A stretch of 64,000 nt of DNA. Origin: Pseudomonas sp. Teo4 (GTDB taxonomy: Bacteria; Pseudomonadota; Gammaproteobacteria; Pseudomonadales; Pseudomonadaceae). The stretch lies in contig NZ_JAXCIL010000001.1 in NCBI RefSeq assembly GCF_034387475.1, positions 1,674,001 to 1,738,000 on the forward strand, given 5' to 3'. Positions 1 through 64,000 of this stretch are shown here, one piece after another. A program made the position numbers and the translations under genes. Below the pieces are notes generated by a model. That model worked only from the letters and a program-made list of their open reading frames with translations. It had not been told where the DNA came from and searched no databases. How positions within the stretch are numbered: position 1 is the first letter of the stretch; each line of letters starts with the position of its first letter.

Positions 1-2
1 GT

Positions 3-164
3 TGGGCGCAGCTGTTCCTCAAGTTCGCCATCAGCCATCCGGCAGTCACCACCGTAATCCCGGCCACCAGCCGCCCGGACCGCCAACTCGACCAACTAAA
101 GGCGGGTCACGGTCCGTTATTGACCCAGGCGCAGCAACAGGCGCTGATCAAGCAGTTCGCCTGA
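3..164 (+). CDS. Aldo/keto reductase, C-terminal fragment
   Basis: Only the last 53 codons lie in the window, starting mid-gene and ending at the TGA at 162-164. The visible peptide contains SHPAVTTVIPATSRPDR, which matches the cofactor-binding tail of NAD(P)H-dependent aldo/keto reductases, where the conserved pattern is hPaVTtvIPGts.p. The catalytic Tyr/Lys/His/Asp residues would be upstream and cannot be checked. The next gene starts 3 bases after the stop, so the two are probably co-transcribed. The substrate is unknown. Confidence 0.75.
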   Translation, partial: WAQLFLKFAISHPAVTTVIPATSRPDRQLDQLKAGHGPLLTQAQQQALIKQFA

Positions 165-167
165 GCC

Positions 168-1466
168 ATGAATACCTGGCGGCAACGCCTGGACAAAGGG
201 CTGAACCTGCAGCCGGGCGAAGGCGGCGCGGTGGTTGCGGGCCTGGTGCTGTTCTACCTGCTGTTCACCGGGTATTTCATGCTGCGCCCGGTGCGAGAAA
301 CCATGGGCGTGGCCGGTGGAGTGGACAACCTGCAGTGGCTGTTCACCGGCACCTTCATCGCCACCCTGGCGTGCCTGCCATTGTTTGGCGTGCTGGCCAG
401 CCGGGTTCGACGGCACCACATCCTGCCTTGGACCTACGGTTTCTTTGCCAGCAACCTGCTGATTTTTGCTGTGCTCTTTGCCCGCAACCCGGATCAAATC
501 TGGGCCGCGCGGGCTTTTTACATTTGGCTGTCGGTGTTCAACTTGCTGGCCATTTCCCTGGCCTGGAGCGTGCTCGCCGACATCTTCGACAGCGAACAGG
601 GCAAGCGCCTGTTCGGCCTGCTGGCCGCCGGGGCCAGCCTGGGCGGGCTCAGCGGGCCGATCTTAGGTACCTTGCTGGTGGCGCCGCTGGGGCATGCGGG
701 CTTGTTGCTGCTGGCCACCGCCTGCCTGGTGGGTAGCATTGCCGCCACTGGATATCTGCAGCGTTGGCGGGCGCGCCACCCGTTGCCAGAGGCATCCGAG
801 CATCCGCCTTCCAGGCCGTTGGGTGGCAACCCTCTGTCCGGCGCTACTGCCGTGCTGCGTTCACCCTACCTGATGGGAATTGCGGGATTCGTGGTGTTGC
901 TCGCCAGCGTCAGTACCTTTCTGTACTTCGAGCAGGCGCGAATCATCAGTGAGACCTTCCCCGACCGAACCCGTCAGACTCAGGTGTTCGGCCTGATCGA
1001 CACCGTCGTGCAGGCCCTGGCGATCCTCACCCAGTTGTTCATCACCGGGCGCCTGGCCCGGCGGCTGGGCGTTGGCGTATTGCTGGTGGCGGTGCCTCTG
1101 GTAATGGCGGCGGGTTTCGTTTGTCTGGCCCTGTCCCCAGTCTTTGCGGTGTTCGTGGTGGTGATGGTGGTGCGCCGGGCGGGTGAATACGCGCTGGTTC
1201 GACCGGGGCGGGAAATGCTGTTCACCGTCCTGCCCCCAGAGGACAAGTACAAGGCCAAGAACTTTATTGACACCGTGGTCTATCGCGGCGGCGATGCCGT
1301 GAGCGGTTGGCTCAAGCGCGGGCTGGACGTAATCGCCGACCACCCCCAGCTGGCCATGGTCATTGGCGCGCTGCTGGCGTTGGCCTGGGGCCTGACCGGT
1401 GCTTGGCTGGGTCGGCGCCACAGTCAGGAGCTTGGTGCGCCAAATACACGGTCATCGCATATTTAA
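168..1466 (+). CDS. MFS / NTP-NDP exchange-like membrane transporter
   Basis: A 432-residue integral membrane protein with about 12 hydrophobic segments, from residues ~20-40 (VVAGLVLFYLLFTGYFM) to ~390-412. The layout of an early ...RPVRETMG loop and a second-half ...VRPGREMLFTVLPPEDKYKAKNFIDT segment is typical of bacterial proteins annotated as MFS or NTP/NDP exchange (TLC-like) transporters. Cargo cannot be deduced. Obligate-intracellular TLC relatives swap ATP for ADP, but free-living homologues have no such proven role. The start ATG lies 3 bases after the aldo/keto reductase stop, which suggests translational coupling because no strong Shine-Dalgarno is seen. Confidence 0.75.
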   Translation: MNTWRQRLDKGLNLQPGEGGAVVAGLVLFYLLFTGYFMLRPVRETMGVAGGVDNLQWLFTGTFIATLACLPLFGVLASRVRRHHILPWTYGFFASNLLIFAVLFARNPDQIWAARAFYIWLSVFNLLAISLAWSVLADIFDSEQGKRLFGLLAAGASLGGLSGPILGTLLVAPLGHAGLLLLATACLVGSIAATGYLQRWRARHPLPEASEHPPSRPLGGNPLSGATAVLRSPYLMGIAGFVVLLASVSTFLYFEQARIISETFPDRTRQTQVFGLIDTVVQALAILTQLFITGRLARRLGVGVLLVAVPLVMAAGFVCLALSPVFAVFVVVMVVRRAGEYALVRPGREMLFTVLPPEDKYKAKNFIDTVVYRGGDAVSGWLKRGLDVIADHPQLAMVIGALLALAWGLTGAWLGRRHSQELGAPNTRSSHI

Positions 1467-1578
1467 CGCCACCGGTCAGAACCCTTCGCAATAAAACGAA
1501 TCCCCGCCAGGCACTGCACTCCGAAACTATGTACGGCTTACTGCCGTGCGTATCCGAAGCCAAACGAGGTTAAAGACC

Positions 1579-1749
1579 ATGGCCAACAAAGAAAACAGCC
1601 GCATGGGCAACCAAGGTGGCAACAAAAACCCTGGCAATTTCGCCAACGACCGCCAGAAGGCCTCCGAAGCGGGGCGCAAAGGTGGCCAGTCCTCCGGCAG
1701 CAACATGGACCACGATCGCGAGTCGGGCCGCAAGGGCGGCCGCACTTGA
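1579..1749 (+). CDS. KGG-repeat small stress protein
   Basis: A 56-residue, Gly/Lys/Asn-rich hydrophilic protein. It carries the paired KGG signature: EAGRKGGQSS near residues 31-40 and ESGRKGGRT at the C-terminus. This matches the stress-induced bacterial acidophilic repeat (KGG/con-10, YciG) family of small, probably disordered proteins associated with stationary phase or osmotic stress. The ATG at 1579 is preceded by a GAGG-type Shine-Dalgarno in cgaggttaaagacc. An upstream in-frame start at 1546 exists but lacks the family N-terminus (MANKENSRMGNQGGN). A short GCAGTGCC inverted repeat follows the stop. Confidence 0.85.
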   Translation: MANKENSRMGNQGGNKNPGNFANDRQKASEAGRKGGQSSGSNMDHDRESGRKGGRT

Positions 1750-1754
1750 GTGAT

Positions 1755-1790
1755 GGCGCTGCAGTGCCGGGAGCGTCCTGGCACTGCGCC
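1755..1790 (+). terminator. Possible transcription-end hairpin after the KGG gene
   Basis: GCAGTGCC (1761-1768) pairs perfectly with GGCACTGC (1780-1787), and flanking GC bases extend the stem. No T-tract follows, so it is either a weak intrinsic terminator or just an RNA-stabilising stem. Confidence 0.35.
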
Positions 1791-1823
1791 GCCGCAGCGT
1801 ATTGGCTCCTGCACCGCTAGGTG

Positions 1824-2042
1824 TCAGGCCTGCTCGTCACCTGGTCGCGTACTGGCGCTTGGCCAATGGGGCTTGGCAGGGATGGCGGCCAGCATCTCCA
1901 GTGAGTGCGGGGCATTGAGGCGGGCGTTGAGCCGATCGACGAAATGCTCGGCTTCTGAGCAGGTGTTGAAGCTTACATACCACGCGTCCATGTGCACCCA
2001 CCAGCGGTTCTCTCCGTCCTTTTTCTCGACATAGACGTTCAT
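1824..2042 (-). CDS. Conserved small Pseudomonas protein, function unknown
   Basis: A 72-residue soluble protein beginning MNVYVEKKDGENRWWVHMDAW. I chose the ATG at 2042 because GGGAG lies about 8 bases upstream (minus strand gggagcacagcca). The longer reading to 2093 has no such site and its extra 17 residues look non-coding. The protein is Trp/His rich at the N-terminus, with a helix-prone SEAEHFVDRLNARLNAP segment. It has no signal peptide, membrane segment or catalytic motif that I recognise. It is monocistronic and converges on the KGG gene. Confidence 0.6.
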   Translation of the reverse strand: MNVYVEKKDGENRWWVHMDAWYVSFNTCSEAEHFVDRLNARLNAPHSLEMLAAIPAKPHWPSASTRPGDEQA

Positions 2043-2253
2043 TGGCTGTGCTCCCGTGCCTGCATGGGCACCGATGTGAAACCGAAACATCACCGTTTAC
2101 AGCTACCGCCAGCCTGCGCTGGTGGCATGTAGAGGCGTTGATCCGCGTCAACATCCGCGAGCGGGTAGATGACCGTATATCCGGTCAGTACGGCCCTGAC
2201 AGGCCAGACCTGGGCGCCGCCTCGCGCCAACTGAGGCGGCACCCGGCGGCCAT

Positions 2254-4026
2254 TCAGATCTTGCCTGGTTGTGCTCTGGCGTTGTTGGCCGTCTCCTGCA
2301 CGCGCCCGGCCTTGTCCTGCGGTAATTGGTCGAACTCGCGCAGCGTGCCTTTGCCGTAAGGGTCACCGATCCAGCGTGGCGCCACCACGAACTGCGGGCT
2401 GACCAGGCTTTTTTCCGGTGCGTAGCGGTCGTAGCTGAGCCCGGCAAGGTCGGACAGCGTATGGATCAGGTGCGAGCTGCTGTAGGCACGGTTGGTCATG
2501 GCCTGCAGGTCGCGCGGGTGCGCTGCCTGCCAGCTTGGTGACGTCCAGAGCAGGAAGGGAATAGTGTACATCGGCCGGGTTGGGGCACCTTCGTTACGAC
2601 CCAGGCGGTCATGGTTCCCGGAGCTGTAGACATCTTCGCCGTGGTCGGACAGGTACATCAGGAAGCCGTTGGCGGCGCTTGCCGAGTAGCGCTTGATCAG
2701 GCTCGAGACCACATAGTCGTTATACAACACCGCGTTGTCGTAGAAGTTGTAGGTTTCGGCCTGGCTATCGCTGAGCTGGGCCGGCACGCCTTGGCGGTCG
2801 GTGAAGCGCTCGTAGGCCTGCGGGTAGCGGTAGCGGTAATCCATGTGCGTGCCCAGCAGATGGACGATGATGAACTTGTTCGGCGCGGGGTCTTGCAATG
2901 CCTTCTCGAACGGCGCAAGCACCACGTCGTCATACTGGCTGGCATTCTGGTTGCGCTGGTTGTTCAGGTACACCGGCTCGTCGGTCTGCTGGGAGAACGT
3001 GGTGAGCATGGTGTTGCGCTTGGTCATGGTCTGCTGGTTGGTGATCCAGAAGGTCTTGTAGCCGGCCTGTTTCATCAGGTTGATCAGCGAGGGATCGGTG
3101 AGGAAGCGATCGGGGTTCTGCTGATCACCGAAGGTCAGGATCTGCTGCATCACTTCGATGGTATAGGGGCGCGGTGAAACCACGTTCTGGAACACCGTCA
3201 GGCCCTTGTCGCTGGCCGCCAGGGCGTCGAGGTTCGGCGTCGTTGGACGGTTGTAGCCGTACAGATGCATGTGCTCGCGGGTGGTGGACTCGCCCAGCAC
3301 CAGCACCAAGGTGCGTGGGGCGCTGCCGCTGCTGTCACGCAGGTTCTCCAGGGGCGGCAGCGAGGCATTGCGGGCGAGCAGTGTCTGCATATTGTCCAGC
3401 TGCTGGCGATACTGGCGGTAGCCGACCAGCAACTGCCAAGGCACAGCCGGCTCCATGCGCTGCTCGACCTTTTCCATGGCGTCGGCGAAGTTGCGCTGCT
3501 GGTTGACCATCTGTTTGTAGAACGGGTAGACCAGGTTCGCCGCCAACAACAGCACCACCACCGGCACGCGGCTGCGCAGAGGCAGGGAAACCGGGCGAAT
3601 GCGCTTCCACAGCAGCACGGCGACCACGCTGTAAAGCAGCAATGCCAGGCCCAACCAGACACTGAAGTATTGGCTGAAGTACTCGCCAGCTTCAGCGGTG
3701 TTGGACTCGAACATCACGAAGATGACGCTCTGCGAGAATTCCTGCTTGTAAATGCCGAAGTAGCTCAGGCCTACCAGGGATGCAGCCCACAACACCAGAC
3801 CAATTACCGCTGAGGTGGCACGGGTGAAGCGCGGCAAAAGCAGCACTGGGGCAAGCCACAGGCTGCTGAGAAACAGCGCATCACGAAAGCCGGCAAAACC
3901 GGTGGTGCCGCTGAACAGCAACAACGCCTGCGTGACGCCAGAGAAATACCAGAAAAACAGCAGAAGCCAGCCCAGGCCGGCCCAGTCCACGCGTTTTGCG
4001 TTGGCGGGGGAAGTAGTGTTTGACAC
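2254..4026 (-). CDS. cptA: Phosphoethanolamine transferase, CptA/EptA-type
   Basis: A 590-residue inner-membrane enzyme that would move phosphoethanolamine from phosphatidylethanolamine to the LPS core or lipid A on the periplasmic face. Five hydrophobic segments fill residues ~18-170, followed by a sulfatase-fold catalytic domain. Motifs visible in the domain are VLVLGESTTREHMHLYGY, with the Thr nucleophile at ~248-249, the metal-site region SDHGEDVYSSGNHD near 465-480, and HLLGTHMDY near 390. The GES-TTREHMHLYGYNRPTTPNL form resembles CptA (core-modifying) more than EptA. The gene stands alone, with a 204-bp divergent gap to the ClpP-like gene. No two-component operator (PmrA-type direct repeat) was recognised upstream. 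Confidence 0.85.
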   Translation of the reverse strand: MSNTTSPANAKRVDWAGLGWLLLFFWYFSGVTQALLLFSGTTGFAGFRDALFLSSLWLAPVLLLPRFTRATSAVIGLVLWAASLVGLSYFGIYKQEFSQSVIFVMFESNTAEAGEYFSQYFSVWLGLALLLYSVVAVLLWKRIRPVSLPLRSRVPVVVLLLAANLVYPFYKQMVNQQRNFADAMEKVEQRMEPAVPWQLLVGYRQYRQQLDNMQTLLARNASLPPLENLRDSSGSAPRTLVLVLGESTTREHMHLYGYNRPTTPNLDALAASDKGLTVFQNVVSPRPYTIEVMQQILTFGDQQNPDRFLTDPSLINLMKQAGYKTFWITNQQTMTKRNTMLTTFSQQTDEPVYLNNQRNQNASQYDDVVLAPFEKALQDPAPNKFIIVHLLGTHMDYRYRYPQAYERFTDRQGVPAQLSDSQAETYNFYDNAVLYNDYVVSSLIKRYSASAANGFLMYLSDHGEDVYSSGNHDRLGRNEGAPTRPMYTIPFLLWTSPSWQAAHPRDLQAMTNRAYSSSHLIHTLSDLAGLSYDRYAPEKSLVSPQFVVAPRWIGDPYGKGTLREFDQLPQDKAGRVQETANNARAQPGKI

Positions 4027-4230
4027 GTGTGCCTCGTTGAACCATGGCCGCCGCGAGTCCTGCAGGCTGCCGGAGAGGCAGTGACGCTAATGGGGGGACT
4101 GTGAAAATAACGTCAACAGAAGGTCGCCAATGGGTCATTTCGCGGGAACTTTGCCGGCGGTTGGCGATTCCACCCAAGGAAGCTCCTTTCTGATCAACGC
4201 CCCTGGAACACCCCGAACGCGGAGACCAGC

Positions 4231-4782
4231 ATGGCCAGACATATCATTCACTTCACCGGCCCGATCAACTCGTCCACCTGCGGCAACCTGATCAGCACCT
4301 GCGGCAAGGCGATCCAGCAGGGGGCTGAACTGCTGCAGCTGAACATCGCCACCATGGGCGGCGAATGCAGTTACGGCTTCACCTTGTACAACTTTCTGCG
4401 CAGCCTGCCGATCGCATTGCACACCCACAACCTGGGCACCGTGGAATCCATGGGCAACATTCTGTTTTTGGCGGGCGAGCACCGCACCGCCTGCAGCCAC
4501 AGCAAGTTCCTGTTCCACCCGTTTCACTGGACGCTGCATGGCTCGGTAGACCATGCGCGCATGGCCGAATACGCCATGAGCCTGGACTACGACTTGCGCC
4601 TTTATGCGCAGATCGTCGCCGAACGAACAGAAGGCAGCGCCGAAGTGCTGGATGTGCCGCGCTACCTGATGGCTTACCCACGCATTCTTGGCCCCAAGGA
4701 GGCGCTGCAAAGCGGGCTGATCCAGGCCATCGATGAGCTGCCGATCGGCGCCGAGGCCACGCAATGGAGTGTGCATGCCTGA
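4231..4782 (+). CDS. Orphan ClpP-like serine protease family protein
   Basis: A 183-residue protein with the crotonase-like ClpP fold. It begins with a strand (RHIIHFTGPINSSTCGNL) equivalent to the ClpP handle and contains MGGECSYGFTLYNFLRSLP, like the ClpP PGG oxyanion region. Ser73 lies in GTVESMGNILFLAG (ClpP ...GQAASMGA) and His96 in SKFLFHPFHW (ClpP ..IHQP). Thus the Ser/His pair is kept, but the PGG loop reads MGG. The third acid is uncertain. It is not beside clpX or tig, so it is a stand-alone paralogue with unknown partner and substrates. A GGAG lies 10 bases before the ATG. Confidence 0.75.
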   Translation: MARHIIHFTGPINSSTCGNLISTCGKAIQQGAELLQLNIATMGGECSYGFTLYNFLRSLPIALHTHNLGTVESMGNILFLAGEHRTACSHSKFLFHPFHWTLHGSVDHARMAEYAMSLDYDLRLYAQIVAERTEGSAEVLDVPRYLMAYPRILGPKEALQSGLIQAIDELPIGAEATQWSVHA

Positions 4783-4873
4783 GCTGCCAGCTCATCTGTG
4801 AACATTGTTTTGAATCTTCTGGACAAACCCTGATCCATCAATGGGTCATCCATGGAGAAGAGGAGACCCCACT

Positions 4874-5122
4874 ATGCCAAGCCCACAGCTGTTCATCATC
4901 GACTACCAACTGCATGGCGAGCCGCGCAGCTTCATCATTCGCCTGGAGCGGCTGGACAACGCCGATGCCTGGCACTGGGCCAGCTGTGACGCAGGGATTG
5001 GGGTGATTCCGAAATTCGGGCGGGAGAAGATCAAGAAGGTCAGCCGCCCCATGGCTGAGCGTTATGGAATTACCGAAGTCTGCTGGCGGGCTTCCGGTGA
5101 GCGGCAACGGCCCCTGCAGTAA
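4874..5122 (+). CDS. Conserved small hypothetical protein
   Basis: An 82-residue soluble protein, MPSPQLFIIDYQLHGEPRSF at the start, with a basic central segment (PKFGREKIKKVSRPMAERYG). The ATG at 4874 follows a strong AGGAG (4861-4865) at proper spacing. The in-frame ATG at 4841 would add 11 residues without a better ribosome site. I do not recognise a characterised family. The beta-strand-rich N-terminus and lack of Cys or catalytic motifs suggest a small binding or structural protein. It lies 91 bp after the ClpP-like gene and may share its transcript. A perfect 9-bp hairpin overlaps its stop. Confidence 0.6.
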   Translation: MPSPQLFIIDYQLHGEPRSFIIRLERLDNADAWHWASCDAGIGVIPKFGREKIKKVSRPMAERYGITEVCWRASGERQRPLQ

Positions 5123-5134
5123 GGCCTGCAGGGG
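5111..5134. terminator. Hairpin between convergent genes
   Basis: CCCCTGCAG (5111-5119) and CTGCAGGGG (5126-5134) form a perfect 9-bp stem with a 6-base loop, overlapping the 3' end of the small gene and lying before the paaZ stop. It has no T-run, so its ability to terminate either converging transcript is inferred from position. Confidence 0.45.
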
Positions 5135-5151
5135 CGCGTTCAGTCTCAAGC

Positions 5152-7203
5152 TCAGGGGCGTTTGAGTACCAGGGTCAGAATGTCATAACTGGCCACCAGT
5201 TCGCCCAATTGGTTGGTGACCTCCACATCCCACGCCACCACGCCCTGGGGCTGGCCCAATGGGCTGGTCTTGCCCTGGTCGATCTTGCGCTTGCAGGTCA
5301 GGCGCGCCTGGATGGTGTCGCCGATGCCCACCGGGTTGATGAAGCGCAGGGTATCCAGCCCGTAGTTGGCCAGGACCGGGCCGGCGCCAGGGGAGACGAA
5401 CAGGCCAGCTGCCGCCGACAGCACGAAATAACCATGGGCGATGCGCTTGCCGAATTGCGATTCCTTGGCGGCGATCTCGTCGAAGTGCATATAGAAATGG
5501 TCGCCCGACAGGCAACCAAAGTTGACCAGATCGGCTTCGGTCACCGTGCGGCGGTGGGTCAGCAGCGACTCACCGATACGCAGGTCGTCGAAGTAGCGGC
5601 GGAACGGGTGCACTTCGGTTTCGATCACTTCAGCACCACGCACGTACTCGCCGGTCACCGCAGTGAGCATGCTCGGCGAACCTTGTACGGCGGCGCGCTG
5701 CAGGTAGTGCTTGACCGCGCGCAGACCGCCCAGCTCTTCACCACCACCGGCGCGGCCTGGGCCGCCATGCTTCAATTGCGGCAGCGGCGAGCCGTGGCCG
5801 GTGGACTCTTGCGCAGCCTCACGGTCTAGCACCAGCAGGCGGCCATGCCAGGCGGCAGCCGCCGGAATGGCCTTGGCTGCCACTGCGCGGTCGGCGGTGA
5901 CCAGGGTCGCCACCAGGCTGCCTTTGCCGCGTGCGGCCAGGGCCAGGGCCTCATCCAGGTCGTCGTAGGCCATCAGCGTGCTGACCGGGCCGAAGGCTTC
6001 GATATCGTGGGCACCGCCCTCAGCGTGCGGGTCGCGGGCCTGGAGCAGGGTCGGGGCGAAGAACGCACCCTCGGCAACGCCGTCGCCCACCGGGGCGAAG
6101 CCATCGTTGGCGCCGAACAGCTGGTCGCAGCTTTCCAGCAAGCTGCGCACGCGCTCGCCGACATCACGCTGCTGGTCATGGGACGCCAGGGCGCCCATGC
6201 GCACGCCTTCGACAGACGGGTCGCCTACCACCACCTTGCTCAAACGCTCACGCAAGCGCGTGGCCACGGCATCGATATGCTTGGCCGGGACGATGGCGCG
6301 GCGGATGGCCGTGCACTTTTGCCCGGCCTTGGTGGTCATTTCACGCACCACTTCCTTGATGTACAGGTCGAACTCTTCGCTGTCCGGGGTCACGTCCGGG
6401 CCAAGAATGGCGCAGTTGAGCGAGTCCGCTTCGGCGGTGAAAGGCACCGAGTTGCGCACCAGGTTCGGCGTTACCCGAAGCTTGGCGGCGGTGTCGGCGG
6501 AGCCGGTGAAGGTCACCACGTCCTGGCCTTGCAGGCGGTCGAGCAGGTCGCCGGTGCTGCCGATCACCAGTTGCAGGCTGCCGGCCGGCAGCAAGCCGGA
6601 CTCGTTCATCAGGCGCACCACGGCTTCGGTCAGGTAGCTGGTGGAGGTTGCCGGCTTGACGATGCAGGGCATACCGGCCAGGAAGGTTGGGGCGAACTTC
6701 TCGAGCATGCCCCAGATCGGGAAGTTGAAGGCATTGATGTGCACGGCCACGCCGGCACGCGGCACCAGAATGTGGCTACCGGCGAAATGGCCTTTCTTGC
6801 CCAGCGGGATCGCCGGGCCTTCGTGCACCAGGTTGCCGGACGGCAGCTCGCGGCTGCCGATGCCCGCATAAGAGAAGAGCGTGGCGTTGCCGCCTTCGAT
6901 GTCGATCCAGCTGTCGGCACGGGTGGCGCCGCTGTGGTGGGACAAGGCGTAGAGCTGTTCCTTGCGCTCGGCCAGGTACAAGGCCAGGGCCTTGAGGCGC
7001 TGGGCGCGCTGCTGGAAGTCCATGGCCATCAGCTCGGCCAGGCCGCGCACGCGGGCAAAGTCCACGGCTTCGGCGAAATCTGGACGCTCTTCATGGCTGT
7101 AGGCCAGGACGTGACCGTCCAGGGCGCTGCGCAGGGCCTGGGCGCCGTGCTGGCCGATCCAGCGGCCGGCGATGAAACTCTGCAGGGTTGGGGCGTCAGA
7201 CAT
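5152..7203 (-). CDS. paaZ: PaaZ: oxepin-CoA hydrolase / 3-oxo-5,6-dehydrosuberyl-CoA semialdehyde dehydrogenase
   Basis: A 683-residue bifunctional enzyme (PhaL in P. putida U naming). It opens the oxepin-CoA ring and oxidises the resulting aldehyde with NADP. Residues ~1-520 are an aldehyde dehydrogenase with the catalytic Cys in [17 protein letters not shown] (near 295) and the general-base Glu in [14 protein letters not shown]. Residues ~530-683 are a MaoC-like (R)-hydratase with the D-x4-H motif in [10 protein letters not shown] and [11 protein letters not shown]. Length and fusion match authentic PaaZ, so both activities should be present and no reactive-aldehyde leak is expected. It is the last gene of the paaABCDE-transport-paaZ block, 24 bp after the porin gene. 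Confidence 0.95.
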
Positions 7204-7227
7204 GCTGTTCTCCTAAAGAAGGCGCTG

Positions 7228-8460
7228 TTACCACAGCGCCAGGGTGTAGCCGATGATCAGGCGGTTTTCGTCCACGGCATTGGTCAAGCCATTGCCGGAA
7301 CGGAAGGTGACGTTGCGCCAGCGCAGGCTCACGTCCTTGAACGGGCCGCTCTGGATGACGTAGGTGAGGTCGGTGTCGCGTTCACGCTCACGGCCATTGC
7401 TGAGCGTGGCGGTTTCGGCGTGGCGGCCGTCGGTGTAACGGGTCATGAAGCTCAGGCCCGGGATGCCCATGGCGACGAAGTCGTAGTCGTAGCGCACTTG
7501 CCAGGAGTCGAGCCCGGCACGGGTGAAGGTGTTGTAGGTCACCAGGTTGACGGTGAACGGGTCGCCGCCATTGACGAACGGGAAGGCGCTGTCGCCGGAC
7601 ATCTGCTGCCAGGTGGCGGTGAACTTGTGGGCCTTCACGCCCAGGGTGAACATGGCGTTGAAGTTGCGGTTGTCGATGTTGCCGGCGCGTTCGGCGCCGT
7701 CGCCGCGGCTGTCGAAGTAACGCAGGTCACTGCGCAGGCTCACGCCTTCGGCCAGCGGCTGGGTGTGCACCAGGCCGACGAACTGCTGGCGGTAGATTTC
7801 GTCGAGCTTGGCGTAGTAATAGCTGACGGTGGCTTGCGGGGTGATGGCATAGCTGCCGCCGGCCAGGTCCAGATGGTCGCTGCTGGCGGCGCCGTAGCCC
7901 ATGTCGTCGCGCCCGGACGAGTCGCGCAGGTTGACCTTGCTCAGGCGCCCGGCATTGACCGTCAGGCCGTCGATGTCCTGGCTGGTCAGCAGCCCGCCCT
8001 GGAAGGTCGAGGACAGCAAACGGGTGTCGTTGTACACCACCACCGGCAAAATCGGTTGCAAGGTGCCCAGGCGCAGGGTGCTCTTGGACACCCGCACCTT
8101 GCCGGTCAGGCCAAGCTCGCTGTAGTCATCTACCGGCTCGTGGCTGTTCGGGCCAAACGGCAGCAGCCCGGTGTTGCGCCGGTCGCGGCTGGAGTCGAGC
8201 TTGATGCCGAGTTGGCCCATGGCGTCCACGCCAAAGCCCACTGGGCCTTCGGTGAAGCCCGATTCCAGGCGAGCGGTAAAGCCTTGCCCCCACTCTTCGG
8301 CTTTGGCCTGGGGAGCGTTGTCCTGGCGGAAGTCGCGGTTGATGTAGTGGTTGCGCAACTCCAGCCGTGCATGACTGTCGCCGATGAAGTCCGCCATGGC
8401 CGGCAAGGGCAGGGCGAGGGTGGCGAGCCAGGCGGCTGAGGTCAGATGCGTGCGGTTCAT
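7228..8460 (-). CDS. phaK: OprD-family outer membrane porin, PhaK-like (phenylacetate uptake)
   Basis: About 410 residues. A signal peptide MNRTHLTSAAWLATLALPLPAMA precedes a beta-rich OprD-type barrel that starts with FIGDSHARLELRNHYINRDF and ends in a strand closing with aromatic residues (IIGYTLALW), as barrels require for assembly. OprD-family channels admit specific small carboxylates. Position between the phenylacetate symporter and paaZ points to PhaK, the phenylacetate porin of P. putida. Starts are ambiguous: ATG at 8460 with GGGT ~10 bases upstream fits the signal peptide best, while ATG at 8478 or TTG at 8490 would add 6 or 10 residues. It lies ~33 bp behind the symporter gene in the same transcript. 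Confidence 0.9.
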   Translation of the reverse strand: MNRTHLTSAAWLATLALPLPAMADFIGDSHARLELRNHYINRDFRQDNAPQAKAEEWGQGFTARLESGFTEGPVGFGVDAMGQLGIKLDSSRDRRNTGLLPFGPNSHEPVDDYSELGLTGKVRVSKSTLRLGTLQPILPVVVYNDTRLLSSTFQGGLLTSQDIDGLTVNAGRLSKVNLRDSSGRDDMGYGAASSDHLDLAGGSYAITPQATVSYYYAKLDEIYRQQFVGLVHTQPLAEGVSLRSDLRYFDSRGDGAERAGNIDNRNFNAMFTLGVKAHKFTATWQQMSGDSAFPFVNGGDPFTVNLVTYNTFTRAGLDSWQVRYDYDFVAMGIPGLSFMTRYTDGRHAETATLSNGRERERDTDLTYVIQSGPFKDVSLRWRNVTFRSGNGLTNAVDENRLIIGYTLALW

Positions 8461-8493
8461 TGTTTTTATACCCGACATATGGCTGTTCAAGGT

Positions 8494-10056
8494 TCAGTGC
8501 TTGCTGGCGCCAGCGGCGCCGATACCGGTCATGGAGCGGATGAACTGGGCCAGGTAGCGCCCACGCTCCTCGCTGGCACGCGCGGAGGTGTCGGTCACCG
8601 AAAACACCCAGGCACCGAGGAACGCCAGACTCATCGAGAACAATGCAGGGTTGCTGTAGGGGAACAGGGCCTGCTGGTTGTGCAGCACGTTGACCCACAC
8701 CGCTGGGCCCAGCACCACCAGCACGATGGCCGACACCAGCCCGGCCATGCTGCCGCACACCGCGCCACGGGTGGTCAGGCCCTTCCAGAACATCGAAAGC
8801 AGCAGTACCGGGAAGTTGACCGAAGCGGCCACGGCCAGCACCAGGCCGGAGAGGAAGGCAATGTTCTGCGACTCGAATACCAGGCCCAGCACCACCGCCA
8901 GCAAACCGATCACCAAGGTCGCGATTCGCGAAACGCGCATTTCTTCCTGCTCGCTGGCCTGGCCTTTGCGCACCACGCAGGCGTAGAGGTCGTGGGACAC
9001 GGCTGAAGCGCCGGACAGTGCGAGGCCTGCGACCACAGCGAGGATGGTGGCGAAGGCCACGGCCGAGATGAAGCCCAGGAACAGGTTGCCGCCCACGGCC
9101 TGGGCCAGGTGCACGGCGATCATGTTGCCACCGCCGATGATCGCGCCGCTGGCGTCGCGGTAGGCCGGTTCGGTGCCGACCATGACGATGGCGCCAAAGC
9201 CGATGACAATCAGCAGCAGGTAGAAATAACCAATGAAACCAGTGGCATAGAACACACTCTTGCGAGCTTCCTTAGCATCGCTGACGGTGAAGAAGCGCAT
9301 CAGGATATGTGGCAGGCCCGCGGTACCGAACATCATGCCCAGGCCAAGGGAGATGGCATCGACCGGGTTCGACAGCAAACCGCCCGGGGCCATGATCGCC
9401 TGGCCCTTGGCGTGCACCGCCACGGCATTGGCGAACATCGCCTCGGTGCTGAAACCGAAGTGCTTGAGCACCATGAACGCCATGAAACTGGTGCCCGACA
9501 GCAGCATCACTGCCTTGATGATCTGCACCCAGGTGGTGGCGAGCATGCCGCCGAAAGTCACGTAGGCGACCATCAGCACACCGACCAGCATTACCGCGTA
9601 CAGGTAGCTGATGCCGAACAGCAGCTCGATCAGCTTGCCGGCACCGACCATCTGCGCCACCAGGTACATCAGTGCCACGACCAGTGTGCCGAATGCAGAA
9701 CTCAGGCGTACCGGCGTCTGCGCCAGGCGGTAGGAGACCACGTCGGCAAAGGTGTACTTGCCCAGGTTGCGCAGGCGCTCGGCGATCAGGAACAGAATGA
9801 TCGGCCAGCCGGCCAGTACGCCCAAGGCATAGAGCAGGCCGTCATAACCGTTCAAGAACATCATCGCCGAGATGCCGAGGAACGACGCTGCGCTGATCAT
9901 GTCGCCGGCAATCGCCAGGCCGTTCTGCATGCCGGTCAGGCCGCCGCCGGCGGTGTAGAAGTCGCTGGCCGAGCGGGTGCGCATCGCCGCCCAGCGGGTC
10001 ACCAGCAGGGTGAAGCAGACAAATACCATGAACATCGAAATGGCTGTCCAGTTCAT
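8494..10056 (-). CDS. phaJ: Sodium:solute symporter, ActP/PhaJ-like phenylacetate permease
   Basis: A 520-residue sodium/solute symporter with about 13 membrane segments. The N-terminus ([20 protein letters not shown]) and the [33 protein letters not shown] region are typical of the ActP acetate permease branch. In this operon the cargo is inferred to be phenylacetate (PhaJ). The ATG at 10056 overlaps the stop of the DUF485 gene (ATGA), and GGAG lies ~10 bases upstream, indicating translational coupling. The DUF485-symporter pairing is the same as yjcH-actP in acetate uptake. A small acetate or propionate cargo is the alternative. Confidence 0.85.
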
Positions 10057-10361
10057 TGTGCGCACTCCTGCTTGACCTTGTCGTTCAGGGGGTCGAGCAC
10101 GTTGTTGGCACGGTGCACGTAGATGCCGGTGAGGGCGAAGGACAGCAACACCATGAGCACACCGACCAGCATGCCGACGGTGGTCACGCCGCCGCTGAGC
10201 GATTGGCCGAGGGTGCTGGGCGAGAAGGCCACCAGCAGGACGAAGCCGTAGTAGATCACCAGCATGGCCAGGGTCAGGCTGCCGTTGAGACGGCGCTTGC
10301 GTTGGACCAGGTGCCGGAAATCCGGGTGATTGGCGATGCTTTCGATGTGTTCGGGGGTCAT
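10053..10361 (-). CDS. DUF485 (YjcH-like) membrane protein
   Basis: A 102-residue inner-membrane protein. A short cytosolic N-terminus ([24 protein letters not shown]) is followed by two hydrophobic helices, [20 protein letters not shown] and [20 protein letters not shown]485 proteins accompany ActP-type symporters, and the role is probably assembly or modulation of the carrier. The ATG at 10361 has an AGAG Shine-Dalgarno 9 bases upstream. A GTG at 10403 would add 14 residues without one. The last codons overlap the symporter start by 4 bases. Confidence 0.85.
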
Positions 10362-10426
10362 GGAAGCGATCTCTTGGTGTTGTAATTGTTGTGTTGAGGT
10401 CACGCGGGTGTTGCGGTGTGGCTCAG

Positions 10427-10502
10427 GGCCCTATCGCCGGCAAGCCGGCTCCCACAGGTTCCGCACAATCCATGTGGGGGCCGGCTTGCCGGCGATAGGG
10501 CC
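10427..10502. repeat. Inverted pair of P. putida-type REP elements
   Basis: GGCCCTATCGCCGGCAAGCC (from 10427) and its complement ending at 10502 flank an inner CCCACAGG.../...TGTGGGGG segment. This is the palindromic REP unit known to be scattered in hundreds of copies in P. putida genomes. The pair sits in the 150-bp gap between paaE and the DUF485 gene, inside an otherwise tight block, so it may act as an mRNA-stabilising or attenuating stem separating the epoxidase from the transport genes. Confidence 0.85.
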
Positions 10503-10511
10503 GACGCGGTG

Positions 10512-11588
10512 TCAGAGCTGGTCGAAGTCGAGCACCACCTTGTCGCTCACCGGGTAGGTCTGGCACGACAGCACATACCCGGCCGCCACTTCGTAGTCCT
10601 CCAGGGCATGGTTGCTGTCCATCTCCACCTCGCCCTCGATCACCCGGCACTTGCAGGTCGAGCACACACCGGCCTTGCACGAGTACGGCAGTTCGGCGCC
10701 GATGGCGTTGCCGGCATCAAGAATGTTCTGGGTGTTGCGTGGCAGGTCGAAGGCCAGGGCGCGGCCGTCGCTGATCACGGTGATGTGGCTGAGCGCCGAA
10801 TCCACCTGGCGCGCCGCCTCGCGGGCTTCGCGACGGGCCTCGCTGCCGGCGGCGGCGAACAGCTCGAAGTGGATGCGGTCCTTGGCCATGCCGTTGGCCT
10901 GCAGGCTGTCGCGTACGGTTTCGGTCATCGCCTGCGGGCCGCAGATGAACGCGGCGTCCAGGCTGGATACGTCCATCCAGCGGGAGAACAGCTGGCCGCA
11001 TTTGTCGGCGTCGATACGGCCGTTGTACAGGTCGACGTCCTGCTGCTCGCGGCTGAACACGAAAATCAAGTTGAGGCGGTCGAGGTAGCGGTTCTTGAGG
11101 TCTTCGAGCTTGTCGCGGAACAGTGCGCCGGAGCTTGAACGGTTGCCGTAGAGCAGGGTGAAGCGGCTGTGCGGCTCGCTGGCCAGGGTGGTGGCGATGA
11201 TCGACAGAATGGGGGTGATGCCACTGCCGGCGGCCACGCCCAGGTAGTTGCCTTCACGCGATGGGTCCAGCGGCACGAAGAAGCTGCCGGATGGCGGCAT
11301 AACTTCAAGCTGCTGGCCAGCCTTGAGCACTTCATTGGCGAAGGCCGAGAAGCGCCCGCCCGGCACGCGCTTGACGGCCACGCGCAGCTCGCCATCCTGC
11401 ACTGCGCTGCAGATCGAATAGGAGCGGCGGACTTCTTCGTCGTCCAGTTGGGTACGCATCACCAGGTATTGGCCCTGGGTGAAGCGGAAGGCCTCCTGCA
11501 GGTGCTCAGGCACGTCGAAGGCAATGGACACCGCGTCGCGGGTCTCGGGGCGCACTTGCTTGATGGTCAGGCTGTGAAACTGGCTCAT
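10512..11588 (-). CDS. paaE: PaaE: phenylacetyl-CoA epoxidase reductase subunit
   Basis: A 358-residue reductase that passes electrons from NADPH through FAD and a [2Fe-2S] cluster to the PaaAC di-iron centre. The N-terminal ferredoxin-NADP reductase part has the FAD-site RRSYSICSAV (RxYS type) and the nucleotide loop GVAAGSGITPILSI. The C-terminal plant-type ferredoxin part has CKAGVCSTCKCRVIEG plus a fourth Cys in VLSCQTYP. Start ATG 11588 has GGAG 7 bases upstream, and a GTG four codons earlier is less likely. It lies 15 bp after paaD and is the last of the five epoxidase genes. Confidence 0.95.
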   Translation of the reverse strand: MSQFHSLTIKQVRPETRDAVSIAFDVPEHLQEAFRFTQGQYLVMRTQLDDEEVRRSYSICSAVQDGELRVAVKRVPGGRFSAFANEVLKAGQQLEVMPPSGSFFVPLDPSREGNYLGVAAGSGITPILSIIATTLASEPHSRFTLLYGNRSSSGALFRDKLEDLKNRYLDRLNLIFVFSREQQDVDLYNGRIDADKCGQLFSRWMDVSSLDAAFICGPQAMTETVRDSLQANGMAKDRIHFELFAAAGSEARREAREAARQVDSALSHITVISDGRALAFDLPRNTQNILDAGNAIGAELPYSCKAGVCSTCKCRVIEGEVEMDSNHALEDYEVAAGYVLSCQTYPVSDKVVLDFDQL

Positions 11589-11603
11589 GGTGGTCTCCAC
11601 GGC

Positions 11604-12137
11604 TCAAATGCATTTGAAATAGTCGAATGGCTCCAGGCACTCGCGGCAGCGATACAGCGCCTTGCACGCGGTGGAGCCAAACTCGCTGAGCAGTTCGGTG
11701 TGGCCACTGCCGCACTGCGGGCAGCACACCTGGGGCGACTCACCCAGCAGGCTGCGCTTGCTGGCGCTGCCCTGGGGCGGGGCAATGCCGTAGGCCAGCA
11801 GGCGTTCGCGGCCCTGGGGGCTGATCCAGTCGGTGCTCCAGGCCGGGGTCAGTCGACGCTCCAGGTCTGGCGCGGCAAAGCCGGCCTGCTCCAGGGCCTG
11901 GCGAATGTCACCCTCGATCACCTCGGTGGCCGGGCAACCCGAGTAAGTGGGCGTCACCACCAGGTGCAGGTGGCCGGCGCGCCAGTCGAGGTCGCGCACT
12001 ATCCCCAGGTCGACGACGCTGACCACAGGCACTTCCGGGTCCATGACCTGCTCCAGCACCGCCCAGGCGCGGGTCAGGTCATTGCCCTGCAGCGCGCGGG
12101 CGCCGCGGTCGCTGGTAATCAGCTCACCAGGTTGCAT
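11604..12137 (-). CDS. paaD: PaaD: epoxidase accessory / Fe-S assembly-like subunit
   Basis: A 177-residue protein with a DUF59/MIP18 domain at residues ~15-90 (AWAVLEQVMDPEVPVVSVVDLGI, TPTYSGCPATEVIEGDI) and a C-terminal zinc-ribbon-like segment with paired cysteines (CPQCGSGHTELL and CRECLEPFDYFKC). PaaD is required for phenylacetyl-CoA epoxidase activity and is thought to mature the metal centres. Its ATG lies 14 bases inside the end of paaC, which indicates translational coupling. All expected Cys pairs are present. Confidence 0.93.
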   Translation of the reverse strand: MQPGELITSDRGARALQGNDLTRAWAVLEQVMDPEVPVVSVVDLGIVRDLDWRAGHLHLVVTPTYSGCPATEVIEGDIRQALEQAGFAAPDLERRLTPAWSTDWISPQGRERLLAYGIAPPQGSASKRSLLGESPQVCCPQCGSGHTELLSEFGSTACKALYRCRECLEPFDYFKCI

Positions 12138-12882
12138 CGGGATAAGCCCTTGGCAGGAACTGCATCTCGGCCAGCAGCAGGCCCAGGTGTTCGGTGTGCA
12201 GGCCTTTGCGCCCGTCCAGGTAGAAGTGGCTGGCGGCCTTGGGCAACGGCAGTTCGACCGATGCGAAGACGGTGCTTACCTGCTTGAGCCAGGCCGCACC
12301 CACGTGAGCCGGGTCGGCAGCGATACCTGCCTCGGCCAGACGCACTTCGCTGTCGCTACCGGCGTTCAGCTCGACGGTAAAGCGCCACAGCGCCGGGATC
12401 GCCTCGAGCATGCGGCGGCGGCTCTCGTCGGTACCGCCACCCAGGCGCTGGACCCACTCGCCGGAACGGCGCAGGTGGTAGGTCACTTCCTTCAGAGCCT
12501 TGGCGGCGATGCCAGCGATACGTTCGTCGCTGGAGGCCTGCAGCTGCTGCAGCACTGCAAAGTGCCAGGCGTCATAGAAGAACTGCTTGGTCATGGTCAC
12601 GGCGAAGTCGCCATTGGGCTGCTCGACCAGCAGCAAGTTGCGAAACGCTCGCTCGTCGCGGCGGAACGCCAGGGCATCGGCGTCGCGGCCGTCATCGAGC
12701 AGTTCGGCGGCATATTCCAGCCAGTTGCGAGCCTGACCAACCAGGTCGAGGCCGACGTTCATCAACGCCAGTTCTTCTTCCAGGGCGGGGGCGTGGCCGC
12801 ACCACTCGCACAGGCGCTGACCCTGGATCAGGGCGCTGTCACCCAGCAACAGCAGATACGGAATGAGGTCTTGTTTGTGCAT
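12124..12882 (-). CDS. paaC: PaaC: epoxidase structural subunit
   Basis: A 252-residue ferritin-like protein that pairs with PaaA in the 1,2-phenylacetyl-CoA epoxidase. It begins MHKQDLIPYLLLLGDSALIQ and shows the family helices CEWCGHAPALEEELALMNV and FFYDAWHFAVLQQLQ. PaaC keeps the four-helix fold but is the non-catalytic scaffold of the PaaAC complex. The start at 12882 gives the usual family length. An open frame further upstream overlaps paaB and is not coding. Its 3' end overlaps paaD by 14 bases. Confidence 0.95.
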   Translation of the reverse strand: MHKQDLIPYLLLLGDSALIQGQRLCEWCGHAPALEEELALMNVGLDLVGQARNWLEYAAELLDDGRDADALAFRRDERAFRNLLLVEQPNGDFAVTMTKQFFYDAWHFAVLQQLQASSDERIAGIAAKALKEVTYHLRRSGEWVQRLGGGTDESRRRMLEAIPALWRFTVELNAGSDSEVRLAEAGIAADPAHVGAAWLKQVSTVFASVELPLPKAASHFYLDGRKGLHTEHLGLLLAEMQFLPRAYPDATW

Positions 12883-12890
12883 GGCGGGCC

Positions 12891-13172
12891 TCACATGTGT
12901 CCGACTTCGTCGGGCAGCTCGTAGAAGCTGGCGTGGCGGTACACCTTGTCGTCGGACGGCACGAACAGCGGGTCTTTTTCGTCGGGCGAAGAGGCGGTGA
13001 TCAGGGCCGAGGGCACCACCCACAGGCTCACGCCTTCGCTGCGGCGGGTGTACAGCTCACGGGCGTTTTCGATCGCCATGGCGGCGTCGGCGGCATGCAC
13101 GCTGCCGACATGCTTGTGGTTCAGGCCGTGCTTGCTGCGCACGAACACTTCAAAGAGGGTCCAGACAGACAT
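12891..13172 (-). CDS. paaB: PaaB: epoxidase small subunit
   Basis: A 93-residue protein starting MSVWTLFEVFVRSKHGLNHK. It has the family HVGSVHAADAAMAIENARELYTRR helix and a C-terminal DKVYRHASFYELPDEVGHM. PaaB bridges PaaAC to the reductase in the multicomponent monooxygenase. Length matches the family (~95). The ATG at 13172 lies 25 bp after paaA, and paaC starts 8 bp after its stop, so all sit on one transcript. Confidence 0.95.
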   Translation of the reverse strand: MSVWTLFEVFVRSKHGLNHKHVGSVHAADAAMAIENARELYTRRSEGVSLWVVPSALITASSPDEKDPLFVPSDDKVYRHASFYELPDEVGHM

Positions 13173-13197
13173 TTTCGATCTCCGCATCAATCGCCGC

Positions 13198-14187
13198 TCA
13201 GGCGGCGTTCTTGTTCTGTTGCTTGCGTGCATAGGCCACGGCCGCTTCGCGAACCCAGGCACCATCCTCGATGGCCTTGCGCCGGGTGGCGACGCGTTCC
13301 TGGTTGCAGGGGCCATTGCCCTTGATGACTTCGTAGAACTCGTCCCACTGGATTTCGCCGAAGTCGTAATGGCCGCGCTCGGTGTTCCACTTCAGGTCCG
13401 GGTCTGGTGCGGTGCAGCCGAGCAGCTCCAGTTGCGGCACGGTCTGGTCGATGAAGCGCTGGCGCAGTTCATCGTTGGTCTGGCGCTTGATTTTCCAGGC
13501 CATCGACTGGGCGCTGTTGGGCGAGTGCTCGTCGCTTGGGCCGAACATCATCAGCGCCGGCCACCACAGGCGGTTGATGGCGTCCTGGACCATGTCCTTC
13601 TGGGCCTGGGTGCCGTGGCGCATCATGGTCAGCAGCAGCTCGTAGCCCTGGCGCTGGTGGAAGCTCTCTTCCTTGCAGATGCGGATCATGGCGCGCGAGT
13701 AGGGGCCATAGGAGGTGCGCTGCAGTACCACCTGGTTGACGATGGCGGCGCCATCGACCAGCCAGCCCACGGCGCCCATATCGGCCCAGCTCAGGGTCGG
13801 GTAGTTGAAGATGCTTGAATACTTGGCCTTGCCGCTGTGCAGCTTGGCGATCTCTTCGTCGCGGTCGGCGCCGAGGGTTTCCATGGCGCTGTACAGGTAA
13901 AGGCCGTGGCCGGCTTCGTCCTGGATCTTGGCCATCAGTTGCAGCTTGCGCTTGAGGCTCGGGGCGCGGGTGACCCAGTTGCCTTCGGGCAGCATGCCGA
14001 CGATTTCCGAGTGGGCGTGCTGGGAGATCTGCCGGATCAGGGTCTGGCGGTACGCCTCGGGCATCCAGTTCTTGGCTTCGATCTTGATTTCAGCGTCGAT
14101 CTTTTCCTGGAAGTTGCGCTCTTCGGGCGACATCTCCTCCAGCGACTTGACGCGTTTGACTCCGGTTTCCACTAGCTGTGCGTACAT
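13198..14187 (-). CDS. paaA: PaaA: catalytic di-iron subunit of phenylacetyl-CoA epoxidase
   Basis: A 329-residue oxygenase that inserts one O atom across C1-C2 of phenylacetyl-CoA. The di-iron ligands are visible as two E-x-x-H sets: [18 protein letters not shown] and [16 protein letters not shown]. The N-terminus [20 protein letters not shown] follows a GGAG at 8 bases spacing, which decides the start at 14187 over an upstream open stretch. It is the first gene of the block. The promoter with candidate PaaX half-sites is at 14216-14283 and a large palindrome lies just behind it. Confidence 0.96.
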
Positions 14188-14215
14188 GTTCCGACTCCTG
14201 CTAAGGCATGAGTCA

Positions 14216-14283
14216 TTTGTAAGCGATACAAAACATAACGTCAAACAGTTTTATGTGTATCAGATAAGATTTGTGTATCGCTT
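14216..14283 (-). promoter_or_regulatory. paaA promoter with candidate PaaX operator half-sites
   Basis: On the minus strand, TTGACG (14239-14244) and TACAAA (14216-14221) are 17 bases apart, a reasonable sigma-70 pair. AAGCGATACA (14221-14230) sits between them and is the exact complement of TGTATCGCTT (14274-14283); a third TGTGTATCA lies at 14254-14262. The same GATACA/TGTATC unit recurs before paaF and paaY. PaaX is known to repress paa promoters until phenylacetyl-CoA binds. Assigning these boxes to PaaX is inference. Confidence 0.55.
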
Positions 14284-14313
14284 TGCCTGGCTCGGGTTTT
14301 GCGGTGGGGCGTA

Positions 14314-14536
14314 GATCGAGCGCCGCCCGCGCGGCGCATCGCGAGCAAGGCTCGCTCCTACGTTTGTTTCGGGCCAGTTATGCCTGTGGGAATTGCGCGC
14401 GAACGCCTTGGCGCATGGCTTGATATCGAGTCGTACAAACAAGGCGGTCGCGCGCGTCTGTCACAGGTGTTATTGGCCGTAAACAAACGTAGGAGCGAGC
14501 CTTGCTCGCGATGCGCCGCGCGGGCGGCGCTCGATC
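14314..14536. repeat. 223-bp palindromic element with perfect 56-bp arms
   Basis: The left arm 14314-14369 and the right arm 14481-14536 are exact reverse complements over 56 bases, including CGAGCAAGGCTCGCTCCTACG. The 111-bp interior is itself partly symmetrical (CCTGTGGGAATTGCGCGCGA against CCTGTGACAGACGCGCGCGA). The arms resemble the class of repeated palindromes in Pseudomonas intergenic DNA. It has no open frame and lies between the paaK terminator and the paaA promoter. Confidence 0.9.
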
Positions 14537-14565
14537 TTGCCGGCGCCGAAACTTTTACGACGGAC

Positions 14566-14593
14566 AAAAAAAAGCCCCGGACTAAGCCGGGGC
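14566..14593 (-). terminator. Intrinsic terminator of the paaFGHIJK block
   Basis: On the minus strand, GCCCCGG and CCGGGGC pair around a six-base loop (14574-14593) and are followed by eight T residues (14566-14573). It lies 20 bp after the paaK stop and should stop read-through into the paaA promoter region. Confidence 0.85.
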
Positions 14594-14612
14594 CACAAAG
14601 GCAGCTGAAATC

Positions 14613-15932
14613 TCAGCTGGCCAACCGTTTGTCGAACACATGGCAAGCCTTACCTTCAGAACGCTTGAGCGTCCCGCAGGGCTGCAGCCGCACCTGGGTG
14701 CTGATGCCGATGTAGGTCTTGATCTGCTTGGTCAGTTCACCGGTGATCAGCTTGCGCTGCGCCTCGTCCAGGTGCTGGCATTCGGCACGCAACTCGACAT
14801 GCACCTCGACGCTGTCCAAATTACCATTGCGATACAGATAGATCTCATAAAGCTCTGAAAGCTGTTTTATTTTCAACACCTGCTCCTCGATCTGCGTCGG
14901 GAACACGTTCACCCCGCGAATGATCAGCATGTCGTCACTGCGCCCGGTGATCTTGCCGATCCGGCGCATCGGCCTTGCCGTGCCGGGCAGCAGGCGGGTG
15001 AGGTCGCGGGTGCGGTAACGCACCATTGGCAGTGCCTCTTTGCTCAACGAGGTGAACACCAGCTCGCCCAGCTGCCCGTCTGGCAGCACTACGCCGGTTA
15101 CCGGGTCGATGATCTCGGGGTAGAAGTGGTCCTCCCAGATGGTCGGGCCGTCCTTGGTCTCGATGCACTCCATGGCCACGCCCGGCCCCATGATTTCCGA
15201 CAGGCCATAGATGTCCAGGGCGTCGATGCCCAGGCGCTGCTCGATGGAACGTCGCAATTCGTCGGTCCACGGCTCGGCGCCGAAAATGCCCAGGCGCAGC
15301 TTGAGGTCGTGCGGGTCGATGCCCTGGCGTTCGATCTCATCGGCCAGGTTCAGCATGTAGGACGGCGTGACCATGATGATGTCGGGCTGGAAGTCGCGAA
15401 TCAGCTGCACCTGTTTCTCGGTCTGGCCACCGGACATCGGGATCACCGTGCACCCCAGACGCTCGGCGCCGTAGTGGGCACCCAGGCCGCCGGTGAACAG
15501 GCCGTAGCCATAGGAGACGTGCACTTTGTCGCCCTTGCGGCCACCGGCTGCGCGGATCGAGCGGGCAACCACATTGGCCCAGGTGTCGATGTCGTTCTGG
15601 GTATAACCCACCACCGTGGGCTTGCCGGTGGTGCCGCTGGAGGCATGCAGGCGCACCACCTCTTGCTGGGGCACGGCGAACATGCCGTAGGGGTAGTTGT
15701 CGCGCAAGTCGTTCTTGCCGGTGAAGGGGAACTTCGCCAGGTCGTCCAGCGACTTCAGGTCGTCGGGGTGGGCGCCACATTCATCGAAGCGCTTGCGGTA
15801 CAGCGGCACGTTGTCGTAAGCGTGCTTCAGGCTCCAACGCAGGCGGTCCAGCTGGTGCTGGCGCAAGGCGTCGATACTGGCAGTTTCCATCGGGTCCAGC
15901 AGGGCACGATCGGCATCATGGTACATGTTCAT
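14613..15932 (-). CDS. paaK: PaaK: phenylacetate-CoA ligase
   Basis: A 439-residue AMP-forming enzyme that makes phenylacetyl-CoA from phenylacetate, ATP and CoA, the entry step and source of the PaaX inducer. The P-loop-like SSGTTGKPTVVGYT lies near residue 95, the adenylate site YGLSEIMGPG near 240, and the C-terminal hinge GRSDDMLIIRGVNVFPTQIEEQ near 335. Start MNMYHDADRALL fits the known PaaK N-terminus, although the Shine-Dalgarno is modest (GAGTGAAGCC). It is the last gene of its block and is followed by a strong terminator. Confidence 0.95.
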   Translation of the reverse strand: MNMYHDADRALLDPMETASIDALRQHQLDRLRWSLKHAYDNVPLYRKRFDECGAHPDDLKSLDDLAKFPFTGKNDLRDNYPYGMFAVPQQEVVRLHASSGTTGKPTVVGYTQNDIDTWANVVARSIRAAGGRKGDKVHVSYGYGLFTGGLGAHYGAERLGCTVIPMSGGQTEKQVQLIRDFQPDIIMVTPSYMLNLADEIERQGIDPHDLKLRLGIFGAEPWTDELRRSIEQRLGIDALDIYGLSEIMGPGVAMECIETKDGPTIWEDHFYPEIIDPVTGVVLPDGQLGELVFTSLSKEALPMVRYRTRDLTRLLPGTARPMRRIGKITGRSDDMLIIRGVNVFPTQIEEQVLKIKQLSELYEIYLYRNGNLDSVEVHVELRAECQHLDEAQRKLITGELTKQIKTYIGISTQVRLQPCGTLKRSEGKACHVFDKRLAS

Positions 15933-16045
15933 GGCTTCACTCGAATTGTTCTTGTACGCCGGCGGCTTCTATAGGGAGCGCCTGGGCCGTGAGTGTCATG
16001 GGCGCAGCATAACCGGCTGCGCCGTCTTCGGTAACAAACCGTTGG

Positions 16046-17266
16046 TCAGAGCCGCTCGATGACCATGGCAATACCTTGGCCGACGCCGATGCACATGGTG
16101 CACAGGGCATAGCGACCAGCGGTGTTTTCAAGCTCTTGCAGGGCTGTGGTGACCAGGCGCGCGCCACTCATGCCCAGCGGATGCCCCAGGGCGATGGCGC
16201 CGCCGTTGGGGTTGACCCGCTTGTCGTCATCGGCCAGGCCCAGTTCGCGCAACACCGCCAGGCCTTGCGCGGCGAAGGCTTCGTTGAGCTCGATGACATC
16301 CATGTCGGCCAGGGACAGCCCGGTCAGCTCGAGCACCTTGCGCGTCGCCGGTACCGGGCCGATGCCCATGATGCGTGGCTCGACGCCCGCCACCGCCATG
16401 CCGACGATTCGACCGCGGGCCTTGAGGCCATGCCGTTGGGCCGCTGCGGTGCTGGCCAGCAGCAGCGCGCAGGCACCGTCGTTCACGCCCGAGGCGTTGC
16501 CGGCGGTGACGCTGCCACCTTCGCGAAATGGCGTACCCAGCCTGGCCAACTGCTCCAACGTCGTGTCGGCGCGCGGGTGTTCGTCTTGCTCGACGCGCTT
16601 GGCCGGGCCTTTGCGCTGGGCGATCTCAACCGGCACGATTTCCTGTGCCAGGCGGCCATTGGCCTGGGCTGCGGCGGCCTTTTGCTGGCTGCGCAGGGCG
16701 AAGGCGTCCTGGTCGGCACGGGAAATGCCGAACTGGGCTGCAACGTTCTCGGCGGTTTCGGGCATGGAGTCGATGCCGTATTCGGCCTGCATCAGCTTGT
16801 TGACGAAACGCCAGCCGATGGTGGTGTCGAACAGCTCGGCGCTGCGCCCGAACGCCTGCTCGGACTTGCCCATCACGAAGGGCGCACGCGACATCGACTC
16901 GACGCCACCGGCCAGCATCAGCCCGGCCTCGCCACAGCGCAAAGCACGGGCGGCATTGCCGATGGCATCCAACCCCGAGCCGCACAGGCGGTTGATGGTG
17001 GTGCCCGGCACCTCGATGGGCAGGCCCGCCAGCAGCGTGGCCATGCGTGCCACGTTGCGGTTGTCTTCGCCGGCCTGGTTGGCGCAACCGAGGATCACAT
17101 CGTCGATGGCCTGCCAGTCCAGTTCCGGGTGGCGCTCGATCAAGGCCTTGATCGGCACTGCGGCGAGGTCGTCGGCACGCACCGCGCTCAGGGCGCCGCC
17201 GTAACGGCCGATAGGGGTACGAACTGCATCGATGATCAGCGCATCGAAGCGCGTGGGTTCAGTCAT
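16046..17266 (-). CDS. paaJ: PaaJ: beta-ketoadipyl-CoA / 3-oxo-5,6-dehydrosuberyl-CoA thiolase
   Basis: A 406-residue thiolase performing the two thiolytic steps that give acetyl-CoA and succinyl-CoA. The nucleophilic Cys95 lies in [12 protein letters not shown], the base His in [17 protein letters not shown], and the second Cys in [14 protein letters not shown] at the C-terminus. It is close to PcaF of the protocatechuate pathway, but position inside the paa block decides the name. Its start overlaps the paaI stop by 8 bases. A 113-bp gap separates it from paaK. Confidence 0.94.
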
Positions 17267-17714
17267 CTTGCTTCTCCTGCGTCAGCACTGCGCCGCGCAC
17301 TTTGTAGGATTTGCCGTGGAACAGGGCGATCAGCTCGCCTTGCTGGTTTTCAATGCGCACGTCGTACAAGCCCGTGCGGCCCTTGCGGCTGAGCTCGATC
17401 GCAGTTGCCGTGAGCTGGTCGCCAAGCCGTGCGGGGGCGACGTAGTCGATGCTGCAGCCCAGGGCCACGGTGGCCTCGTCATAGCTGTTGCAGGCGAAGG
17501 CGAACGCCGAGTCGGCCAGCGCGAACAGAAAGCCGCCGTGGCAAGTGCCGTGGCCCTGGATCATGTCGGCGCGCACCGCCATGCCCAGGCGCGCGCGGCC
17601 CGCGCCGGCCTCCAGCAAACGGATACCCAGGCCCTGGCTGGCCTGGTCGCGGGAGAACATGGCGTCGGCACAGGCCTGGGCCAGTTCATCGGGTGTACGT
17701 TGCAGGTCAGTCAT
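17259..17714 (-). CDS. paaI: PaaI: hot-dog acyl-CoA thioesterase
   Basis: A 151-residue thioesterase that rescues CoA from hydroxyphenylacetyl-CoA and other dead-end thioesters. The family motif is QGHGTCHGGFLFALADSAFAF near residues 53-73, with the catalytic Asp in ALADSA. Start ATG 17714 has GGAGG 8 bases upstream; an upstream in-frame ATG at 17735 lacks one. It overlaps paaH by 8 bases and paaJ by 8 bases, so translation of the trio is coupled. Confidence 0.93.
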   Translation of the reverse strand: MTDLQRTPDELAQACADAMFSRDQASQGLGIRLLEAGAGRARLGMAVRADMIQGHGTCHGGFLFALADSAFAFACNSYDEATVALGCSIDYVAPARLGDQLTATAIELSRKGRTGLYDVRIENQQGELIALFHGKSYKVRGAVLTQEKQDD

Positions 17715-19224
17715 GCAGGCGGCCTCCATTGGCATTGCTGCGGCGCAACAGCAGAGAAGGGCGGTAGCGGCTTTCGCCGTAACTGCGTTGCAGGTTGTCG
17801 AGCACGCGCAGGGTGTAATCGACGCCGATACGGTCGGCCCAGGCCAGCGGGCCGCAGGGGTAATTGACCCCGGCGCACATGGCCAGGTCGATGTCTGCCG
17901 CCGTGCCGACGCCTTGCAGCACCGCGTCGGCAGCCTCGTTGGCGAGCATGGCCACCGTACGCAGCACCACCAGGCCTGGAAGGTCGGCCACGCCCGTCAC
18001 CCGCAGGCCTGCGCGCTGCAGCAGGGCCACGGCCTGATCACGGGCGGCGGCGCAGGTGCCTGCGGCGCAACTGATGGCAATGCGGCTTGCATTGGCGTAG
18101 TCCAGGGCCAGATCGAGCAGCACCAGGTTGCTCAGGCCATCTTCCTGGGCGCGCTGGCTGGCCAGGCGGCCATCGCTCAAGGCCAAGGTGGCGTCGCCGA
18201 CGCGCAACAGGCCCTTGCCCGCACGTTCGGTGACACTTACGCCAGCGTTACGCAAGCGTTCGACCAAGGGCTGCATCACCCCCAAGTGGCCTTCGACCAC
18301 GCAGTCATCAGCTATTGCCGCGCTTTGCAGTTCTGCAGGTTGCGCACGCTCGGCACCTTCGGCATAGCTGTAGAACCCGTGCCCGGATTTGCGACCCAGG
18401 CGACCGGCGTCGACCAGTTCCTTTTGCACCAGCGAGGGCTGGAAGCGGAAGTCACCATAGAAGGCATCGAATACCGAGCAGGTCACGGCATAGTTGACGT
18501 CGTGGCCGATCAGGTCGGTCAGCTCGAACGCGCCCATGCGAAAACCACCAGCCTCGCGCAGCAGCGCATCCAGGCTCGCGCAATCGGCGGCGCCTTCCTG
18601 CAGCAGACGCAGGCTTTCGGCATAGAACGGCCGGGCCACGCGGTTGACGATGAAACCCGGGGTAGAGCGGGTGTGCACCGGCTGCTTGCCCCAGGCCTTG
18701 GCGGTGTCGTACAGGGCATCCGCCAATACCGGGTCGGTCGCCAGCCCGGAAACGATCTCTACCAGTGCCATCAGCGGTGCCGGGTTGAAGAAATGCATGC
18801 CGATCACGTTGTACGGGCGCTGCAAACCGGCCGCCAGGCTGGTGATGGACAAGGACGACGTGTTGCTGGCCAGAATGCAGTCCTCGCCGCACAGGGCTTC
18901 TAGCTGGCGCAGCAGGTCTTGCTTGACCTGCAGGTTTTCCACGATGGCTTCGATCACCAGGCGGGCGTCGGCCAGGTCGGCAATGGCTTCGACCGGTTGC
19001 AGCCGGGCGATGATGGCTTCGCGGGCCGGGGCCTGCAGCTTGCCTTTCTCGACCAGGCGCCCCAGTTGGCGGTCGATGCCTGCAATGGCCTGAGCGGCAG
19101 CGCCGGGGCGGTTGTCGTACAGCTTGACCGGGTGGCCAGCCTGGGCGGCGACCTGGGCGATGCCTGCGCCCATGGCGCCGGCACCGATTACGGCGACCTG
19201 GGCTGTGATTGCGAGTGCGCTCAT
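17707..19224 (-). CDS. paaH: PaaH: 3-hydroxyadipyl-CoA dehydrogenase
   Basis: A 505-residue NAD-dependent 3-hydroxyacyl-CoA dehydrogenase. The N-terminal Rossmann domain shows VIGAGAMGAGIAQVAAQAGH, and the catalytic His lies in MHFFNPAPLMALVEIVSG. The C-terminus (from ~300) carries a second copy of the HAD C-terminal domain, as is usual for PaaH. Start ATG 19224 is preceded by AAGGGGCG; a TTG two codons earlier is less likely. It lies 2 bp after paaG. Confidence 0.94.
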   Translation of the reverse strand: MSALAITAQVAVIGAGAMGAGIAQVAAQAGHPVKLYDNRPGAAAQAIAGIDRQLGRLVEKGKLQAPAREAIIARLQPVEAIADLADARLVIEAIVENLQVKQDLLRQLEALCGEDCILASNTSSLSITSLAAGLQRPYNVIGMHFFNPAPLMALVEIVSGLATDPVLADALYDTAKAWGKQPVHTRSTPGFIVNRVARPFYAESLRLLQEGAADCASLDALLREAGGFRMGAFELTDLIGHDVNYAVTCSVFDAFYGDFRFQPSLVQKELVDAGRLGRKSGHGFYSYAEGAERAQPAELQSAAIADDCVVEGHLGVMQPLVERLRNAGVSVTERAGKGLLRVGDATLALSDGRLASQRAQEDGLSNLVLLDLALDYANASRIAISCAAGTCAAARDQAVALLQRAGLRVTGVADLPGLVVLRTVAMLANEAADAVLQGVGTAADIDLAMCAGVNYPCGPLAWADRIGVDYTLRVLDNLQRSYGESRYRPSLLLRRSNANGGRLHD

Positions 19225-19226
19225 GT

Positions 19227-20018
19227 TCAACGCCCCTTGAACGCAGGTGTGCGTTTATTCATGAAGGCACCGACGCCCTCGCGGTAGTCGTCGCTGCGCC
19301 CGGCCAGGCGTTGCAGGTCGCGTTCGAGCTCCAGTTGCTGATCGAAACTATTGTCGAAGCTGGCGTTGAGGCTGCGCTTGATCAAGGCCAGGCCATAAGT
19401 GGGCTGGGTGGCCAGGTGGCGGGCGAGGGTCAGCGCTTCGTCACGCAGGTCTGCATCGTCGACCACCCGGTGGATCATTCCCCAGCGTTCAGCCTGCTCG
19501 GCGCTCAGGCGTTCGCCCAACAAAGCCAGAGCCTTGGCGCGGGCCATGCCGACCAGTCGCGGCAGTAGCCAGGTTCCACCGGAGTCTGGCACCAGGCCGA
19601 TCTTGCAAAACGCCTGGATGAAGCTGGCCGAACGGGCCGCCAGCACCAGGTCGCAAGCCAGGGGGATGTTTGCCCCGGCGCCTGCGGCAACACCATTGAC
19701 GGCGCACACCACCGGCATTGGCAGGTCACGCAAGGCGCGCACCAGCGGGTTGTAGAACTTGTCGATGGACTCGCCCAGGTCGGGCATCGCCGCACCCGGC
19801 GCTACGTTGCGATCTGACAGATCCTGCCCCGCGCAGAAGCCTCGGCCTTCAGCGGTCAGCAACAGAACCCGGGCTTCGGCGCTCTGGCGAACCTGCTTGA
19901 GGGCTTCGCGCACTTCCAGGTGCATCTGCGTATTGAAGCTGTTCAGCTGTTCCGGGCGGTTCAGTGAGAGGAGGGCGACACCGTCCTCGATGGAAAACAA
20001 GATGTGCTCGAAGGTCAT
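19227..20018 (-). CDS. paaG: PaaG: 1,2-epoxyphenylacetyl-CoA isomerase
   Basis: A 263-residue crotonase-family enzyme that converts the ring 1,2-epoxide to oxepin-CoA. The oxyanion and catalytic motifs are GRGFCAGQDLSDRNV (with the PaaG-type Asp) and GVAAGAGANIPLACDLVLAA. The C-terminal TPAFKGR is also characteristic. It lies 36 bp after paaF and 2 bp before paaH. Confidence 0.95.
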   Translation of the reverse strand: MTFEHILFSIEDGVALLSLNRPEQLNSFNTQMHLEVREALKQVRQSAEARVLLLTAEGRGFCAGQDLSDRNVAPGAAMPDLGESIDKFYNPLVRALRDLPMPVVCAVNGVAAGAGANIPLACDLVLAARSASFIQAFCKIGLVPDSGGTWLLPRLVGMARAKALALLGERLSAEQAERWGMIHRVVDDADLRDEALTLARHLATQPTYGLALIKRSLNASFDNSFDQQLELERDLQRLAGRSDDYREGVGAFMNKRTPAFKGR

Positions 20019-20054
20019 GGCAGGCTCGCTGTGTCGAACGTAAAGAAGGGTGGG

Positions 20055-20828
20055 TCAACGGCCGGTGAACCGGGCCGGGCGTTTTTCCTGGAAGGCGCGT
20101 ATGCCCTCGTCGCGGTCGGCGGTACCGGCGAGCAGGGTGAACGCGTGGCGCTCGAAGCGCAGGCCGCTGGCAAGGTCGGTATCGCCGGCCTTGAGCAGTG
20201 CCTCCTTGGCCAGACGCACTGCCAGGGGGGCTTTGGCGGCGATGCTGCGGGCGACCTGCAAGGCGCGCTCGACAGTCAATTCCGGTTGAGTGATTTCACT
20301 GACCAGGCCGGCCTGCAACGCATGCCGCGCAGTAATGGCTTCGCCGGTCAGCACCATCTGCATGGCCAGCGGCTTGCCCACAGCGCGCAGCAGGCGCTGG
20401 GTGCCGCCGGCTCCGGGCATGATGCCGAGGTTGATTTCCGGTTGGCCGAAGCGGGCATCTTCGCCAGCGATGACGATGTCGGCGCACATCACCAACTCGC
20501 AGCCCCCGCCCAGGGCATAGCCGTTCACCGCAGCGATCAGCGGCTTGCCGAACGCGGCAATGCGCTGCCAGTGCGCCACACGGGGATCGTTGAAGATGCC
20601 CACCAGGTCACGTTCGGCCATTTCGCGAATATCAGCGCCGGCGGCGAACGCCTTGCGGCTTCCGGTGAGCACGACGGCGCGGGTCTGCTCATCGCGCTCG
20701 GCGTCTTCAAGTTCGGCGGCAAGCTGCGCCAATAGCTCGGTGCACAGGGCATTGAGGGCTTCAGGCCGTTGCAAGGTGATGAGACGCACGCCGTCTTCAG
20801 GCGCTTGCACATCAAGGTAACGAGGCAT
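20055..20828 (-). CDS. paaF: PaaF: 2,3-dehydroadipyl-CoA hydratase
   Basis: A 257-residue enoyl-CoA hydratase. It has RKAFAAGADIREMAERD near 58-74, GYALGGGCELVMCADIVIAG near 100-120, and both catalytic Glu positions (GGCELVM and FGQPEINLGIMPGAGGTQRL). It is the first gene of the paaFGHIJK block and its promoter region faces paaY across 353 bp that hold several GATACA/TGTATC boxes. Confidence 0.94.
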   Translation of the reverse strand: MPRYLDVQAPEDGVRLITLQRPEALNALCTELLAQLAAELEDAERDEQTRAVVLTGSRKAFAAGADIREMAERDLVGIFNDPRVAHWQRIAAFGKPLIAAVNGYALGGGCELVMCADIVIAGEDARFGQPEINLGIMPGAGGTQRLLRAVGKPLAMQMVLTGEAITARHALQAGLVSEITQPELTVERALQVARSIAAKAPLAVRLAKEALLKAGDTDLASGLRFERHAFTLLAGTADRDEGIRAFQEKRPARFTGR

Positions 20829-20924
20829 GTCGGATTCCTCAGGCTGCTCGCTCGGCGCAGTGGGTGGCCGGCTTTATTGGAATTGTCTGCAGGGGCACGG
20901 CGTGTGGCCGCGCTCAGGTAATCC

Positions 20925-20982
20925 AGTATATGCCTAATGCGATACACACAATCAAGCGCAAAAGTGTATTTGTGTATCCTTA
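20925..20982 (-). promoter_or_regulatory. Candidate paaF promoter and PaaX boxes
   Basis: On the minus strand, TATACT (20925-20930) lies 19 bases from TTGATT (20950-20955). GATACACA (20941-20948) and TGTGTATC (20971-20978) form an inverted repeat around it, matching the boxes at the paaA promoter. The 19-base spacer is long, so the start point is uncertain. Apart from this and the paaY site, the 353-bp gap 20829-21181 holds no gene. Confidence 0.45.
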
Positions 20983-21091
20983 CATTCGTTACCAAGGCTC
21001 ACTGGAAAACAGGGGCAACCGGTAGACACCTTGCAGTCAAGGGCTTTAAGCGAGATTTTCCCCGCTTCTCCTATGCCTTGAGCCTCGCCGC

Positions 21092-21147
21092 AAAAGCGAT
21101 ACACGGATAAAGCCAATTGACTAAAAATTACGAAATGATACAAGATC
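21092..21147 (+). promoter_or_regulatory. Candidate paaY-paaX promoter and PaaX boxes
   Basis: AAAAGCGATACACGG (21092-21106) and AATGATACAAGATC (21134-21147) share the GATACA core seen before paaA and paaF. TTGACT (21117-21122) is the best -35 match. The strong AGGAGG of paaY follows at 21170-21175. Autoregulation of paaX through these boxes is inferred. Confidence 0.4.
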
Positions 21148-21181
21148 AGTCGACACTCCAAATCATTTCAGGAGGTTTGAA

Positions 21182-21781
21182 ATGCCTTGCTACCGACTGG
21201 ATGGGCTGACCCCCGTCGTTCATCCAACCGCCTACGTGCACCCCAGCGCGGTATTGATCGGCGATGTGATCGTCGGCCCCGGCTGCTATGTCGGCCCGCT
21301 GGCTTCGTTGCGGGGTGACTTCGGCCGAATCGTGCTCAAGGAGGGCGCCAACCTTCAGGACACCTGCGTAATGCACGGTTTTCCGGGGGGCGACACGGTC
21401 ATCGAGCGCAACGGCCATGTTGGCCATGGTGCGGTGCTGCATGGCTGTCAGGTGGGTGAAGACGCCCTGGTGGGGATGAACGCGGTGGTCATGGATGGCG
21501 CGCGCATCGGGCCTCGTTGCATCGTCGCTGCCACGGCCTTCGTCAAGGCCGGCTTCGAATGCCCCGAGCAAAGCCTGGTGGTCGGTTCGCCAGCGCAGGT
21601 CAAGCGCCCCTTGAGCGAACAGGAAGTAGCCTGGAAGCAGCGTGGCACCGAGGAGTATCAGCAACTGACCCGACGCTGCATGACGGCGCTGGTCGAATGC
21701 CCACCGCTGAGCGAAGTGGAAGAACAGCGCCCGCGCATGGGCGACTCGGGCTTCAGGCCGAAGAACGAGGCGGGCGCATGA
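21182..21781 (+). CDS. paaY: PaaY: hexapeptide-repeat thioesterase / carbonic anhydrase-like
   Basis: A 199-residue left-handed beta-helix protein. It has hexapeptide repeats through residues ~15-140 and the gamma-carbonic-anhydrase histidines in [26 protein letters not shown]. In E. coli and Pseudomonas, PaaY hydrolyses stalled CoA thioesters of the pathway and sits beside paaX. AGGAGG lies 6 bases before the ATG. The stop overlaps an in-frame start (ATGA at 21778) of the paaX reading frame, so coupling is likely. Confidence 0.94.
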
Positions 21782-21858
21782 GCCTGGTTGCGCCGCGCAA
21801 TGGCCAGGCGACCCGCCGCGCAGGTATAGTCGGTGCTTTCTCTGCGCACAGTTCCTCC

Positions 21859-22782
21859 ATGAGCAACCTTGCCCCACTCAACACCCTGATCACCCGTTTC
21901 CAGGAACAGACGCCGATCCGCGCCAGTTCGCTGATCATCACCCTGTACGGCGATGCCATCGAGCCCCACGGCGGCACGGTGTGGCTGGGCAGTCTGATCA
22001 ACCTGCTGGAGCCGGTCGGCATCAACGAGCGGTTGATCCGCACTTCGATCTTTCGCCTCACCAAAGAAGGCTGGCTCACGGCCGAAAAGGTTGGCCGACG
22101 CAGCTATTACAGCCTGACCGGTACTGGCCGGCGGCGTTTCGAAAAGGCCTTCAAGCGGGTCTACAGCCCAAGCCAGCCGGCCTGGGACGGTGCCTGGACC
22201 CTGGTGCTGCTGTCACAGCTCGACGCGGCCAAGCGCAAAGCGGTGCGCGAAGAGCTGGAGTGGCAAGGCTTTGGCGCAATCGCCCCCAACGTGCTGGGGT
22301 GCCCTCGTGCCGACCGTACTGACCTCGCCGCCACGCTGCGCGAGCTGGAGGCCGATGAGGACAGCATCGTCTTCGAAACCCACGCCCAGGAAGTACTGGC
22401 CTCCAAGGCCATGCGCGCGCAGGTGCGCGAGAGCTGGCGTATCGATGAGCTGGGGCAGCACTACAGTGAATTCATTCGCCTGTTCAGGCCGTTGTGGCAG
22501 GGACTGAAGGAACAGGAACAGCTGGACGCTCAGGACTGCTTCCTGGCGCGGACCCTGCTGATTCATGAGTACCGCCGTTTGCTGCTGCGTGACCCGCAGT
22601 TGCCGGACGAGCTGTTGCCTGGGGACTGGGAGGGCAGGGCTGCACGGCAACTGTGCCGCAACCTGTATCGCCTGGTGTTTGCCAAGGCTGAAGAATGGCT
22701 AAACAGCGCGTTGGAAACCGCGGACGGGCCGTTGCCGGAAGTGGGAGAGAGTTTCTACAAGCGCTTTGGCGGCCTGGCGTGA
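21859..22782 (+). CDS. paaX: PaaX: phenylacetyl-CoA-responsive repressor
   Basis: A 307-residue GntR-like repressor. Its N-terminal winged helix shows RASSLIITLYGDAI and NERLIRTSIFRLTKEGWLTA, followed by the family effector domain (WDGAWTLVLLSQLD; GFGAIAPNVLGCP). The start MSNLAPLNTLITRF at 21859 gives the known family length. An in-frame ATG at 21778 overlapping paaY would add 27 residues, and neither has a clear Shine-Dalgarno. It should bind the boxes near paaA, paaF and paaY and release on phenylacetyl-CoA. A perfect hairpin terminator follows. Confidence 0.93.
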   Translation: MSNLAPLNTLITRFQEQTPIRASSLIITLYGDAIEPHGGTVWLGSLINLLEPVGINERLIRTSIFRLTKEGWLTAEKVGRRSYYSLTGTGRRRFEKAFKRVYSPSQPAWDGAWTLVLLSQLDAAKRKAVREELEWQGFGAIAPNVLGCPRADRTDLAATLRELEADEDSIVFETHAQEVLASKAMRAQVRESWRIDELGQHYSEFIRLFRPLWQGLKEQEQLDAQDCFLARTLLIHEYRRLLLRDPQLPDELLPGDWEGRAARQLCRNLYRLVFAKAEEWLNSALETADGPLPEVGESFYKRFGGLA

Positions 22783-22786
22783 GGAC

Positions 22787-22812
22787 GCGCCCGGCGATGG
22801 CCGGGCGCTTTT
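22787..22812 (+). terminator. Intrinsic terminator of paaYX
   Basis: GCGCCCGGC (22787-22795), loop GATG, then GCCGGGCGC (22800-22808) give a perfect 9-bp stem followed by TTTT. It sits directly after the paaX stop and before the convergent FNT gene. Confidence 0.9.
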
Positions 22813-22815
22813 CCA

Positions 22816-23610
22816 TTACGGGGTTTGCGCCTGCGGCGCGGCGTCGACCTTGATGCCGTACGACACGTAGTAGGCCAGCCCGACGAAAATCGCACCGCCT
22901 ACCGCATTGCCCAGGAACACCGCCACCAGGTTCTCCACCAGTTGGCCCCAGCTCAGGTAGCCGGCGAAGATTGCAGCCGGAATCAGGAACATGTTGGCCA
23001 CCACGTGCTGGAAGCCGATGGCCACGAAGGCCATGATCGGGAACCAGATGCCGAGGATCTTGCCACTGACTTCCCGACTGGCGTACGACAGCCACACCGC
23101 CAGGCACACCAGCCAGTTGCAGCCGATACCCGAGATGAATGCGTGGAGGAAGTCGGCGCTGACCTTGCTGGTGGCCGCGCTCAAGGTCTTGCTCAGGTAA
23201 GGGCCTTCGGACAAGCCCAGCAGATGCCCGAAACAGTAGGCGACGAACAGGGCGCCCATCAGGTTGGCCAAGGTCACCAACAGCCAGTTGCGAGCCACCG
23301 CGCCAAGGCCGATGCGCCGGGCGAACATGGCCAGCGGCAGGCTCATCATATTGCCGGTGAGCAATTCACCCCCTGCCAGAATCACCAGGATCAGGCCCAT
23401 GGGGAACACCGCAGCGCCCAACAGGTTGCCGAAAGAAGCCCAGGGTGCAGGGATCATGGTGCTGACATGAATCGCCAGCAGGAACCCAAGTGAAATGAAT
23501 GCGCCGGCCAGAAAGCCGAGAATCAGGATGGCTCGGGTGGGCAATTGCGCCTTCCGGGCACCGGCTTCGATAACCAGCTCGGTGATCTGGGAAGGGGTAT
23601 TTATAGACAT
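22816..23610 (-). CDS. Formate/nitrite transporter (FNT) family channel
   Basis: A 264-residue membrane protein with six helices. The FNT signatures are PMGLILVILAGGELLTGNMM (L-x-GxELxTGN) and GFQHVVANMFLIPAAIFAG (hxx(V/I)ANM). These pentameric channels pass small monovalent anions such as formate, nitrite or lactate. No nirBD, fdh or pfl gene is nearby, so the cargo is open. It is a stand-alone gene converging on paaX. The ATG at 23610 has only a weak upstream GAG. Confidence 0.85.
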   Translation of the reverse strand: MSINTPSQITELVIEAGARKAQLPTRAILILGFLAGAFISLGFLLAIHVSTMIPAPWASFGNLLGAAVFPMGLILVILAGGELLTGNMMSLPLAMFARRIGLGAVARNWLLVTLANLMGALFVAYCFGHLLGLSEGPYLSKTLSAATSKVSADFLHAFISGIGCNWLVCLAVWLSYASREVSGKILGIWFPIMAFVAIGFQHVVANMFLIPAAIFAGYLSWGQLVENLVAVFLGNAVGGAIFVGLAYYVSYGIKVDAAPQAQTP

Positions 23611-23953
23611 TTATAGAACTCGAACGCAGGGACGACGGCTCAGGCCTTCAATGGCAAGCCGGGAGGTCATTTTGGGGTGGAAAGACACAATGCCACACCA
23701 CGGCAAGGCATCCGTGAGGCGTGGTGAAAGTCGGAACGGTTCAACGGCGGGAACACACCAACAGGCATCCATGAATCAACATCTTCGGGGAACACCACGT
23801 TAACTGGGGCAAATTGACGCAGTCAAATCGATAGGTCGGATGACTTGATCGATATCGTCTATGACCGGCCTGGCATTGCCCAAGGCTTGCAATTGACCGA
23901 GGTTCGCCGACAATGGCCGCGCCCTTCGCAAACCACTCGGACATAGCCGCACC
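23611..23953. other. Divergent gene-free gap between FNT and nucleosidase genes
   Basis: No convincing gene is seen in these 343 bases. A short inverted repeat TTGAC-GCA-GTCAA lies at 23814-23826. Both flanking promoters must be here, but no clear -10/-35 pair was found for either. Confidence 0.4.
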
Positions 23954-24535
23954 ATGATGCTTACCCAGCAGTTCCCTGATATCGCCCTGGCGGACACCCT
24001 GTTCGTGTTCGCCCTCGAAGCAGAAGCTGGCAACCTGTTTACCGAGATGAACACCGTGTTCACCGGCATCGGCAAGGTCAACGCCGCCATCGCCTTGACC
24101 AAGGCGATTCAGCAGCGCAAGCCCAAGCTCATCGTCAACCTTGGGTCTGCCGGCAGTCAGGGGCATGGCAAGGGGAGCCTGGTGTGCTGCACCCAGTTCG
24201 TGCAGCGCGACATGGACGTGACACCACTGGGCTTCGCCCGCTACCAGACACCGCTGTCGGATGTGCCAGTGGTGCTGGAGCATGGCCACGCGCTACCGGG
24301 CGTTGCCCAGGGAATCTGCGGCAGCGGCGACAGTTTCGAGACCAACCACGGCGAAGCCCCTTACGACGTGGTCGACATGGAAGCCTATGTATTGGCGCTG
24401 ATCGCGCGTGATGAGGGCATTCCTTTCGTGTGCTTGAAGTACATTTCCGACGATGCCGGCGACGACGCAGCGAATGATTGGTCGGTGCAGGTGCACCTGG
24501 CCGCCGAAGCGTTCAAGCGCGTGCTGTTCGACTGA
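23954..24535 (+). CDS. Nucleosidase-like protein of the phosphorylase superfamily
   Basis: A 193-residue protein with the PNP/UDP fold of MTA/SAH nucleosidases. It shows LFVFALEAEAGNLF at the N-terminus, TGIGKVNAAIALTKAIQ, LIVNLGSAGS, and the specificity segment DVVDMEAYVLALIARDEGIPFVCLKYISDDAG with the Met-Glu ribose clamp (MEA) and catalytic Asp (SDDAG). This group is shorter than Pfs/MtnN (~230) and lacks a long insert, so the base specificity is uncertain. It converges on hldD with a 4-bp gap. The start may be 23954 or the next ATG. Confidence 0.75.
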   Translation: MMLTQQFPDIALADTLFVFALEAEAGNLFTEMNTVFTGIGKVNAAIALTKAIQQRKPKLIVNLGSAGSQGHGKGSLVCCTQFVQRDMDVTPLGFARYQTPLSDVPVVLEHGHALPGVAQGICGSGDSFETNHGEAPYDVVDMEAYVLALIARDEGIPFVCLKYISDDAGDDAANDWSVQVHLAAEAFKRVLFD

Positions 24536-24539
24536 CGTG

Positions 24540-25571
24540 TCAAGCTGCCGCCGCTTGCTTGCAAGGAGCAGGCGGCGGGCTTTGGGTACCTTGCAACCAG
24601 TCGCAGTAGCGGGCCACGCCTTGCTCGACTGTCAGAGTAGGTGCCTTGAATCCCAGGGCGCGCAAGCGCTCCAGGTCGGCACAGGTGTAGCACTGGTACT
24701 TGCCACGCAAGTGATCGGGAAATTCGCTGTATTCCAGAATACCTTCACGCAAGGCTGAATCCAGTAAAAGCGGTGGCTGGTCCTGCTGCTCGCGCAGTCG
24801 GTTGATCACGGCCAGGGCAACATCGTTGAACGGCTGGGCGCGACCGCTGCCGACATTGAAGATGCCGCTCAGGTTCGGGTGATCCAGGAAGAACAGGTTG
24901 ACCTTGACCACATCCTCCACCGAAACGAAGTCACGCAAGTGGCCTCCGCTGGGGTAATCGCCATAGGTGCCGAACAGGCTGACCTTGCCCTTGGCCTGGT
25001 ACTGGTTGAAGCAGTGCAGGGCCACCGAGGCCATGGCGCCTTTGTGCTGTTCGCGGGGGCCGTACACGTTGAAGTAACGCAGCCCGACGATCTGGCTGCG
25101 CGCCGCCTGCAGTTGCCGGCGCACATGCTGATCGAACAGGAACTTGGAGTAGCCGTAGACATTCAGCGGGAGTTCGCAGTCGCGCTGCTCGCGAAAATCC
25201 TGCCCAGCGCCGTAGACCGCAGCCGAAGAGGCATACAGCAACGGAATTCGTTGGGCCTGAGCAGCGTCAAGCAGATCGCGGCTGAAACGGTAGTTGTTGT
25301 CCATCATGAAACGCCCGTCATTCTCGACGGTGCTTGAGCATGCGCCTTGATGCAGCACGGCGCGTACCTTGCCAAACTGGCCGCGGCTGAAGCGCTCGAG
25401 GAAATCGCCCTTGTCCAGGTAATCCGCGATGTCGCTGTCGGCCAGGTTGCGAAATTTGTCGCCATCGGTCAGATCATCGACGGCGATGATCTCGGTTTCG
25501 TTGCGTTGATTGAGCGCCTGAACCAGGTTACTGCCGATGAACCCCGCGGCGCCGGTCACGATAATGGTCAT
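24540..25571 (-). CDS. hldD: HldD: ADP-L-glycero-D-manno-heptose 6-epimerase
   Basis: A 343-residue NADP-dependent epimerase that makes the heptose donor for the LPS inner core. It begins [20 protein letters not shown], with the Rossmann loop TGAAGFIGS. The active site shows YASSAAVYG with the catalytic Ser/Tyr set [10 protein letters not shown] and the substrate patch [24 protein letters not shown] precedes the ATG at 25571. The longer open frame upstream contains the hairpin leader and is not coding. It is a single gene downstream of the TetR regulator on the same strand. Confidence 0.93.
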
Positions 25572-25585
25572 GCCAAGTCCCCTTG

Positions 25586-25608
25586 TACGGGTGCGGAGCC
25601 CGTATTTT
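25586..25608. other. Hairpin abutting the hldD ribosome site
   Basis: TACGGG (25586-25591) pairs with CCCGTA (25599-25604). The stem ends one base upstream of the AAGGGG Shine-Dalgarno of hldD on the minus strand. Read on the plus strand it is followed by TTTT, but no plus-strand gene needs a terminator here. Confidence 0.5.
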
Positions 25609-25683
25609 AAGGAAGGGGATTTGCTCAAACATTAACCAGGATCAATGAATCCGCCGGTTGTCCAAGGTTGTCGGCGCCGCTGT

Positions 25684-26373
25684 TCATAGGCTGCGCAACA
25701 GCGTGCGGGTCTGCTCGCACACCATTTCGATGACACGCTCGAAGCGTTCGCCGTCAAAATCAGCCCAGCCCAGGGCTTGCAGCGTCATACCTGGGGTCAG
25801 GTGGAACGGCAGCAACTGGCCATGCAGGGTGATCGCCCGCAGGGTGCTTGCTTCGTCGATTTCTGCCTGACCGCGCAAGCGCGCAACCAGTGCGCAGGTC
25901 ACCGCCAGCAGGCGCTGGCCGACCAATTCATGTACCTGTCGCTCGCCGTCGCCCGGCCCCAACCCTGCCTGTTCGCGGGCATGGAACTTGCGCCAACTGG
26001 CGGTTTCCGGTGAACGCAGCATGAGTTCGGCAATGCTGCGGTGCAGGGTGCAGAACGCATCGATCAGCGCATCCGGTTCAGCACCCGCGGCGATGACCGT
26101 TTCGGCTTGCGAGATGGCCGGGGCCAGCGCCTCGCTGATGTGGTGGGTCATGTAGTCCACGCACGCCAGGTAAAGCCCGCGCTTGTTGCTGAAGTAGTAG
26201 TTGAGGGCCGGCGCATTGAGGCCTGCGCGCTCGGCGATGTCGCGGGTAGACGCGCCTTCGAAGCCCTGTTCGCCAAAGCGTTCGAGGGCCACGGCCAGCA
26301 ACCGTGCGCTGCTGTCATCACCGCATTGGTACCCGCCATTGGTGTCTTGGCGGCGTCGCGTCTGCGCTTTCAC
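25684..26373 (-). CDS. TetR/CerR-type repressor of the adjacent efflux operon
   Basis: A 229-residue regulator. The N-terminal TetR helix-turn-helix is RLLAVALERFGEQGFEGAS and TRDIAERAGLNAPALNYYFSNKRGLY. The C-terminal half has the CerR (DUF1956) pattern ..RFMLRSPETASWRKFHAREQ-like, which binds a still unknown effector. It starts with GTG at 26373, chosen because GGAG lies 6 bases upstream. It is divergent from emrA over 132 bp that contain two near-identical 16-bp direct repeats, the likely operator, overlapping a promoter with a perfect -35. Confidence 0.88.
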   Translation of the reverse strand: MKAQTRRRQDTNGGYQCGDDSSARLLAVALERFGEQGFEGASTRDIAERAGLNAPALNYYFSNKRGLYLACVDYMTHHISEALAPAISQAETVIAAGAEPDALIDAFCTLHRSIAELMLRSPETASWRKFHAREQAGLGPGDGERQVHELVGQRLLAVTCALVARLRGQAEIDEASTLRAITLHGQLLPFHLTPGMTLQALGWADFDGERFERVIEMVCEQTRTLLRSL

Positions 26374-26435
26374 ATCGCTCTCCTGTCAGCGTCAACGTGG
26401 CGAGTATGCCGAGGTGCCCGACAAAAATATACCAG

Positions 26436-26482
26436 TTGACACAATTTTAACGGTCGTAATAAATATAACGGTCGTTATAAAT
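26436..26482 (+). promoter_or_regulatory. Efflux promoter with tandem TetR operator
   Basis: A perfect -35 TTGACA (26436-26441) has a candidate -10 AATAAA 16 bases on (26458-26463). Two direct repeats overlap it: aacggtcgtaataaat (26449-26464) and aacggtcgttataaat (26467-26482), 18 bp apart and differing at two bases. The second contains the near-palindrome ATAACGGTCGTTAT. Binding by the divergent TetR protein is inferred from position. Confidence 0.65.
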
Positions 26483-26505
26483 CAACCTGACTGGCTATCG
26501 ACAAC

Positions 26506-27582
26506 ATGACAGCGCTGCGCTCACCCGAACTTTCCAATCCGAACCCTGTGCGTTTAGCCCCCAAAAAGCGCAAGGTCCGCCTCGTTGCAAGCGTACTGGC
26601 CATCGCCGCCGTGGGCTGGACCCTCCACTGGTGGAGTGTGGCGCGCTTTATGGTCGACACCGACGACGCTTACCTGGAAGCCGACAATGTCGGTGTTTCG
26701 CCACGGGTAAGTGGAACCGTGGCCGAGGTGCTCATCGAGGACAATCAGACCATCAAGGCGGGGCAGCCCCTGGTGCGGCTCGATGATCGCCGTTATCGCG
26801 CCGCATTCGACCAGCAGGCCGCCTTGATCGCTGCCCGCCGTGCCGAGATCGCCAATGGCGAGGCGCAGTTGGCCGAGCGCCGGGCCACGGTGTTGCAAGC
26901 ACAGGCGCGGTTACACGGCGAACAGGCCAATGTCACCTACAGCGACGGCCAGGTCCGCCGCTACCAACCGCTGGTGGACAGCGGTGCCGAGCCCCGCGAA
27001 CGTCTGGAGGAGCTGCGCAACGCCGCCAAACAGGCGCAGAGTGCGCAAGCGGCACAATCAGCGGCAGTGGAGGTGGCGCAGCGACAGCTGGTGACCTTGC
27101 AAGCATCGATCAACCAGGCCCGGGCCCAACTCGCATCTGCCCAAGCCGCCGCAGCCAAGGCGCAGCTCGATATCGATGACAGCGTGGTCTACAGCGAAGT
27201 TGCCGGCCGTGTCGGCGACCGTGGCGTACGCGTCGGCCAATACGTGCAGCCAGGCACGCGTTTGATGACCGTGGTACCGGTCGAACAGGCCTATATCACC
27301 GCCAACTTCAAGGAAACCCAGCTCGACCGGCTGCGTCCCGGGCAATCGGTGCGCATCCATGTCGACGCCTATCCGCAGGCTATGGTGACCGGTCGCCTGG
27401 AAAGCTTCGCGCCCGGCACCGGCGCACAGTTCGCCTTGCTGCCACCGGACAACGCCACCGGCAACTTCACCAAGATCGTCCAGCGGGTGCCGGTACGCAT
27501 TCGCCTGCAGGACTCCAGTTTGCCGCCGGGCACGCTGGTACCGGGGCTGTCGGTGCATGTCGAGGTCGATACTCGTGGCTGA
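26506..27582 (+). CDS. emrA: EmrA-like periplasmic adaptor (HlyD family)
   Basis: A 358-residue membrane fusion protein. It has one N-terminal membrane helix (residues ~25-45, LVASVLAIAAVGWTLHWW), a biotinyl-lipoyl domain starting VDTDDAYLEADNVGVSPRVS, an alpha-helical hairpin rich in Ala/Gln (~90-210), and the RND/HlyD beta-barrel (YITANFKETQLDRLRPGQSV). It would join the EmrB-type pump to an outer membrane channel. No strong Shine-Dalgarno is seen before the ATG. The 3' end overlaps the next gene, so all three efflux genes are one operon. Confidence 0.88.
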   Translation: MTALRSPELSNPNPVRLAPKKRKVRLVASVLAIAAVGWTLHWWSVARFMVDTDDAYLEADNVGVSPRVSGTVAEVLIEDNQTIKAGQPLVRLDDRRYRAAFDQQAALIAARRAEIANGEAQLAERRATVLQAQARLHGEQANVTYSDGQVRRYQPLVDSGAEPRERLEELRNAAKQAQSAQAAQSAAVEVAQRQLVTLQASINQARAQLASAQAAAAKAQLDIDDSVVYSEVAGRVGDRGVRVGQYVQPGTRLMTVVPVEQAYITANFKETQLDRLRPGQSVRIHVDAYPQAMVTGRLESFAPGTGAQFALLPPDNATGNFTKIVQRVPVRIRLQDSSLPPGTLVPGLSVHVEVDTRG

Positions 27583-29149
27583 GTCAGTGCTTACATCAGC
27601 CATGCCGCCCAACGCCAGCCGCGCCGACTGGATCGCCGTCGGCGCCGGCGCCCTTGGCGCATTGATGGCGACGCTGGATATTTCCATCACCAACTCGGCA
27701 TTGCCGCAGATCCAGGGCCAGATTGGCGCCACCGGCAGTGAGGGCACGTGGATTTCCACCGCCTACCTGATGGCTGAGATCGTCATGATCCCGCTCACTG
27801 CCTGGCTGACCCGGGTCTTTGGCCTGCGCACCTTCCTGATCGGCAACGCGCTGCTGTTTGTGCTCTTCTCGATGGTGTGCGGCTTCGCCGACAACCTGAC
27901 CCAGATGATCATCGGTCGCCTGGGCCAGGGGTTTGCGGGGGGCGCGATGATACCCACGGCCCATGTGCTGGTGGCGACGCGGCTGCCACGACACCAGATG
28001 CCCATCGGCATGACGGTGTTCGGCCTTACGGTGTTGCTCGGGCCGCTGTTGGGGCCGGTGATTGGCGGGTGGCTGACCGAAAACATCGACTGGCGCTGGT
28101 GCTTTTTCCTCAACCTGCCGGTATGCGCGGTACTGGTGGTGATGCTGGTAACCGGTCTGCCACCGGCGCGTACGCGGTGGTCACGGTTTTTCAAAGCAGA
28201 CTGGCTGGGCATTGCCGGGCTGACCCTGGCCCTCAGCGCGCTGACCGTGGCACTTGAGGAGGGGCAGCGGGAGCGTTGGTTCGAGTCGTCGCTGATCGTC
28301 GGCTTGAGCGGCGTGACCGTGCTTGGCGCCGTGCTGCTGGGCATCGCCCAGTTCACCGCGAAGGAGCCAGTCGTGCGTTTGCGGTTACTGGCCAACCGGC
28401 ACTTCGCCGCAGTCATCGGTATCGTGTTTCTGGTCGGGGCGGGGCTGTATGGTGTGGCTTACCTGCTGCCGCAGTTTCTTAGCGGGGTGGCGGGTTACAA
28501 CGCTCAGCAGTCCGGCGCGGTCATGCTGATGTCAGGGTTGCCAGCGTTTCTGGTGGTGCCGTTGTTGCCGCGTCTGTTGGCCCGGTATGACGCCAGGCTG
28601 TTGGTGGTGATCGGCATTGCTGCCTTGTCGCTGAGCTGTTACCTGGCCACCGGCATTACGGCACAGAGCGCCGGTCATGACTTCACGCGCTCGCAGTTGC
28701 TGCTGGGGGTAGGGCAGTTGCTGGCGATGATGCCCCTTAACCAGTTGTCGATGAGTTCGGTGCCGCAACAGCAGGCGGGCGACGCCGCCGGGCTTTTCAA
28801 CATGGCGCGCAACCTTGGCGGCTCGGTGGGGCTGGCGCTGTTGGGGACTTTTCTTGACCGGCGCACCGCGACGCATGACGACGTGCTGCGTGAATCGGTG
28901 ACTGCAGCCTCGGCGACGGGGCAAGCGCATATCGCCAGCCTGCAGGAGATGTTCGTCAGCCATCATCTGGACGCCGCAACCGCCCATCTACAGGCCCTGA
29001 CCAGCTTCGCCGAGCAGATTCGCCTGCAGGCCGTGGTCATGACCTATATCGATACCTTCCAGGCGCTGGCACTGACGCTACTGATTTGCATGCCACTGGC
29101 CTTCTTACTACGCAAGGCGCTGCCCGGCGCACCTGTCACAGGACACTGA
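27575..29149 (+). CDS. emrB: EmrB-like MFS drug exporter (DHA2)
   Basis: A 524-residue pump with 14 predicted membrane segments. It shows the DHA2 motif LDISITNSALPQIQGQIG (motif D1-like), motif A near GLRTFLIGNALL, motif B in IIGRLGQGFAGGAMIP and motif C GLTVLLGPLLGPVIGG. Such proteins drive proton-coupled export of hydrophobic toxicants through EmrA and an outer membrane channel. I chose the GTG at 27575, which has GAGG nine bases upstream. An ATG at 27557 (overlap 26 bases with emrA) and one at 27602 are possible. Confidence 0.88.
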   Translation: MAESVLTSAMPPNASRADWIAVGAGALGALMATLDISITNSALPQIQGQIGATGSEGTWISTAYLMAEIVMIPLTAWLTRVFGLRTFLIGNALLFVLFSMVCGFADNLTQMIIGRLGQGFAGGAMIPTAHVLVATRLPRHQMPIGMTVFGLTVLLGPLLGPVIGGWLTENIDWRWCFFLNLPVCAVLVVMLVTGLPPARTRWSRFFKADWLGIAGLTLALSALTVALEEGQRERWFESSLIVGLSGVTVLGAVLLGIAQFTAKEPVVRLRLLANRHFAAVIGIVFLVGAGLYGVAYLLPQFLSGVAGYNAQQSGAVMLMSGLPAFLVVPLLPRLLARYDARLLVVIGIAALSLSCYLATGITAQSAGHDFTRSQLLLGVGQLLAMMPLNQLSMSSVPQQQAGDAAGLFNMARNLGGSVGLALLGTFLDRRTATHDDVLRESVTAASATGQAHIASLQEMFVSHHLDAATAHLQALTSFAEQIRLQAVVMTYIDTFQALALTLLICMPLAFLLRKALPGAPVTGH

Positions 29150-29151
29150 CC

Positions 29152-30555
29152 ATGAACTGCTTTTACGTGCGCACCGCCTTGTTGGCTTGTGCGATTGCCC
29201 AGGCATTGCCAGGCTGCACCGTCGGGCCCGACTACCAAGGGCCGCCTGCGGTCGCCAATGAAGCCGTGCAAGCGGGCCAATTGCGCCGTGCCGAGAGCAT
29301 GACACCCCAGCAACCCGAGCTTGCTCACTGGTGGCTCGCGCTGAACGATACGCAGCTGAACTCGTTGATTGACCTGGCGCTGTCCGCCAGCCCTGACCTG
29401 GACATCGCCCGCGCCCGGGTGCGCCAGGCCTATGCCGGCTTCGAGGGTAAGCGCAGTGACACGCTACCCAAGCTCAACGCCAACGCCGGCGAACTGATTC
29501 GTGGCAGCGACGATGCACCGGTATCGCGCTATTACGTGTCCGGGCTGATGGCGAGCTGGGAGCTGGACCTGTTTGGCGCAGGACGTCGCGCCAGCGAAGG
29601 TGCCGAAGCCAAAGCCCAGGCCAGCGACGCCGATCTTGCCGATGCCCGTCTGCAGTTGACGGCGCAGGTCGCACAGGCCTACCTGGAATTGCGTAGCCGC
29701 CAGTTACGGGCGGCTAAAACCCGTCAGGCGCTGGAGCTGGAGCAGCGCATGTTGCAGCTGAGCGAAGCGCGTTATGGGGCAGGCACCGTCAGTGCTGGTG
29801 ATGTGGAGCGTTTCAGCACGCAGGCACAGCAGACCGAGGCTGGCCTGATTGCGCTGGAGGGGCAGATCGACGAGTCGCTGGATCAACTGGCGTTGTTATG
29901 TGGCCAGGCCCCGGGTAGTTTGGACACTCGTCTGGTGGCTCCGGCGCCCATGCCCCAGGTGCAGTCACCCCCTGCGGTGGGCAGCCCTGCCGATTTGCTG
30001 CGCCAGCGGCCGGACATTCGCGCGGCAGAGCGGCACCTGGCGGCAAGCAACGCGCTGGTCGGCGAAAAACGTGCAGATGCCTTTCCGAAAGTGACGTTGC
30101 TTGGCAGCCTCAGTTTTGCCGGCGACAATGCCGCAGACTTGTGGCACAAGGGCAATCTCGGTTGGCTGGGCGTGCCGTATCTGCAATGGAATCTTCTGGA
30201 CTTTGGTCGGAACCGACACATGGTTGAACAGGCGCAAGCCCAGCACGACGAAGCGCTGGCACAGTACACCTCAAGCGTGCTCAGCGCGCTGCGCGATGCC
30301 AATGTCGCCCTGAGCCGCTTCGGTCACGATCGCCGCCGTGTAGAGGTGCTGCGTCAGGCCGAAGCATCGGCAGTGCGCAGTGCCGAACTCAGCGAGCAGC
30401 GCTATCTGGGCGGCACACGCTCGGCCCTCGACTGGCTGGACGCCGAACGCACCCGCAACGACGCCGAGCAGCAGCGGATCAGCGGCGAGGCGCAGGTGCT
30501 GGCCAGCTACGTGACCTTGCAGAAGAGCCTTGGCCTCGGCTGGCAAAGCGAATAG
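29152..30555 (+). CDS. Outer membrane efflux lipoprotein (NodT/OprM type)
   Basis: A 467-residue lipoprotein. A signal peptide ends in the lipobox ALPGC with the modified Cys22, followed by TVGPDY. The TolC-type repeat is present twice (LINSLIDLAL/ARARVRQAYAGFEGK region and AERHLAASNALVGEKRADAFPKV). It forms the outer membrane duct of the EmrAB-type pump. It starts 2 bp after emrB. The MocR regulator follows 8 bp later and may be read through. Confidence 0.88.
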   Translation: MNCFYVRTALLACAIAQALPGCTVGPDYQGPPAVANEAVQAGQLRRAESMTPQQPELAHWWLALNDTQLNSLIDLALSASPDLDIARARVRQAYAGFEGKRSDTLPKLNANAGELIRGSDDAPVSRYYVSGLMASWELDLFGAGRRASEGAEAKAQASDADLADARLQLTAQVAQAYLELRSRQLRAAKTRQALELEQRMLQLSEARYGAGTVSAGDVERFSTQAQQTEAGLIALEGQIDESLDQLALLCGQAPGSLDTRLVAPAPMPQVQSPPAVGSPADLLRQRPDIRAAERHLAASNALVGEKRADAFPKVTLLGSLSFAGDNAADLWHKGNLGWLGVPYLQWNLLDFGRNRHMVEQAQAQHDEALAQYTSSVLSALRDANVALSRFGHDRRRVEVLRQAEASAVRSAELSEQRYLGGTRSALDWLDAERTRNDAEQQRISGEAQVLASYVTLQKSLGLGWQSE

Positions 30556-30563
30556 GGCCACCC

Positions 30564-32066
30564 ATGCGCAACAGTCGACACGACCTGATGTGGAAGCAGT
30601 TGTTGCCGGAAACCCGGCGCAATGACGACCCGTTGCAAGTGCAGTTAAGTACCGCGTTCGTCAACGCCATTCTCGACGGTCGCCTGCTCGCCGGTAGCCG
30701 CCTGCCGTCCGGGCGCGACCTGGCCCGGCTTACCGGGGTTTCGCGCAACACGGCGGTTCTGGCCTACGAGCGACTGGTCGCCGAAGGCTATGTCGAAGCG
30801 CGGCCAAGGGATGGCTTTTTTGTCTACTCGGCAATCAAACCCACCGACGCGGTGACCGGCCACGGGCCAAGCAGCCAGCAAGGCCCGGACTGGGGAGCGC
30901 GCCTGCCCGGCGCCATATCCCGGGTGCAATGGGCCGACCGGCCGAACATCTGGCGGGATGTGCGTTACCCCTTTGTCTACGGCCAGTTCGACCACCGCCT
31001 GTTCCCCATCCACCAGTGGCGCCAGTGCAGCCGTCAGGCCTTGGAACTACGTGCGGTGGATCGCTGGTGGCAGGAAGGCGAAGACCTGGACTCCACCCAG
31101 TTGATCAGCCAGCTGATTCGACGGGTGTTGCCACGTCGGGGCATCGCCGCCAGCGAGTACGAGGTCTTGCTGACACTGGGCCGGCAGCAGAGCTTCTACC
31201 TGCTGGCGCGCTTGTTTGCTCGCCCAGGCAGCAAGGTGGCAGTCGAGAACCCAGGTTTTCGGGACCCACGCAATGTCTTTGCCTACGAAGGTGCCGACGT
31301 TGTGCCTGTTCCGCTGGACGACGAAGGGCTGGTGCTCAACGAAGCACTGGCGAGCTGTGATTACCTGTATTGCACCCCGGGTTACCAGTGCCCGACGGGC
31401 ATCACCATGAGCGCCGCTCGACGCCGTGACCTGCTGCAGCTGGCGCAGGACCGCGACCTGGTGATTTTCGAAGATGACGACGACCCGGAAACCGAATACG
31501 ACGGCCAGGCGCACTCGGCGCTCAAAGCCTGCGACCAGCACGGACGGGTGATCTACATGAGCAGCCTGTCCAAGCTGCTTTCGCCCGGACTGGGCATCGG
31601 TTTCATCGTCGCCCCAGCGCCAGTAATCGCCGAGCTGCGTTCCCTGCAGCGGCTGATGATCCGGCAGACGCCAGGCAACAACCAGATCGCCACCGCGCTG
31701 TTCATCCAGCAGGGCCACTACGACCGGTTGCTGCAACAGACCCGCGACAGCCTGGCTCATCGAGCGGCGCTATTGGTGCAGGCACTGCGCCAGGAGCTTC
31801 CCGAAGCGCGCTTCACCGTGCCCACCGGCGGTGCCACCTTGTGGCTGCGACTGCCGCACTGTGCCGACTCGCTGACCTTCTATTACGAGGCGCTCGCAGA
31901 AGGGGTGCTGCTCGACCCCAGCATGGCCTTTTATTTCCACCCTGAGGGCGAACAGCATCAGTTCGTTCGTCTGGGGTTCGGCGCCATTGCTGTCGAACGC
32001 ATTGCGCCGGGCGTTCGTGAGCTTGCCAGGATCGTGGCGGAACATGGCCGCCGTCATCGCCTGTGA
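30564..32066 (+). CDS. MocR-type (GntR/aminotransferase-like) regulator with altered PLP motif
   Basis: A 500-residue regulator. The N-terminal GntR winged helix (GSRLPSGRDLARLTGVSRNT, then AVLAYERLVAEGY) is joined to a fold-type I aminotransferase domain. The PLP lysine is Lys337 in MSSLSKLLSPGLGIGF, and Arg in QFVRLGFGAI would bind a substrate carboxylate. The usual E-D-D-Y-D segment reads EDDDD (303-307), so the Tyr that normally contacts PLP is Asp306. It resembles TauR (39636-41132) in overall plan. It probably controls the porin-amidase-MFS genes 258 bp downstream, which carry a 22-bp-spaced direct repeat typical of MocR sites. Confidence 0.87.
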   Translation: MRNSRHDLMWKQLLPETRRNDDPLQVQLSTAFVNAILDGRLLAGSRLPSGRDLARLTGVSRNTAVLAYERLVAEGYVEARPRDGFFVYSAIKPTDAVTGHGPSSQQGPDWGARLPGAISRVQWADRPNIWRDVRYPFVYGQFDHRLFPIHQWRQCSRQALELRAVDRWWQEGEDLDSTQLISQLIRRVLPRRGIAASEYEVLLTLGRQQSFYLLARLFARPGSKVAVENPGFRDPRNVFAYEGADVVPVPLDDEGLVLNEALASCDYLYCTPGYQCPTGITMSAARRRDLLQLAQDRDLVIFEDDDDPETEYDGQAHSALKACDQHGRVIYMSSLSKLLSPGLGIGFIVAPAPVIAELRSLQRLMIRQTPGNNQIATALFIQQGHYDRLLQQTRDSLAHRAALLVQALRQELPEARFTVPTGGATLWLRLPHCADSLTFYYEALAEGVLLDPSMAFYFHPEGEQHQFVRLGFGAIAVERIAPGVRELARIVAEHGRRHRL

Positions 32067-32202
32067 TGCACCTGGCACTGCACGAAAACAGGGCTAACTG
32101 CACCAACACTGTTCCTCTGGCAACACTTGCTTGCAATGGTTGACCGAGGGTTCTGAGATGGCCTCAATAAAACCTATAAAAAGCATTAATAACAATGACT
32201 TA

Positions 32203-32238
32203 GCTGGCACCATCGATAGCTGCCGCTGGCACCATCGA
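32203..32238 (+). promoter_or_regulatory. Tandem MocR-type operator before the porin gene
   Basis: GCTGGCACCATCGA occurs twice, at 32203-32216 and 32225-32238, identical over 14 bases and 22 bp apart (two helix turns). The CTGGCACCAT core also occurs before isfE (39647 downward on the minus strand). No good -10 is seen at the expected position, so the promoter itself is uncertain. Confidence 0.6.
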
Positions 32239-32324
32239 GTGGAGGTAAACCTGCAACGACTCCCCTGACCGGCCGGATCACGAAGCATCCGGTGACGGGC
32301 AAAAACCATAAGAGGAGGGGAGTT

Positions 32325-33632
32325 TTGAAATCGTTACTCGCACCACGTCAATGGTCCACCGGGCTGTTCGCTTTGAGCTTGATCAATTGCGCAGTTGCCG
32401 CCGAGGCACAGAAAACCGCACCCGCCTGCGCAAGCTACGAGAAATCCCTGACCCGGGCAGAGCCAGCCAACCGCTCGGCCCCGATCTGTGCCCGTATCGC
32501 CCCTGAGCTGGGAGGGCTGCGCAAGACGCTGGCCGAGCATGGCCTGGGGCTCACCATTACCTCTTACAACGGCTATGCCTACGATCTTGGCGGCCACAAT
32601 GCCAAGCCACAGGTCTATAACGGCCAGAACCCCAGTTACAACGCCTCGCTGAACCTCTACACCACTTATGACCTGACCCGCCTGGGCTTTGCCAACGACG
32701 CCCAGCTCACCCTCGCCGGGCAACTGGTGCGCTCCACCTACGACCCCGCCAACCCGGAGGTATCGCAGGTCAGCGTGTTTGCCGTGAACCAGTCGTTCTT
32801 CGATAAACAATTGGAGATCGAGTACGGCTACATCGCCGGGGTGAAGCTGTTCTATGGCGTATCTCTTGGCGGTAATGCTTCAACTGCGGCATTGGGCCCA
32901 AGCAGCGTGGTGCCTTTCCAGGTGGGCATGTCGGCGACCGTGCCGACCCCGACCTTCAACGTCATCACCCGGGACAAGTCGCTACGTTGGTACAACAGCG
33001 CCGCGCTGACCCGCAGCGTCAGCCCGCAAGGCATTCTGGAAGACGTCAATCGCAACCCCAACGGCCTGCACTGGAAGGTCGACGGCGCCAATCCGATGCT
33101 GATCGACGAATTCGGTTACAAGCGCGAGGCTTCGGCCAACGAGCATGCGGTGTGGTCGCGCTTTGGCATGATGTACAACACCAGCCACTACACCGAGTTC
33201 AAGACCGGCGAGGAATCGGACAACAACTGGGGCCTGTACTTCGCCGACACCCACCAGTTCACCAAACCCTACGGCGATGCGCGCGGCTGGTACTTCGACA
33301 CCAAGCTGGATTACTCGCCCGCGTCGGTGAATGCCATCAACAAGGCCTTCCAGTTCAGTGCATTCAACATGGGGCCGTTTGCCAGCCGGCCTTTCGACAT
33401 GCTCTCGGTGGGCTTCAGCAAGAGCTACTTCAGCAAGGACCTGCGTGAGGTCTACGACAATTACCGCATGGACAACGCCCCCTACACCATGGCGGTAACA
33501 GGCTCTTACGCGGCGCGGCTCAGCCCCGGCATCTACCTGGTCAACGGCCTGACCTGGACCAAGAACCCGGTGTTTTCCCCGGAACACCCTGACGCGCTGT
33601 TGCTGCAGACCTCACTGAACCTGCTGTTCTGA
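32325..33632 (+). CDS. Carbohydrate-type outer membrane porin (OprB-like)
   Basis: A 435-residue beta-barrel. I place the start at the TTG at 32325, because AGGAGGGG (32314-32320) precedes it and the protein then opens with a clean signal peptide, MKSLLAPRQWSTGLFALSLI to NCAVAAEA. The upstream GTG would disrupt this. The barrel strands alternate aromatic residues and end in LLLQTSLNLLF, a terminal Phe as required for BAM insertion. It starts the porin-amidase-MFS set. OprB-like proteins pass neutral sugars, but similar porins accompany many uptake operons, so the cargo is open. Confidence 0.75.
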   Translation: MKSLLAPRQWSTGLFALSLINCAVAAEAQKTAPACASYEKSLTRAEPANRSAPICARIAPELGGLRKTLAEHGLGLTITSYNGYAYDLGGHNAKPQVYNGQNPSYNASLNLYTTYDLTRLGFANDAQLTLAGQLVRSTYDPANPEVSQVSVFAVNQSFFDKQLEIEYGYIAGVKLFYGVSLGGNASTAALGPSSVVPFQVGMSATVPTPTFNVITRDKSLRWYNSAALTRSVSPQGILEDVNRNPNGLHWKVDGANPMLIDEFGYKREASANEHAVWSRFGMMYNTSHYTEFKTGEESDNNWGLYFADTHQFTKPYGDARGWYFDTKLDYSPASVNAINKAFQFSAFNMGPFASRPFDMLSVGFSKSYFSKDLREVYDNYRMDNAPYTMAVTGSYAARLSPGIYLVNGLTWTKNPVFSPEHPDALLLQTSLNLLF

Positions 33633-33699
33633 CCCTTTTCCTATCGTCCCCTGTGGCCGCCTGTGCCTTGGCGGGCAGGGCCATGCCTGTGAGCTTGCG

Positions 33700-35187
33700 A
33701 TGAACCATACAATGAAAAGCACCTCGACCCACGCCATGCTGGATGCCATGGCCAGCGACGATTACCTGGAACTCGACGCCACCGAAATGGCGCGCCGGGT
33801 ACGTGATGAAGGGCTGGCGCCAGGCGCCTTGCTGGGCGCCGCACTGGAGCGCTGCGCGCACGTCAACGACACGGTCAACGCGTTGGTGCTGGACCACTCG
33901 GAGCATGCCATCGAGCGGTTGATGGCACGGGCCGAGTCGGGCACTAGCCGTGAGGGCGCGCTGGCTGGCGTGCCGATGCTACTCAAGGACCTCAACACTT
34001 ACCTGACTGGCACCCGCACCACCAACGGTTCGCGCTTGCTTGCACAGGCGCCTGTGGCCGAACACAGCAGCACCGTCACCCAGCGCTACGAGCAGGCCGG
34101 CATGCTGATTTTTGGCAAGACGGCCAGCCCGGAATTCGGTTTGACCACCACCACCGAATCGGCGCAGTGGGGGGCCACCCGCAACCCTTGGAACCTTGCC
34201 TACAGCGCTGGAGGGTCGTCCGGTGGCGCCGCCGCGGCGGTAGCGGCGGGCATCGTGCCTGCTGCCCACGCCACCGACGGCGGTGGCTCGATCCGCATTC
34301 CGGCGTCGTACTGCGGGGTGTTCGGCCTCAAGCCCACACGCTATCGAACCCCGCAGGGGCCAAGCAGTTACGAAGGCTGGTTCGGCGCCAGTTGCGGTCA
34401 TGTGGTGTCGCGCAGTGTGCGTGACTCGGCGCTACTGCTCGATATCAGCCATGGTCACGAGCCGGGCAGCCCTTACTGGCTGGCGCCGCTGCAGGGAAGT
34501 TTTGTCGAGCAAATGAACCGTGACCCAGAGCGTTTGCGCATTGGCCTGATCAGCCGTGGCATGACCGGGGTCGCACTGGACCCGGACGTGCAGCGTGTAC
34601 TCGATGAAACCGTGGCGCTTTTGTGCAACCTGGGGCACGAGGTTGAGCTGGTCGACCTGCCGATCGACGCCGGCCAGGTGTTCAGCGCCCATGGCGCGGT
34701 GACCTCGACCACGCTGTTGACCGCCGTCAAGGACCGTGAAGCCGCCATGGGCTGCAGCATGGAAGAAGAGCATTTGGAGCCGATCAGCCGTTTTCTGCTG
34801 GCCAACGCCCGCAACACCACGGCGGAAACCTTGTTCCGTGCCCGGCGCGCCTTCGAGAGCATCGGCCAGCAAATGGAGCTGATGCTCAGCCGCTACGACC
34901 TGTTACTGTCGCCGGTCACCGCCAGCCTGACGCCGAAGCTGGAGCTGCTCAGCCTGCAGAATAGCTACGAAGACTACACCCGCGAGATCGTCGGCAGCGT
35001 GGCCTACACCGTGTTGGCCAATGTCAGCGGGCAGCCCTCGATGTCGGTGCCATCGGGCCTTGGTCGCGAGCGTTTGCCGATCGGCATGATGTTCACCGCC
35101 GGGCGTTGCCGTGAAGGGTTGCTGCTGAGCCTGGCACGGCAATTGGAACAAAGCCGACCTTGGGCGCATTTGCGCGCGCCGTTGTAA
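33700..35187 (+). CDS. Amidase-signature family hydrolase
   Basis: A 495-residue serine amidase. The Ser-cisSer-Lys triad is visible: Lys96 in [10 protein letters not shown], cis-Ser173 in [11 protein letters not shown] and nucleophile Ser197 in [21 protein letters not shown]. Length and the wide glycine-rich loop fit amidases of the 6-aminohexanoate-cyclic-dimer/aryl amide type. It has no signal peptide, so it acts in the cytosol. Downstream lies an MFS carrier, and the porin upstream would supply outer membrane entry. The shared operator motif with the taurine genes suggests an amide of taurine as a substrate, but this is inference only. Confidence 0.88.
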
Positions 35188-35257
35188 ACCCGTGAGGGCG
35201 TCGTCCGTGAAGGGCGGCGCCCGCCGCTTGAGCCCGATCATTTGCGAGATTGCACCG

Positions 35258-36580
35258 ATGAATACGCCACTCGGACCGTTGCGCCGACACTACACGTTGT
35301 TCCTGTTGTTCGTGGTATCCGCTGTAAGCCTGATCGACCGCCAGATCATGGGCGTGGTGATCGAGCCGATCAAACAGGAGTTCAATGCCACCGACACGCA
35401 GATGGGCCTGCTCACCGGGCTGGCCTTCGCCGTCGTCTACTGCCTGTTTTCCCTTGGCATGGGACGCTATGCCGATCGCAATAACCGACGCAACCTGATC
35501 AGCGCCTGCTGCGCGGTGTGGAGTTTCATGACCCTGCTGTGTGGCATGGCCACGGGCTTCTGGACCCTTGCGCTGGCTCGCTTGGGCGTGGCGGTGGGCG
35601 AGTCTGGTAGCGGCGCGGCGTCGATGTCGGTGATTGCCGACCTCTACCGCCCAGCCCAGCGGCCCAAGGCAATCAGCGTGTTCATGCTGGCGCCGCCGAT
35701 TGGCACTCTGTTGGGGCTAAGTGTTGGCGCCTGGATCACTTACTACCATGGCTGGCGCGAGGCTTTCATCTGGATGGCGGTACCTGGATTGGTGGCGGCG
35801 CTTCTGCTGCGCCTTACCGGTAGCGAGCCTTTGCGCGGCCACTGGGAGGCCATGCGCGGCACCGCGCACGAGGGCCAGGGTGAAAGTGCTTGGCGGGTGA
35901 TCCTTGACGCTTGCCGTAATGGCCCCTACCTGAGCATCGTCGTGGCCGGTGCCTTGCTGGCGTTCGCCGGTTACGCCTTTGGTATCTGGAGTTCGGCGTT
36001 TCTGGTGCGCAGCCACGGCCTGTCGATCAAGGATGCTGGCGCGATCATGGGGCTGGCGGCCGGGCCTGGCGCGATCATTGGTTCGCTGTCCAGCGGCTGG
36101 CTGACCGCTCACCTGGCCCGTCGCGACGTGCGTTGGCAATTGGGCATTCCGATCATCGGTGCCTTGCTCGCCATGCCGTTGGCCATTGCCTCCGTGCTAT
36201 TTCCGGCAACCGACCCCTGGACCCTTGGCAGCCTTGTGGTGCCAAGGGCCACACCGTTCATTTTCGGTATGTCGGTGTTCGGCATGTGGTGGATGGCGCC
36301 CAGCTACACCGCCGTGGCGCAGATGGTTGCGCCGGGCCGGCGTGCCACACTGATCGCCTTTTTCAACTTCGGCATCATGGCCCTGGGGGCTGGTCTGGGG
36401 CCTTTGGTTACCGGCATGCTCAGCGATGCCTTGACCCCAAGCCTGGGTAGCGACGCGCTGCGCTGGGCGCTGGTGGCAAGCACCGGGGCCTATGCACTGG
36501 CAGCTTTGTTGCTGATGCGCACGCTGGGAGGGTATGCCCGCAGTTCCCAGGCACAGATGACGCAGGCGTTGGCCGGGTAG
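35258..36580 (+). CDS. MFS transporter, anion/spinster-like
   Basis: A 440-residue, 12-helix carrier. It has an early LIDRQIMGVVIEPIKQEFNATDTQMG loop, motif A in LFSLGMGRYADRNNRRN, and a characteristic RLGVAVGESGSGAASMSVIADLYRPAQRPKA segment in the first half. These are typical of the spinster/anion:cation symporter branch that takes up organic acids and conjugates. Start ATG 35258 is preceded by GAGATTG. It lies 70 bp after the amidase, so it is probably its partner importer. A hairpin terminator shared with tpa follows the stop. Confidence 0.82.
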   Translation: MNTPLGPLRRHYTLFLLFVVSAVSLIDRQIMGVVIEPIKQEFNATDTQMGLLTGLAFAVVYCLFSLGMGRYADRNNRRNLISACCAVWSFMTLLCGMATGFWTLALARLGVAVGESGSGAASMSVIADLYRPAQRPKAISVFMLAPPIGTLLGLSVGAWITYYHGWREAFIWMAVPGLVAALLLRLTGSEPLRGHWEAMRGTAHEGQGESAWRVILDACRNGPYLSIVVAGALLAFAGYAFGIWSSAFLVRSHGLSIKDAGAIMGLAAGPGAIIGSLSSGWLTAHLARRDVRWQLGIPIIGALLAMPLAIASVLFPATDPWTLGSLVVPRATPFIFGMSVFGMWWMAPSYTAVAQMVAPGRRATLIAFFNFGIMALGAGLGPLVTGMLSDALTPSLGSDALRWALVASTGAYALAALLLMRTLGGYARSSQAQMTQALAG

Positions 36581-36594
36581 AGGTAAAAAGAGAT

Positions 36595-36615
36595 TTGGGC
36601 CGCTTTGCGGCCCAA
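36595..36615 (-). terminator. Terminator of the tpa operon
   Basis: TTGGGCCGC (36595-36603), loop TTT, and GCGGCCCAA (36607-36615) form a perfect 9-bp stem. On the minus strand it is followed by AATCTCTTTTT, so it terminates tpa; on the plus strand no T-tract follows. Confidence 0.8.
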
Positions 36616-36626
36616 TGACACCGAGC

Positions 36627-37997
36627 TCAGGCGCTCTTGCCCACTTGCTCCAGCGCTGTATCCAGCGTGGCAAGCATTTCATCTGCCTCGGCTTTACCCA
36701 GGGTCAATGCCGGGCTCAGGCACAGAGTGTTGTTGAAGTTGGCAAACGAGCGGTTGGTGCGGCTGATGATCAGCCCCCGGGCCATGCACGCCGCGGCAAC
36801 CTGCATGGCGACTTTCTCGTTGACCGGCTCGCGGGTCTCGCGGTCGGCGACCAGTTCCAGTCCCAGGAACAGCCCCTTGCCACGCACATCGCCAATCAGC
36901 GGGTGCTTTTCTTTCAGCGCCAACAAGCCGGCCATGAGGTATTCGCCCATGTGTGCGGCGTTCTCCAGCAGGCCTTCCTGTTCGATGATGCGCAGGTTCT
37001 CCAGTGCCGCCGCCGGCCCTGCGGTGCAGCCACCGAAGGTGCTGATATCGCGGAAGTAGGCCGCACGGTCATCGCTTTCACCCCGGAACAGCTCGAACAC
37101 CGCCTCGGTGGTGACGGTGCAGGAGATGGCGGCGTAGCCCGAGGCGACGCCTTTGGCCATGGTCACGATATCCGGTTGGATACCGTAATGCTGGTAGGCA
37201 AACCAGGTGCCGGTGCGGCCCAGGCCGCAGACCACTTCGTCGATGTGCAGGAGGATGTCGTACTTGCGGCACAGTGCCTGTACCGCCTGGAAGTAACCGG
37301 CAGGGGGCGGAATTACACCGCCGCCTGCGGTGATTGGCTCCAGCACCAGGGCGCCGATAGTCTCGGGGCCTTCGCGCAGGATCACGGTTTCAATGGCCTG
37401 GGCAGCCAGTTCGCCGTAGTTGTCCACCTCGCCAAACTGGCTGCGGTATTCGCAGCAGTGGGGCACTTCGACGAAGCCTGGGGTGAACGGGCCGTACTGC
37501 ATGCGCCGCTCTTCCTGGCCAGTGGAGCTGAGGCAAGTGATGGTGGTGCCGTGGTAGTCGCGCTCGCGGTAGAGGATCTTGGTCTTCTGCCCGCCATATT
37601 TGCGGTGGGCGATCTGGCGCACCATTTTGTAGGCTTTTTCGTTGGCTTCGGAGCCGGAGTTGGAGAAGTAAACGCGGCTCATGCCCGGCATCTTGGCGAT
37701 CAGGGCTTCGGCGAAACGCGCTGCCACTGGCGTGCCGGCGGTGCCGGCGAAGTAGTTGAGCTGTACCAGTTGGTCGCGCACCGCATCGGCGATGGCCTGC
37801 CGACCATAGCCGACATTCACGCACCAGACGCCACCGGACGTGGCATCGAGGTAGCGGCGGCCTTGGGCATCCCATACGTGCAGGCCTTCACCGCGCACCA
37901 TCATCGGTGGCGCGGCAGTGTCGAAGTTCTGGTGCTGGGTAAGGTGGTGCCAGACATGCTGGCGGTCGAGTTCCTGCAGGGAGGCGAATTCGGTCAT
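36627..37997 (-). CDS. tpa: Tpa: taurine-pyruvate aminotransferase (class III)
   Basis: A 456-residue PLP enzyme. Asp253 in LLHIDEVVCGLGRTG holds the PLP ring nitrogen, and Lys282 in TMAKGVASGYA forms the Schiff base. The stretches QHVWHHLTQHQNFDT, GGVWCVNVGYGR, PGMSRVYFSNSGSEANEKA and RERDYHGTTIT, with MQYGPFTPGFVEVPHC, match bacterial taurine:pyruvate aminotransferases. It would convert taurine and pyruvate to sulfoacetaldehyde and alanine. The isfD, isfE and tauR genes lie upstream on the same strand, and TauABC is nearby, which supports this. Other omega-amino acids are possible side substrates. Confidence 0.85.
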   Translation of the reverse strand: MTEFASLQELDRQHVWHHLTQHQNFDTAAPPMMVRGEGLHVWDAQGRRYLDATSGGVWCVNVGYGRQAIADAVRDQLVQLNYFAGTAGTPVAARFAEALIAKMPGMSRVYFSNSGSEANEKAYKMVRQIAHRKYGGQKTKILYRERDYHGTTITCLSSTGQEERRMQYGPFTPGFVEVPHCCEYRSQFGEVDNYGELAAQAIETVILREGPETIGALVLEPITAGGGVIPPPAGYFQAVQALCRKYDILLHIDEVVCGLGRTGTWFAYQHYGIQPDIVTMAKGVASGYAAISCTVTTEAVFELFRGESDDRAAYFRDISTFGGCTAGPAAALENLRIIEQEGLLENAAHMGEYLMAGLLALKEKHPLIGDVRGKGLFLGLELVADRETREPVNEKVAMQVAAACMARGLIISRTNRSFANFNNTLCLSPALTLGKAEADEMLATLDTALEQVGKSA

Positions 37998-38031
37998 TGA
38001 CGGGCTTCCTTGGTGGGGTAGGTGGGGCTAT

Positions 38032-39562
<1,531 letters not shown>

Positions 39563-39615
39563 GGGCGACTCCAGTGGGCGGTTGCCGCCACTCTAGTCGT
39601 GCGCCCGAAACGTCC

Positions 39616-39647
39616 CTAGGTCCAGATCGCCTTGGTCATGGTGCCAG
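39616..39647 (-). promoter_or_regulatory. TauR-type direct-repeat operator before isfE
   Basis: On the minus strand CTGGCACCAT begins at 39647 and CTGGACCTAG at 39625, 22 bp apart. The second matches the CTGGACYTAA box I recall for TauR of Rhodobacter capsulatus. TAGAGT, a possible -10, lies 30 bases after the second repeat, the same offset as at tauA. The upstream copy overlaps the last codons of tauR, where base choice is also protein-constrained. Confidence 0.65.
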
Positions 39648-41132
39648 TTGCAAGCGGCGCATTTCCTCCCAGGCCGCACCCAGGGCGGCGATTCCCGGCT
39701 CGATCTGCGCCTCGTTGATGGCGCCGTAGCCGAGGCGGAAGAAGCGCGTTGGCGGTTGCGGGCCGAGGAAGTGGATGTCGCCCGGTTCGATCAGCACACC
39801 ACGTTTGGCCGCCAGCCGCTGCAGTTGCCAGGCGTTGAAATCGGCAGGGCCTTCGACCCACAGCGCCGAACCGCCGGCCAGGCCGCTGGTCTGGCAGTCC
39901 GGCAAGTGTTCGGCCAGCGCACGACTGATGCGTTTCCACTTGCGCGACAGGCTCTCGCGCAGGCGGGCCAGGTGCGCGTCGTAATGCCCCATGGCCAGAA
40001 ACAGCGCCAGCATGCGCTGGTTGTTGGCCGGCGGGTGGCGGTACTGGTAGCGGCGCAGCGCACGCAGTTCGTGAATCAGCTCGGGGGCGGCGACGATGAA
40101 GCCAAGACGGATTCCGGGCAGCAGGCCCTTGGTCAGGCTACCCAGATAGATGACGCGACCGCTGTCATCGAAGCTCTTTAGTGCCGGGTGATTGCCGCCG
40201 AGGTGATTGTGCTCGCTGTCATAGTCGTCTTCGATGACCAGCAGGTCCTGCTGACGCGCCTGCTCCAGCAGGGCCATGCGCCGATACACGGGCATGGTCA
40301 CGCCGGTGGGCGACTGATGGCTGGGGGTGCAGAAGATCATCTCGCAGCCTTGCAATTGCTCGTCCACCACCAGCCCCTGACGGTCGATACGCAGCGGGCG
40401 AAGCGTGCAGCCGGCCAGTTGCAGGATGTTGCGGGCATCGACATAGCCTGGGTCCTCAAGCCCGACCACTTGCCCTGGCCGCCCCAGCAAGCAGCTGAGC
40501 ATGTACAGCGAGCTTTGCGTTCCGACAGTGATGAGAATTTCCCCTTCGCTGGCCTTGATGCCCCGTCGGGGCAGTACGCGCTGGAGGATCTGCTCCACCA
40601 GCAGGGGGTCGTCCATCATCACCTGGTCGTCGACCCAACTGCGCATGTGTGCGCCGCTGGCTGCAATTCGCCCGCAGTCGCGCCAGCGGGAGGCGGTTTG
40701 TTCGTCGTGCTCGACCTGGCCGTAGATGAAGGGGTAGCGGTAGTCACGCCAGTTACGTGGTTTGACAATCGCCTTGAGCGCGGAAGGTTGCTGTTGCAGC
40801 CGAGTTGCCCAGTCTGGTGCGTGTTCCGGGCGTTCGACATGCCCGTGTGCGCGCGAAGAAAGGCTGACATTGAGCTGCTGACGGAGGAATTTTTCGTTGA
40901 TGAAATAGCCGCGGCGGTCGGACGGGATCAGGAAGCTGTCCTGCACCAGATTGTCGTAGACCAACACCACGGTGTTGCGCGACACCTTCAACAGCTTGCT
41001 CAGCGCGCGGGAGGAGGGGAGTGCATCACCGGGCGGCAAGGCACCGTCGAGGATCGCTTGCAGCAGGTTTTCCCGAAGTTGCTCCTGCAGGCTTCGGCCA
41101 CTGACGAAAGGGCGGAAATAGCGTTCCAGCAT
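39636..41132 (-). CDS. tauR: TauR: MocR-type activator of taurine genes
   Basis: A 498-residue MocR regulator. The winged helix (ALSKLLKVSRNTVVLVYDNL) precedes an aminotransferase-like effector domain with the standard EDDYDSE set at 301-307, Lys335 in GSLTKGLLPGIRLGF and the carboxylate Arg in FFRLGYGAI. TauR relatives bind PLP and taurine and activate tpa. Position upstream of isfE-isfD-tpa and divergent from tauABC, and the CTGG direct repeats at both promoters, support this. The start ATG at 41132 faces the tauA promoter across 196 bp. Confidence 0.85.
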   Translation of the reverse strand: MLERYFRPFVSGRSLQEQLRENLLQAILDGALPPGDALPSSRALSKLLKVSRNTVVLVYDNLVQDSFLIPSDRRGYFINEKFLRQQLNVSLSSRAHGHVERPEHAPDWATRLQQQPSALKAIVKPRNWRDYRYPFIYGQVEHDEQTASRWRDCGRIAASGAHMRSWVDDQVMMDDPLLVEQILQRVLPRRGIKASEGEILITVGTQSSLYMLSCLLGRPGQVVGLEDPGYVDARNILQLAGCTLRPLRIDRQGLVVDEQLQGCEMIFCTPSHQSPTGVTMPVYRRMALLEQARQQDLLVIEDDYDSEHNHLGGNHPALKSFDDSGRVIYLGSLTKGLLPGIRLGFIVAAPELIHELRALRRYQYRHPPANNQRMLALFLAMGHYDAHLARLRESLSRKWKRISRALAEHLPDCQTSGLAGGSALWVEGPADFNAWQLQRLAAKRGVLIEPGDIHFLGPQPPTRFFRLGYGAINEAQIEPGIAALGAAWEEMRRLQLAP

Positions 41133-41232
41133 AGGGCAGGGTCCATGGTCGTTGCACTAATGGGGAGCGGCGGCGAACACCAGAAAAGCTTCCGTCACCA
41201 TGGCGGTGCGCACGCGCGCTGCCATGGCGGAA

Positions 41233-41290
41233 CTGGCTCTACGCTTCCCGCTGTCTGGATCTAAAGCAAGGTCCGGGCCGGCACTAAGAT
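41233..41290 (+). promoter_or_regulatory. TauR-type operator and promoter of tauABC
   Basis: CTGGCTCTAC (41233-41242) and CTGGATCTAA (41255-41264) are direct repeats 22 bp apart. TAAGAT (41285-41290) lies 30 bases after the start of the second repeat and would serve as -10, so the activator would overlap the -35 region. The layout equals that at isfE. Confidence 0.7.
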
Positions 41291-41328
41291 CGCATGGCAC
41301 CTCACTGCACCTTTCTGGAGAAACCGCC

Positions 41329-42333
41329 ATGCTGAAGAACCTGCACCGTTTGTTGTTGGCGCCTGCCGTGGTCTTGTCATTGGGGCTGTCCGCCGCAGCC
41401 CACGCGGAAACCGTCACCATCGGCATACAGAGCATGTATGCCCCATGGAAGAACGCGATTGCCGAGCAGGCATTCGAGAAGGCCACCGGCTGGGATATCC
41501 AGTGGCGCAATTTCGACAGCGGCGGTGATGTGATGATGGCCATGGCGTCTGGCGACGTGCAGATCGGGGTGGCCGGCAGCAGCCCGATTGCCTCGGCGGT
41601 CAGCCGTGGCGTTGGCATCGAGGTGTTCTGGGTGCTCGACAACATCGCCAACGCCGAAGCGCTGGTGGTGCGCAACGGCAGCGGCATCAACGCGCCGCAG
41701 GACCTGGCCGGCAAGACGCTGGCGGTTCCCTTCGTTTCCACCACCCACTTCCATACGCTGTTTGCCCTGGAGCAGTTCGGCCTGGTCGGCAAGGTCAAGG
41801 TCATCAACCTGCAACCTTCAGACATTCCCGCCGCCTGGGAACGTGGCGACATCGACGCAGCGTTCATCTGGGACCCGGCGCTAGGCAAGCTCAAGCAAAG
41901 CGGCAAGGTGCTGATCAGTTCCGGCACCCTCAGCAGCTGGGGCAAGGCGACCTTCGAAGCACTGGTGGCAGACAAGAACTTTGCCGCCAAACATGCCGAC
42001 GGCATGGCCGCGTTTACCAAAGTACTGCAAAGCAGCACTGCCGATTACGTGAAAGCCCCTGAAACCTGGGATGCAGCCTCGCCGAAGGTTGCCAACGTCG
42101 CACGCATTTCCGGCGGCAAGCCCGAAGAAGTGCCGTCGGTGCTCGCGCTTTACGAGTTTCCGCTAGCCGCCGACCAGGCCAGCCCCACGTGGCTTGGCGG
42201 CGGCAAGGATGGCGGTGCGGCCAAGGCCTTGGCGGCCACCGCCGAATTCCTCAAGGCACAAAAGAAAGTCCCGGCAGTGCTGCCTGACTACAGCGTTGCC
42301 ATCAATGCAAGCTTCGTCGACGCGGCGAAGTGA
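41329..42333 (+). CDS. tauA: TauA-like taurine-binding periplasmic protein
   Basis: A 334-residue solute-binding protein. The signal peptide MLKNLHRLLLAPAVVLSLGL ends in AAHAETVTIG. The SsuA/TauA-type core shows WRNFDSGGDVMMAMASGDVQIGVAGSSP and ALEQFGLVGKVKVINLQPSDIPAAWERGDIDAAFIWDPALGKL, the region that cradles taurine's sulfonate. GGAG lies 8 bases before the ATG. The ATPase and permease follow, with a hairpin in the 54-bp gap. Confidence 0.9.
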   Translation: MLKNLHRLLLAPAVVLSLGLSAAAHAETVTIGIQSMYAPWKNAIAEQAFEKATGWDIQWRNFDSGGDVMMAMASGDVQIGVAGSSPIASAVSRGVGIEVFWVLDNIANAEALVVRNGSGINAPQDLAGKTLAVPFVSTTHFHTLFALEQFGLVGKVKVINLQPSDIPAAWERGDIDAAFIWDPALGKLKQSGKVLISSGTLSSWGKATFEALVADKNFAAKHADGMAAFTKVLQSSTADYVKAPETWDAASPKVANVARISGGKPEEVPSVLALYEFPLAADQASPTWLGGGKDGGAAKALAATAEFLKAQKKVPAVLPDYSVAINASFVDAAK

Positions 42334-42340
42334 TAGTCGA

Positions 42341-42364
42341 GGCTGCCTTCACGCGAGGGCAGCC
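42341..42364 (+). other. Hairpin between tauA and tauB
   Basis: GGCTGCC (42341-42347) and GGCAGCC (42358-42364) form a 7-bp stem with a 10-base loop right after tauA. Without a T-run it is more likely an mRNA 3'-end protector that raises the amount of binding protein relative to TauBC. Confidence 0.5.
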
Positions 42365-42387
42365 TTCACTTTCCAAGGGGAATCCTG

Positions 42388-43227
42388 ATGAGCCATAACC
42401 TGAAAATTCATGATGTGTCCGTGGTCTACCCAAGCCAGCAGGGCGGCCAACCGGTTACAGCGTTGTCCGGCGTCAACCTGACTATCGAACGCGGCGATTT
42501 CGTCATGGCCCTGGGGGCTTCCGGTTGCGGCAAGACCACCTTGTTGAACCTGATGGCGGGGTTCATCCGTCCGAGCAGCGGTGTCCTGACCTTGGGCGAG
42601 TATCACGGCCAGGTACCTCAGCAGATCGAGCCTGGCGCTCAGTTGCGCGACCAGATTACCGGGCCCGGCGCCGAGCGAGGTGTCGTATTCCAAAAGCACG
42701 CCCTGATGCCCTGGCTCAACGTGATCGACAACGTTGCTCTGGGCCTGAAGTTTCGTGGCGTTGGCCAGCGGGAGCGGGAGGAGAGGGCGATGCACTTTCT
42801 GCAGCTGACCGGCCTGGCGGATTTTCGCAACCATGCCATCTATCAACTGTCGGGCGGTATGCAACAGCGTGTTGGTATCGCCCGGGCGCTGACCAACGAC
42901 CCGCACATGCTGCTGCTCGACGAGCCGCTCGGCGCGCTGGATGCTCTGACGCGCGAACGTCTGCAGGAGCTGCTGCTGGATATCTGGCAGAGCACCGGCA
43001 AGATGATGTTCTTCATTACGCATGACGTTGAGGAAGCGCTGTTCCTGGGCACGCGCCTGATCATCATGTCGCCACGCCCTGGGCGGATCACCCATGAATT
43101 CAAGCTGGACTTCGGCCGACGTTTCCTGGAATGCCGTGATGCGCGACAGGTTAAATCCATGCCTGATTTCATCGCACTGCGTGAGCAGGTGCTGGGCATC
43201 ATCCACGGCGAAGAGGAAGCGGCATGA
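42388..43227 (+). CDS. tauB: TauB-like ABC transporter ATPase
   Basis: A 279-residue ATPase. Walker A is [12 protein letters not shown], the signature [14 protein letters not shown], Walker [13 protein letters not shown], and the switch His in [12 protein letters not shown]. An ~18-residue insert between Walker A and the Q-loop ([18 protein letters not shown]) is typical of the TauB branch. Its stop overlaps tauC by four bases (ATGA). Confidence 0.92.
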
Positions 43228-44093
43228 GCCAGTTCAACATGAATCAGCACAAGGCCGTTCAACGCACCTTGCAAGCGTTGCGGCGCGGACAATCGGCCAA
43301 ACCGGGCGAACAGTATGGCGCGCCGGGCAATGGTTCGAGCCTCGCGCTCAGTTGCCTGACGGTGGCGGCGTTCATCGCACTGTGGTTTGCCGCCACCAAC
43401 CTGGGTTGGGTCAAGCCGTTGTTCTTGCCGAGCCCACAAGCAGTATGGGACCAGCTGGTCGCAGTGTCGCAGGACGGCTTTGCCGACGCGTCGCTGGCGA
43501 CCCATATCGGCTGGAGTGCGCTCAGGGTATTCAGCGCTTTCGCGCTGGCAGTGGTAACGGCGATTCCGCTGGGTATCCTGATGGGGGTTAATCGGGTAGC
43601 GCGGGGTATCTTCGACCCGTTGGTGGAGTTCTACCGGCCGCTGCCGCCGCTGGCGTATCTGCCACTGGTGGTGATATGGATGGGCATTGGCGAAGGTTCA
43701 AAGGTGCTGCTGATCTACCTGGCGATGTTTGCACCGTTGGCGCTCAGTGCCAGAGCAGGGGTACGCTCGGTGGCCATCGAACAGATCCATGCCGCGTATT
43801 CGATGGGAGCCAGCCGGGGCCAGGTGTTGCGGCATGTGATCATGCCAGCGGCGCTACCCGAGATGCTCACCGGCATGCGCATCGCAATTGGTTTCGGTTG
43901 GACGACCCTGGTGGCCGCTGAAATGGTTGCGGCCACGGCGGGGCTGGGGTTCATGGTGCTCAGCGCGTCCAAGTTCATGGTCACAGAGGTGGTGATCATG
44001 GGTATTCTGGTGATTGGCTTGATGGCGTTGCTGTTCGACTTTGGCATGCGCTGGCTGGAGCGCAGACTAGTGCCTTGGAAAGGCCGGGTGTGA
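43224..44093 (+). CDS. tauC: TauC-like ABC transporter permease
   Basis: A 289-residue permease with about six helices. The EAA loop that docks with TauB is visible ([20 protein letters not shown] then [12 protein letters not shown]), and the N-terminus is cytosolic and basic. It is typical of the sulfonate/taurine/nitrate permease family. It is coupled to tauB through the ATGA overlap. The operon ends here, with AT-rich DNA after the stop. Confidence 0.92.
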
Positions 44094-44935
44094 GGCGGTG
44101 AGGGCGCCTGAGTACCGCACCATAATATAACTAAACTAAATGAATATTTAGCATAGTTATGCGTAAATCGCATATTGTGCAAGGGGAAGGTGACGAGCTG
44201 ACCGTGCCATCAGACCAGCGCATTCCTTGCCTTTTACGCTGTGCTCCAGAACCTCAAAGCCATGGTACTGCAACTATGTGTAGTGCCATGGCCAGTCCAG
44301 GCTGGCATGGTACAGGGGTTTGGCTCTGGCATGGGCCGCTGGTGAAAATCATTACTGCTCCAAGTGGTGCATGTCTTCGGAACGAAGCAAACACTCAACG
44401 CGGGTCGTCGGGTTTTAGAGGGAAAAGCTACGCCAGGCCAGCATGCCTGCGAACGCTTGATCAAGGGCTACCGTACCGATGCCTGCCCAAACTCATTGTG
44501 GCTTTCCTTGACGTGTGCTTTGCACGAGGCAATCGTTCGTGCAAGCGCGTCCACGCAACGGGCTTGTCAGTAGCACAACCCAAATCAAGTGCATGCGAAT
44601 TGGGTTGTAGCCGCGCATGGAATTGTTCAAACGAACTACGTTCGATGTGCCGTGTAGCTGAGCACGGGTCGAAAGGTTGGCGTCGTACAACGAGATGGTC
44701 TGATCCGCTGACAGGTGATCAAACATTCTTCGATGCCATTGCATGTGAAATAGACGCAGCGCCTAACATTGACTGACCCGGGTTCAGTATGAGGTGGTTT
44801 CTGGAGCTCCTGTCTGCAAATCCATCCATGCACGGCTCCGCTAGCTCCATACGAAACTACGCATAATGCATATTATGTTAAATGACGTATTATCAGAGAC
44901 GGCGCTTCCCGCCATCCGCTCCACTAAAACCGTCA
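44094..44935. other. 842-bp gene-free region, AT-rich at both ends
   Basis: I see no recognisable protein in any frame. The open frames here have unusual Cys/Arg/Ser-rich translations and match nothing I know. The ends are AT-rich and partly complementary: ATTTAGCATA (44146-44155) with TTATGCGTA (44157-44165) on the left, and TACGCATAA (44858-44866) with TATGTTAAAT (44874-44883) on the right. This may be a decayed insertion or an island boundary. Confidence 0.4.
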
Positions 44936-45862
44936 TCAGCCAATAAGCTCCTCGGCAATCTGCACCAATTGCCCTCCAACCCTATCCTTCAAAACCTCGA
45001 TGAACCGAGTGATCTTCGCATCGACAAACTGTCGCGATGTGTACACCGCATACACGTTGCGCTCCTGGGTAAAGTAATCGGGCAACACGCGCACCAGTTT
45101 TCCCGACCGCAAATCATCGATGGCTGCGAACCCCGCCAACAAGCCAACACCCGATCCACCCCTGACGGCGACAGCCATGGCCTCCATGTCATTCACGCTG
45201 AAACTCGGCCCGCTTGGGATGAACGTTGCATCGCCTAGTCGACTCTTGAGCTGCCATTCGTCCCGCGCGTAATCCACGGTACTCAGCAAAAGACAGTGAT
45301 GATCCACAAGGTCTGCAGGTGTCTCGGGCGCTCCATGGCTGGCGAGGTAATCTGGCGATGCGACCAACACGCAGTGACTGACTCCGATTTTCTGGCTGAC
45401 GTAACTGGAGTCCGGCAACACCCTGGCGATCTGGATCGAGACGTCCAGTTGGTCTTCCAGCAGGTTTGGCATGCGCTGGGACAGCATCAAATCAACGGTC
45501 ACCTCGCCAAATGCCTTGCGGTACTCCAGCGCCGCTGCAGTCACAAGGTGTCGGGCGAGCCCCGGCACACAATGTACGCGTAGCGTTCCGCGCGGTTGGA
45601 GCAATGCGCTGCTCGCTTCGGCCTCGGCATTTTCCAGCTCGGCCAGGATGGCCGTGCAGCGTTCATAGAAACGCTTGCCCGCATCGGTGACCGACAAACG
45701 CCGGGTGGAGCGCTGTAGCAGGCGCGTATCGAGCATCTGCTCCAGCGCCGACACTGCTCGCGACACATTCCCGACCGTGGAGTCGAGGTGGTTGGCCACC
45801 GCCGTGAAACTGCCCATCTCAACCACCTTCACGAACACCGACATATTAGAAAACTTGTCCAT
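44936..45862 (-). CDS. LysR-family regulator
   Basis: A 308-residue LysR protein starting MDKFSNMSVFVKVVEMGSFT. The helix-turn-helix reads AVANHLDSTVGNVSRAVSALEQMLDTRLL, and the effector domain follows (CVPGLARHLVTAAALEY; VHCVLVASPDYLASHG). The CrgA/DsdC-like ...QRSTRRLSVTDAGKRFYERC segment is kept. GAGG precedes the ATG at 45862; a longer open frame to 46015 is not coding. It is divergent from the aldehyde dehydrogenase gene and probably regulates it. Confidence 0.9.
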   Translation of the reverse strand: MDKFSNMSVFVKVVEMGSFTAVANHLDSTVGNVSRAVSALEQMLDTRLLQRSTRRLSVTDAGKRFYERCTAILAELENAEAEASSALLQPRGTLRVHCVPGLARHLVTAAALEYRKAFGEVTVDLMLSQRMPNLLEDQLDVSIQIARVLPDSSYVSQKIGVSHCVLVASPDYLASHGAPETPADLVDHHCLLLSTVDYARDEWQLKSRLGDATFIPSGPSFSVNDMEAMAVAVRGGSGVGLLAGFAAIDDLRSGKLVRVLPDYFTQERNVYAVYTSRQFVDAKITRFIEVLKDRVGGQLVQIAEELIG

Positions 45863-46050
45863 CGCCCTCTTCCCAGGTGTCGGCTCATTCACCCGCCACT
45901 GTGTGCAAATGGCTGCTCTTTGGGAAGCGATTTTACCTCTGGCCACAACAATCATTCCCTCATGCTGGGCTAAATCCACACAGGCGACCTCCATAGACTG
46001 GATTGCACGGGCCAAAACCCAAGCCCAGTGCAGCCCAACCAGAGACTCCT

Positions 46051-47502
46051 ATGAAGGCCAAAGCCATGAACACTCCCTATGACGCGCTTTATCTCTTTAT
46101 CGGTGGCGAATGGATCGACGCCGAAGGCCGCAATACTGCGACCGTGACCAACCCGGCAACCGAAGAAATCATTGGCCTGGTTCCGCTGGCCACAGCTGCG
46201 GAGCTGGACCTGGCACTCGATACGGCGCAACAGGGCTTCGAGCGTTGGCGCAACACGGTTCCAGCAGAGCGTGCGCGAATCTTGAAACGCGCTGCCGATC
46301 TCATCCTGGCGCGTGCCCCGCACATTGCCGCCCAGATGACGATTGAGGAAGGAAAGCCGATTGGCGAGGCCATGGACGAGGTTACCCGGGCGGCGGAATA
46401 TTTCGAGTGGTTCGCCGAAAGCGCCCGGCGCATCGATGGCCGTGTGGTACCAGCCAACCGCCCCGGTGTGCTGCAACTGGTCAAGCGCCAGCCTGTAGGC
46501 CCCGTGGCTGCTTTCACCCCCTGGAATTTCCCGGCAATTACGCCGGCGCGCAAATTGTCTGCCGCGCTTGCCGCCGGTTGCAGTGTCATTCTCAAACCTG
46601 GTGAGGAAAGCCCCTCCACTGCCCTTGCCCTTGCTCGTGCCTTGGATGATGCTGGGCTGCCGAAAGGTGTGCTGCAGGTCGTGTTTGGCGTGCCTGATGA
46701 GGTCTCAAGTCAGTTGATCGCTTCGCCGATTATTCGCAAGGTCACCTTCACAGGCTCCGTGCCGATTGGCCGTCTGTTGTCCAGCCGTGCAGCCGAAGGC
46801 GTGAAGCCGATCACGCTCGAGCTGGGTGGCCATGGCCCAGTGCTGGTGTTCGACGATGCCGACGTGGAACGGGCCGCTGTGGAAGGTGTGGCCAACCGGT
46901 TCCGCGGTACCGGCCAGGTCTGTATTTCTTCAACCCGTTTCCTGGTTCAGCGTGGCGTCTACCCGCAATTCGTCGAACAGTTCGTGGCCGCGACCAAAGC
47001 GCTGAGGGTTGGCAACGGCATGCACCCTCATACGCAAGTCGGGCCACTCGCCAACCTGCGGCAGCTGAACAAGATGGAAGAACTGGTGGCAGATGCTGTC
47101 GCCAAGGGTGCGCAGGTACTGGCCGGCGGTGAGGCCTTGCCAGGGCCGGGTTTCTTCTTCGCGCCGACGGTATTGGCCGACGTGCCGATGGAGGCTCGAA
47201 TCATGCACGAAGAACCGTTCGGCCCTATCGCTATCCTGATGCCGTTCGACGGGCTGGCTGATGGCTTGGCTGAGGCAAATCGCCTGCCCTATGGCCTGTC
47301 GGCCTATGCGTTCACCACCAACGCGCGGACAGCCATCGATGTTGCCGATGGTTTGGAGGCCGGCATGATCGGGATCAATCAATACCGCATCGTCGCCACA
47401 GAGCTTCCCTTCGGCGGCATCAAAGAGAGCGGTCACGGTTCGGAAGGCGGCATCGAAGGTATCGAGCACTACCTTACCAACAAATTCATCAGCCAGGTTT
47501 GA
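46051..47502 (+). CDS. NAD(P)-dependent aldehyde dehydrogenase, SSADH-like
   Basis: A 483-residue aldehyde dehydrogenase. The catalytic Glu is in PITLELGGHGPVLVFDDAD, the Cys in GTGQVCISSTRFLV, and AAFTPWNFPAITPARKLSAALAAGC matches the SSADH/GabD branch. The cofactor region includes TFTGSVPIGRLL. Substrate is unknown. The start at 46051 or 46066 cannot be fixed, as both have modest ribosome sites. The first of three genes, it is followed by a CMD-family protein (12 bp) and a quinone reductase. Confidence 0.88.
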   Translation: MKAKAMNTPYDALYLFIGGEWIDAEGRNTATVTNPATEEIIGLVPLATAAELDLALDTAQQGFERWRNTVPAERARILKRAADLILARAPHIAAQMTIEEGKPIGEAMDEVTRAAEYFEWFAESARRIDGRVVPANRPGVLQLVKRQPVGPVAAFTPWNFPAITPARKLSAALAAGCSVILKPGEESPSTALALARALDDAGLPKGVLQVVFGVPDEVSSQLIASPIIRKVTFTGSVPIGRLLSSRAAEGVKPITLELGGHGPVLVFDDADVERAAVEGVANRFRGTGQVCISSTRFLVQRGVYPQFVEQFVAATKALRVGNGMHPHTQVGPLANLRQLNKMEELVADAVAKGAQVLAGGEALPGPGFFFAPTVLADVPMEARIMHEEPFGPIAILMPFDGLADGLAEANRLPYGLSAYAFTTNARTAIDVADGLEAGMIGINQYRIVATELPFGGIKESGHGSEGGIEGIEHYLTNKFISQV

Positions 47503-47514
47503 GGAACAGCCCCC

Positions 47515-47853
47515 ATGACAGGTCTCAACTTTACAATCCCTCGTGAGGCGGCCAGGGCTTTCACGCCGAAACTCTCGGAATTCATTGACTCGACGCTTTA
47601 CCCGCAAATCTGGGGCGACGCCTCTTTGTCACCACGCGACCGGAGCTTCATCACCGTCGCGGCACTGATTGCTGGTGGTCACTCCGATGAGTTGCCGGCC
47701 CATCTGCGGCGCGCTGTTGCCAACGGCATTACGCGTGAGGAGCTTGCTGGAGCCATTACCCACCTCTCCTTCTATGCAGGATTTCCTGCAGCGATCACTG
47801 CATCTGCGATCGCCCATTCCACGCTCGTCGACTCGGAGCCTTTGAAGCCATGA
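47515..47853 (+). CDS. Carboxymuconolactone decarboxylase (CMD)-family protein
   Basis: A 112-residue all-helical protein. It has SPRDRSFITVAALIAGGHSDELPAHLRRAVANGITREEL, the CMD core with the conserved Asp-Arg and His, and a C-terminal hydrophobic helix. It lacks the Cys-x2-Cys of AhpD, so a peroxidase role is unlikely. It overlaps the next gene by four bases (ATGA), so it is translated with it. Confidence 0.8.
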   Translation: MTGLNFTIPREAARAFTPKLSEFIDSTLYPQIWGDASLSPRDRSFITVAALIAGGHSDELPAHLRRAVANGITREELAGAITHLSFYAGFPAAITASAIAHSTLVDSEPLKP

Positions 47854-48845
47854 AAGCGATCACCTTTGAAACCTTTGGCGGCCCTGAAGTACTCCAGGTG
47901 AGTGATGTGCCCGTGCCGGAAGCCCGCCCCGCCGACCTGTTGGTACGCGTCCACGCTGCCGGCGTCAACCGAGCTGATTTAACTCATCGTACCGGTGGCT
48001 ATGGACGCCCCAATTTCGGCGACTCGCTGATCATCGGCCTGGAAATATCGGGTGAGGTTATCGAGGTTGGCAGTGAGGTGTCAGGCTATCAAGTCGGCGA
48101 TCGCGTGATGGGGGTTGTGGGTGGCGGCGCCTATGCAGAAATCGCGCGTATCGATTACCGTATGGCGATGCCGATTCCTGCCGATCTCGACTACGTGCAT
48201 GCTGCAGCGATCCCGGAGGTCTTTGTGACCGCTCACGAGGCGATGATCCACCTGGCGAAGCTGAAGCCAGGCGAGTCGGTACTCATCCATGCCGCTGCTG
48301 GCGGCGTTGGTTCGGCAGCTGTGCAGCTTGCTTACGCCACAGGCGCCAAGGTCTTCGCCACCGCCGAGGTTGGAAAACTGTCCCGGGTGGAGAATCTGGG
48401 TGCTGATTTCAGCATCGATTACAAAACGCAGGACTTCGCCCAGGTCGTCGCGCAGCACACGGATGGGGAAGGCGTGGATGTCATTATCGACTTCGTCGGG
48501 GAGCCGTATTTCACCCATAACCTTCAGTCACTCGCCAAAGGAGGTCGCCTGGTACAGGTCGGCATCCTGGGTGGAGGCGGTGAAGTGAGCCTCAAGCTGG
48601 AAGACGTTCTTTACCGCCACTTGCAGATCATCGGCACGGTGATGAAGTCACGCACGCAGTCTGAAAAGCATGCGATGGTCAGGCGTTTTCGCGAACATTG
48701 GCTCGATCGTTTCGAGGGAGGAGGCAGTCTCGAGCCAGTGGTCGATAGCACCTTCCCATTGGCACGAGCCGCGGATGCTCATCGGAAAATGGAGGCATCA
48801 CTCAATGTCGGCAAGATCATTCTGACAATGCCGTCAGTCACCTGA
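47850..48845 (+). CDS. Zinc-free NAD(P)H:quinone oxidoreductase (MDR family)
   Basis: A 331-residue medium-chain dehydrogenase without the zinc ligands. The N-terminal MKAITFETFGGPEVLQVSDV and AGVNRADLTHRTGGY, and the cofactor motif HAAAGGVGSAAVQLAYATGAKVFATA, put it with PIG3/quinone oxidoreductases. The end of the operon is marked by a hairpin terminator 77 bp on. Together with the dehydrogenase and CMD protein it suggests oxidation of a cyclic or unsaturated carbonyl compound. Confidence 0.88.
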   Translation: MKAITFETFGGPEVLQVSDVPVPEARPADLLVRVHAAGVNRADLTHRTGGYGRPNFGDSLIIGLEISGEVIEVGSEVSGYQVGDRVMGVVGGGAYAEIARIDYRMAMPIPADLDYVHAAAIPEVFVTAHEAMIHLAKLKPGESVLIHAAAGGVGSAAVQLAYATGAKVFATAEVGKLSRVENLGADFSIDYKTQDFAQVVAQHTDGEGVDVIIDFVGEPYFTHNLQSLAKGGRLVQVGILGGGGEVSLKLEDVLYRHLQIIGTVMKSRTQSEKHAMVRRFREHWLDRFEGGGSLEPVVDSTFPLARAADAHRKMEASLNVGKIILTMPSVT

Positions 48846-48921
48846 TTCGGTTTCCTTCACTCAGCTTTCACGGAGGTTGGGAGACTCTGCAGCCATCCCT
48901 ACGTGTGATAGAAGCTCCATT

Positions 48922-48946
48922 GCCCGCCGCAGCGGGCTTTCTTTTG
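48922..48946 (+). terminator. Intrinsic terminator of the dehydrogenase operon
   Basis: GCCCGC (48922-48927) and GCGGGC (48932-48937) pair around a 4-base loop, followed by TTTCTTTTG. Confidence 0.8.
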
Positions 48947-49017
48947 TCCGCAGGCTCTACCTGTCTGATCTTACTTATCACATTGATGCACGCTTGAGCA
49001 GGTCGGCCGACACCGCC

Positions 49018-50211
49018 CTACATGAGTACCACGCCCCGCCTGTGACTCGTGACGACACTAAGTGCGGTTGCAATGAGCAAGAACACGGCACTCGCAATGA
49101 AGGTAGCCTGATAACCCATCCCGTCGTACAGAACCCCGCCTGCAGTTGCACCAGCAGTAATCGCCAGCTGAATTGCCGCGACCATCAATCCTCCACCGGC
49201 TTCTGCATTGTGCGGCAACGCTTTGGCCAACCAGGTGAACCACCCAACAGGTGCACAAGTCGCGACCAGCCCCCACAGCCCTAGAAGTGCGGCCACTGGA
49301 ACGACCCAGCTACCAACCGAGATGACGGCAAATGCGATAGCGGTCATGATCAAAGGTATCCCCACCAAAAGCCGGTTCAGGTTTCGGCTAACGAAAGAGC
49401 CGACCAACATGGTGCCTAGTAACCCTGCGGCACCGATGATCAACAGCAGAAGCGAGAGCGTGGGCACATCGACATGCGTGACCGTTTCAAGGAAGGGTCG
49501 CAGGTATGTAAAGAGTGTGAACTGACCCATGAAGAGGAAAGCAACTGCAGCCATGCCGAGAGCGACTTTGCTGTCTCCCAGCAAACGCAACGAGCCGGTG
49601 GCCGATACTTGAGTCCGCTCACTTGGCATGGCCGGCAGTGTGAGTGCTTGCCAGATCAACGCCAATGCGGCCAATGGCACGACGCAAAAAAATGCCCCTC
49701 TCCAGCCAATCATGCCGCCCAGGTAGCTTCCAACAGGCGCCGCAATTGCCGTAGCCAACGCAGTACCGCCTTGCATAACGGCAATGGCCTTCGGAACGAG
49801 CGTTTCAGGTGCGATGCGCATCATTACTGCAGTGGACATCGACCAGTAACCACCAATGGCAACCCCAAGTACGGCGCGCCCTACCATCAAGGTGAGGTAG
49901 TTCGGAGCAAAGGCCACCATCCCACCCGAAACCAGCATGAGCACCGTTGTGGCCAGCAGGACAGGCTTGCGGTCGATCCCCTGAGTCATGGTGGCCAGCA
50001 ATAGGCTGGTGATTACAGCAAAGAATCCCGAGATGGAAATGGCCTGTCCGGCCTGGCCCTCAGTCAGAGACAAGTCGGATGCAATCGGCGTGAGCAAGCT
50101 CACCGGGAGGAACTCAGACGCCACTAAAGCGAATGCACAGAGTGACATCGCCAGAACAGCGCTCCAGACCTGACGACTTGAGTGTTGAAGGGATATTGCC
50201 GGGCTGCTCAT
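49018..50211 (-). CDS. MFS exporter, AraJ/YdhP-like
   Basis: A 397-residue MFS protein with 12 helices. It starts MSSPAISLQHSSRQVWSAVL and has motif A in ITSLLLATMTQGIDRKPVLL and motif C-like MQGGTALATAIAAPVGSYLGG. This places it near arabinose/drug exporters of the DHA1 type. Start 50211 was chosen over the GTG at 50244. It lies 82 bp downstream of the alpha/beta hydrolase gene on the same strand. Confidence 0.82.
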   Translation of the reverse strand: MSSPAISLQHSSRQVWSAVLAMSLCAFALVASEFLPVSLLTPIASDLSLTEGQAGQAISISGFFAVITSLLLATMTQGIDRKPVLLATTVLMLVSGGMVAFAPNYLTLMVGRAVLGVAIGGYWSMSTAVMMRIAPETLVPKAIAVMQGGTALATAIAAPVGSYLGGMIGWRGAFFCVVPLAALALIWQALTLPAMPSERTQVSATGSLRLLGDSKVALGMAAVAFLFMGQFTLFTYLRPFLETVTHVDVPTLSLLLLIIGAAGLLGTMLVGSFVSRNLNRLLVGIPLIMTAIAFAVISVGSWVVPVAALLGLWGLVATCAPVGWFTWLAKALPHNAEAGGGLMVAAIQLAITAGATAGGVLYDGMGYQATFIASAVFLLIATALSVVTSHRRGVVLM

Positions 50212-50293
50212 GGTGGTTCTCGTTGTACCGATTTCAAAAGACACGGATGCCCAAGCCCAACGTGCGGCAGCTGAGCCTGATAAACGACATCAA

Positions 50294-51322
50294 TTACTTG
50301 AGGTTTTCGCGGAAGAAAGTCGTCAGCTTGCTGAAGGGGATCAGCTCGACGCGGTCGTACAGATCCACATGGCCAGCACCTGGGACGATCACCAGTTCCT
50401 TGGGTTCACCGGCAAGGCGATAGGCCTCTTCGCTGAACTCACGGGAATGAGCGTCTTCCCCGGCGATGAACAGCATGGGGCGTGGCGAGATCGTCTCGAT
50501 GTCATTGAACGGATAGAAGTTCATGAACCTGACATTGCTGGTCAGGGTGGGGTGCGTGGTCAGAAGCGGCGACGACCCTTTGGGGGTGAACTCACCACGT
50601 GGTGTGCGGTAGAAGTCGTAAAACTCCCGCTCGATGGCATTAGAGCTATCCGTCAACTGATCAACCGTGCCACTGGTGTATTGGGTTTCACCACCTGAAA
50701 ACTCGACATCACGCTGGGCAACTGCTGCGGCGATAGCCTGCTTGCGCTGCTCGACTGTGACAGCATGCTTGAGCCCATTGCGATTCGCGGCGCCCATGTC
50801 GTACATGCTGACTGTGGCAATCGCTTTCATGCGTGGATCGATTTTCGCCGCACTGATGGCAAAGCTGCCGCTGCCGCAGATACCCAGCACGCCAATACGG
50901 TTGCGATCAACGAAACCTTTGGCACCGAGATAGTCGACCGCTGCACTGAAGTCTTCGGCATAGATGTCCGGCGATACCAGGTTACGCGGGCGGCCCTCGC
51001 TTTCCCCCCAGAACGACAGATCAATGGCCAAGGTGATAAAGCCCTGCTCCGCCAGCTTCTGCGCGTAGAGATTCGAGCTTTGCTCTTTGACCGCTCCCAT
51101 GGGGTGGCCGACGATGATGGCGGGATATCGAGTGTTGGGGCTCATGTTTTTGGGAACGAACAGGTTGCCGACCGTGTTCATCTGAAACTGGTTTTTGAAG
51201 GAAACCCGTTCGAGTGAAACCTGTTCACTCTTGTAGAAATTGTTGGCCCCATGGGACATGTCAGCGGCTCCCGCAGTGAGTGAGCTGGCCATCAAGGCAA
51301 ACGCTACGAACAAAGATTTCAT
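50294..51322 (-). CDS. Secreted alpha/beta hydrolase with Cys in the nucleophile elbow
   Basis: A 342-residue hydrolase with a signal peptide (MKSLFVAFALMASSLTAGAA). The nucleophile elbow reads LGICGSGSFA, where Cys replaces the usual Ser, as in dienelactone hydrolases. IIVGHPMGAVKEQ is the oxyanion region and VPGAGHVDLYD carries the catalytic His. The start ATG 51322 has AGGA eight bases upstream. It is divergent from an AraC regulator and upstream of the MFS exporter. Confidence 0.82.
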   Translation of the reverse strand: MKSLFVAFALMASSLTAGAADMSHGANNFYKSEQVSLERVSFKNQFQMNTVGNLFVPKNMSPNTRYPAIIVGHPMGAVKEQSSNLYAQKLAEQGFITLAIDLSFWGESEGRPRNLVSPDIYAEDFSAAVDYLGAKGFVDRNRIGVLGICGSGSFAISAAKIDPRMKAIATVSMYDMGAANRNGLKHAVTVEQRKQAIAAAVAQRDVEFSGGETQYTSGTVDQLTDSSNAIEREFYDFYRTPRGEFTPKGSSPLLTTHPTLTSNVRFMNFYPFNDIETISPRPMLFIAGEDAHSREFSEEAYRLAGEPKELVIVPGAGHVDLYDRVELIPFSKLTTFFRENLK

Positions 51323-51544
51323 GCACATATTCCTGTCTGCTCGAAATGGAAGTGGTACGAGAAGCCTTCGCAACTGAAAAGTCTGGCCATCTCGATTGCC
51401 ACCCATCTTCCTCGCGAAAACCGGTGCATCAGTAGAGCAAACGGGTAGTTTTCTTGCCTAAACATCCAGCTCTTCCCACCGGACATGGACAGATAACGCG
51501 ACGTGGAAGTAGTGTTCTCGCACACGATGATCGGAACCTTTGCC

Positions 51545-52492
51545 ATGACCATCACTGCACCAGAGAGCTCAAGCCCGCACCCAATGGCCACGCTATGCAG
51601 GGTCATCGGTGCCTACGCGCCCACTGCTGGAGATTTCTCGACAAACATTGCAGACCTGAGTGTCTACCGGCGCATCGCTCCAGCCCTGCCGATCACCTGC
51701 ATCGTCGAGCCGAGCATCGTGCTAGTCGTGCAAGGCGCCAAGGAAATGGTCATTGGCAGCGACGTTTTTCCCTACGACACCACCCGTTTCCTGGTCACCT
51801 CACTGAACATCCCCGCCAACTCGGCGGTGACGGTGGCCAGCGATGCAGCGCCCTGTCTTGGCTTGGTGTTCAAGCTTGACTTGCGCACGCTGGCGGAACT
51901 GATCGCGCAAGATGGGCGTCTTCCCGTAAGCGGACAGTCCTTCCACACCAGTGCTGGGGTTGGTGAACTGAGTCCAAAATTGTTGGAGAGCTTCGCCCGT
52001 CTGATTCAGCTGCTAGAAGAACCGGAGGCGATTCCCGTTCTCTGGCCGCTGATTCAGCGAGAGATCCACTATCGGTTGCTGTTGAGCGACCAGGCACCTC
52101 TGTTGCGCTATATCGCCTCCGTAGGCAGCAAGGGGCATCGAATTGCCAAGGCTATCGACTGGATGAAGCTGAATTACGCCGCGCCTTTACGAGTGGACGA
52201 GCTGGCCTCCCGGGTACAGATGGGGCTCTCCACCTTCCATCAGCATTTCCGCCAACTCACCGCCATGAGCCCGCTGCAGTACCAGAAGTGGCTGAGATTG
52301 AACGAGGCAAAAAGGTTGATGCTCAACGAGCACATGGATGCTGCGACTGCCGCCTTCAGGGTCGGCTATGAGAGCCCCTCGCAGTTCAGCCGCGAATATG
52401 GACGCCAGTTCGGCATTCCGCCCAAACGCGATATCGCGGAGCTGCGACTAAGTGCAGAAAGATCAGCTGCCACTACCCCTGGCATGCTCTGA
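51545..52492 (+). CDS. AraC-family regulator
   Basis: A 315-residue regulator. The N-terminal AraC cupin-like domain (PALPITCIVEPSIVLVVQGAKEMVIG) binds an unknown ligand. The C-terminal double helix-turn-helix is PLRVDELASRVQMGLSTFHQHFRQLTAMSPLQYQKWLRL plus the second helix at MDAATAAFRVGYESPSQFSREYGRQFG. Start 51545 has GGAA upstream; a GTG at 51503 and an ATG at 51527 are in frame. It likely controls the hydrolase-MFS pair. Confidence 0.88.
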   Translation: MTITAPESSSPHPMATLCRVIGAYAPTAGDFSTNIADLSVYRRIAPALPITCIVEPSIVLVVQGAKEMVIGSDVFPYDTTRFLVTSLNIPANSAVTVASDAAPCLGLVFKLDLRTLAELIAQDGRLPVSGQSFHTSAGVGELSPKLLESFARLIQLLEEPEAIPVLWPLIQREIHYRLLLSDQAPLLRYIASVGSKGHRIAKAIDWMKLNYAAPLRVDELASRVQMGLSTFHQHFRQLTAMSPLQYQKWLRLNEAKRLMLNEHMDAATAAFRVGYESPSQFSREYGRQFGIPPKRDIAELRLSAERSAATTPGML

Positions 52493-52874
52493 ACTTCAAC
52501 TCACATGAAGTCGACCAATCGGCAGAATTGATAACCCCAAAGGACTGGGTCAGGTACTCGGAACCAGTAACGTCCAGATTCAATTTTCCGAGCCCTGAGG
52601 AGCCGGAGACGAATCTGAGGTTGAACTGGTACGCCTCGCAAAGAGCGCCGCCAACGCTGGCGAGCCCGCCAGGGATCACGCAAGCATCCCTTTGACGTCA
52701 AAACGCCTGGAGCAGGCCCAAATGGTCCGGCATATCTCGCCACGCAGCACCCGAGCAGAGCACCCAGAGCACGCCATCAAGCATCAGACGGTCGCTTAAA
52801 GGTACCAACCTGTATCCGACACATGCTCATTCGTCTGTTGTATATTCGCCGATAACATCCATGACTGTGACCTT
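52493..52874. other. Gene-free 382 bp
   Basis: No supported gene. Fragments of open reading in both directions are short and unlike known families. The promoter for the diguanylate cyclase must be near its end. Confidence 0.35.
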
Positions 52875-53915
52875 ATGAGCCAATCAGAGAACCGTGCAAC
52901 CGTACTAGCGCGATTTCCAGAGGATTCCCGCGAGGCGGCAAACCTGCTCAAGCAAGCTGTACCACTAATGGTTCGTCACAACATTCCACCTAACCCCGTG
53001 CACTATGCGCTCTGGTACACCTACAGCAAGGGCCAGGATCCAGAGCTCATTCGCCGCCTGGATCACACTGTCGAAAATTTTGACAGTTTCCCACCTGATT
53101 CTGCTGCTCAGCTTTTCCGTGAATACATCATTCGCGATGAGCTGGAGGACGCGCGCGCGGGGCAGCAGCAAGCCATTGATCTGGTTGACGACATGGAGCG
53201 CGATGTCTCGCGCAGTGTGAAGGGAAGCCTCGATTTTCAGGAGAGCCTCGGGCACTGCCGGAGAAAGCTTGACGATCCGTTCAGCGAAAGGTTGCCAGAC
53301 ATTCTGAGCGAGTTGCAGCACAGCACTCAGCTTATGCAGGATCAGCAAGCACTGTTCCTCTCCCAGCTACGCACTGCCCAAAATGAAATCCAGAGCCTGA
53401 GAGACAAACTCGAGCGTGCACAACTGGCCGCGACTCAGGACAGCCTGACACAACTGCTCAATCGAAGCGCTTTCACGCGGATGCTAGAGCATGCCCTGAC
53501 CGACTCTCCGCAGCATCTCGCCCTCGTCATGCTGGATATTGATCACTTCAAGCAGTTCAACGATCAATACGGCCACCCACTGGGAGACCGGGTTCTCCAG
53601 CATGTCGGCCAGGTACTGCATAACGCACTGCCTCCTCAGGCCGTTGCGGCGCGCTATGGCGGTGAAGAGTTCTGCATCATTCTGCAGAAATGCACCGACA
53701 TCACTACCGCCCATACCTTCGCGGAGCAATTGCGGCTGAAAATCCAGAAGTTAAGAATCACCGTGCGTAACACCGACAAGGTACTCGATACAGTTACCGC
53801 ATCCTTTGGTGTTGCTTTTGCCGAGATGGGTGACACTCTGGAAAGCCTGCTGACTCGTGCCGATGACGCGCTTTACCAGGCCAAACGCAACGGGCGAAAC
53901 CAAGTCAATTGGTAG
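52875..53915 (+). CDS. Cytosolic diguanylate cyclase (GGDEF)
   Basis: A 346-residue c-di-GMP synthase. The C-terminal GGDEF domain (~185-346) has DSLTQLLNRSAF, MLDIDHFKQFNDQYGHPLGD and the active loop RYGGEEF. The RxxD inhibition site before that loop is absent (PPQAVAAR), so product feedback is probably missing. The N-terminal ~160 residues are helical and coiled-coil-like (ILSELQHSTQLMQDQQALFLSQLRTAQNEI). No membrane segment or signal peptide is seen, so it acts in the cytosol. The N-terminal signal is unknown. Confidence 0.9.
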   Translation: MSQSENRATVLARFPEDSREAANLLKQAVPLMVRHNIPPNPVHYALWYTYSKGQDPELIRRLDHTVENFDSFPPDSAAQLFREYIIRDELEDARAGQQQAIDLVDDMERDVSRSVKGSLDFQESLGHCRRKLDDPFSERLPDILSELQHSTQLMQDQQALFLSQLRTAQNEIQSLRDKLERAQLAATQDSLTQLLNRSAFTRMLEHALTDSPQHLALVMLDIDHFKQFNDQYGHPLGDRVLQHVGQVLHNALPPQAVAARYGGEEFCIILQKCTDITTAHTFAEQLRLKIQKLRITVRNTDKVLDTVTASFGVAFAEMGDTLESLLTRADDALYQAKRNGRNQVNW

Positions 53916-54234
53916 CCTGAAATGTCATTCGCAGTGCCATTGGCAGAGGTCAATGGCCTCGTGCTGGTTGAGTCATGAGGGCATTTATCGCACCCTGTTT
54001 ACTCCCTCCTGGGCCGAACAAAGCCTACTTCGCAGAGTACATCTTGCACGTACCCTGCTCCACCAGCATTGCCGACAAGGGAGAGCCAGAACGCCTGTTG
54101 GCCATGTCATTTATTTGAATTACGCTTGCAACCCAAGCAAAGCTTCTATTGCTCTCGACAGAGGCGTGGTTGCCGGGAACTGTAATGGCAACCACCGAGG
54201 GCACGGTGCTCAGTGCGTGAAGTGAGGCAGCCCC
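53916..54234. other. Gene-free 319 bp
   Basis: Nothing convincing in these bases. It lies between the convergent diguanylate cyclase and DUF3616 genes. No clear terminator hairpin with a T-run was found. Confidence 0.35.
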
Positions 54235-55133
54235 TCATGAACTGCCCGTGCAGGCACGTGGCAATTCGAACAGGTCCGCCAATACGCCGCTGCGCTTCAC
54301 CTTGCGCCCTTCTGCGGCAGCGTCGTACACCACCAGCAGCCCAGGTTCCTCTCCTTTCCCCGTCACCAACAGGGTCATGCCTTCGGCATGATCACTGCCG
54401 TCGCCGTATGGTATGTCCAGTACCCGCTGCAACTCGCTGGAAGGCACTAGCGCCTCGTCGTTGGGTGAGCAACCGCCGCGCCAGCGGAACACGCTCACGG
54501 GCCCATCCAGATCCAGGGTAGGCCCTGCAAGTATCAGTAGATCGCCACCCTGCACGCACAGCTCGCGGATACCCAGCCCGCCAAGCTGGAGAAAGTGCTT
54601 GCGGTAGCGCCGCGCGTTCGGCCCAATGGCCTTGAGGCTCAAAGAACGACCATCCTCCTTGACCGCCAGCTCCAGTACCACCGCCCAACCACGCAAAACT
54701 GGTCCACGCAGGCCGAGGAAGATTCGCCCATCCACCACGGCGAGGCCTTCGATGTCGAAGCCATTGTCCTTGCCCGGGATTGCCAGGAATGGTCCAAGAT
54801 GCTTGTCATTTCGCAGTGCTTCGGTCAGTTCGTCGCCCAGTTCGTTACCTTGCAGCCGTGCGGCATGCAGCATCTTGCCGTTCCGATTGACAGTTTTTTC
54901 CAGGCTGCACCCTTTGTCGTCGCCCATGGGAATGCGCGCCAACAGGTAGCGATTGCCGTCTCGACTGACCTTGGCCAGTTGCTTTCTGGCTTTGCCCTGT
55001 CCGTCCTTCAGTTTCGGGTTCTTGCGCTTGCGGCTGTGCGAGCCCACCAACCACAGGTATCCGCCATCTTGCCTTTGGCCAGGTCATTGAGATCGGTATC
55101 GAACTGCAACATTACGGATGACGACTTGCCCAT
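54235..55133 (-). pseudogene. DUF3616 gene with a one-base frameshift
   Basis: Reading minus from the ATG at 55133 (GAGG nine bases upstream) gives MGKSSSVMLQFDTDLNDLAKGK. A one-base gap near 55066-55071 is needed to continue into the second reading, GGYLWLVGSHSRKR, which runs to the stop at 54235. In-frame stop codons prevent reading without the shift. DUF3616 domains form beta-propeller-like proteins of unknown function, and the second part has DIEGLAVVDGRIFLGLRGPVL and DHAEGMTLLVTGKG. With the shift the total is about 300 residues. A sequencing error is the alternative. Confidence 0.6.
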
Positions 55134-55159
55134 GATCTATGGCCTCGATTGCCAGCCCC

Positions 55160-55264
55160 TTATGGAGATGCCTTCGCCACCAACCGCTCCAGGGTGTCCT
55201 GATCCAACTGACCAGTGTAGACGCTCTGCCCTGCCGCCTTGCGCCTGCGAAGCTCCGCCAACAC
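55160..55264 (-). CDS. Possible 34-residue ORF between two minus-strand genes
   Basis: A GTG right after AAGGAGC, 5 bp beyond the stop of the upstream gene, opens a 34-codon frame reading MLAELRRRKAAGQSVYTGQL to DTLERLVAKASP. The spacing from AAGGAG to the start is short (GTG) or 4 bases (TTG). It is too short for composition to decide, and I recognise no family. Confidence 0.3.
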   Translation of the reverse strand: MLAELRRRKAAGQSVYTGQLDQDTLERLVAKASP

Positions 55265-55269
55265 GCTCC

Positions 55270-56742
55270 TTATTGCTCCCAACCGCTGCTTGGACGGAAA
55301 AGACCACTGGCGCTATCGAAAACCTGTTTGCCAAGTGAGCCATTGCGCTGGGCCTCTTTCAATGCGCCCTGTAACGCAAGACACCGCTCCGGGTACTTAT
55401 CGGCCCCTATCTTGCAGAGCAGCTCAAGCTGGTCCTTGACCGCCCCCGCTCTGGCAAGCGCGTCTTTTACCTGCGGTTTGGTGCCCCGCCCCTGGTGGTG
55501 AATATCAGCGATAGCTGCGCAAATCAGATCCGAAGCGCCATTGAGGCCGTACCACAGGCTATAGGCATTGCGCATGCGTCGCATGAGGATCTGTGCTGCC
55601 AGATTCACCTGGAGGTGGTTGAATGCATCGTCGCTATTAGCCAGATGGACAAGACGGGCCGCCGCGTTCAGCTCGGCATCGTCCACTTTCGTGGCGTCGG
55701 CGTTCAGGTACTGCATGAAGTCCCTCAGGTTCAGCTCGCTCGGTCTGGCCGGGCGCGGATACTCGTTTTCCAGGTTCATGCGGTGCTCGCCCACCACTTT
55801 ATGCAACTTGCCATCCACGACCTTGAGCTCCGGAAACAGCGCCTGGAATCCAGGATGCTCGGCTGCCAGCCGACGTAGAAGCAAAATCAGATTGTCCCGC
55901 GGCGTGTGCGCCGCCATCTGGAAGAAGCCAAACGTGAAAGCCGCCCGATCGTAACTGTTCAAACGGTTGAAATATCCATCGCTTTCTCCGGCAGCAATAA
56001 TCCCCAGGATTGCCGCGACCGATCCGTACTCCTCGATATACTTGCCCGTTTCATAGCGCCGTCCGTAGACTTTTGAGGACGGCTGAGTCAGACCGCGCAA
56101 TCCGCCATACCGAGTTTCCCGTCCAAGGTAGAATTCCGCTTGGCCAGAATAGGTCACAAAATAATCGTTGCGGGTTTCGCTCACCGGGACCTTGCGCAGC
56201 GTGAAGGTTGCGCCAGCCGGCACTTGATGGGCTGCAGGCAACGGTGGTGCCAGCGCTAGCCCTTGCTCGATCTCAGGCGCCTCGGCCCCCGGAGGAAGGC
56301 TGCCAAAGTACAATGCCTGGTTGCCACCGTAGGTTGCCTTGAAACGATCGAGAAAGGCCGCCGGCTCCTGCTTGACAACCTTGTCCGCGACGTTGGAGTA
56401 GTTGTAGATGAATCCGTTGCTGAAGATTCCGACATGTTTCTTCGGTACGTTGCGCATGACATGTTTGCTGAAGTCGACATTCGCCCGATCAGTGACAAAC
56501 ACCAGGCACATCCCCTGAGGTTGATGGCCCCACGGACCCACTTGCGGACACCGTTCAAAAAGCTCCTGCACGCGCAGGCAGGCACCGCGCTGTTTACCGC
56601 GCATGTGATCACGACAGGTATATCCACTGTCGATGTTCAGTACGTGGCAGACAAAATGGGCACAGTGGTTGTCATCCGAGTCGGTGAAGCCATTGCGACA
56701 GAAATCAGAGATTGTCATGCCAAGCGTTGTTTCAAGCTTCAT
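55270..56742 (-). CDS. Putative two-domain peptidoglycan hydrolase (NlpC/P60-like plus lysozyme-like)
   Basis: A 490-residue protein. Start ATG 56742 follows GGGAG at 8 bases. The N-terminal ~125 residues look like a papain-fold peptidase: Cys27 in DNHCAHFVCHVLN and His103 in KKHVGIFSNGFIYNYS. After a Pro/Ala linker (~160-180), residues ~240-290 show GIIAAGESDGYFNR and FGFFQMAAHTPRDN, with Glu253 as a candidate catalytic acid of a lysozyme-like fold. There is no signal peptide. A cell-wall-directed toxin or effector is possible; neither function is demonstrated by the sequence alone. Confidence 0.6.
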   Translation of the reverse strand: MKLETTLGMTISDFCRNGFTDSDDNHCAHFVCHVLNIDSGYTCRDHMRGKQRGACLRVQELFERCPQVGPWGHQPQGMCLVFVTDRANVDFSKHVMRNVPKKHVGIFSNGFIYNYSNVADKVVKQEPAAFLDRFKATYGGNQALYFGSLPPGAEAPEIEQGLALAPPLPAAHQVPAGATFTLRKVPVSETRNDYFVTYSGQAEFYLGRETRYGGLRGLTQPSSKVYGRRYETGKYIEEYGSVAAILGIIAAGESDGYFNRLNSYDRAAFTFGFFQMAAHTPRDNLILLLRRLAAEHPGFQALFPELKVVDGKLHKVVGEHRMNLENEYPRPARPSELNLRDFMQYLNADATKVDDAELNAAARLVHLANSDDAFNHLQVNLAAQILMRRMRNAYSLWYGLNGASDLICAAIADIHHQGRGTKPQVKDALARAGAVKDQLELLCKIGADKYPERCLALQGALKEAQRNGSLGKQVFDSASGLFRPSSGWEQ

Positions 56743-57128
56743 GAAAAAATCTCCCGCTGATGAGTTTGACTGAACGAGTTGCGGGCGCGGATTTCGTGTT
56801 CGATCTTCAGCCGGACGATCATCCGCCGCCACGCACGGTGGCGGTCCAGCCAGGGGCAACACGAGACATCGGCATACCTCAGATCTGGTGTTTCTCGGCT
56901 CCTTCCCTGCTGCGATGCTGGCGACACGCGACAACCGAGGGCACTGCGGATGAGGTATTTAAGTAATGGCAGGTTACAATTACATGTGGGGAAAATAGCG
57001 TGGCGCTGGCACAGCCATTGGCGTCGACAAATGAGACAAGCGAATGTTCAGAAACTGCCACGGTGCAGGGAATGGATTTAATTCTGGCGCTCGACTGCCT
57101 GCACGTCTGCCACGTTTGATGCTCTATT
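56743..57128. other. Gene-free 386 bp
   Basis: No supported gene. It separates the racemase stop from the hydrolase start, both on the minus strand, so it must contain a terminator and a promoter. Neither was identified with confidence. Confidence 0.35.
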
Positions 57129-58631
57129 TCATATTGATAGATTGGTAATCGCTCGGGATTGAGAAGTTGCTCGATAGGCCAGCCCAACACACTGGCGGGC
57201 AAGTATCGTAGTGGGATCAACAAGTGCCACGGTATTTCCATTCAAATCGTAGGCATCACAGTGGCTCAGCACGAGGGGTAGCTCGGTACAGCCTAAAATC
57301 AACACTTCAGCCCCTGCCTCGACGAGATGCTCCGCAGCTAGCTGCAGTTGCTCTCGACAAAGCCCATCCGTGAAGCCAGCCTTGATACCGCGCTCACCAT
57401 AGATGGAGTCCATAACCAACTTCTGATAGTCCGGAGCGGGCACCATGATCTGCAGGCCGGCGGCGTTCGCAGCACAGTGATAGACCTGGCTTTGCACCGT
57501 GCCAGACGTCGCCAGCAGTCCGATGACTTTCTTTGAGCCGTAGGATTTCTTGATCCAGGTGACCGTCTCGGTGAGCATGTTCACGATTGGAATCCGCAGA
57601 TGTCCCTGAATGCGCTCGACAAACGCGTGAGCGGTGTTACAGGGAATCGCGATGGCATTAGCACCGGCGCTCTCCAAGCGTTTGCACGTCGCGTACATGG
57701 CCATTGTCGGATCAGTTTCATCGCGTAGCAGGTGAGCAGTTCGATCTGGGATCTGAGGATTTTGCTCAACCACCATCTTGATGTGGTCCTGATCTCGCCC
57801 TGCCGGTGTGTTGGCGACCACCTTCCCCATAAAATCAACAGTCGCAGCTGGGCCCACACCGCCTACGATCCCGAGTTTGAACGGCAGGATGGGAGGATGG
57901 CTTCCTTCCTGAGTGGCGTACGATGCGTAGATCTCGTTTACATCGAGCACAGCAACACCTCGCCGTTGCAAATCTGCGCACACTAGCGAGAGTTCTGTCA
58001 TCCCTGGGATTACGATCGAAGCGCCTTGCCCCTGCACTGAAAGACACGCTTGGTGAACGGACTCCAGTGGCAATCCCTCAAGGTAGCCGTCCTTGATGCC
58101 GTTGACGCCGTACATTGCCTCCATCAACGCAGCCTGCGCGTGGTCATCGGGATAGACCACAGTGAAATCGGCCCCCAGTGCACGCTCAAGCAATCCAGAA
58201 TGCCTCACGTAGTCCGAAGCCAGCACGCCAAGTGTACTGCCAGCCGGGGCGACTCGGTGGATGTGCTGCACCAGTGCATCCATCATGTCCAACACTGGAA
58301 TGCCAATTTCTTCCTGGATCTCCGCCCTGAAAGTATGGCTCGCGAAACACGGCAGCAGGATTGCATCGACCCCACTTTCCTCAAATGACTTACAGACCTG
58401 GTACACGTAGAACTTCCGAGAGGTCATGTTGGCCTGGGCATCCAGGGGCAACAACACATCCTTGAACGGGTGTTGCTCGAAAATGAAATGGAAACGCCCT
58501 TGGTTTTCCAGTACCGCGCGGGATTTCACAAGCTTATAGAAGAGATCGCCGCCGGCAAGCATCCCTAGACCGCCAACGATGCCCAGCTTTCGAACGACGG
58601 TATTTTGATCTGCAGTCATTTTGGCTTTCAT
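57129..58631 (-). CDS. Tandem Asp/Glu racemase-fold protein, one half degenerate
   Basis: A 500-residue fusion of two aspartate/glutamate racemase domains. The N-terminal half begins KLGIVGGLGMLAGGD and has Cys95 in ILLPCFASHTF, but the second catalytic position reads IPGMTEL (Met211 for Cys). The C-terminal half begins KLGIVGGVGPAATVDF and has both cysteines, Cys331 in AIPCNTAHAF and Cys448 in LILGCTELPLVL. So only the second half should be a two-base racemase. The normal family length is ~230-250. Start ATG 58631 follows GAGAC. It lies 11 bp after a dicarboxylate symporter gene. Confidence 0.85.
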   Translation of the reverse strand: MKAKMTADQNTVVRKLGIVGGLGMLAGGDLFYKLVKSRAVLENQGRFHFIFEQHPFKDVLLPLDAQANMTSRKFYVYQVCKSFEESGVDAILLPCFASHTFRAEIQEEIGIPVLDMMDALVQHIHRVAPAGSTLGVLASDYVRHSGLLERALGADFTVVYPDDHAQAALMEAMYGVNGIKDGYLEGLPLESVHQACLSVQGQGASIVIPGMTELSLVCADLQRRGVAVLDVNEIYASYATQEGSHPPILPFKLGIVGGVGPAATVDFMGKVVANTPAGRDQDHIKMVVEQNPQIPDRTAHLLRDETDPTMAMYATCKRLESAGANAIAIPCNTAHAFVERIQGHLRIPIVNMLTETVTWIKKSYGSKKVIGLLATSGTVQSQVYHCAANAAGLQIMVPAPDYQKLVMDSIYGERGIKAGFTDGLCREQLQLAAEHLVEAGAEVLILGCTELPLVLSHCDAYDLNGNTVALVDPTTILARQCVGLAYRATSQSRAITNLSI

Positions 58632-58642
58632 GGACAAGTCTC

Positions 58643-59941
58643 TTAAGCAGCGGTCGCAGGGCGGTCTGGAGCAAGGTGGTGGCTGGAGGTATCTTCATTT
58701 CCTTCGGGGTCGTAAAGAGGTTCAGACTTCGCAATTACTGCTGTCGCGATACTGTTGCCTACGACGTTGGTCGCGGTGCGGGCCATGTCGAGGAACTGGT
58801 CGATACCGATAATTAGCAGCAGCCCAGCTTCGGGCAGGTTGAACATCGGCAAGGTCGCGGCCACAACGACCACCGAAGCACGGGCCACACCGGCCATACC
58901 TTTGCTGGTGATCATCAAGGTGAGCAAAATCAACAATTGTTGTGTGAAGCTCAAGTCGATGTTGTAGGCCTGGGCGATGAACATGATGGCGAACGCCTGG
59001 TACATCATCGAACCATCGAGGTTGAACGAGTAGCCCAGGGGCAGCACGAAACTGGAGACACGCTTCGGTGCACCAAATTTCTCCAACGCTTCCATTGTCT
59101 TGGGGTAAGCAGACTCGCTACTTGCGGTCGAGAATGCCAGCAGAATGGGCTCACGGATAAGCTTGCCGAGGGTGAAGACTGATTTTCCCAAGAACAGGTA
59201 GCCGGCGCCGAACAGCACGGCCCAGAGGATCAGAATGCCCAGGTAAAACTCAGCGATGAGTTTGCCGTAGTCGACCAACAGGCCCAGTCCCTGGGTGGTG
59301 ATGGCAGAGGCTATCGCTGCAAAAACCCCAATCGGTGCAAAAGCCATCACATAGTCCGTTATGCGGAACATTACTTTTGCCAGTTCATCAATGCAGTCGA
59401 CGATCTTGGTGTAACCCGCTCGCTTGACGCCGGCCAGCGCAAAGCCGAAGAACAGCGAAAAAACAACAATCTGCAGGATCTCGTTATTGGCCATTGCCTC
59501 CGCAATACTTCGTGGAAACACATGACTGATAAAGACCTTCAAGCTGAAGTCACCTGTGTTCACAGGAGCAGCTGTCGCTGAAACGTGCTGTGCAGCATCC
59601 AAGTTGAGACCAACGCCAGGGCTGAAGAGGTTGACCAAGCCCATACCGATTATCAGCGAGATAACCGAAGCTGTTACGAACCAAGCCATGGCGCGCATGC
59701 CGATACGCCCAACTGATCGCGAACTGCCCATGCTCGCAATACCACCAACCAAGGTCGCGAATACTAATGGCGCGATGATCATTTTGATCAAGCGCAGAAA
59801 TATATCCGTAATCATGGAAAAGTACGATGCAATGTCCTTTGCCGCCTGCTCGCTTCCTGCGAACTCATGACACGCCCACCCCGCTAGCACACCCAACACA
59901 ATGCCAATAGCGATACGACGCGGAAGCTTGTTTTTCTTCAC
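58643..59941 (-). CDS. DctA/GltP-type dicarboxylate or acidic amino acid symporter
   Basis: A 432-residue DAACS symporter. It has the helical hairpin signature PLGYSFNLDGSMMYQAFAIMF and SDKGMAG-like ..LMITSKGMAGVARASVVVV. It starts with GTG at 59941, with GAGGA 8 bases upstream. DctA relatives import succinate, malate or fumarate, GltP imports glutamate and aspartate. The racemase downstream suggests an acidic amino acid, perhaps a D-isomer. It is divergent from a LysR gene. Confidence 0.88.
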   Translation of the reverse strand: MKKNKLPRRIAIGIVLGVLAGWACHEFAGSEQAAKDIASYFSMITDIFLRLIKMIIAPLVFATLVGGIASMGSSRSVGRIGMRAMAWFVTASVISLIIGMGLVNLFSPGVGLNLDAAQHVSATAAPVNTGDFSLKVFISHVFPRSIAEAMANNEILQIVVFSLFFGFALAGVKRAGYTKIVDCIDELAKVMFRITDYVMAFAPIGVFAAIASAITTQGLGLLVDYGKLIAEFYLGILILWAVLFGAGYLFLGKSVFTLGKLIREPILLAFSTASSESAYPKTMEALEKFGAPKRVSSFVLPLGYSFNLDGSMMYQAFAIMFIAQAYNIDLSFTQQLLILLTLMITSKGMAGVARASVVVVAATLPMFNLPEAGLLLIIGIDQFLDMARTATNVVGNSIATAVIAKSEPLYDPEGNEDTSSHHLAPDRPATAA

Positions 59942-60159
59942 GAAGATTTCCTCAAGTTATTTTTTACTTTTTCTACTTGGCAGGAGACAAAAGATTGAAA
60001 GTTAACCCTCTTATGGGGTTGGCTTAAAGCTTACAACTCATTTGATATCGACTTGATGAGTATTCAGGCTGGGGTTATGCGTTTTCGGAATAGTTTTGAA
60101 GCGTGCGCTCCGAAGCGATGCGCATTTGCTTAAAATGCTATCGGGAAACGGAGGAAAAA

Positions 60160-61077
60160 ATGCAGATCAAGTGGTTCGAAGACCTGATGGCAATCGCCGA
60201 ATGGAAGAATTTTTCGCGCGCTGCTGAGGTTCGCTGCGTCACACAGTCGGCGCTGTCCAGAAGAATTCGTTCACTTGAAGAATGGGTGGGCGTCGAACTG
60301 GTCGATCGGGGCACCTACCCCGTGCAGCTTACCCCCGCAGGGCAGGTGTTCTGTGACGAGGCACGCCATGTGCTAGATGGGCTGCTGGCTGTGCGCGCCA
60401 ATCTGAGAAATGTCGAACGGATGCCAGGGCGTTCGATTCAAATCACCGCAGGGCACAGTCTCTCCATGACCTTCCTGCCCAAATGGCTTACTCAATTTCA
60501 GAGGCACAACGAGCGGTTCAATGCCCGGGTCGTGGCAGCCAACATCCATGATGCTGTGATAGCGCTTGAGGAAGGCAATTGTGACCTGATGATCGTCTAC
60601 CATCACCCGCTAGCGCCCATATCACTGGATCCCCAGCGGTTCGGTAGCCTTACCCTCGGCCACGATGCCTTTATCCCCCTTAGCGCCCCTGACACCGACG
60701 GCAAGCCACTTTATCAGCTGGGTCAGCAGCATCAACCCGTGCCCCACCTGGCTTACACTGCCACCACATTTTTGGGGCGAGTGGAAGACGTGGTCATTCA
60801 GAATGCCCCTCAGAAAGCTCAGCTTGAACGATGCTATGAAGCGGATATGGCGATGCTATTGGTAAGAATGGCTGTTGAGGGTTATGGCGTTGCCTGGCTC
60901 CCGCACAGCGCGGTCGCTGACGAGCTTGAGCGTGGACTTCTTGTGCCGGCAGGAGGGGCGCAGTGGAGCACGCAGTTGGAGATTCGCTCCTATTGCTCCA
61001 ATGCGAATCAGAACTCAACCATGCGCAGCTTGTGGAGCACACTTGAACTGGCATCTCGGAACTCCGCCAGCTCGTAA
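60160..61077 (+). CDS. LysR-family regulator of the symporter-racemase pair
   Basis: A 305-residue LysR protein starting MQIKWFEDLMAIAEWKNFSR. The helix-turn-helix is AAEVRCVTQSALSRRIRSLEEWVG, and the ligand domain has CDLMIVYHHPL and VEGYGVAWLP. GGAGG precedes the ATG, which decides the start over the one at 60103. It is divergent from the symporter gene, and the 218-bp gap between them holds the likely operator. Confidence 0.9.
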   Translation: MQIKWFEDLMAIAEWKNFSRAAEVRCVTQSALSRRIRSLEEWVGVELVDRGTYPVQLTPAGQVFCDEARHVLDGLLAVRANLRNVERMPGRSIQITAGHSLSMTFLPKWLTQFQRHNERFNARVVAANIHDAVIALEEGNCDLMIVYHHPLAPISLDPQRFGSLTLGHDAFIPLSAPDTDGKPLYQLGQQHQPVPHLAYTATTFLGRVEDVVIQNAPQKAQLERCYEADMAMLLVRMAVEGYGVAWLPHSAVADELERGLLVPAGGAQWSTQLEIRSYCSNANQNSTMRSLWSTLELASRNSASS

Positions 61078-61241
61078 AAATGTCCACCGACTTCCCTCCT
61101 CCATCAGGATGGCCAAGGCAAGACCGCTAAAGCTGGCACTTGCGCAGACCAGCCCCGTCGCCCCCATCAACGACGAGCCCAGCGCTGCCCTCTCAGGCGT
61201 GAGGAAGGGGCGTTGTCCCTTCCTTTCGCAGATCGACAGGG

Positions 61242-61994
61242 TCAGATCTGTGCCTGCCCACCATCCACGAACAATTCAGCTCCGTTCACGAAACTTGAGT
61301 CGTCACTGGCAAGGAACACTGCCGCGTTGGCGATCTCGATAGGCTCACCTACTCGCCCCAGCGGCACCTGCGAAGCCAGGTAGTCGAGCAACCCTTGCTG
61401 CTGTGCCGCATCCGGGCCGGCCAAATCGACCAGGCCAGGGGTGCGGGTCGCACCCGGGCTGAGGGTGTTGACCCTGACTGCGCGATCCTTCAAGTCCAAA
61501 ATCCAGCTACGGGCAAAGGCGCGTACAGCTGCCTTGGATGCCGAGTAAACGCTGAACGCGGCAGTACCGGAACTGCCAGCAGTGGAGCCCGTGAGGATGA
61601 TAGAGGCGTTTTGTGCCAGCAACGGCAAAGCCTTCTGCACAGTAAACAGCACGCCTTTCACATTGCGGTCGAAAGTATCGTCGTAGTGCGCCTCGGTGAT
61701 CTCACCCAAAGGCAGCATGGAGCCTCCGCCGGCGTTGGCGAACAGCACGTCGAGCCGCCCATGGTTCTGATTGATGCGAGCGTACAAAGCATCGAGCTGT
61801 TCGAGTTTCGTGGAGTCGACGGCAATACCGGTGGCGTTGCCCACCAGCTCCACCGCCTTGTCCAATTCAGCCTGGCGGCGGCCGGTGATGTAAACGTGGG
61901 CGCCCTCTTCAGCAAAGCGTTTAGCTGTCGCCAGGCCGATGCCAGTGGTGCCACCAGTGACCAGTGCGATTTTGCCTTCAAGTTTCTTGCTCAT
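61242..61994 (-). CDS. Short-chain dehydrogenase/reductase
   Basis: A 250-residue SDR. It has [27 protein letters not shown], and the catalytic [16 protein letters not shown], and ends [20 protein letters not shown] lies 8 bases before the ATG at 61994. Substrate unknown. It is divergent from a LysR gene with a 103-bp gap containing an inverted repeat. Confidence 0.88.
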
Positions 61995-62053
61995 GATGTT
62001 TCTCCCGTCGGGGTTGCGATTTGGTGTGGGAGAAGCGTATCGACTGCCGCTGA

Positions 62054-62078
62054 CTTTCAAAATAGAATCATTTGAAAG
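62054..62078. promoter_or_regulatory. Candidate LysR box between the SDR and LysR genes
   Basis: CTTTCAAA (62054-62061) and TTTGAAAG (62071-62078) form a perfect 8-bp inverted repeat with a 9-base spacer. This is the T-N11-A type of LysR binding site, positioned 20 bp before the LysR gene. Confidence 0.6.
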
Positions 62079-62097
62079 CCATCATTGCAGAAATGAA

Positions 62098-63009
62098 ATG
62101 CCAAGAATTCCAGATTTTGAAGGCCTGGCGATGTTCGCCAAAGTGGCTGAAGAGGGCTCTTATGCGGCTGCCGCCAGGGCCATGGGCGTGTCGGTGCCCA
62201 CCGTGTCACGAGCGGTGGCGCGCCTGGAGGAACGTCTGGGTGGTCGCTTGTTCAACCGTACATCACGCCAACTCTCAATGACCGAGTTTGGTCAGCGAAT
62301 GGTTGATCAGGCCAGTGCGCTGTATCGCCAGGCCGAAGAAATGGAAAGCGAAGCCCAAGAACTGTCGGTACAGCCGCGAGGGTTGGTGCGGCTGGCTGTG
62401 CCCATGTCGTTCGGCTTGCGCTGGGTTGCACCGTTACTCCCTGATTTGCTGGCGCGCTACCCAGGATTGGAGCTCGACCTGCACCTGTCGGATTCAACCG
62501 TCGACCTGATCGCCGATGGCTTTGATGCGGCATTGCGCATCGCTGCCCTCCCCGATTCTTCGCTGGTGGCTCGGCGGATTTGTTCGGTCACTCAGTACCT
62601 GGTGGCCGCCCCATCGTATCTGGCCCAGCATGGTCATCCAGCCCATCCACGTGAATTGCTCGCTCATGGGTGCATGAGCTACGCCTATCGAGCGCGCAGT
62701 CAGGTATGGCGCTTCACCCACGGTGATGGCAGTGAGCAGGATGTAACACCGCGCGGCCCGCTACGTGTCACCAACGCTGATGCCTTGATCGCGCCGTTGC
62801 TGGCCGGGGTGGCGATCGCTGAGCTTCCGGAGTTCATCGCCGCCGAATATCTGGCCGATGGACGATTGGAGCACATCCTGCCTGAGTGGCAAATGACGCA
62901 AGGCGGTCTGTATTTCTTGACCCCATCAGCGCGCGCACGACCAAGAAAGGTTCAAGCCCTTTCTGACTTCTTTGCTGAACGCCTTTCAAACCCAGGCTGG
63001 CGGGAGTAA
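62098..63009 (+). CDS. LysR-family regulator
   Basis: A 303-residue LysR protein starting MPRIPDFEGLAMFAKVAEEG. The helix-turn-helix reads AAARAMGVSVPTVSRAVARLEERLGGRLF, followed by the ligand domain (VPMSFGLRWVAPLLPDL, and IADGFDAALRIAAL). It belongs to the group that represses a divergent SDR. It starts at 62098 rather than at the upstream ATG in the opposite gene. An inverted repeat lies 20 bp upstream. Confidence 0.88.
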   Translation: MPRIPDFEGLAMFAKVAEEGSYAAAARAMGVSVPTVSRAVARLEERLGGRLFNRTSRQLSMTEFGQRMVDQASALYRQAEEMESEAQELSVQPRGLVRLAVPMSFGLRWVAPLLPDLLARYPGLELDLHLSDSTVDLIADGFDAALRIAALPDSSLVARRICSVTQYLVAAPSYLAQHGHPAHPRELLAHGCMSYAYRARSQVWRFTHGDGSEQDVTPRGPLRVTNADALIAPLLAGVAIAELPEFIAAEYLADGRLEHILPEWQMTQGGLYFLTPSARARPRKVQALSDFFAERLSNPGWRE

Positions 63010-63171
63010 GCCCTAAACTGGTGCTTGAAGAGCCCCACGCCCCCTCACTAACGTGCTAAGCACTTGGTAATAGAACGAATTTTAGCGACGCAACAGTGCT
63101 ATCGAACGACGTGCACACCGCAAAATATTGCCTATCGTAAACAGTCTCCACCGGACGAGGAGCGCTTTGCC

Positions 63172-63990
63172 ATGGACATCGATAACCTGTTTGCGCAGCT
63201 GCACAGTCTACCCAGCATTCCCCAAGTTGCCCTGGAACTGCTCCAGCAGTTCGACAACCCTCACGAAAGCCTGGAAAAGGTGGCGCGCAGCATCGAGCGC
63301 GACCCGGTGATCGCCGCCAAGGTGCTACGCCTGGCAAACTCGGCGCGCTTCAAGGGTGCGCGCGAATCGGCCAGCATCGAAGACGCCGCCATGCGCTTGG
63401 GCTTGAACGTGCTGCGCACCCTGGTGCTGGCCTCGGCCGTGACCGGGGCGTTCAAGTCGGCGCCGGGCTTCGACCTCAAGGTGTTCTGGGGTCGCAGCTT
63501 TCAGGTTGCCAGCATCAGCCGCCTGCTGGCCCGTCAGTGCGGGCTCGACGGTGAAGTGGCGTTCACCTGCGGGGTCATGCACAACATCGGCGAGTTGTTG
63601 ATCCAGACCGGCGCCCCGGACTACGCCGCGCGCATCAAGGGTGCCAGCGGCACTGCCAGCCGTGCTGCCAGCGAAACCCAGCAACTGGGGTTTGGCTACC
63701 CGGAAGTCGGCGCGGAACTGGGCAAGCGCTGGAACCTGCCGTTGACCATCCAGTCGGCCATCCGCTACCAGGCCCACCCGCACCAAGCCCCTGCTGGCCA
63801 GCCCTATGCGCGGATCATCGCCCAAGCCATGGAAATCTGCGATGCGCTGGAGCAACACGGCGGGCCAAATGCCGAGGCGCACAGTTCCCTGGGTGGCCCT
63901 CTGTTCGAGGGCGTCGACCTCGACGCGTTGTTCGACAAGCTGCCCCAGGTGCTGGAACAGGACAAGGCCTTCGCCGACTTCCTGGCCTGA
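63172..63990 (+). CDS. HDOD-domain signal protein
   Basis: A 272-residue HDOD-family protein. The HDOD pattern LPSIPQVALELLQQF, VARSIERDPVIAAKVLRLANSARF, and GVMHNIGELLI fits signal-output domains that have lost the HD hydrolase residues. It begins MDIDNLFAQLHSLPS, with GAGGAG nine bases upstream. HDOD proteins affect motility and c-di-GMP-linked processes, but the partner is unknown. The upstream start at 63064 lacks a ribosome site. Confidence 0.88.
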   Translation: MDIDNLFAQLHSLPSIPQVALELLQQFDNPHESLEKVARSIERDPVIAAKVLRLANSARFKGARESASIEDAAMRLGLNVLRTLVLASAVTGAFKSAPGFDLKVFWGRSFQVASISRLLARQCGLDGEVAFTCGVMHNIGELLIQTGAPDYAARIKGASGTASRAASETQQLGFGYPEVGAELGKRWNLPLTIQSAIRYQAHPHQAPAGQPYARIIAQAMEICDALEQHGGPNAEAHSSLGGPLFEGVDLDALFDKLPQVLEQDKAFADFLA

Positions 63991-64000
63991 ACGTCCTGGG

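Follow-up and report, generated by a model that had tools for sequence, protein, structure and literature searches.

Paired TauR-type operators at three promoters of a Pseudomonas taurine locus and a linked porin-amidase-MFS operon

Described taurine systems and the genes of the window

The arrangement closest to the locus described here is the TauR regulon known from Proteobacteria such as Rhodobacter and Sinorhizobium, in which a MocR regulator is divergent from tauA and is accompanied by CTGGACYTAA-like repeats, as is also the case here. Two further systems bear on this locus: N-acetyltaurine degradation, whose enzyme NaaS we take to be an amidohydrolase of the COG1574 type, and the taurine-nitrogen, isethionate-excreting pathway of IsfD and TauK. 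The direct repeats of R. capsulatus TauR are given as CTGGACYTAA in passages of PMC5320631, citing Wiethaus 2008; the same passages assign tauABC, tpa and an amino-acid ABC transporter to the gammaproteobacterial TauR regulon, with no porin-amidase-MFS operon among them, and COG1574/COG523 genes to the TauR regulons of Comamonadaceae. The S. meliloti promoter PtauA requires TauR, according to excerpts of PMC4254191. In NaaS/NaaT N-acetyltaurine degradation (Ruegeria pomeroyi, excerpts of PMC4334477; Cupriavidus necator, going by a cited title) a taurine-freeing hydrolase feeds the taurine pathway; for R. pomeroyi, NaaS is described there with a LysR gene and genes of an ABC transporter as its neighbours, whereas the present locus has an amidase-signature enzyme with a porin and an MFS transporter. 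Assimilation of taurine nitrogen with isethionate excretion is reported in the abstract of PMC6616044. Bsa, a bile-salt amidase of Sphingobium Chol11, cleaves taurocholate (excerpts of PMC8399759) and is likened here by description only. In P. fragi on beef, taurine transport genes shift with biofilm stage, and the porin-amidase-MFS operon goes unmentioned in the excerpts of that report (PMC7921472). As far as titles, abstract openings and passages go, no taurine-amidase link in Pseudomonas was found in the literature.

The window is the whole 64,000-nucleotide stretch of Pseudomonas sp. Teo4 DNA that was analysed. Its relevant genes are:

30564..32066, + strand: MocR1, regulator with a GntR wHTH and an aminotransferase-like domain
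32325..33632, + strand: OprB-family porin; TTG start (inferred) with AGGAGGGGAG ribosome site before it
33700..35187, + strand: amidase-signature hydrolase, aligned with nylon-dimer hydrolase 3a2p to assign the triad K96/S173/S197
35258..36580, + strand: MFS transporter
36627..37997, - strand: class III aminotransferase, from its position a candidate taurine aminotransferase
38032..38790, - strand: SDR, candidate sulfoacetaldehyde reductase IsfD (6ixj, E 7.4e-97)
38825..39562, - strand: TauE/SafE-family exporter, candidate IsfE
39636..41132, - strand: TauR-like MocR regulator (PF00392 and PF00155), divergent from tauA
41329..42333, + strand: TauA, taurine-binding protein (TIGR01729 above cut-off)
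42388..43227, + strand: TauB, ABC ATPase (name assigned from position; relatives have the orthologue next to tauA)
43224..44093, + strand: TauC, ABC permease (name likewise from position, with the orthologue next to tauA in relatives)

The window shares with the IsfD/TauK pathway an SDR that matches 6ixj, a TauE-family exporter and an aminotransferase, and differs in that its genes lie under TauR-type operators. The best PDB match of the SDR is 2nwq, a probable short-chain dehydrogenase (E 2.2e-143), ahead of sulfoacetaldehyde reductase 6ixj. The aminotransferase is only 31-33% identical to that in the islands of seven of the eight relatives.

Operator pairs and their conservation

The sites identified in the window are:

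32204..32235, + strand: porin-operon operator, CTGGCACCAT-N12-CTGGCACCAT, 22 bp between starts; a variant, "type B"
32239..32242, + strand: weak third box GTGG, 13 bp past the start of porin-operon box 2
39616..39647, - strand: tauE/isfE operator, CTGGCACCAT-N12-CTGGACCTAG
39590..39595, - strand: -10-like TAGAGT of tauE/isfE, at offset 30 from the first base of box 2
41233..41264, + strand: tauA operator, CTGGCTCTAC-N12-CTGGATCTAA
41285..41290, + strand: -10-like TAAGAT of tauA, at offset 30 from the first base of box 2

A first-pass annotation of this DNA had noticed CTGG pairs at three promoters, with starts 22 bp apart and in the orientation of the genes, and a -10-like hexamer 30 bases after the second copy at tauA and isfE. 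These paired repeats are real. Direct reading places the porin boxes (CTGGCACCAT) at 32204 and 32226 (+), the tauE/isfE boxes at 39647 (CTGGCACCAT) and 39625 (CTGGACCTAG) (-), and the tauA boxes at 41233 (CTGGCTCTAC) and 41255 (CTGGATCTAA) (+), with TAAGAT and TAGAGT in the expected places; the porin pair begins one base later than the 32203 given earlier. Box 1 of the tauE/isfE operator overlaps the end of the tauR gene. Box 2 of tauA (CTGGATCTAA) and of tauE (CTGGACCTAG) fit the CTGGACYTAA type of direct repeat, and the likeness to a TauR box proposed earlier is correct (passages of PMC5320631). The porin site departs from the TauR-operator type with a TCTAA-type box 2 and a -10 at +30/31: its box 2 (CTGGCACCAT) has CCAT in place of TCTAA, a third TGG follows at +13, and no -10 was found in register in the window, +30 reading ACGACT and +31 CGACTC. 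Since the three sites are of the published TauR operator type, the operator switch itself is already known (passages of PMC5320631); what is new is its target operon, MocR1-porin-amidase-MFS.

In GC-rich DNA, CTGG repeats such as these pairs could in principle arise by chance or from coding sequence, and the window does contain 12 copies of the bare pair CTGG-N18-CTGG where 4.1 are expected (0 of 100 shuffles reached 12). Because it is so common there, the bare pair is no proof and was dropped as evidence. The extended pattern CTGGCNCYA-N13-CTGGNNCYA, in contrast, has three matches in the whole 6.5-Mb assembly (96.2% complete), exactly the three promoters, and its reversed control has none in the same assembly. 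The pattern was composed after inspection of the window's and the relatives' sites, and the informative part is therefore that the genome holds no further matches. Another pattern, CTGG-N18-CTGGNNCTA, was rejected as too loose genome-wide (5 matches against 4 for its reversed control) and missed the porin site. Of 398 genomes of the genus, nine have a TauR orthologue; the extended pattern matches 3-4 times in each of these, with 32 of 32 matches inside taurine islands. At least three matches were found in 9/9 of these genomes and in 1/389 of the others, the sole exception (G210) having four copies of one sequence; the 389 genomes together hold 48 matches (0.12 per genome) against 70 for the reversed control. 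With the extended motif restricted to these promoters and conserved in relatives together with the -10 register (below), an origin by chance is extremely improbable.

A 32-base matrix was trained on 26 TauR-type sites of relatives, leaving out the window and the porin-type sites and merging identical sites of type A (defined below). With this matrix the window's sites rank 20th, 25th and 26th of 813,482 positions. Scores of at least 12.7 were obtained at 28 positions, all of them taurine-island promoter sites, and the next position scores 6.0. Twenty of the 28 were training sites; the other eight are the window's three, four porin-type sites and one tauA site of a relative (L120:5258) that the seed pattern had missed and the matrix scan recovered. 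The relatives' porin-type sites score from 3.7 (L074) to 24.0, equivalent to ranks 22nd to 30th in the scanned set. A 44-base TauR-type matrix places the window's sites 19th, 23rd and 28th.

Loss of the pairs in relatives would have counted against the first-pass proposal; orthologous promoters instead retain them. Of the eight other genomes with TauR, all keep the tauA site and seven keep the tauE site, the relatives being of a single genus and not independent of each other; in G256 a tauE-type site was seen, and the fetched stretch stops before the end of the gene. The pair before the porin is kept in 11 of 12 fetched porin-operon loci (L070-L074 and L118-L124), of which L121 and L124 repeat G292 and G196, leaving 10 loci, 9 with the site. 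A porin-alignment scan of genome contigs gave 7 loci. Spacing is 22 bp at all three window sites and in the relatives, whose box consensus is CTGGatCTAA. All 28 TauR-type sites of the relatives have TANNNT at +30 (18 sites) or +31 (10), and none has it elsewhere between offsets 24 and 39. The 11 porin sites of relatives have CCAT in box 2, like the window, and a third box, CTGG, in the place of the window's GTGG (11/11); nine have TA at +31 (TACTAA, TACTAC or TATTCC), and in none is TANNNT found there. Among eight plasmid loci of TauR-like genes, five have the 22-bp spacing and two a 23-bp spacing (Rhizobium AB2/73, A. johnsonii); the pair was not seen in the remaining one (R. pomeroyi megaplasmid). 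The 22-bp pair also occurs in tauR-side gaps of S. meliloti, C. sphaeroides, P. ferrooxidans and Aminobacter, those of S. meliloti and Aminobacter being tauR-tauA gaps.

The porin-amidase-MFS operon and its candidate regulators

The protein encoded at 39636-41132 combines a GntR wHTH with an aminotransferase-like domain beside taurine genes, as expected of a TauR regulator. It is about 40% identical to its hits in S. meliloti and C. sphaeroides and forms no single supported clade with them in the tree. In each of nine genomes, the only match of MocR1 at E<=1e-80 besides itself is TauR; the tree, with support of 75/85 and long branches, gives no firm placement of the two relative to each other. 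MocR1 adjoins tauC in G244 and P. nabeulensis. Since the porin site is a variant, its candidate binder may be MocR1 (30564-32066), TauR or both.

The hydrolase is an amidase-signature enzyme (PF01425, E 8e-89; AlphaFold model, pLDDT 89) with K96, S173 and S197 invariant in 62 sequences, following the Lys-Ser-Ser triad numbering of NylA. As a PF01425 protein it is not of the COG1574 type, and it is set apart from NaaS by description. Orthologues at 65% identity or more were found in 6/398 genomes, all six with TauR (hypergeometric 1.6e-11, kinship ignored); none was found on plasmids at E 1e-100, and a single-query search of genome contigs gave 16 stretches, none confirmed as a relative. Seventeen positions, including R383 versus Q, separate eight taurine-linked amidases from six paralogues, a difference from which we draw no conclusion on the substrate. 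Relatives of the porin (43-46%) occur in three genomes (G081, G086 and G134), none with a TauR orthologue.

MocR1-porin-amidase-MFS lies near tauABC in 5/8 other TauR genomes. The first-pass annotation had tied the operon to the taurine regulon, adding that no annotation would show it. This proposal is supported overall: the 22-bp pair and the neighbourhood in relatives favour the tie, and that the porin site is a variant with no -10 in register weighs against it. The link of the operon to taurine is thus visible in the gene order of relatives as well as in the operator.

Proposed regulation and alternative explanations

We propose that each of the three repeats serves as an operator for a PLP-dependent activator of the MocR type. 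A head-to-tail dimer would occupy both direct boxes, whose starts are separated by two turns of the helix (22 bp). Because box 2 would run into the -35 position, RNA polymerase could, when taurine is present, be recruited to the -10 element that follows at an offset of 30-31 bases. TauR would be the acting protein at tauABC and at tauE-isfD-aminotransferase, and porin-amidase-MFS would be a further member of this regulatory group, controlled by MocR1, by TauR or by both proteins. A taurine amide (N-acetyltaurine, another N-acyltaurine or a bile-salt conjugate) may be imported by the porin and the MFS transporter, and the amidase would free taurine from it; the aminotransferase would take its nitrogen, and sulfoacetaldehyde would be reduced to isethionate and exported. 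Judged from sequence comparisons, the operon's content and linkage suggest import and cleavage of an amide of taurine, releasing taurine from larger molecules. The COG1574/COG523 genes in TauR regulons of Comamonadaceae, of the same type as NaaS, are in keeping with this. We lean somewhat towards the joint reading of MocR-type operators at all three promoters and an operon that imports and cleaves a taurine amide.

MocR1 alone might instead bind the porin site and sense another ligand, with the operon outside the taurine response and the boxes alike because both proteins are MocR regulators. Porin-type sites do have their own second box and third TGG, and MocR1 adjoins the operon in all 11 fetched loci with the site. 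P. fluorescens PS910, where the operon stands behind an AraC-type gene, has neither MocR1 (1e-80) nor an operator site, though it lacks TauR (1e-100) too; the operon can thus serve a cell without this regulator. Paroceanicella carries a gene with 53% identity to TauR whose strong site (score 29.7) precedes ABC-transporter genes, beside a tyramine oxidase gene, in an 11.5-kb stretch with no taurine annotation, and so a TauR-type box alone is no proof of a taurine role. Other observations speak against control by MocR1 alone. The taurine island of G304 includes a porin-type site, but the genome gave no MocR1 match at E 1e-80; the TauR-type matrix recovers the porin site of the window without ranking any false hit higher in the scanned set; and the operon co-occurs and is linked with taurine genes. 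Such exclusive control appears unlikely to us.

The amidase might also act on non-taurine amides, of beta-alanine or other amino acids, its linkage reflecting shared regulator ancestry or niche. Its nearest solved structure is the nylon-dimer hydrolase NylA, a likeness that carries no information on taurine; PS910 retains the operon without TauR; and a second amidase (56-59%) is present in all six operon-bearing genomes of the 398, either at a distance from the island or carried by a different contig. The linkage to tauABC nevertheless persists despite gene order differing between the window and its relatives, and one operator type serves all these promoters. We hold a non-taurine substrate to be possible, if doubtful.

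A wider extension of the taurine-amide reading is quite unlikely as a whole and is offered as speculation: TauR and the divergent MocR1 would share a graded operator code, in which type A has TCTAA and a -10 at +30/31 and type B has CCAT and an additional, third TGG; this code would place taurine-releasing scavenger modules under taurine control. Such modules would be the amidase-porin-MFS operon here and, for taurocyamine, the guanidino-acid hydrolase operon of G304; conjugated taurine would then supply the cells with nitrogen, and isethionate would be excreted. Several such Pseudomonas are isolates from meat or milk.

The joint reading gives operon genes with mere family names (porin, amidase, MFS) a testable function and named candidate regulators. 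The fixed geometry, with boxes 22 bp apart and a -10 at +30/31, helps in calling TauR-type promoters from sequence, and TauR and MocR1 form a regulator pair for asking how MocR proteins discriminate related boxes. If the reading is true, a regulon known for free taurine would gain an amide-cleaving step from another enzyme family.

Probable operators ahead of porin, tauE and tauA

Direct reading confirmed the three CTGG direct repeats of the first-pass annotation, with starts 22 bp apart and each oriented toward its own gene:

32204-32235, + strand: porin operator, CTGG direct repeat ahead of the porin gene
39616-39647, - strand: tauE/isfE operator, CTGG direct repeat ahead of tauE/isfE
41233-41264, + strand: tauA operator, CTGG direct repeat ahead of tauA

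The -10-like hexamers placed 30 bases from the start of the second box (+30) were likewise found, TAGAGT at tauE and TAAGAT at tauA; no hexamer resembling TANNNT occurs at +30 or +31 of the window's porin site, which reads CGACTC at +31. Among 28 TauR-type sites (second box TCTAA) of relatives, TANNNT lies at +30 in 18, at +31 in 10 and at no other offset within 24-39, and in 9 of the 11 relatives' loci with a porin site TA occupies +31 (TACTAA, TACTAC or TATTCC). Judging from the -10 offset, a -35 hexamer would start near +7, inside the end of box 2, a position that would be consistent with an activator replacing the -35 element. In one relative's locus (L071:19122-19187), the region from a divergent aminotransferase gene (AptA-like by search) to the tauE side holds two TauR-type sites arranged back to back with 2 bp between them, and similar places in L070 and L072-L074 show this arrangement too.

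The bare 22-bp CTGG pair is not telling, since 12 occur in the window against 4.1 expected. An extended motif, CTGGCNCYA-N13-CTGGNNCYA, was composed after inspection of the window's sites and those of relatives' taurine islands, with the reversed pattern as control. The genome-wide scan proposed with the annotation found three matches in the Teo4 assembly (96.2% complete), exactly these three promoters, and none for the control. Across 398 Pseudomonas genomes there were 80 matches, spread over 51 genomes. Thirty-two of these, 3-4 per genome and all inside taurine islands by coordinates, belong to the nine genomes (Teo4 included) with an orthologue of the MocR regulator TauR (at least 74% identity; next-best matches 46-49%), in which the control gave 4. 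The other 389 genomes gave 48 matches in 42 genomes against 70 for the control, so that the motif is at background level there; only G210 exceeded two, with 4 copies of one sequence.

Because the motif was designed post hoc, a matrix was used as a further test. Its training set consisted of 26 distinct relatives' sites of TauR type, to which neither the window nor any porin-type site (second box CCAT and a third TGG) contributed, and it was run over 813,482 positions (the window and 20 loci). Every one of the top 28 positions (score at least 12.7), 20 training sites and 8 others, is a taurine-island promoter site; the eight include all three window sites (tauA, tauE and porin, at ranks 20, 25 and 26), and the next position drops to 6.0. 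Relatives' porin-type sites score below most TauR-type sites (3.7 for L074:11579), which marks them as a distinct variant.

Distribution of the porin operon

The window encodes consecutively a second MocR regulator (MocR1), an OprB-family porin, an amidase-signature hydrolase and an MFS transporter, and this set of four recurs in the taurine islands of five of the eight other TauR genomes (G292, G256, G244, G344 and G196). It is absent from the islands retrieved for G392, G304 and G235, genomes in which nothing but TauR matches MocR1 at E 1e-80. A porin scan yielded seven loci with named sources, P. bubulae, P. fragi, P. nabeulensis, P. helleri, P. sp. PB120 (its operon cut off by a contig end), P. 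fluorescens PS910 and P. paraversuta, making 12 with the five islands; P. helleri and P. paraversuta duplicate G292 and G196.

Comparison of orthologous promoters, on which the proposed sharing of the repeat was to be judged, bore it out. The 22-bp pair precedes the porin gene in 11 of the 12 loci, mostly as CTGGCCCTATCGATAG-N6-YTGGCCCCAT, and each of the 11 carries a further CTGG 13 bp past the box 2 start; box 2 starts TTGG in L074, L119, L120, L122 and L124. In the twelfth, PS910, an AraC-type gene and no 22-bp site precede porin-amidase-MFS, and the genome has no match to TauR at E 1e-100 or to MocR1 at E 1e-80. An amidase orthologue (at least 65% identity) occurs in 6 of the 398 genomes, all with TauR, a count that ignores kinship. 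Elsewhere on the Teo4 chromosome, a second amidase (56%) lies near an MFS gene (45%) in a region (L078:1310-6850) with no match to the strict motif.

MocR1 adjoins tauC in two loci, touching it in P. nabeulensis and lying 133 bp away in G244; the distance is 1.1 kb in G196 and 4.7-5.0 kb in six other loci. In L071, the one of these six that was read, the gap holds the same efflux cassette as precedes MocR1 in the window:

25684-30555: TetR/CecR-like gene divergent from an HlyD-MFS-OEP efflux cassette, the last gene of which ends 8 bp before MocR1

The interval is too short for this cassette in L072 and L120. Linkage of the operon to the taurine genes outlasts these rearrangements. The window's aminotransferase (36627-37997) seems to have been swapped, since it is closer (71-72% identity) to enzymes adjoining a different MocR (47-48% identical to TauR) in G242, G060, G208 and G015 than to its counterpart in seven of the eight relatives' islands (31-33%).

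Candidate binders of the porin site

Either MocR1 or TauR may bind the porin site, and both may act there. MocR1 is suggested by its gene, which neighbours the operon, and by the distinct box 2 of porin-type sites; TauR is suggested by the TauR-type matrix, which picks up the window's porin site, and by G304, where a porin-type site (box 2 CTGGCACCAC, TTGG at +13) occurs without MocR1. In each of the nine genomes, among 25-43 first-look candidates, TauR alone besides MocR1 itself matches MocR1 at E 1e-80 (40-43% identity), as again in four named genomes; a tree left the relation of the two unsettled.

The G304 site (L076:14818-16834, in the taurine island) lies ahead of a guanidino-acid-hydrolase-like gene and an amino-acid ABC transporter. 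The ureohydrolase-like product matches 3-guanidinopropionase 3nip at E 3.6e-137, and hydrolysis of taurocyamine to taurine is a guess at its function, beside which a paper on human AGMAT is noted (PMC9772407).

Known operators and proposed function

The operator itself is of an already known kind. Passages of PMC5320631 give CTGGACYTAA direct repeats as the R. capsulatus TauR binding sequence (citing Wiethaus 2008) and discuss MocR dimers arranged head-to-tail over direct repeats with a spacing of two or three turns, and an excerpt of PMC4254191 describes S. meliloti PtauA as TauR- and taurine-dependent. Eight plasmid TauR-like genes were examined, hand-picked among 60 listed of 155 records. 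The upstream gaps of five (Paroceanicella, S. meliloti, C. sphaeroides, P. ferrooxidans and Aminobacter) contain a pair spaced at 22 bp and those of two (Rhizobium AB2/73 and A. johnsonii) a pair spaced at 23 bp, and none was seen in that of the R. pomeroyi megaplasmid gene. The Paroceanicella site (L125:4951-4982; second box GTGG) is strongly TauR-type (matrix score 29.7) and lies beside a gene that shares 53% identity with TauR, with ABC-transporter and tyramine oxidase genes as neighbours and no taurine genes annotated in the 11.5-kb stretch. Box type alone is thus no proof of taurine, and the same box perhaps serves another amine there. Weaker CTGG pairs (L087:10197 and G042:C25:119824) near TauR paralogues of 47-48% identity are perhaps operators of that group.

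The window's neighbouring genes (TauABC, a class III aminotransferase, an SDR and a TauE-family exporter) plausibly form a taurine nitrogen route; the SDR matches sulfoacetaldehyde reductase 6ixj at 7e-97, and 2nwq, an SDR of unstated function, better. Within a taurine group, the simplest role for an amidase accompanied by its own porin and MFS transporter would be to free taurine from an amide. This function is offered tentatively, and both the amidase's nearest solved relative, a nylon-dimer hydrolase, and PS910, which retains the operon without TauR, weigh on it. Precedents appear in the parts consulted of papers on NaaS, an N-acetyltaurine amidohydrolase (PMC4334477), and on a bile-salt amidase cleaving taurocholate (PMC8399759). 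NaaS belongs to an enzyme family other than that of the window's amidase-signature enzyme; TauR regulons of Comamonadaceae include COG1574 and COG523 genes, according to PMC5320631 in excerpt.

The explanation as a whole, MocR-type operators with a porin operon in the taurine group that would release taurine from an amide, is somewhat favoured, slightly less so because the strong Paroceanicella site stands outside annotated taurine genes. Neither this operon as a taurine-group member nor the two operator variants were found in the parts of the literature consulted, and both are new as far as that literature goes. The regulatory link that ties the porin operon to the operator group of the taurine genes is very probable.
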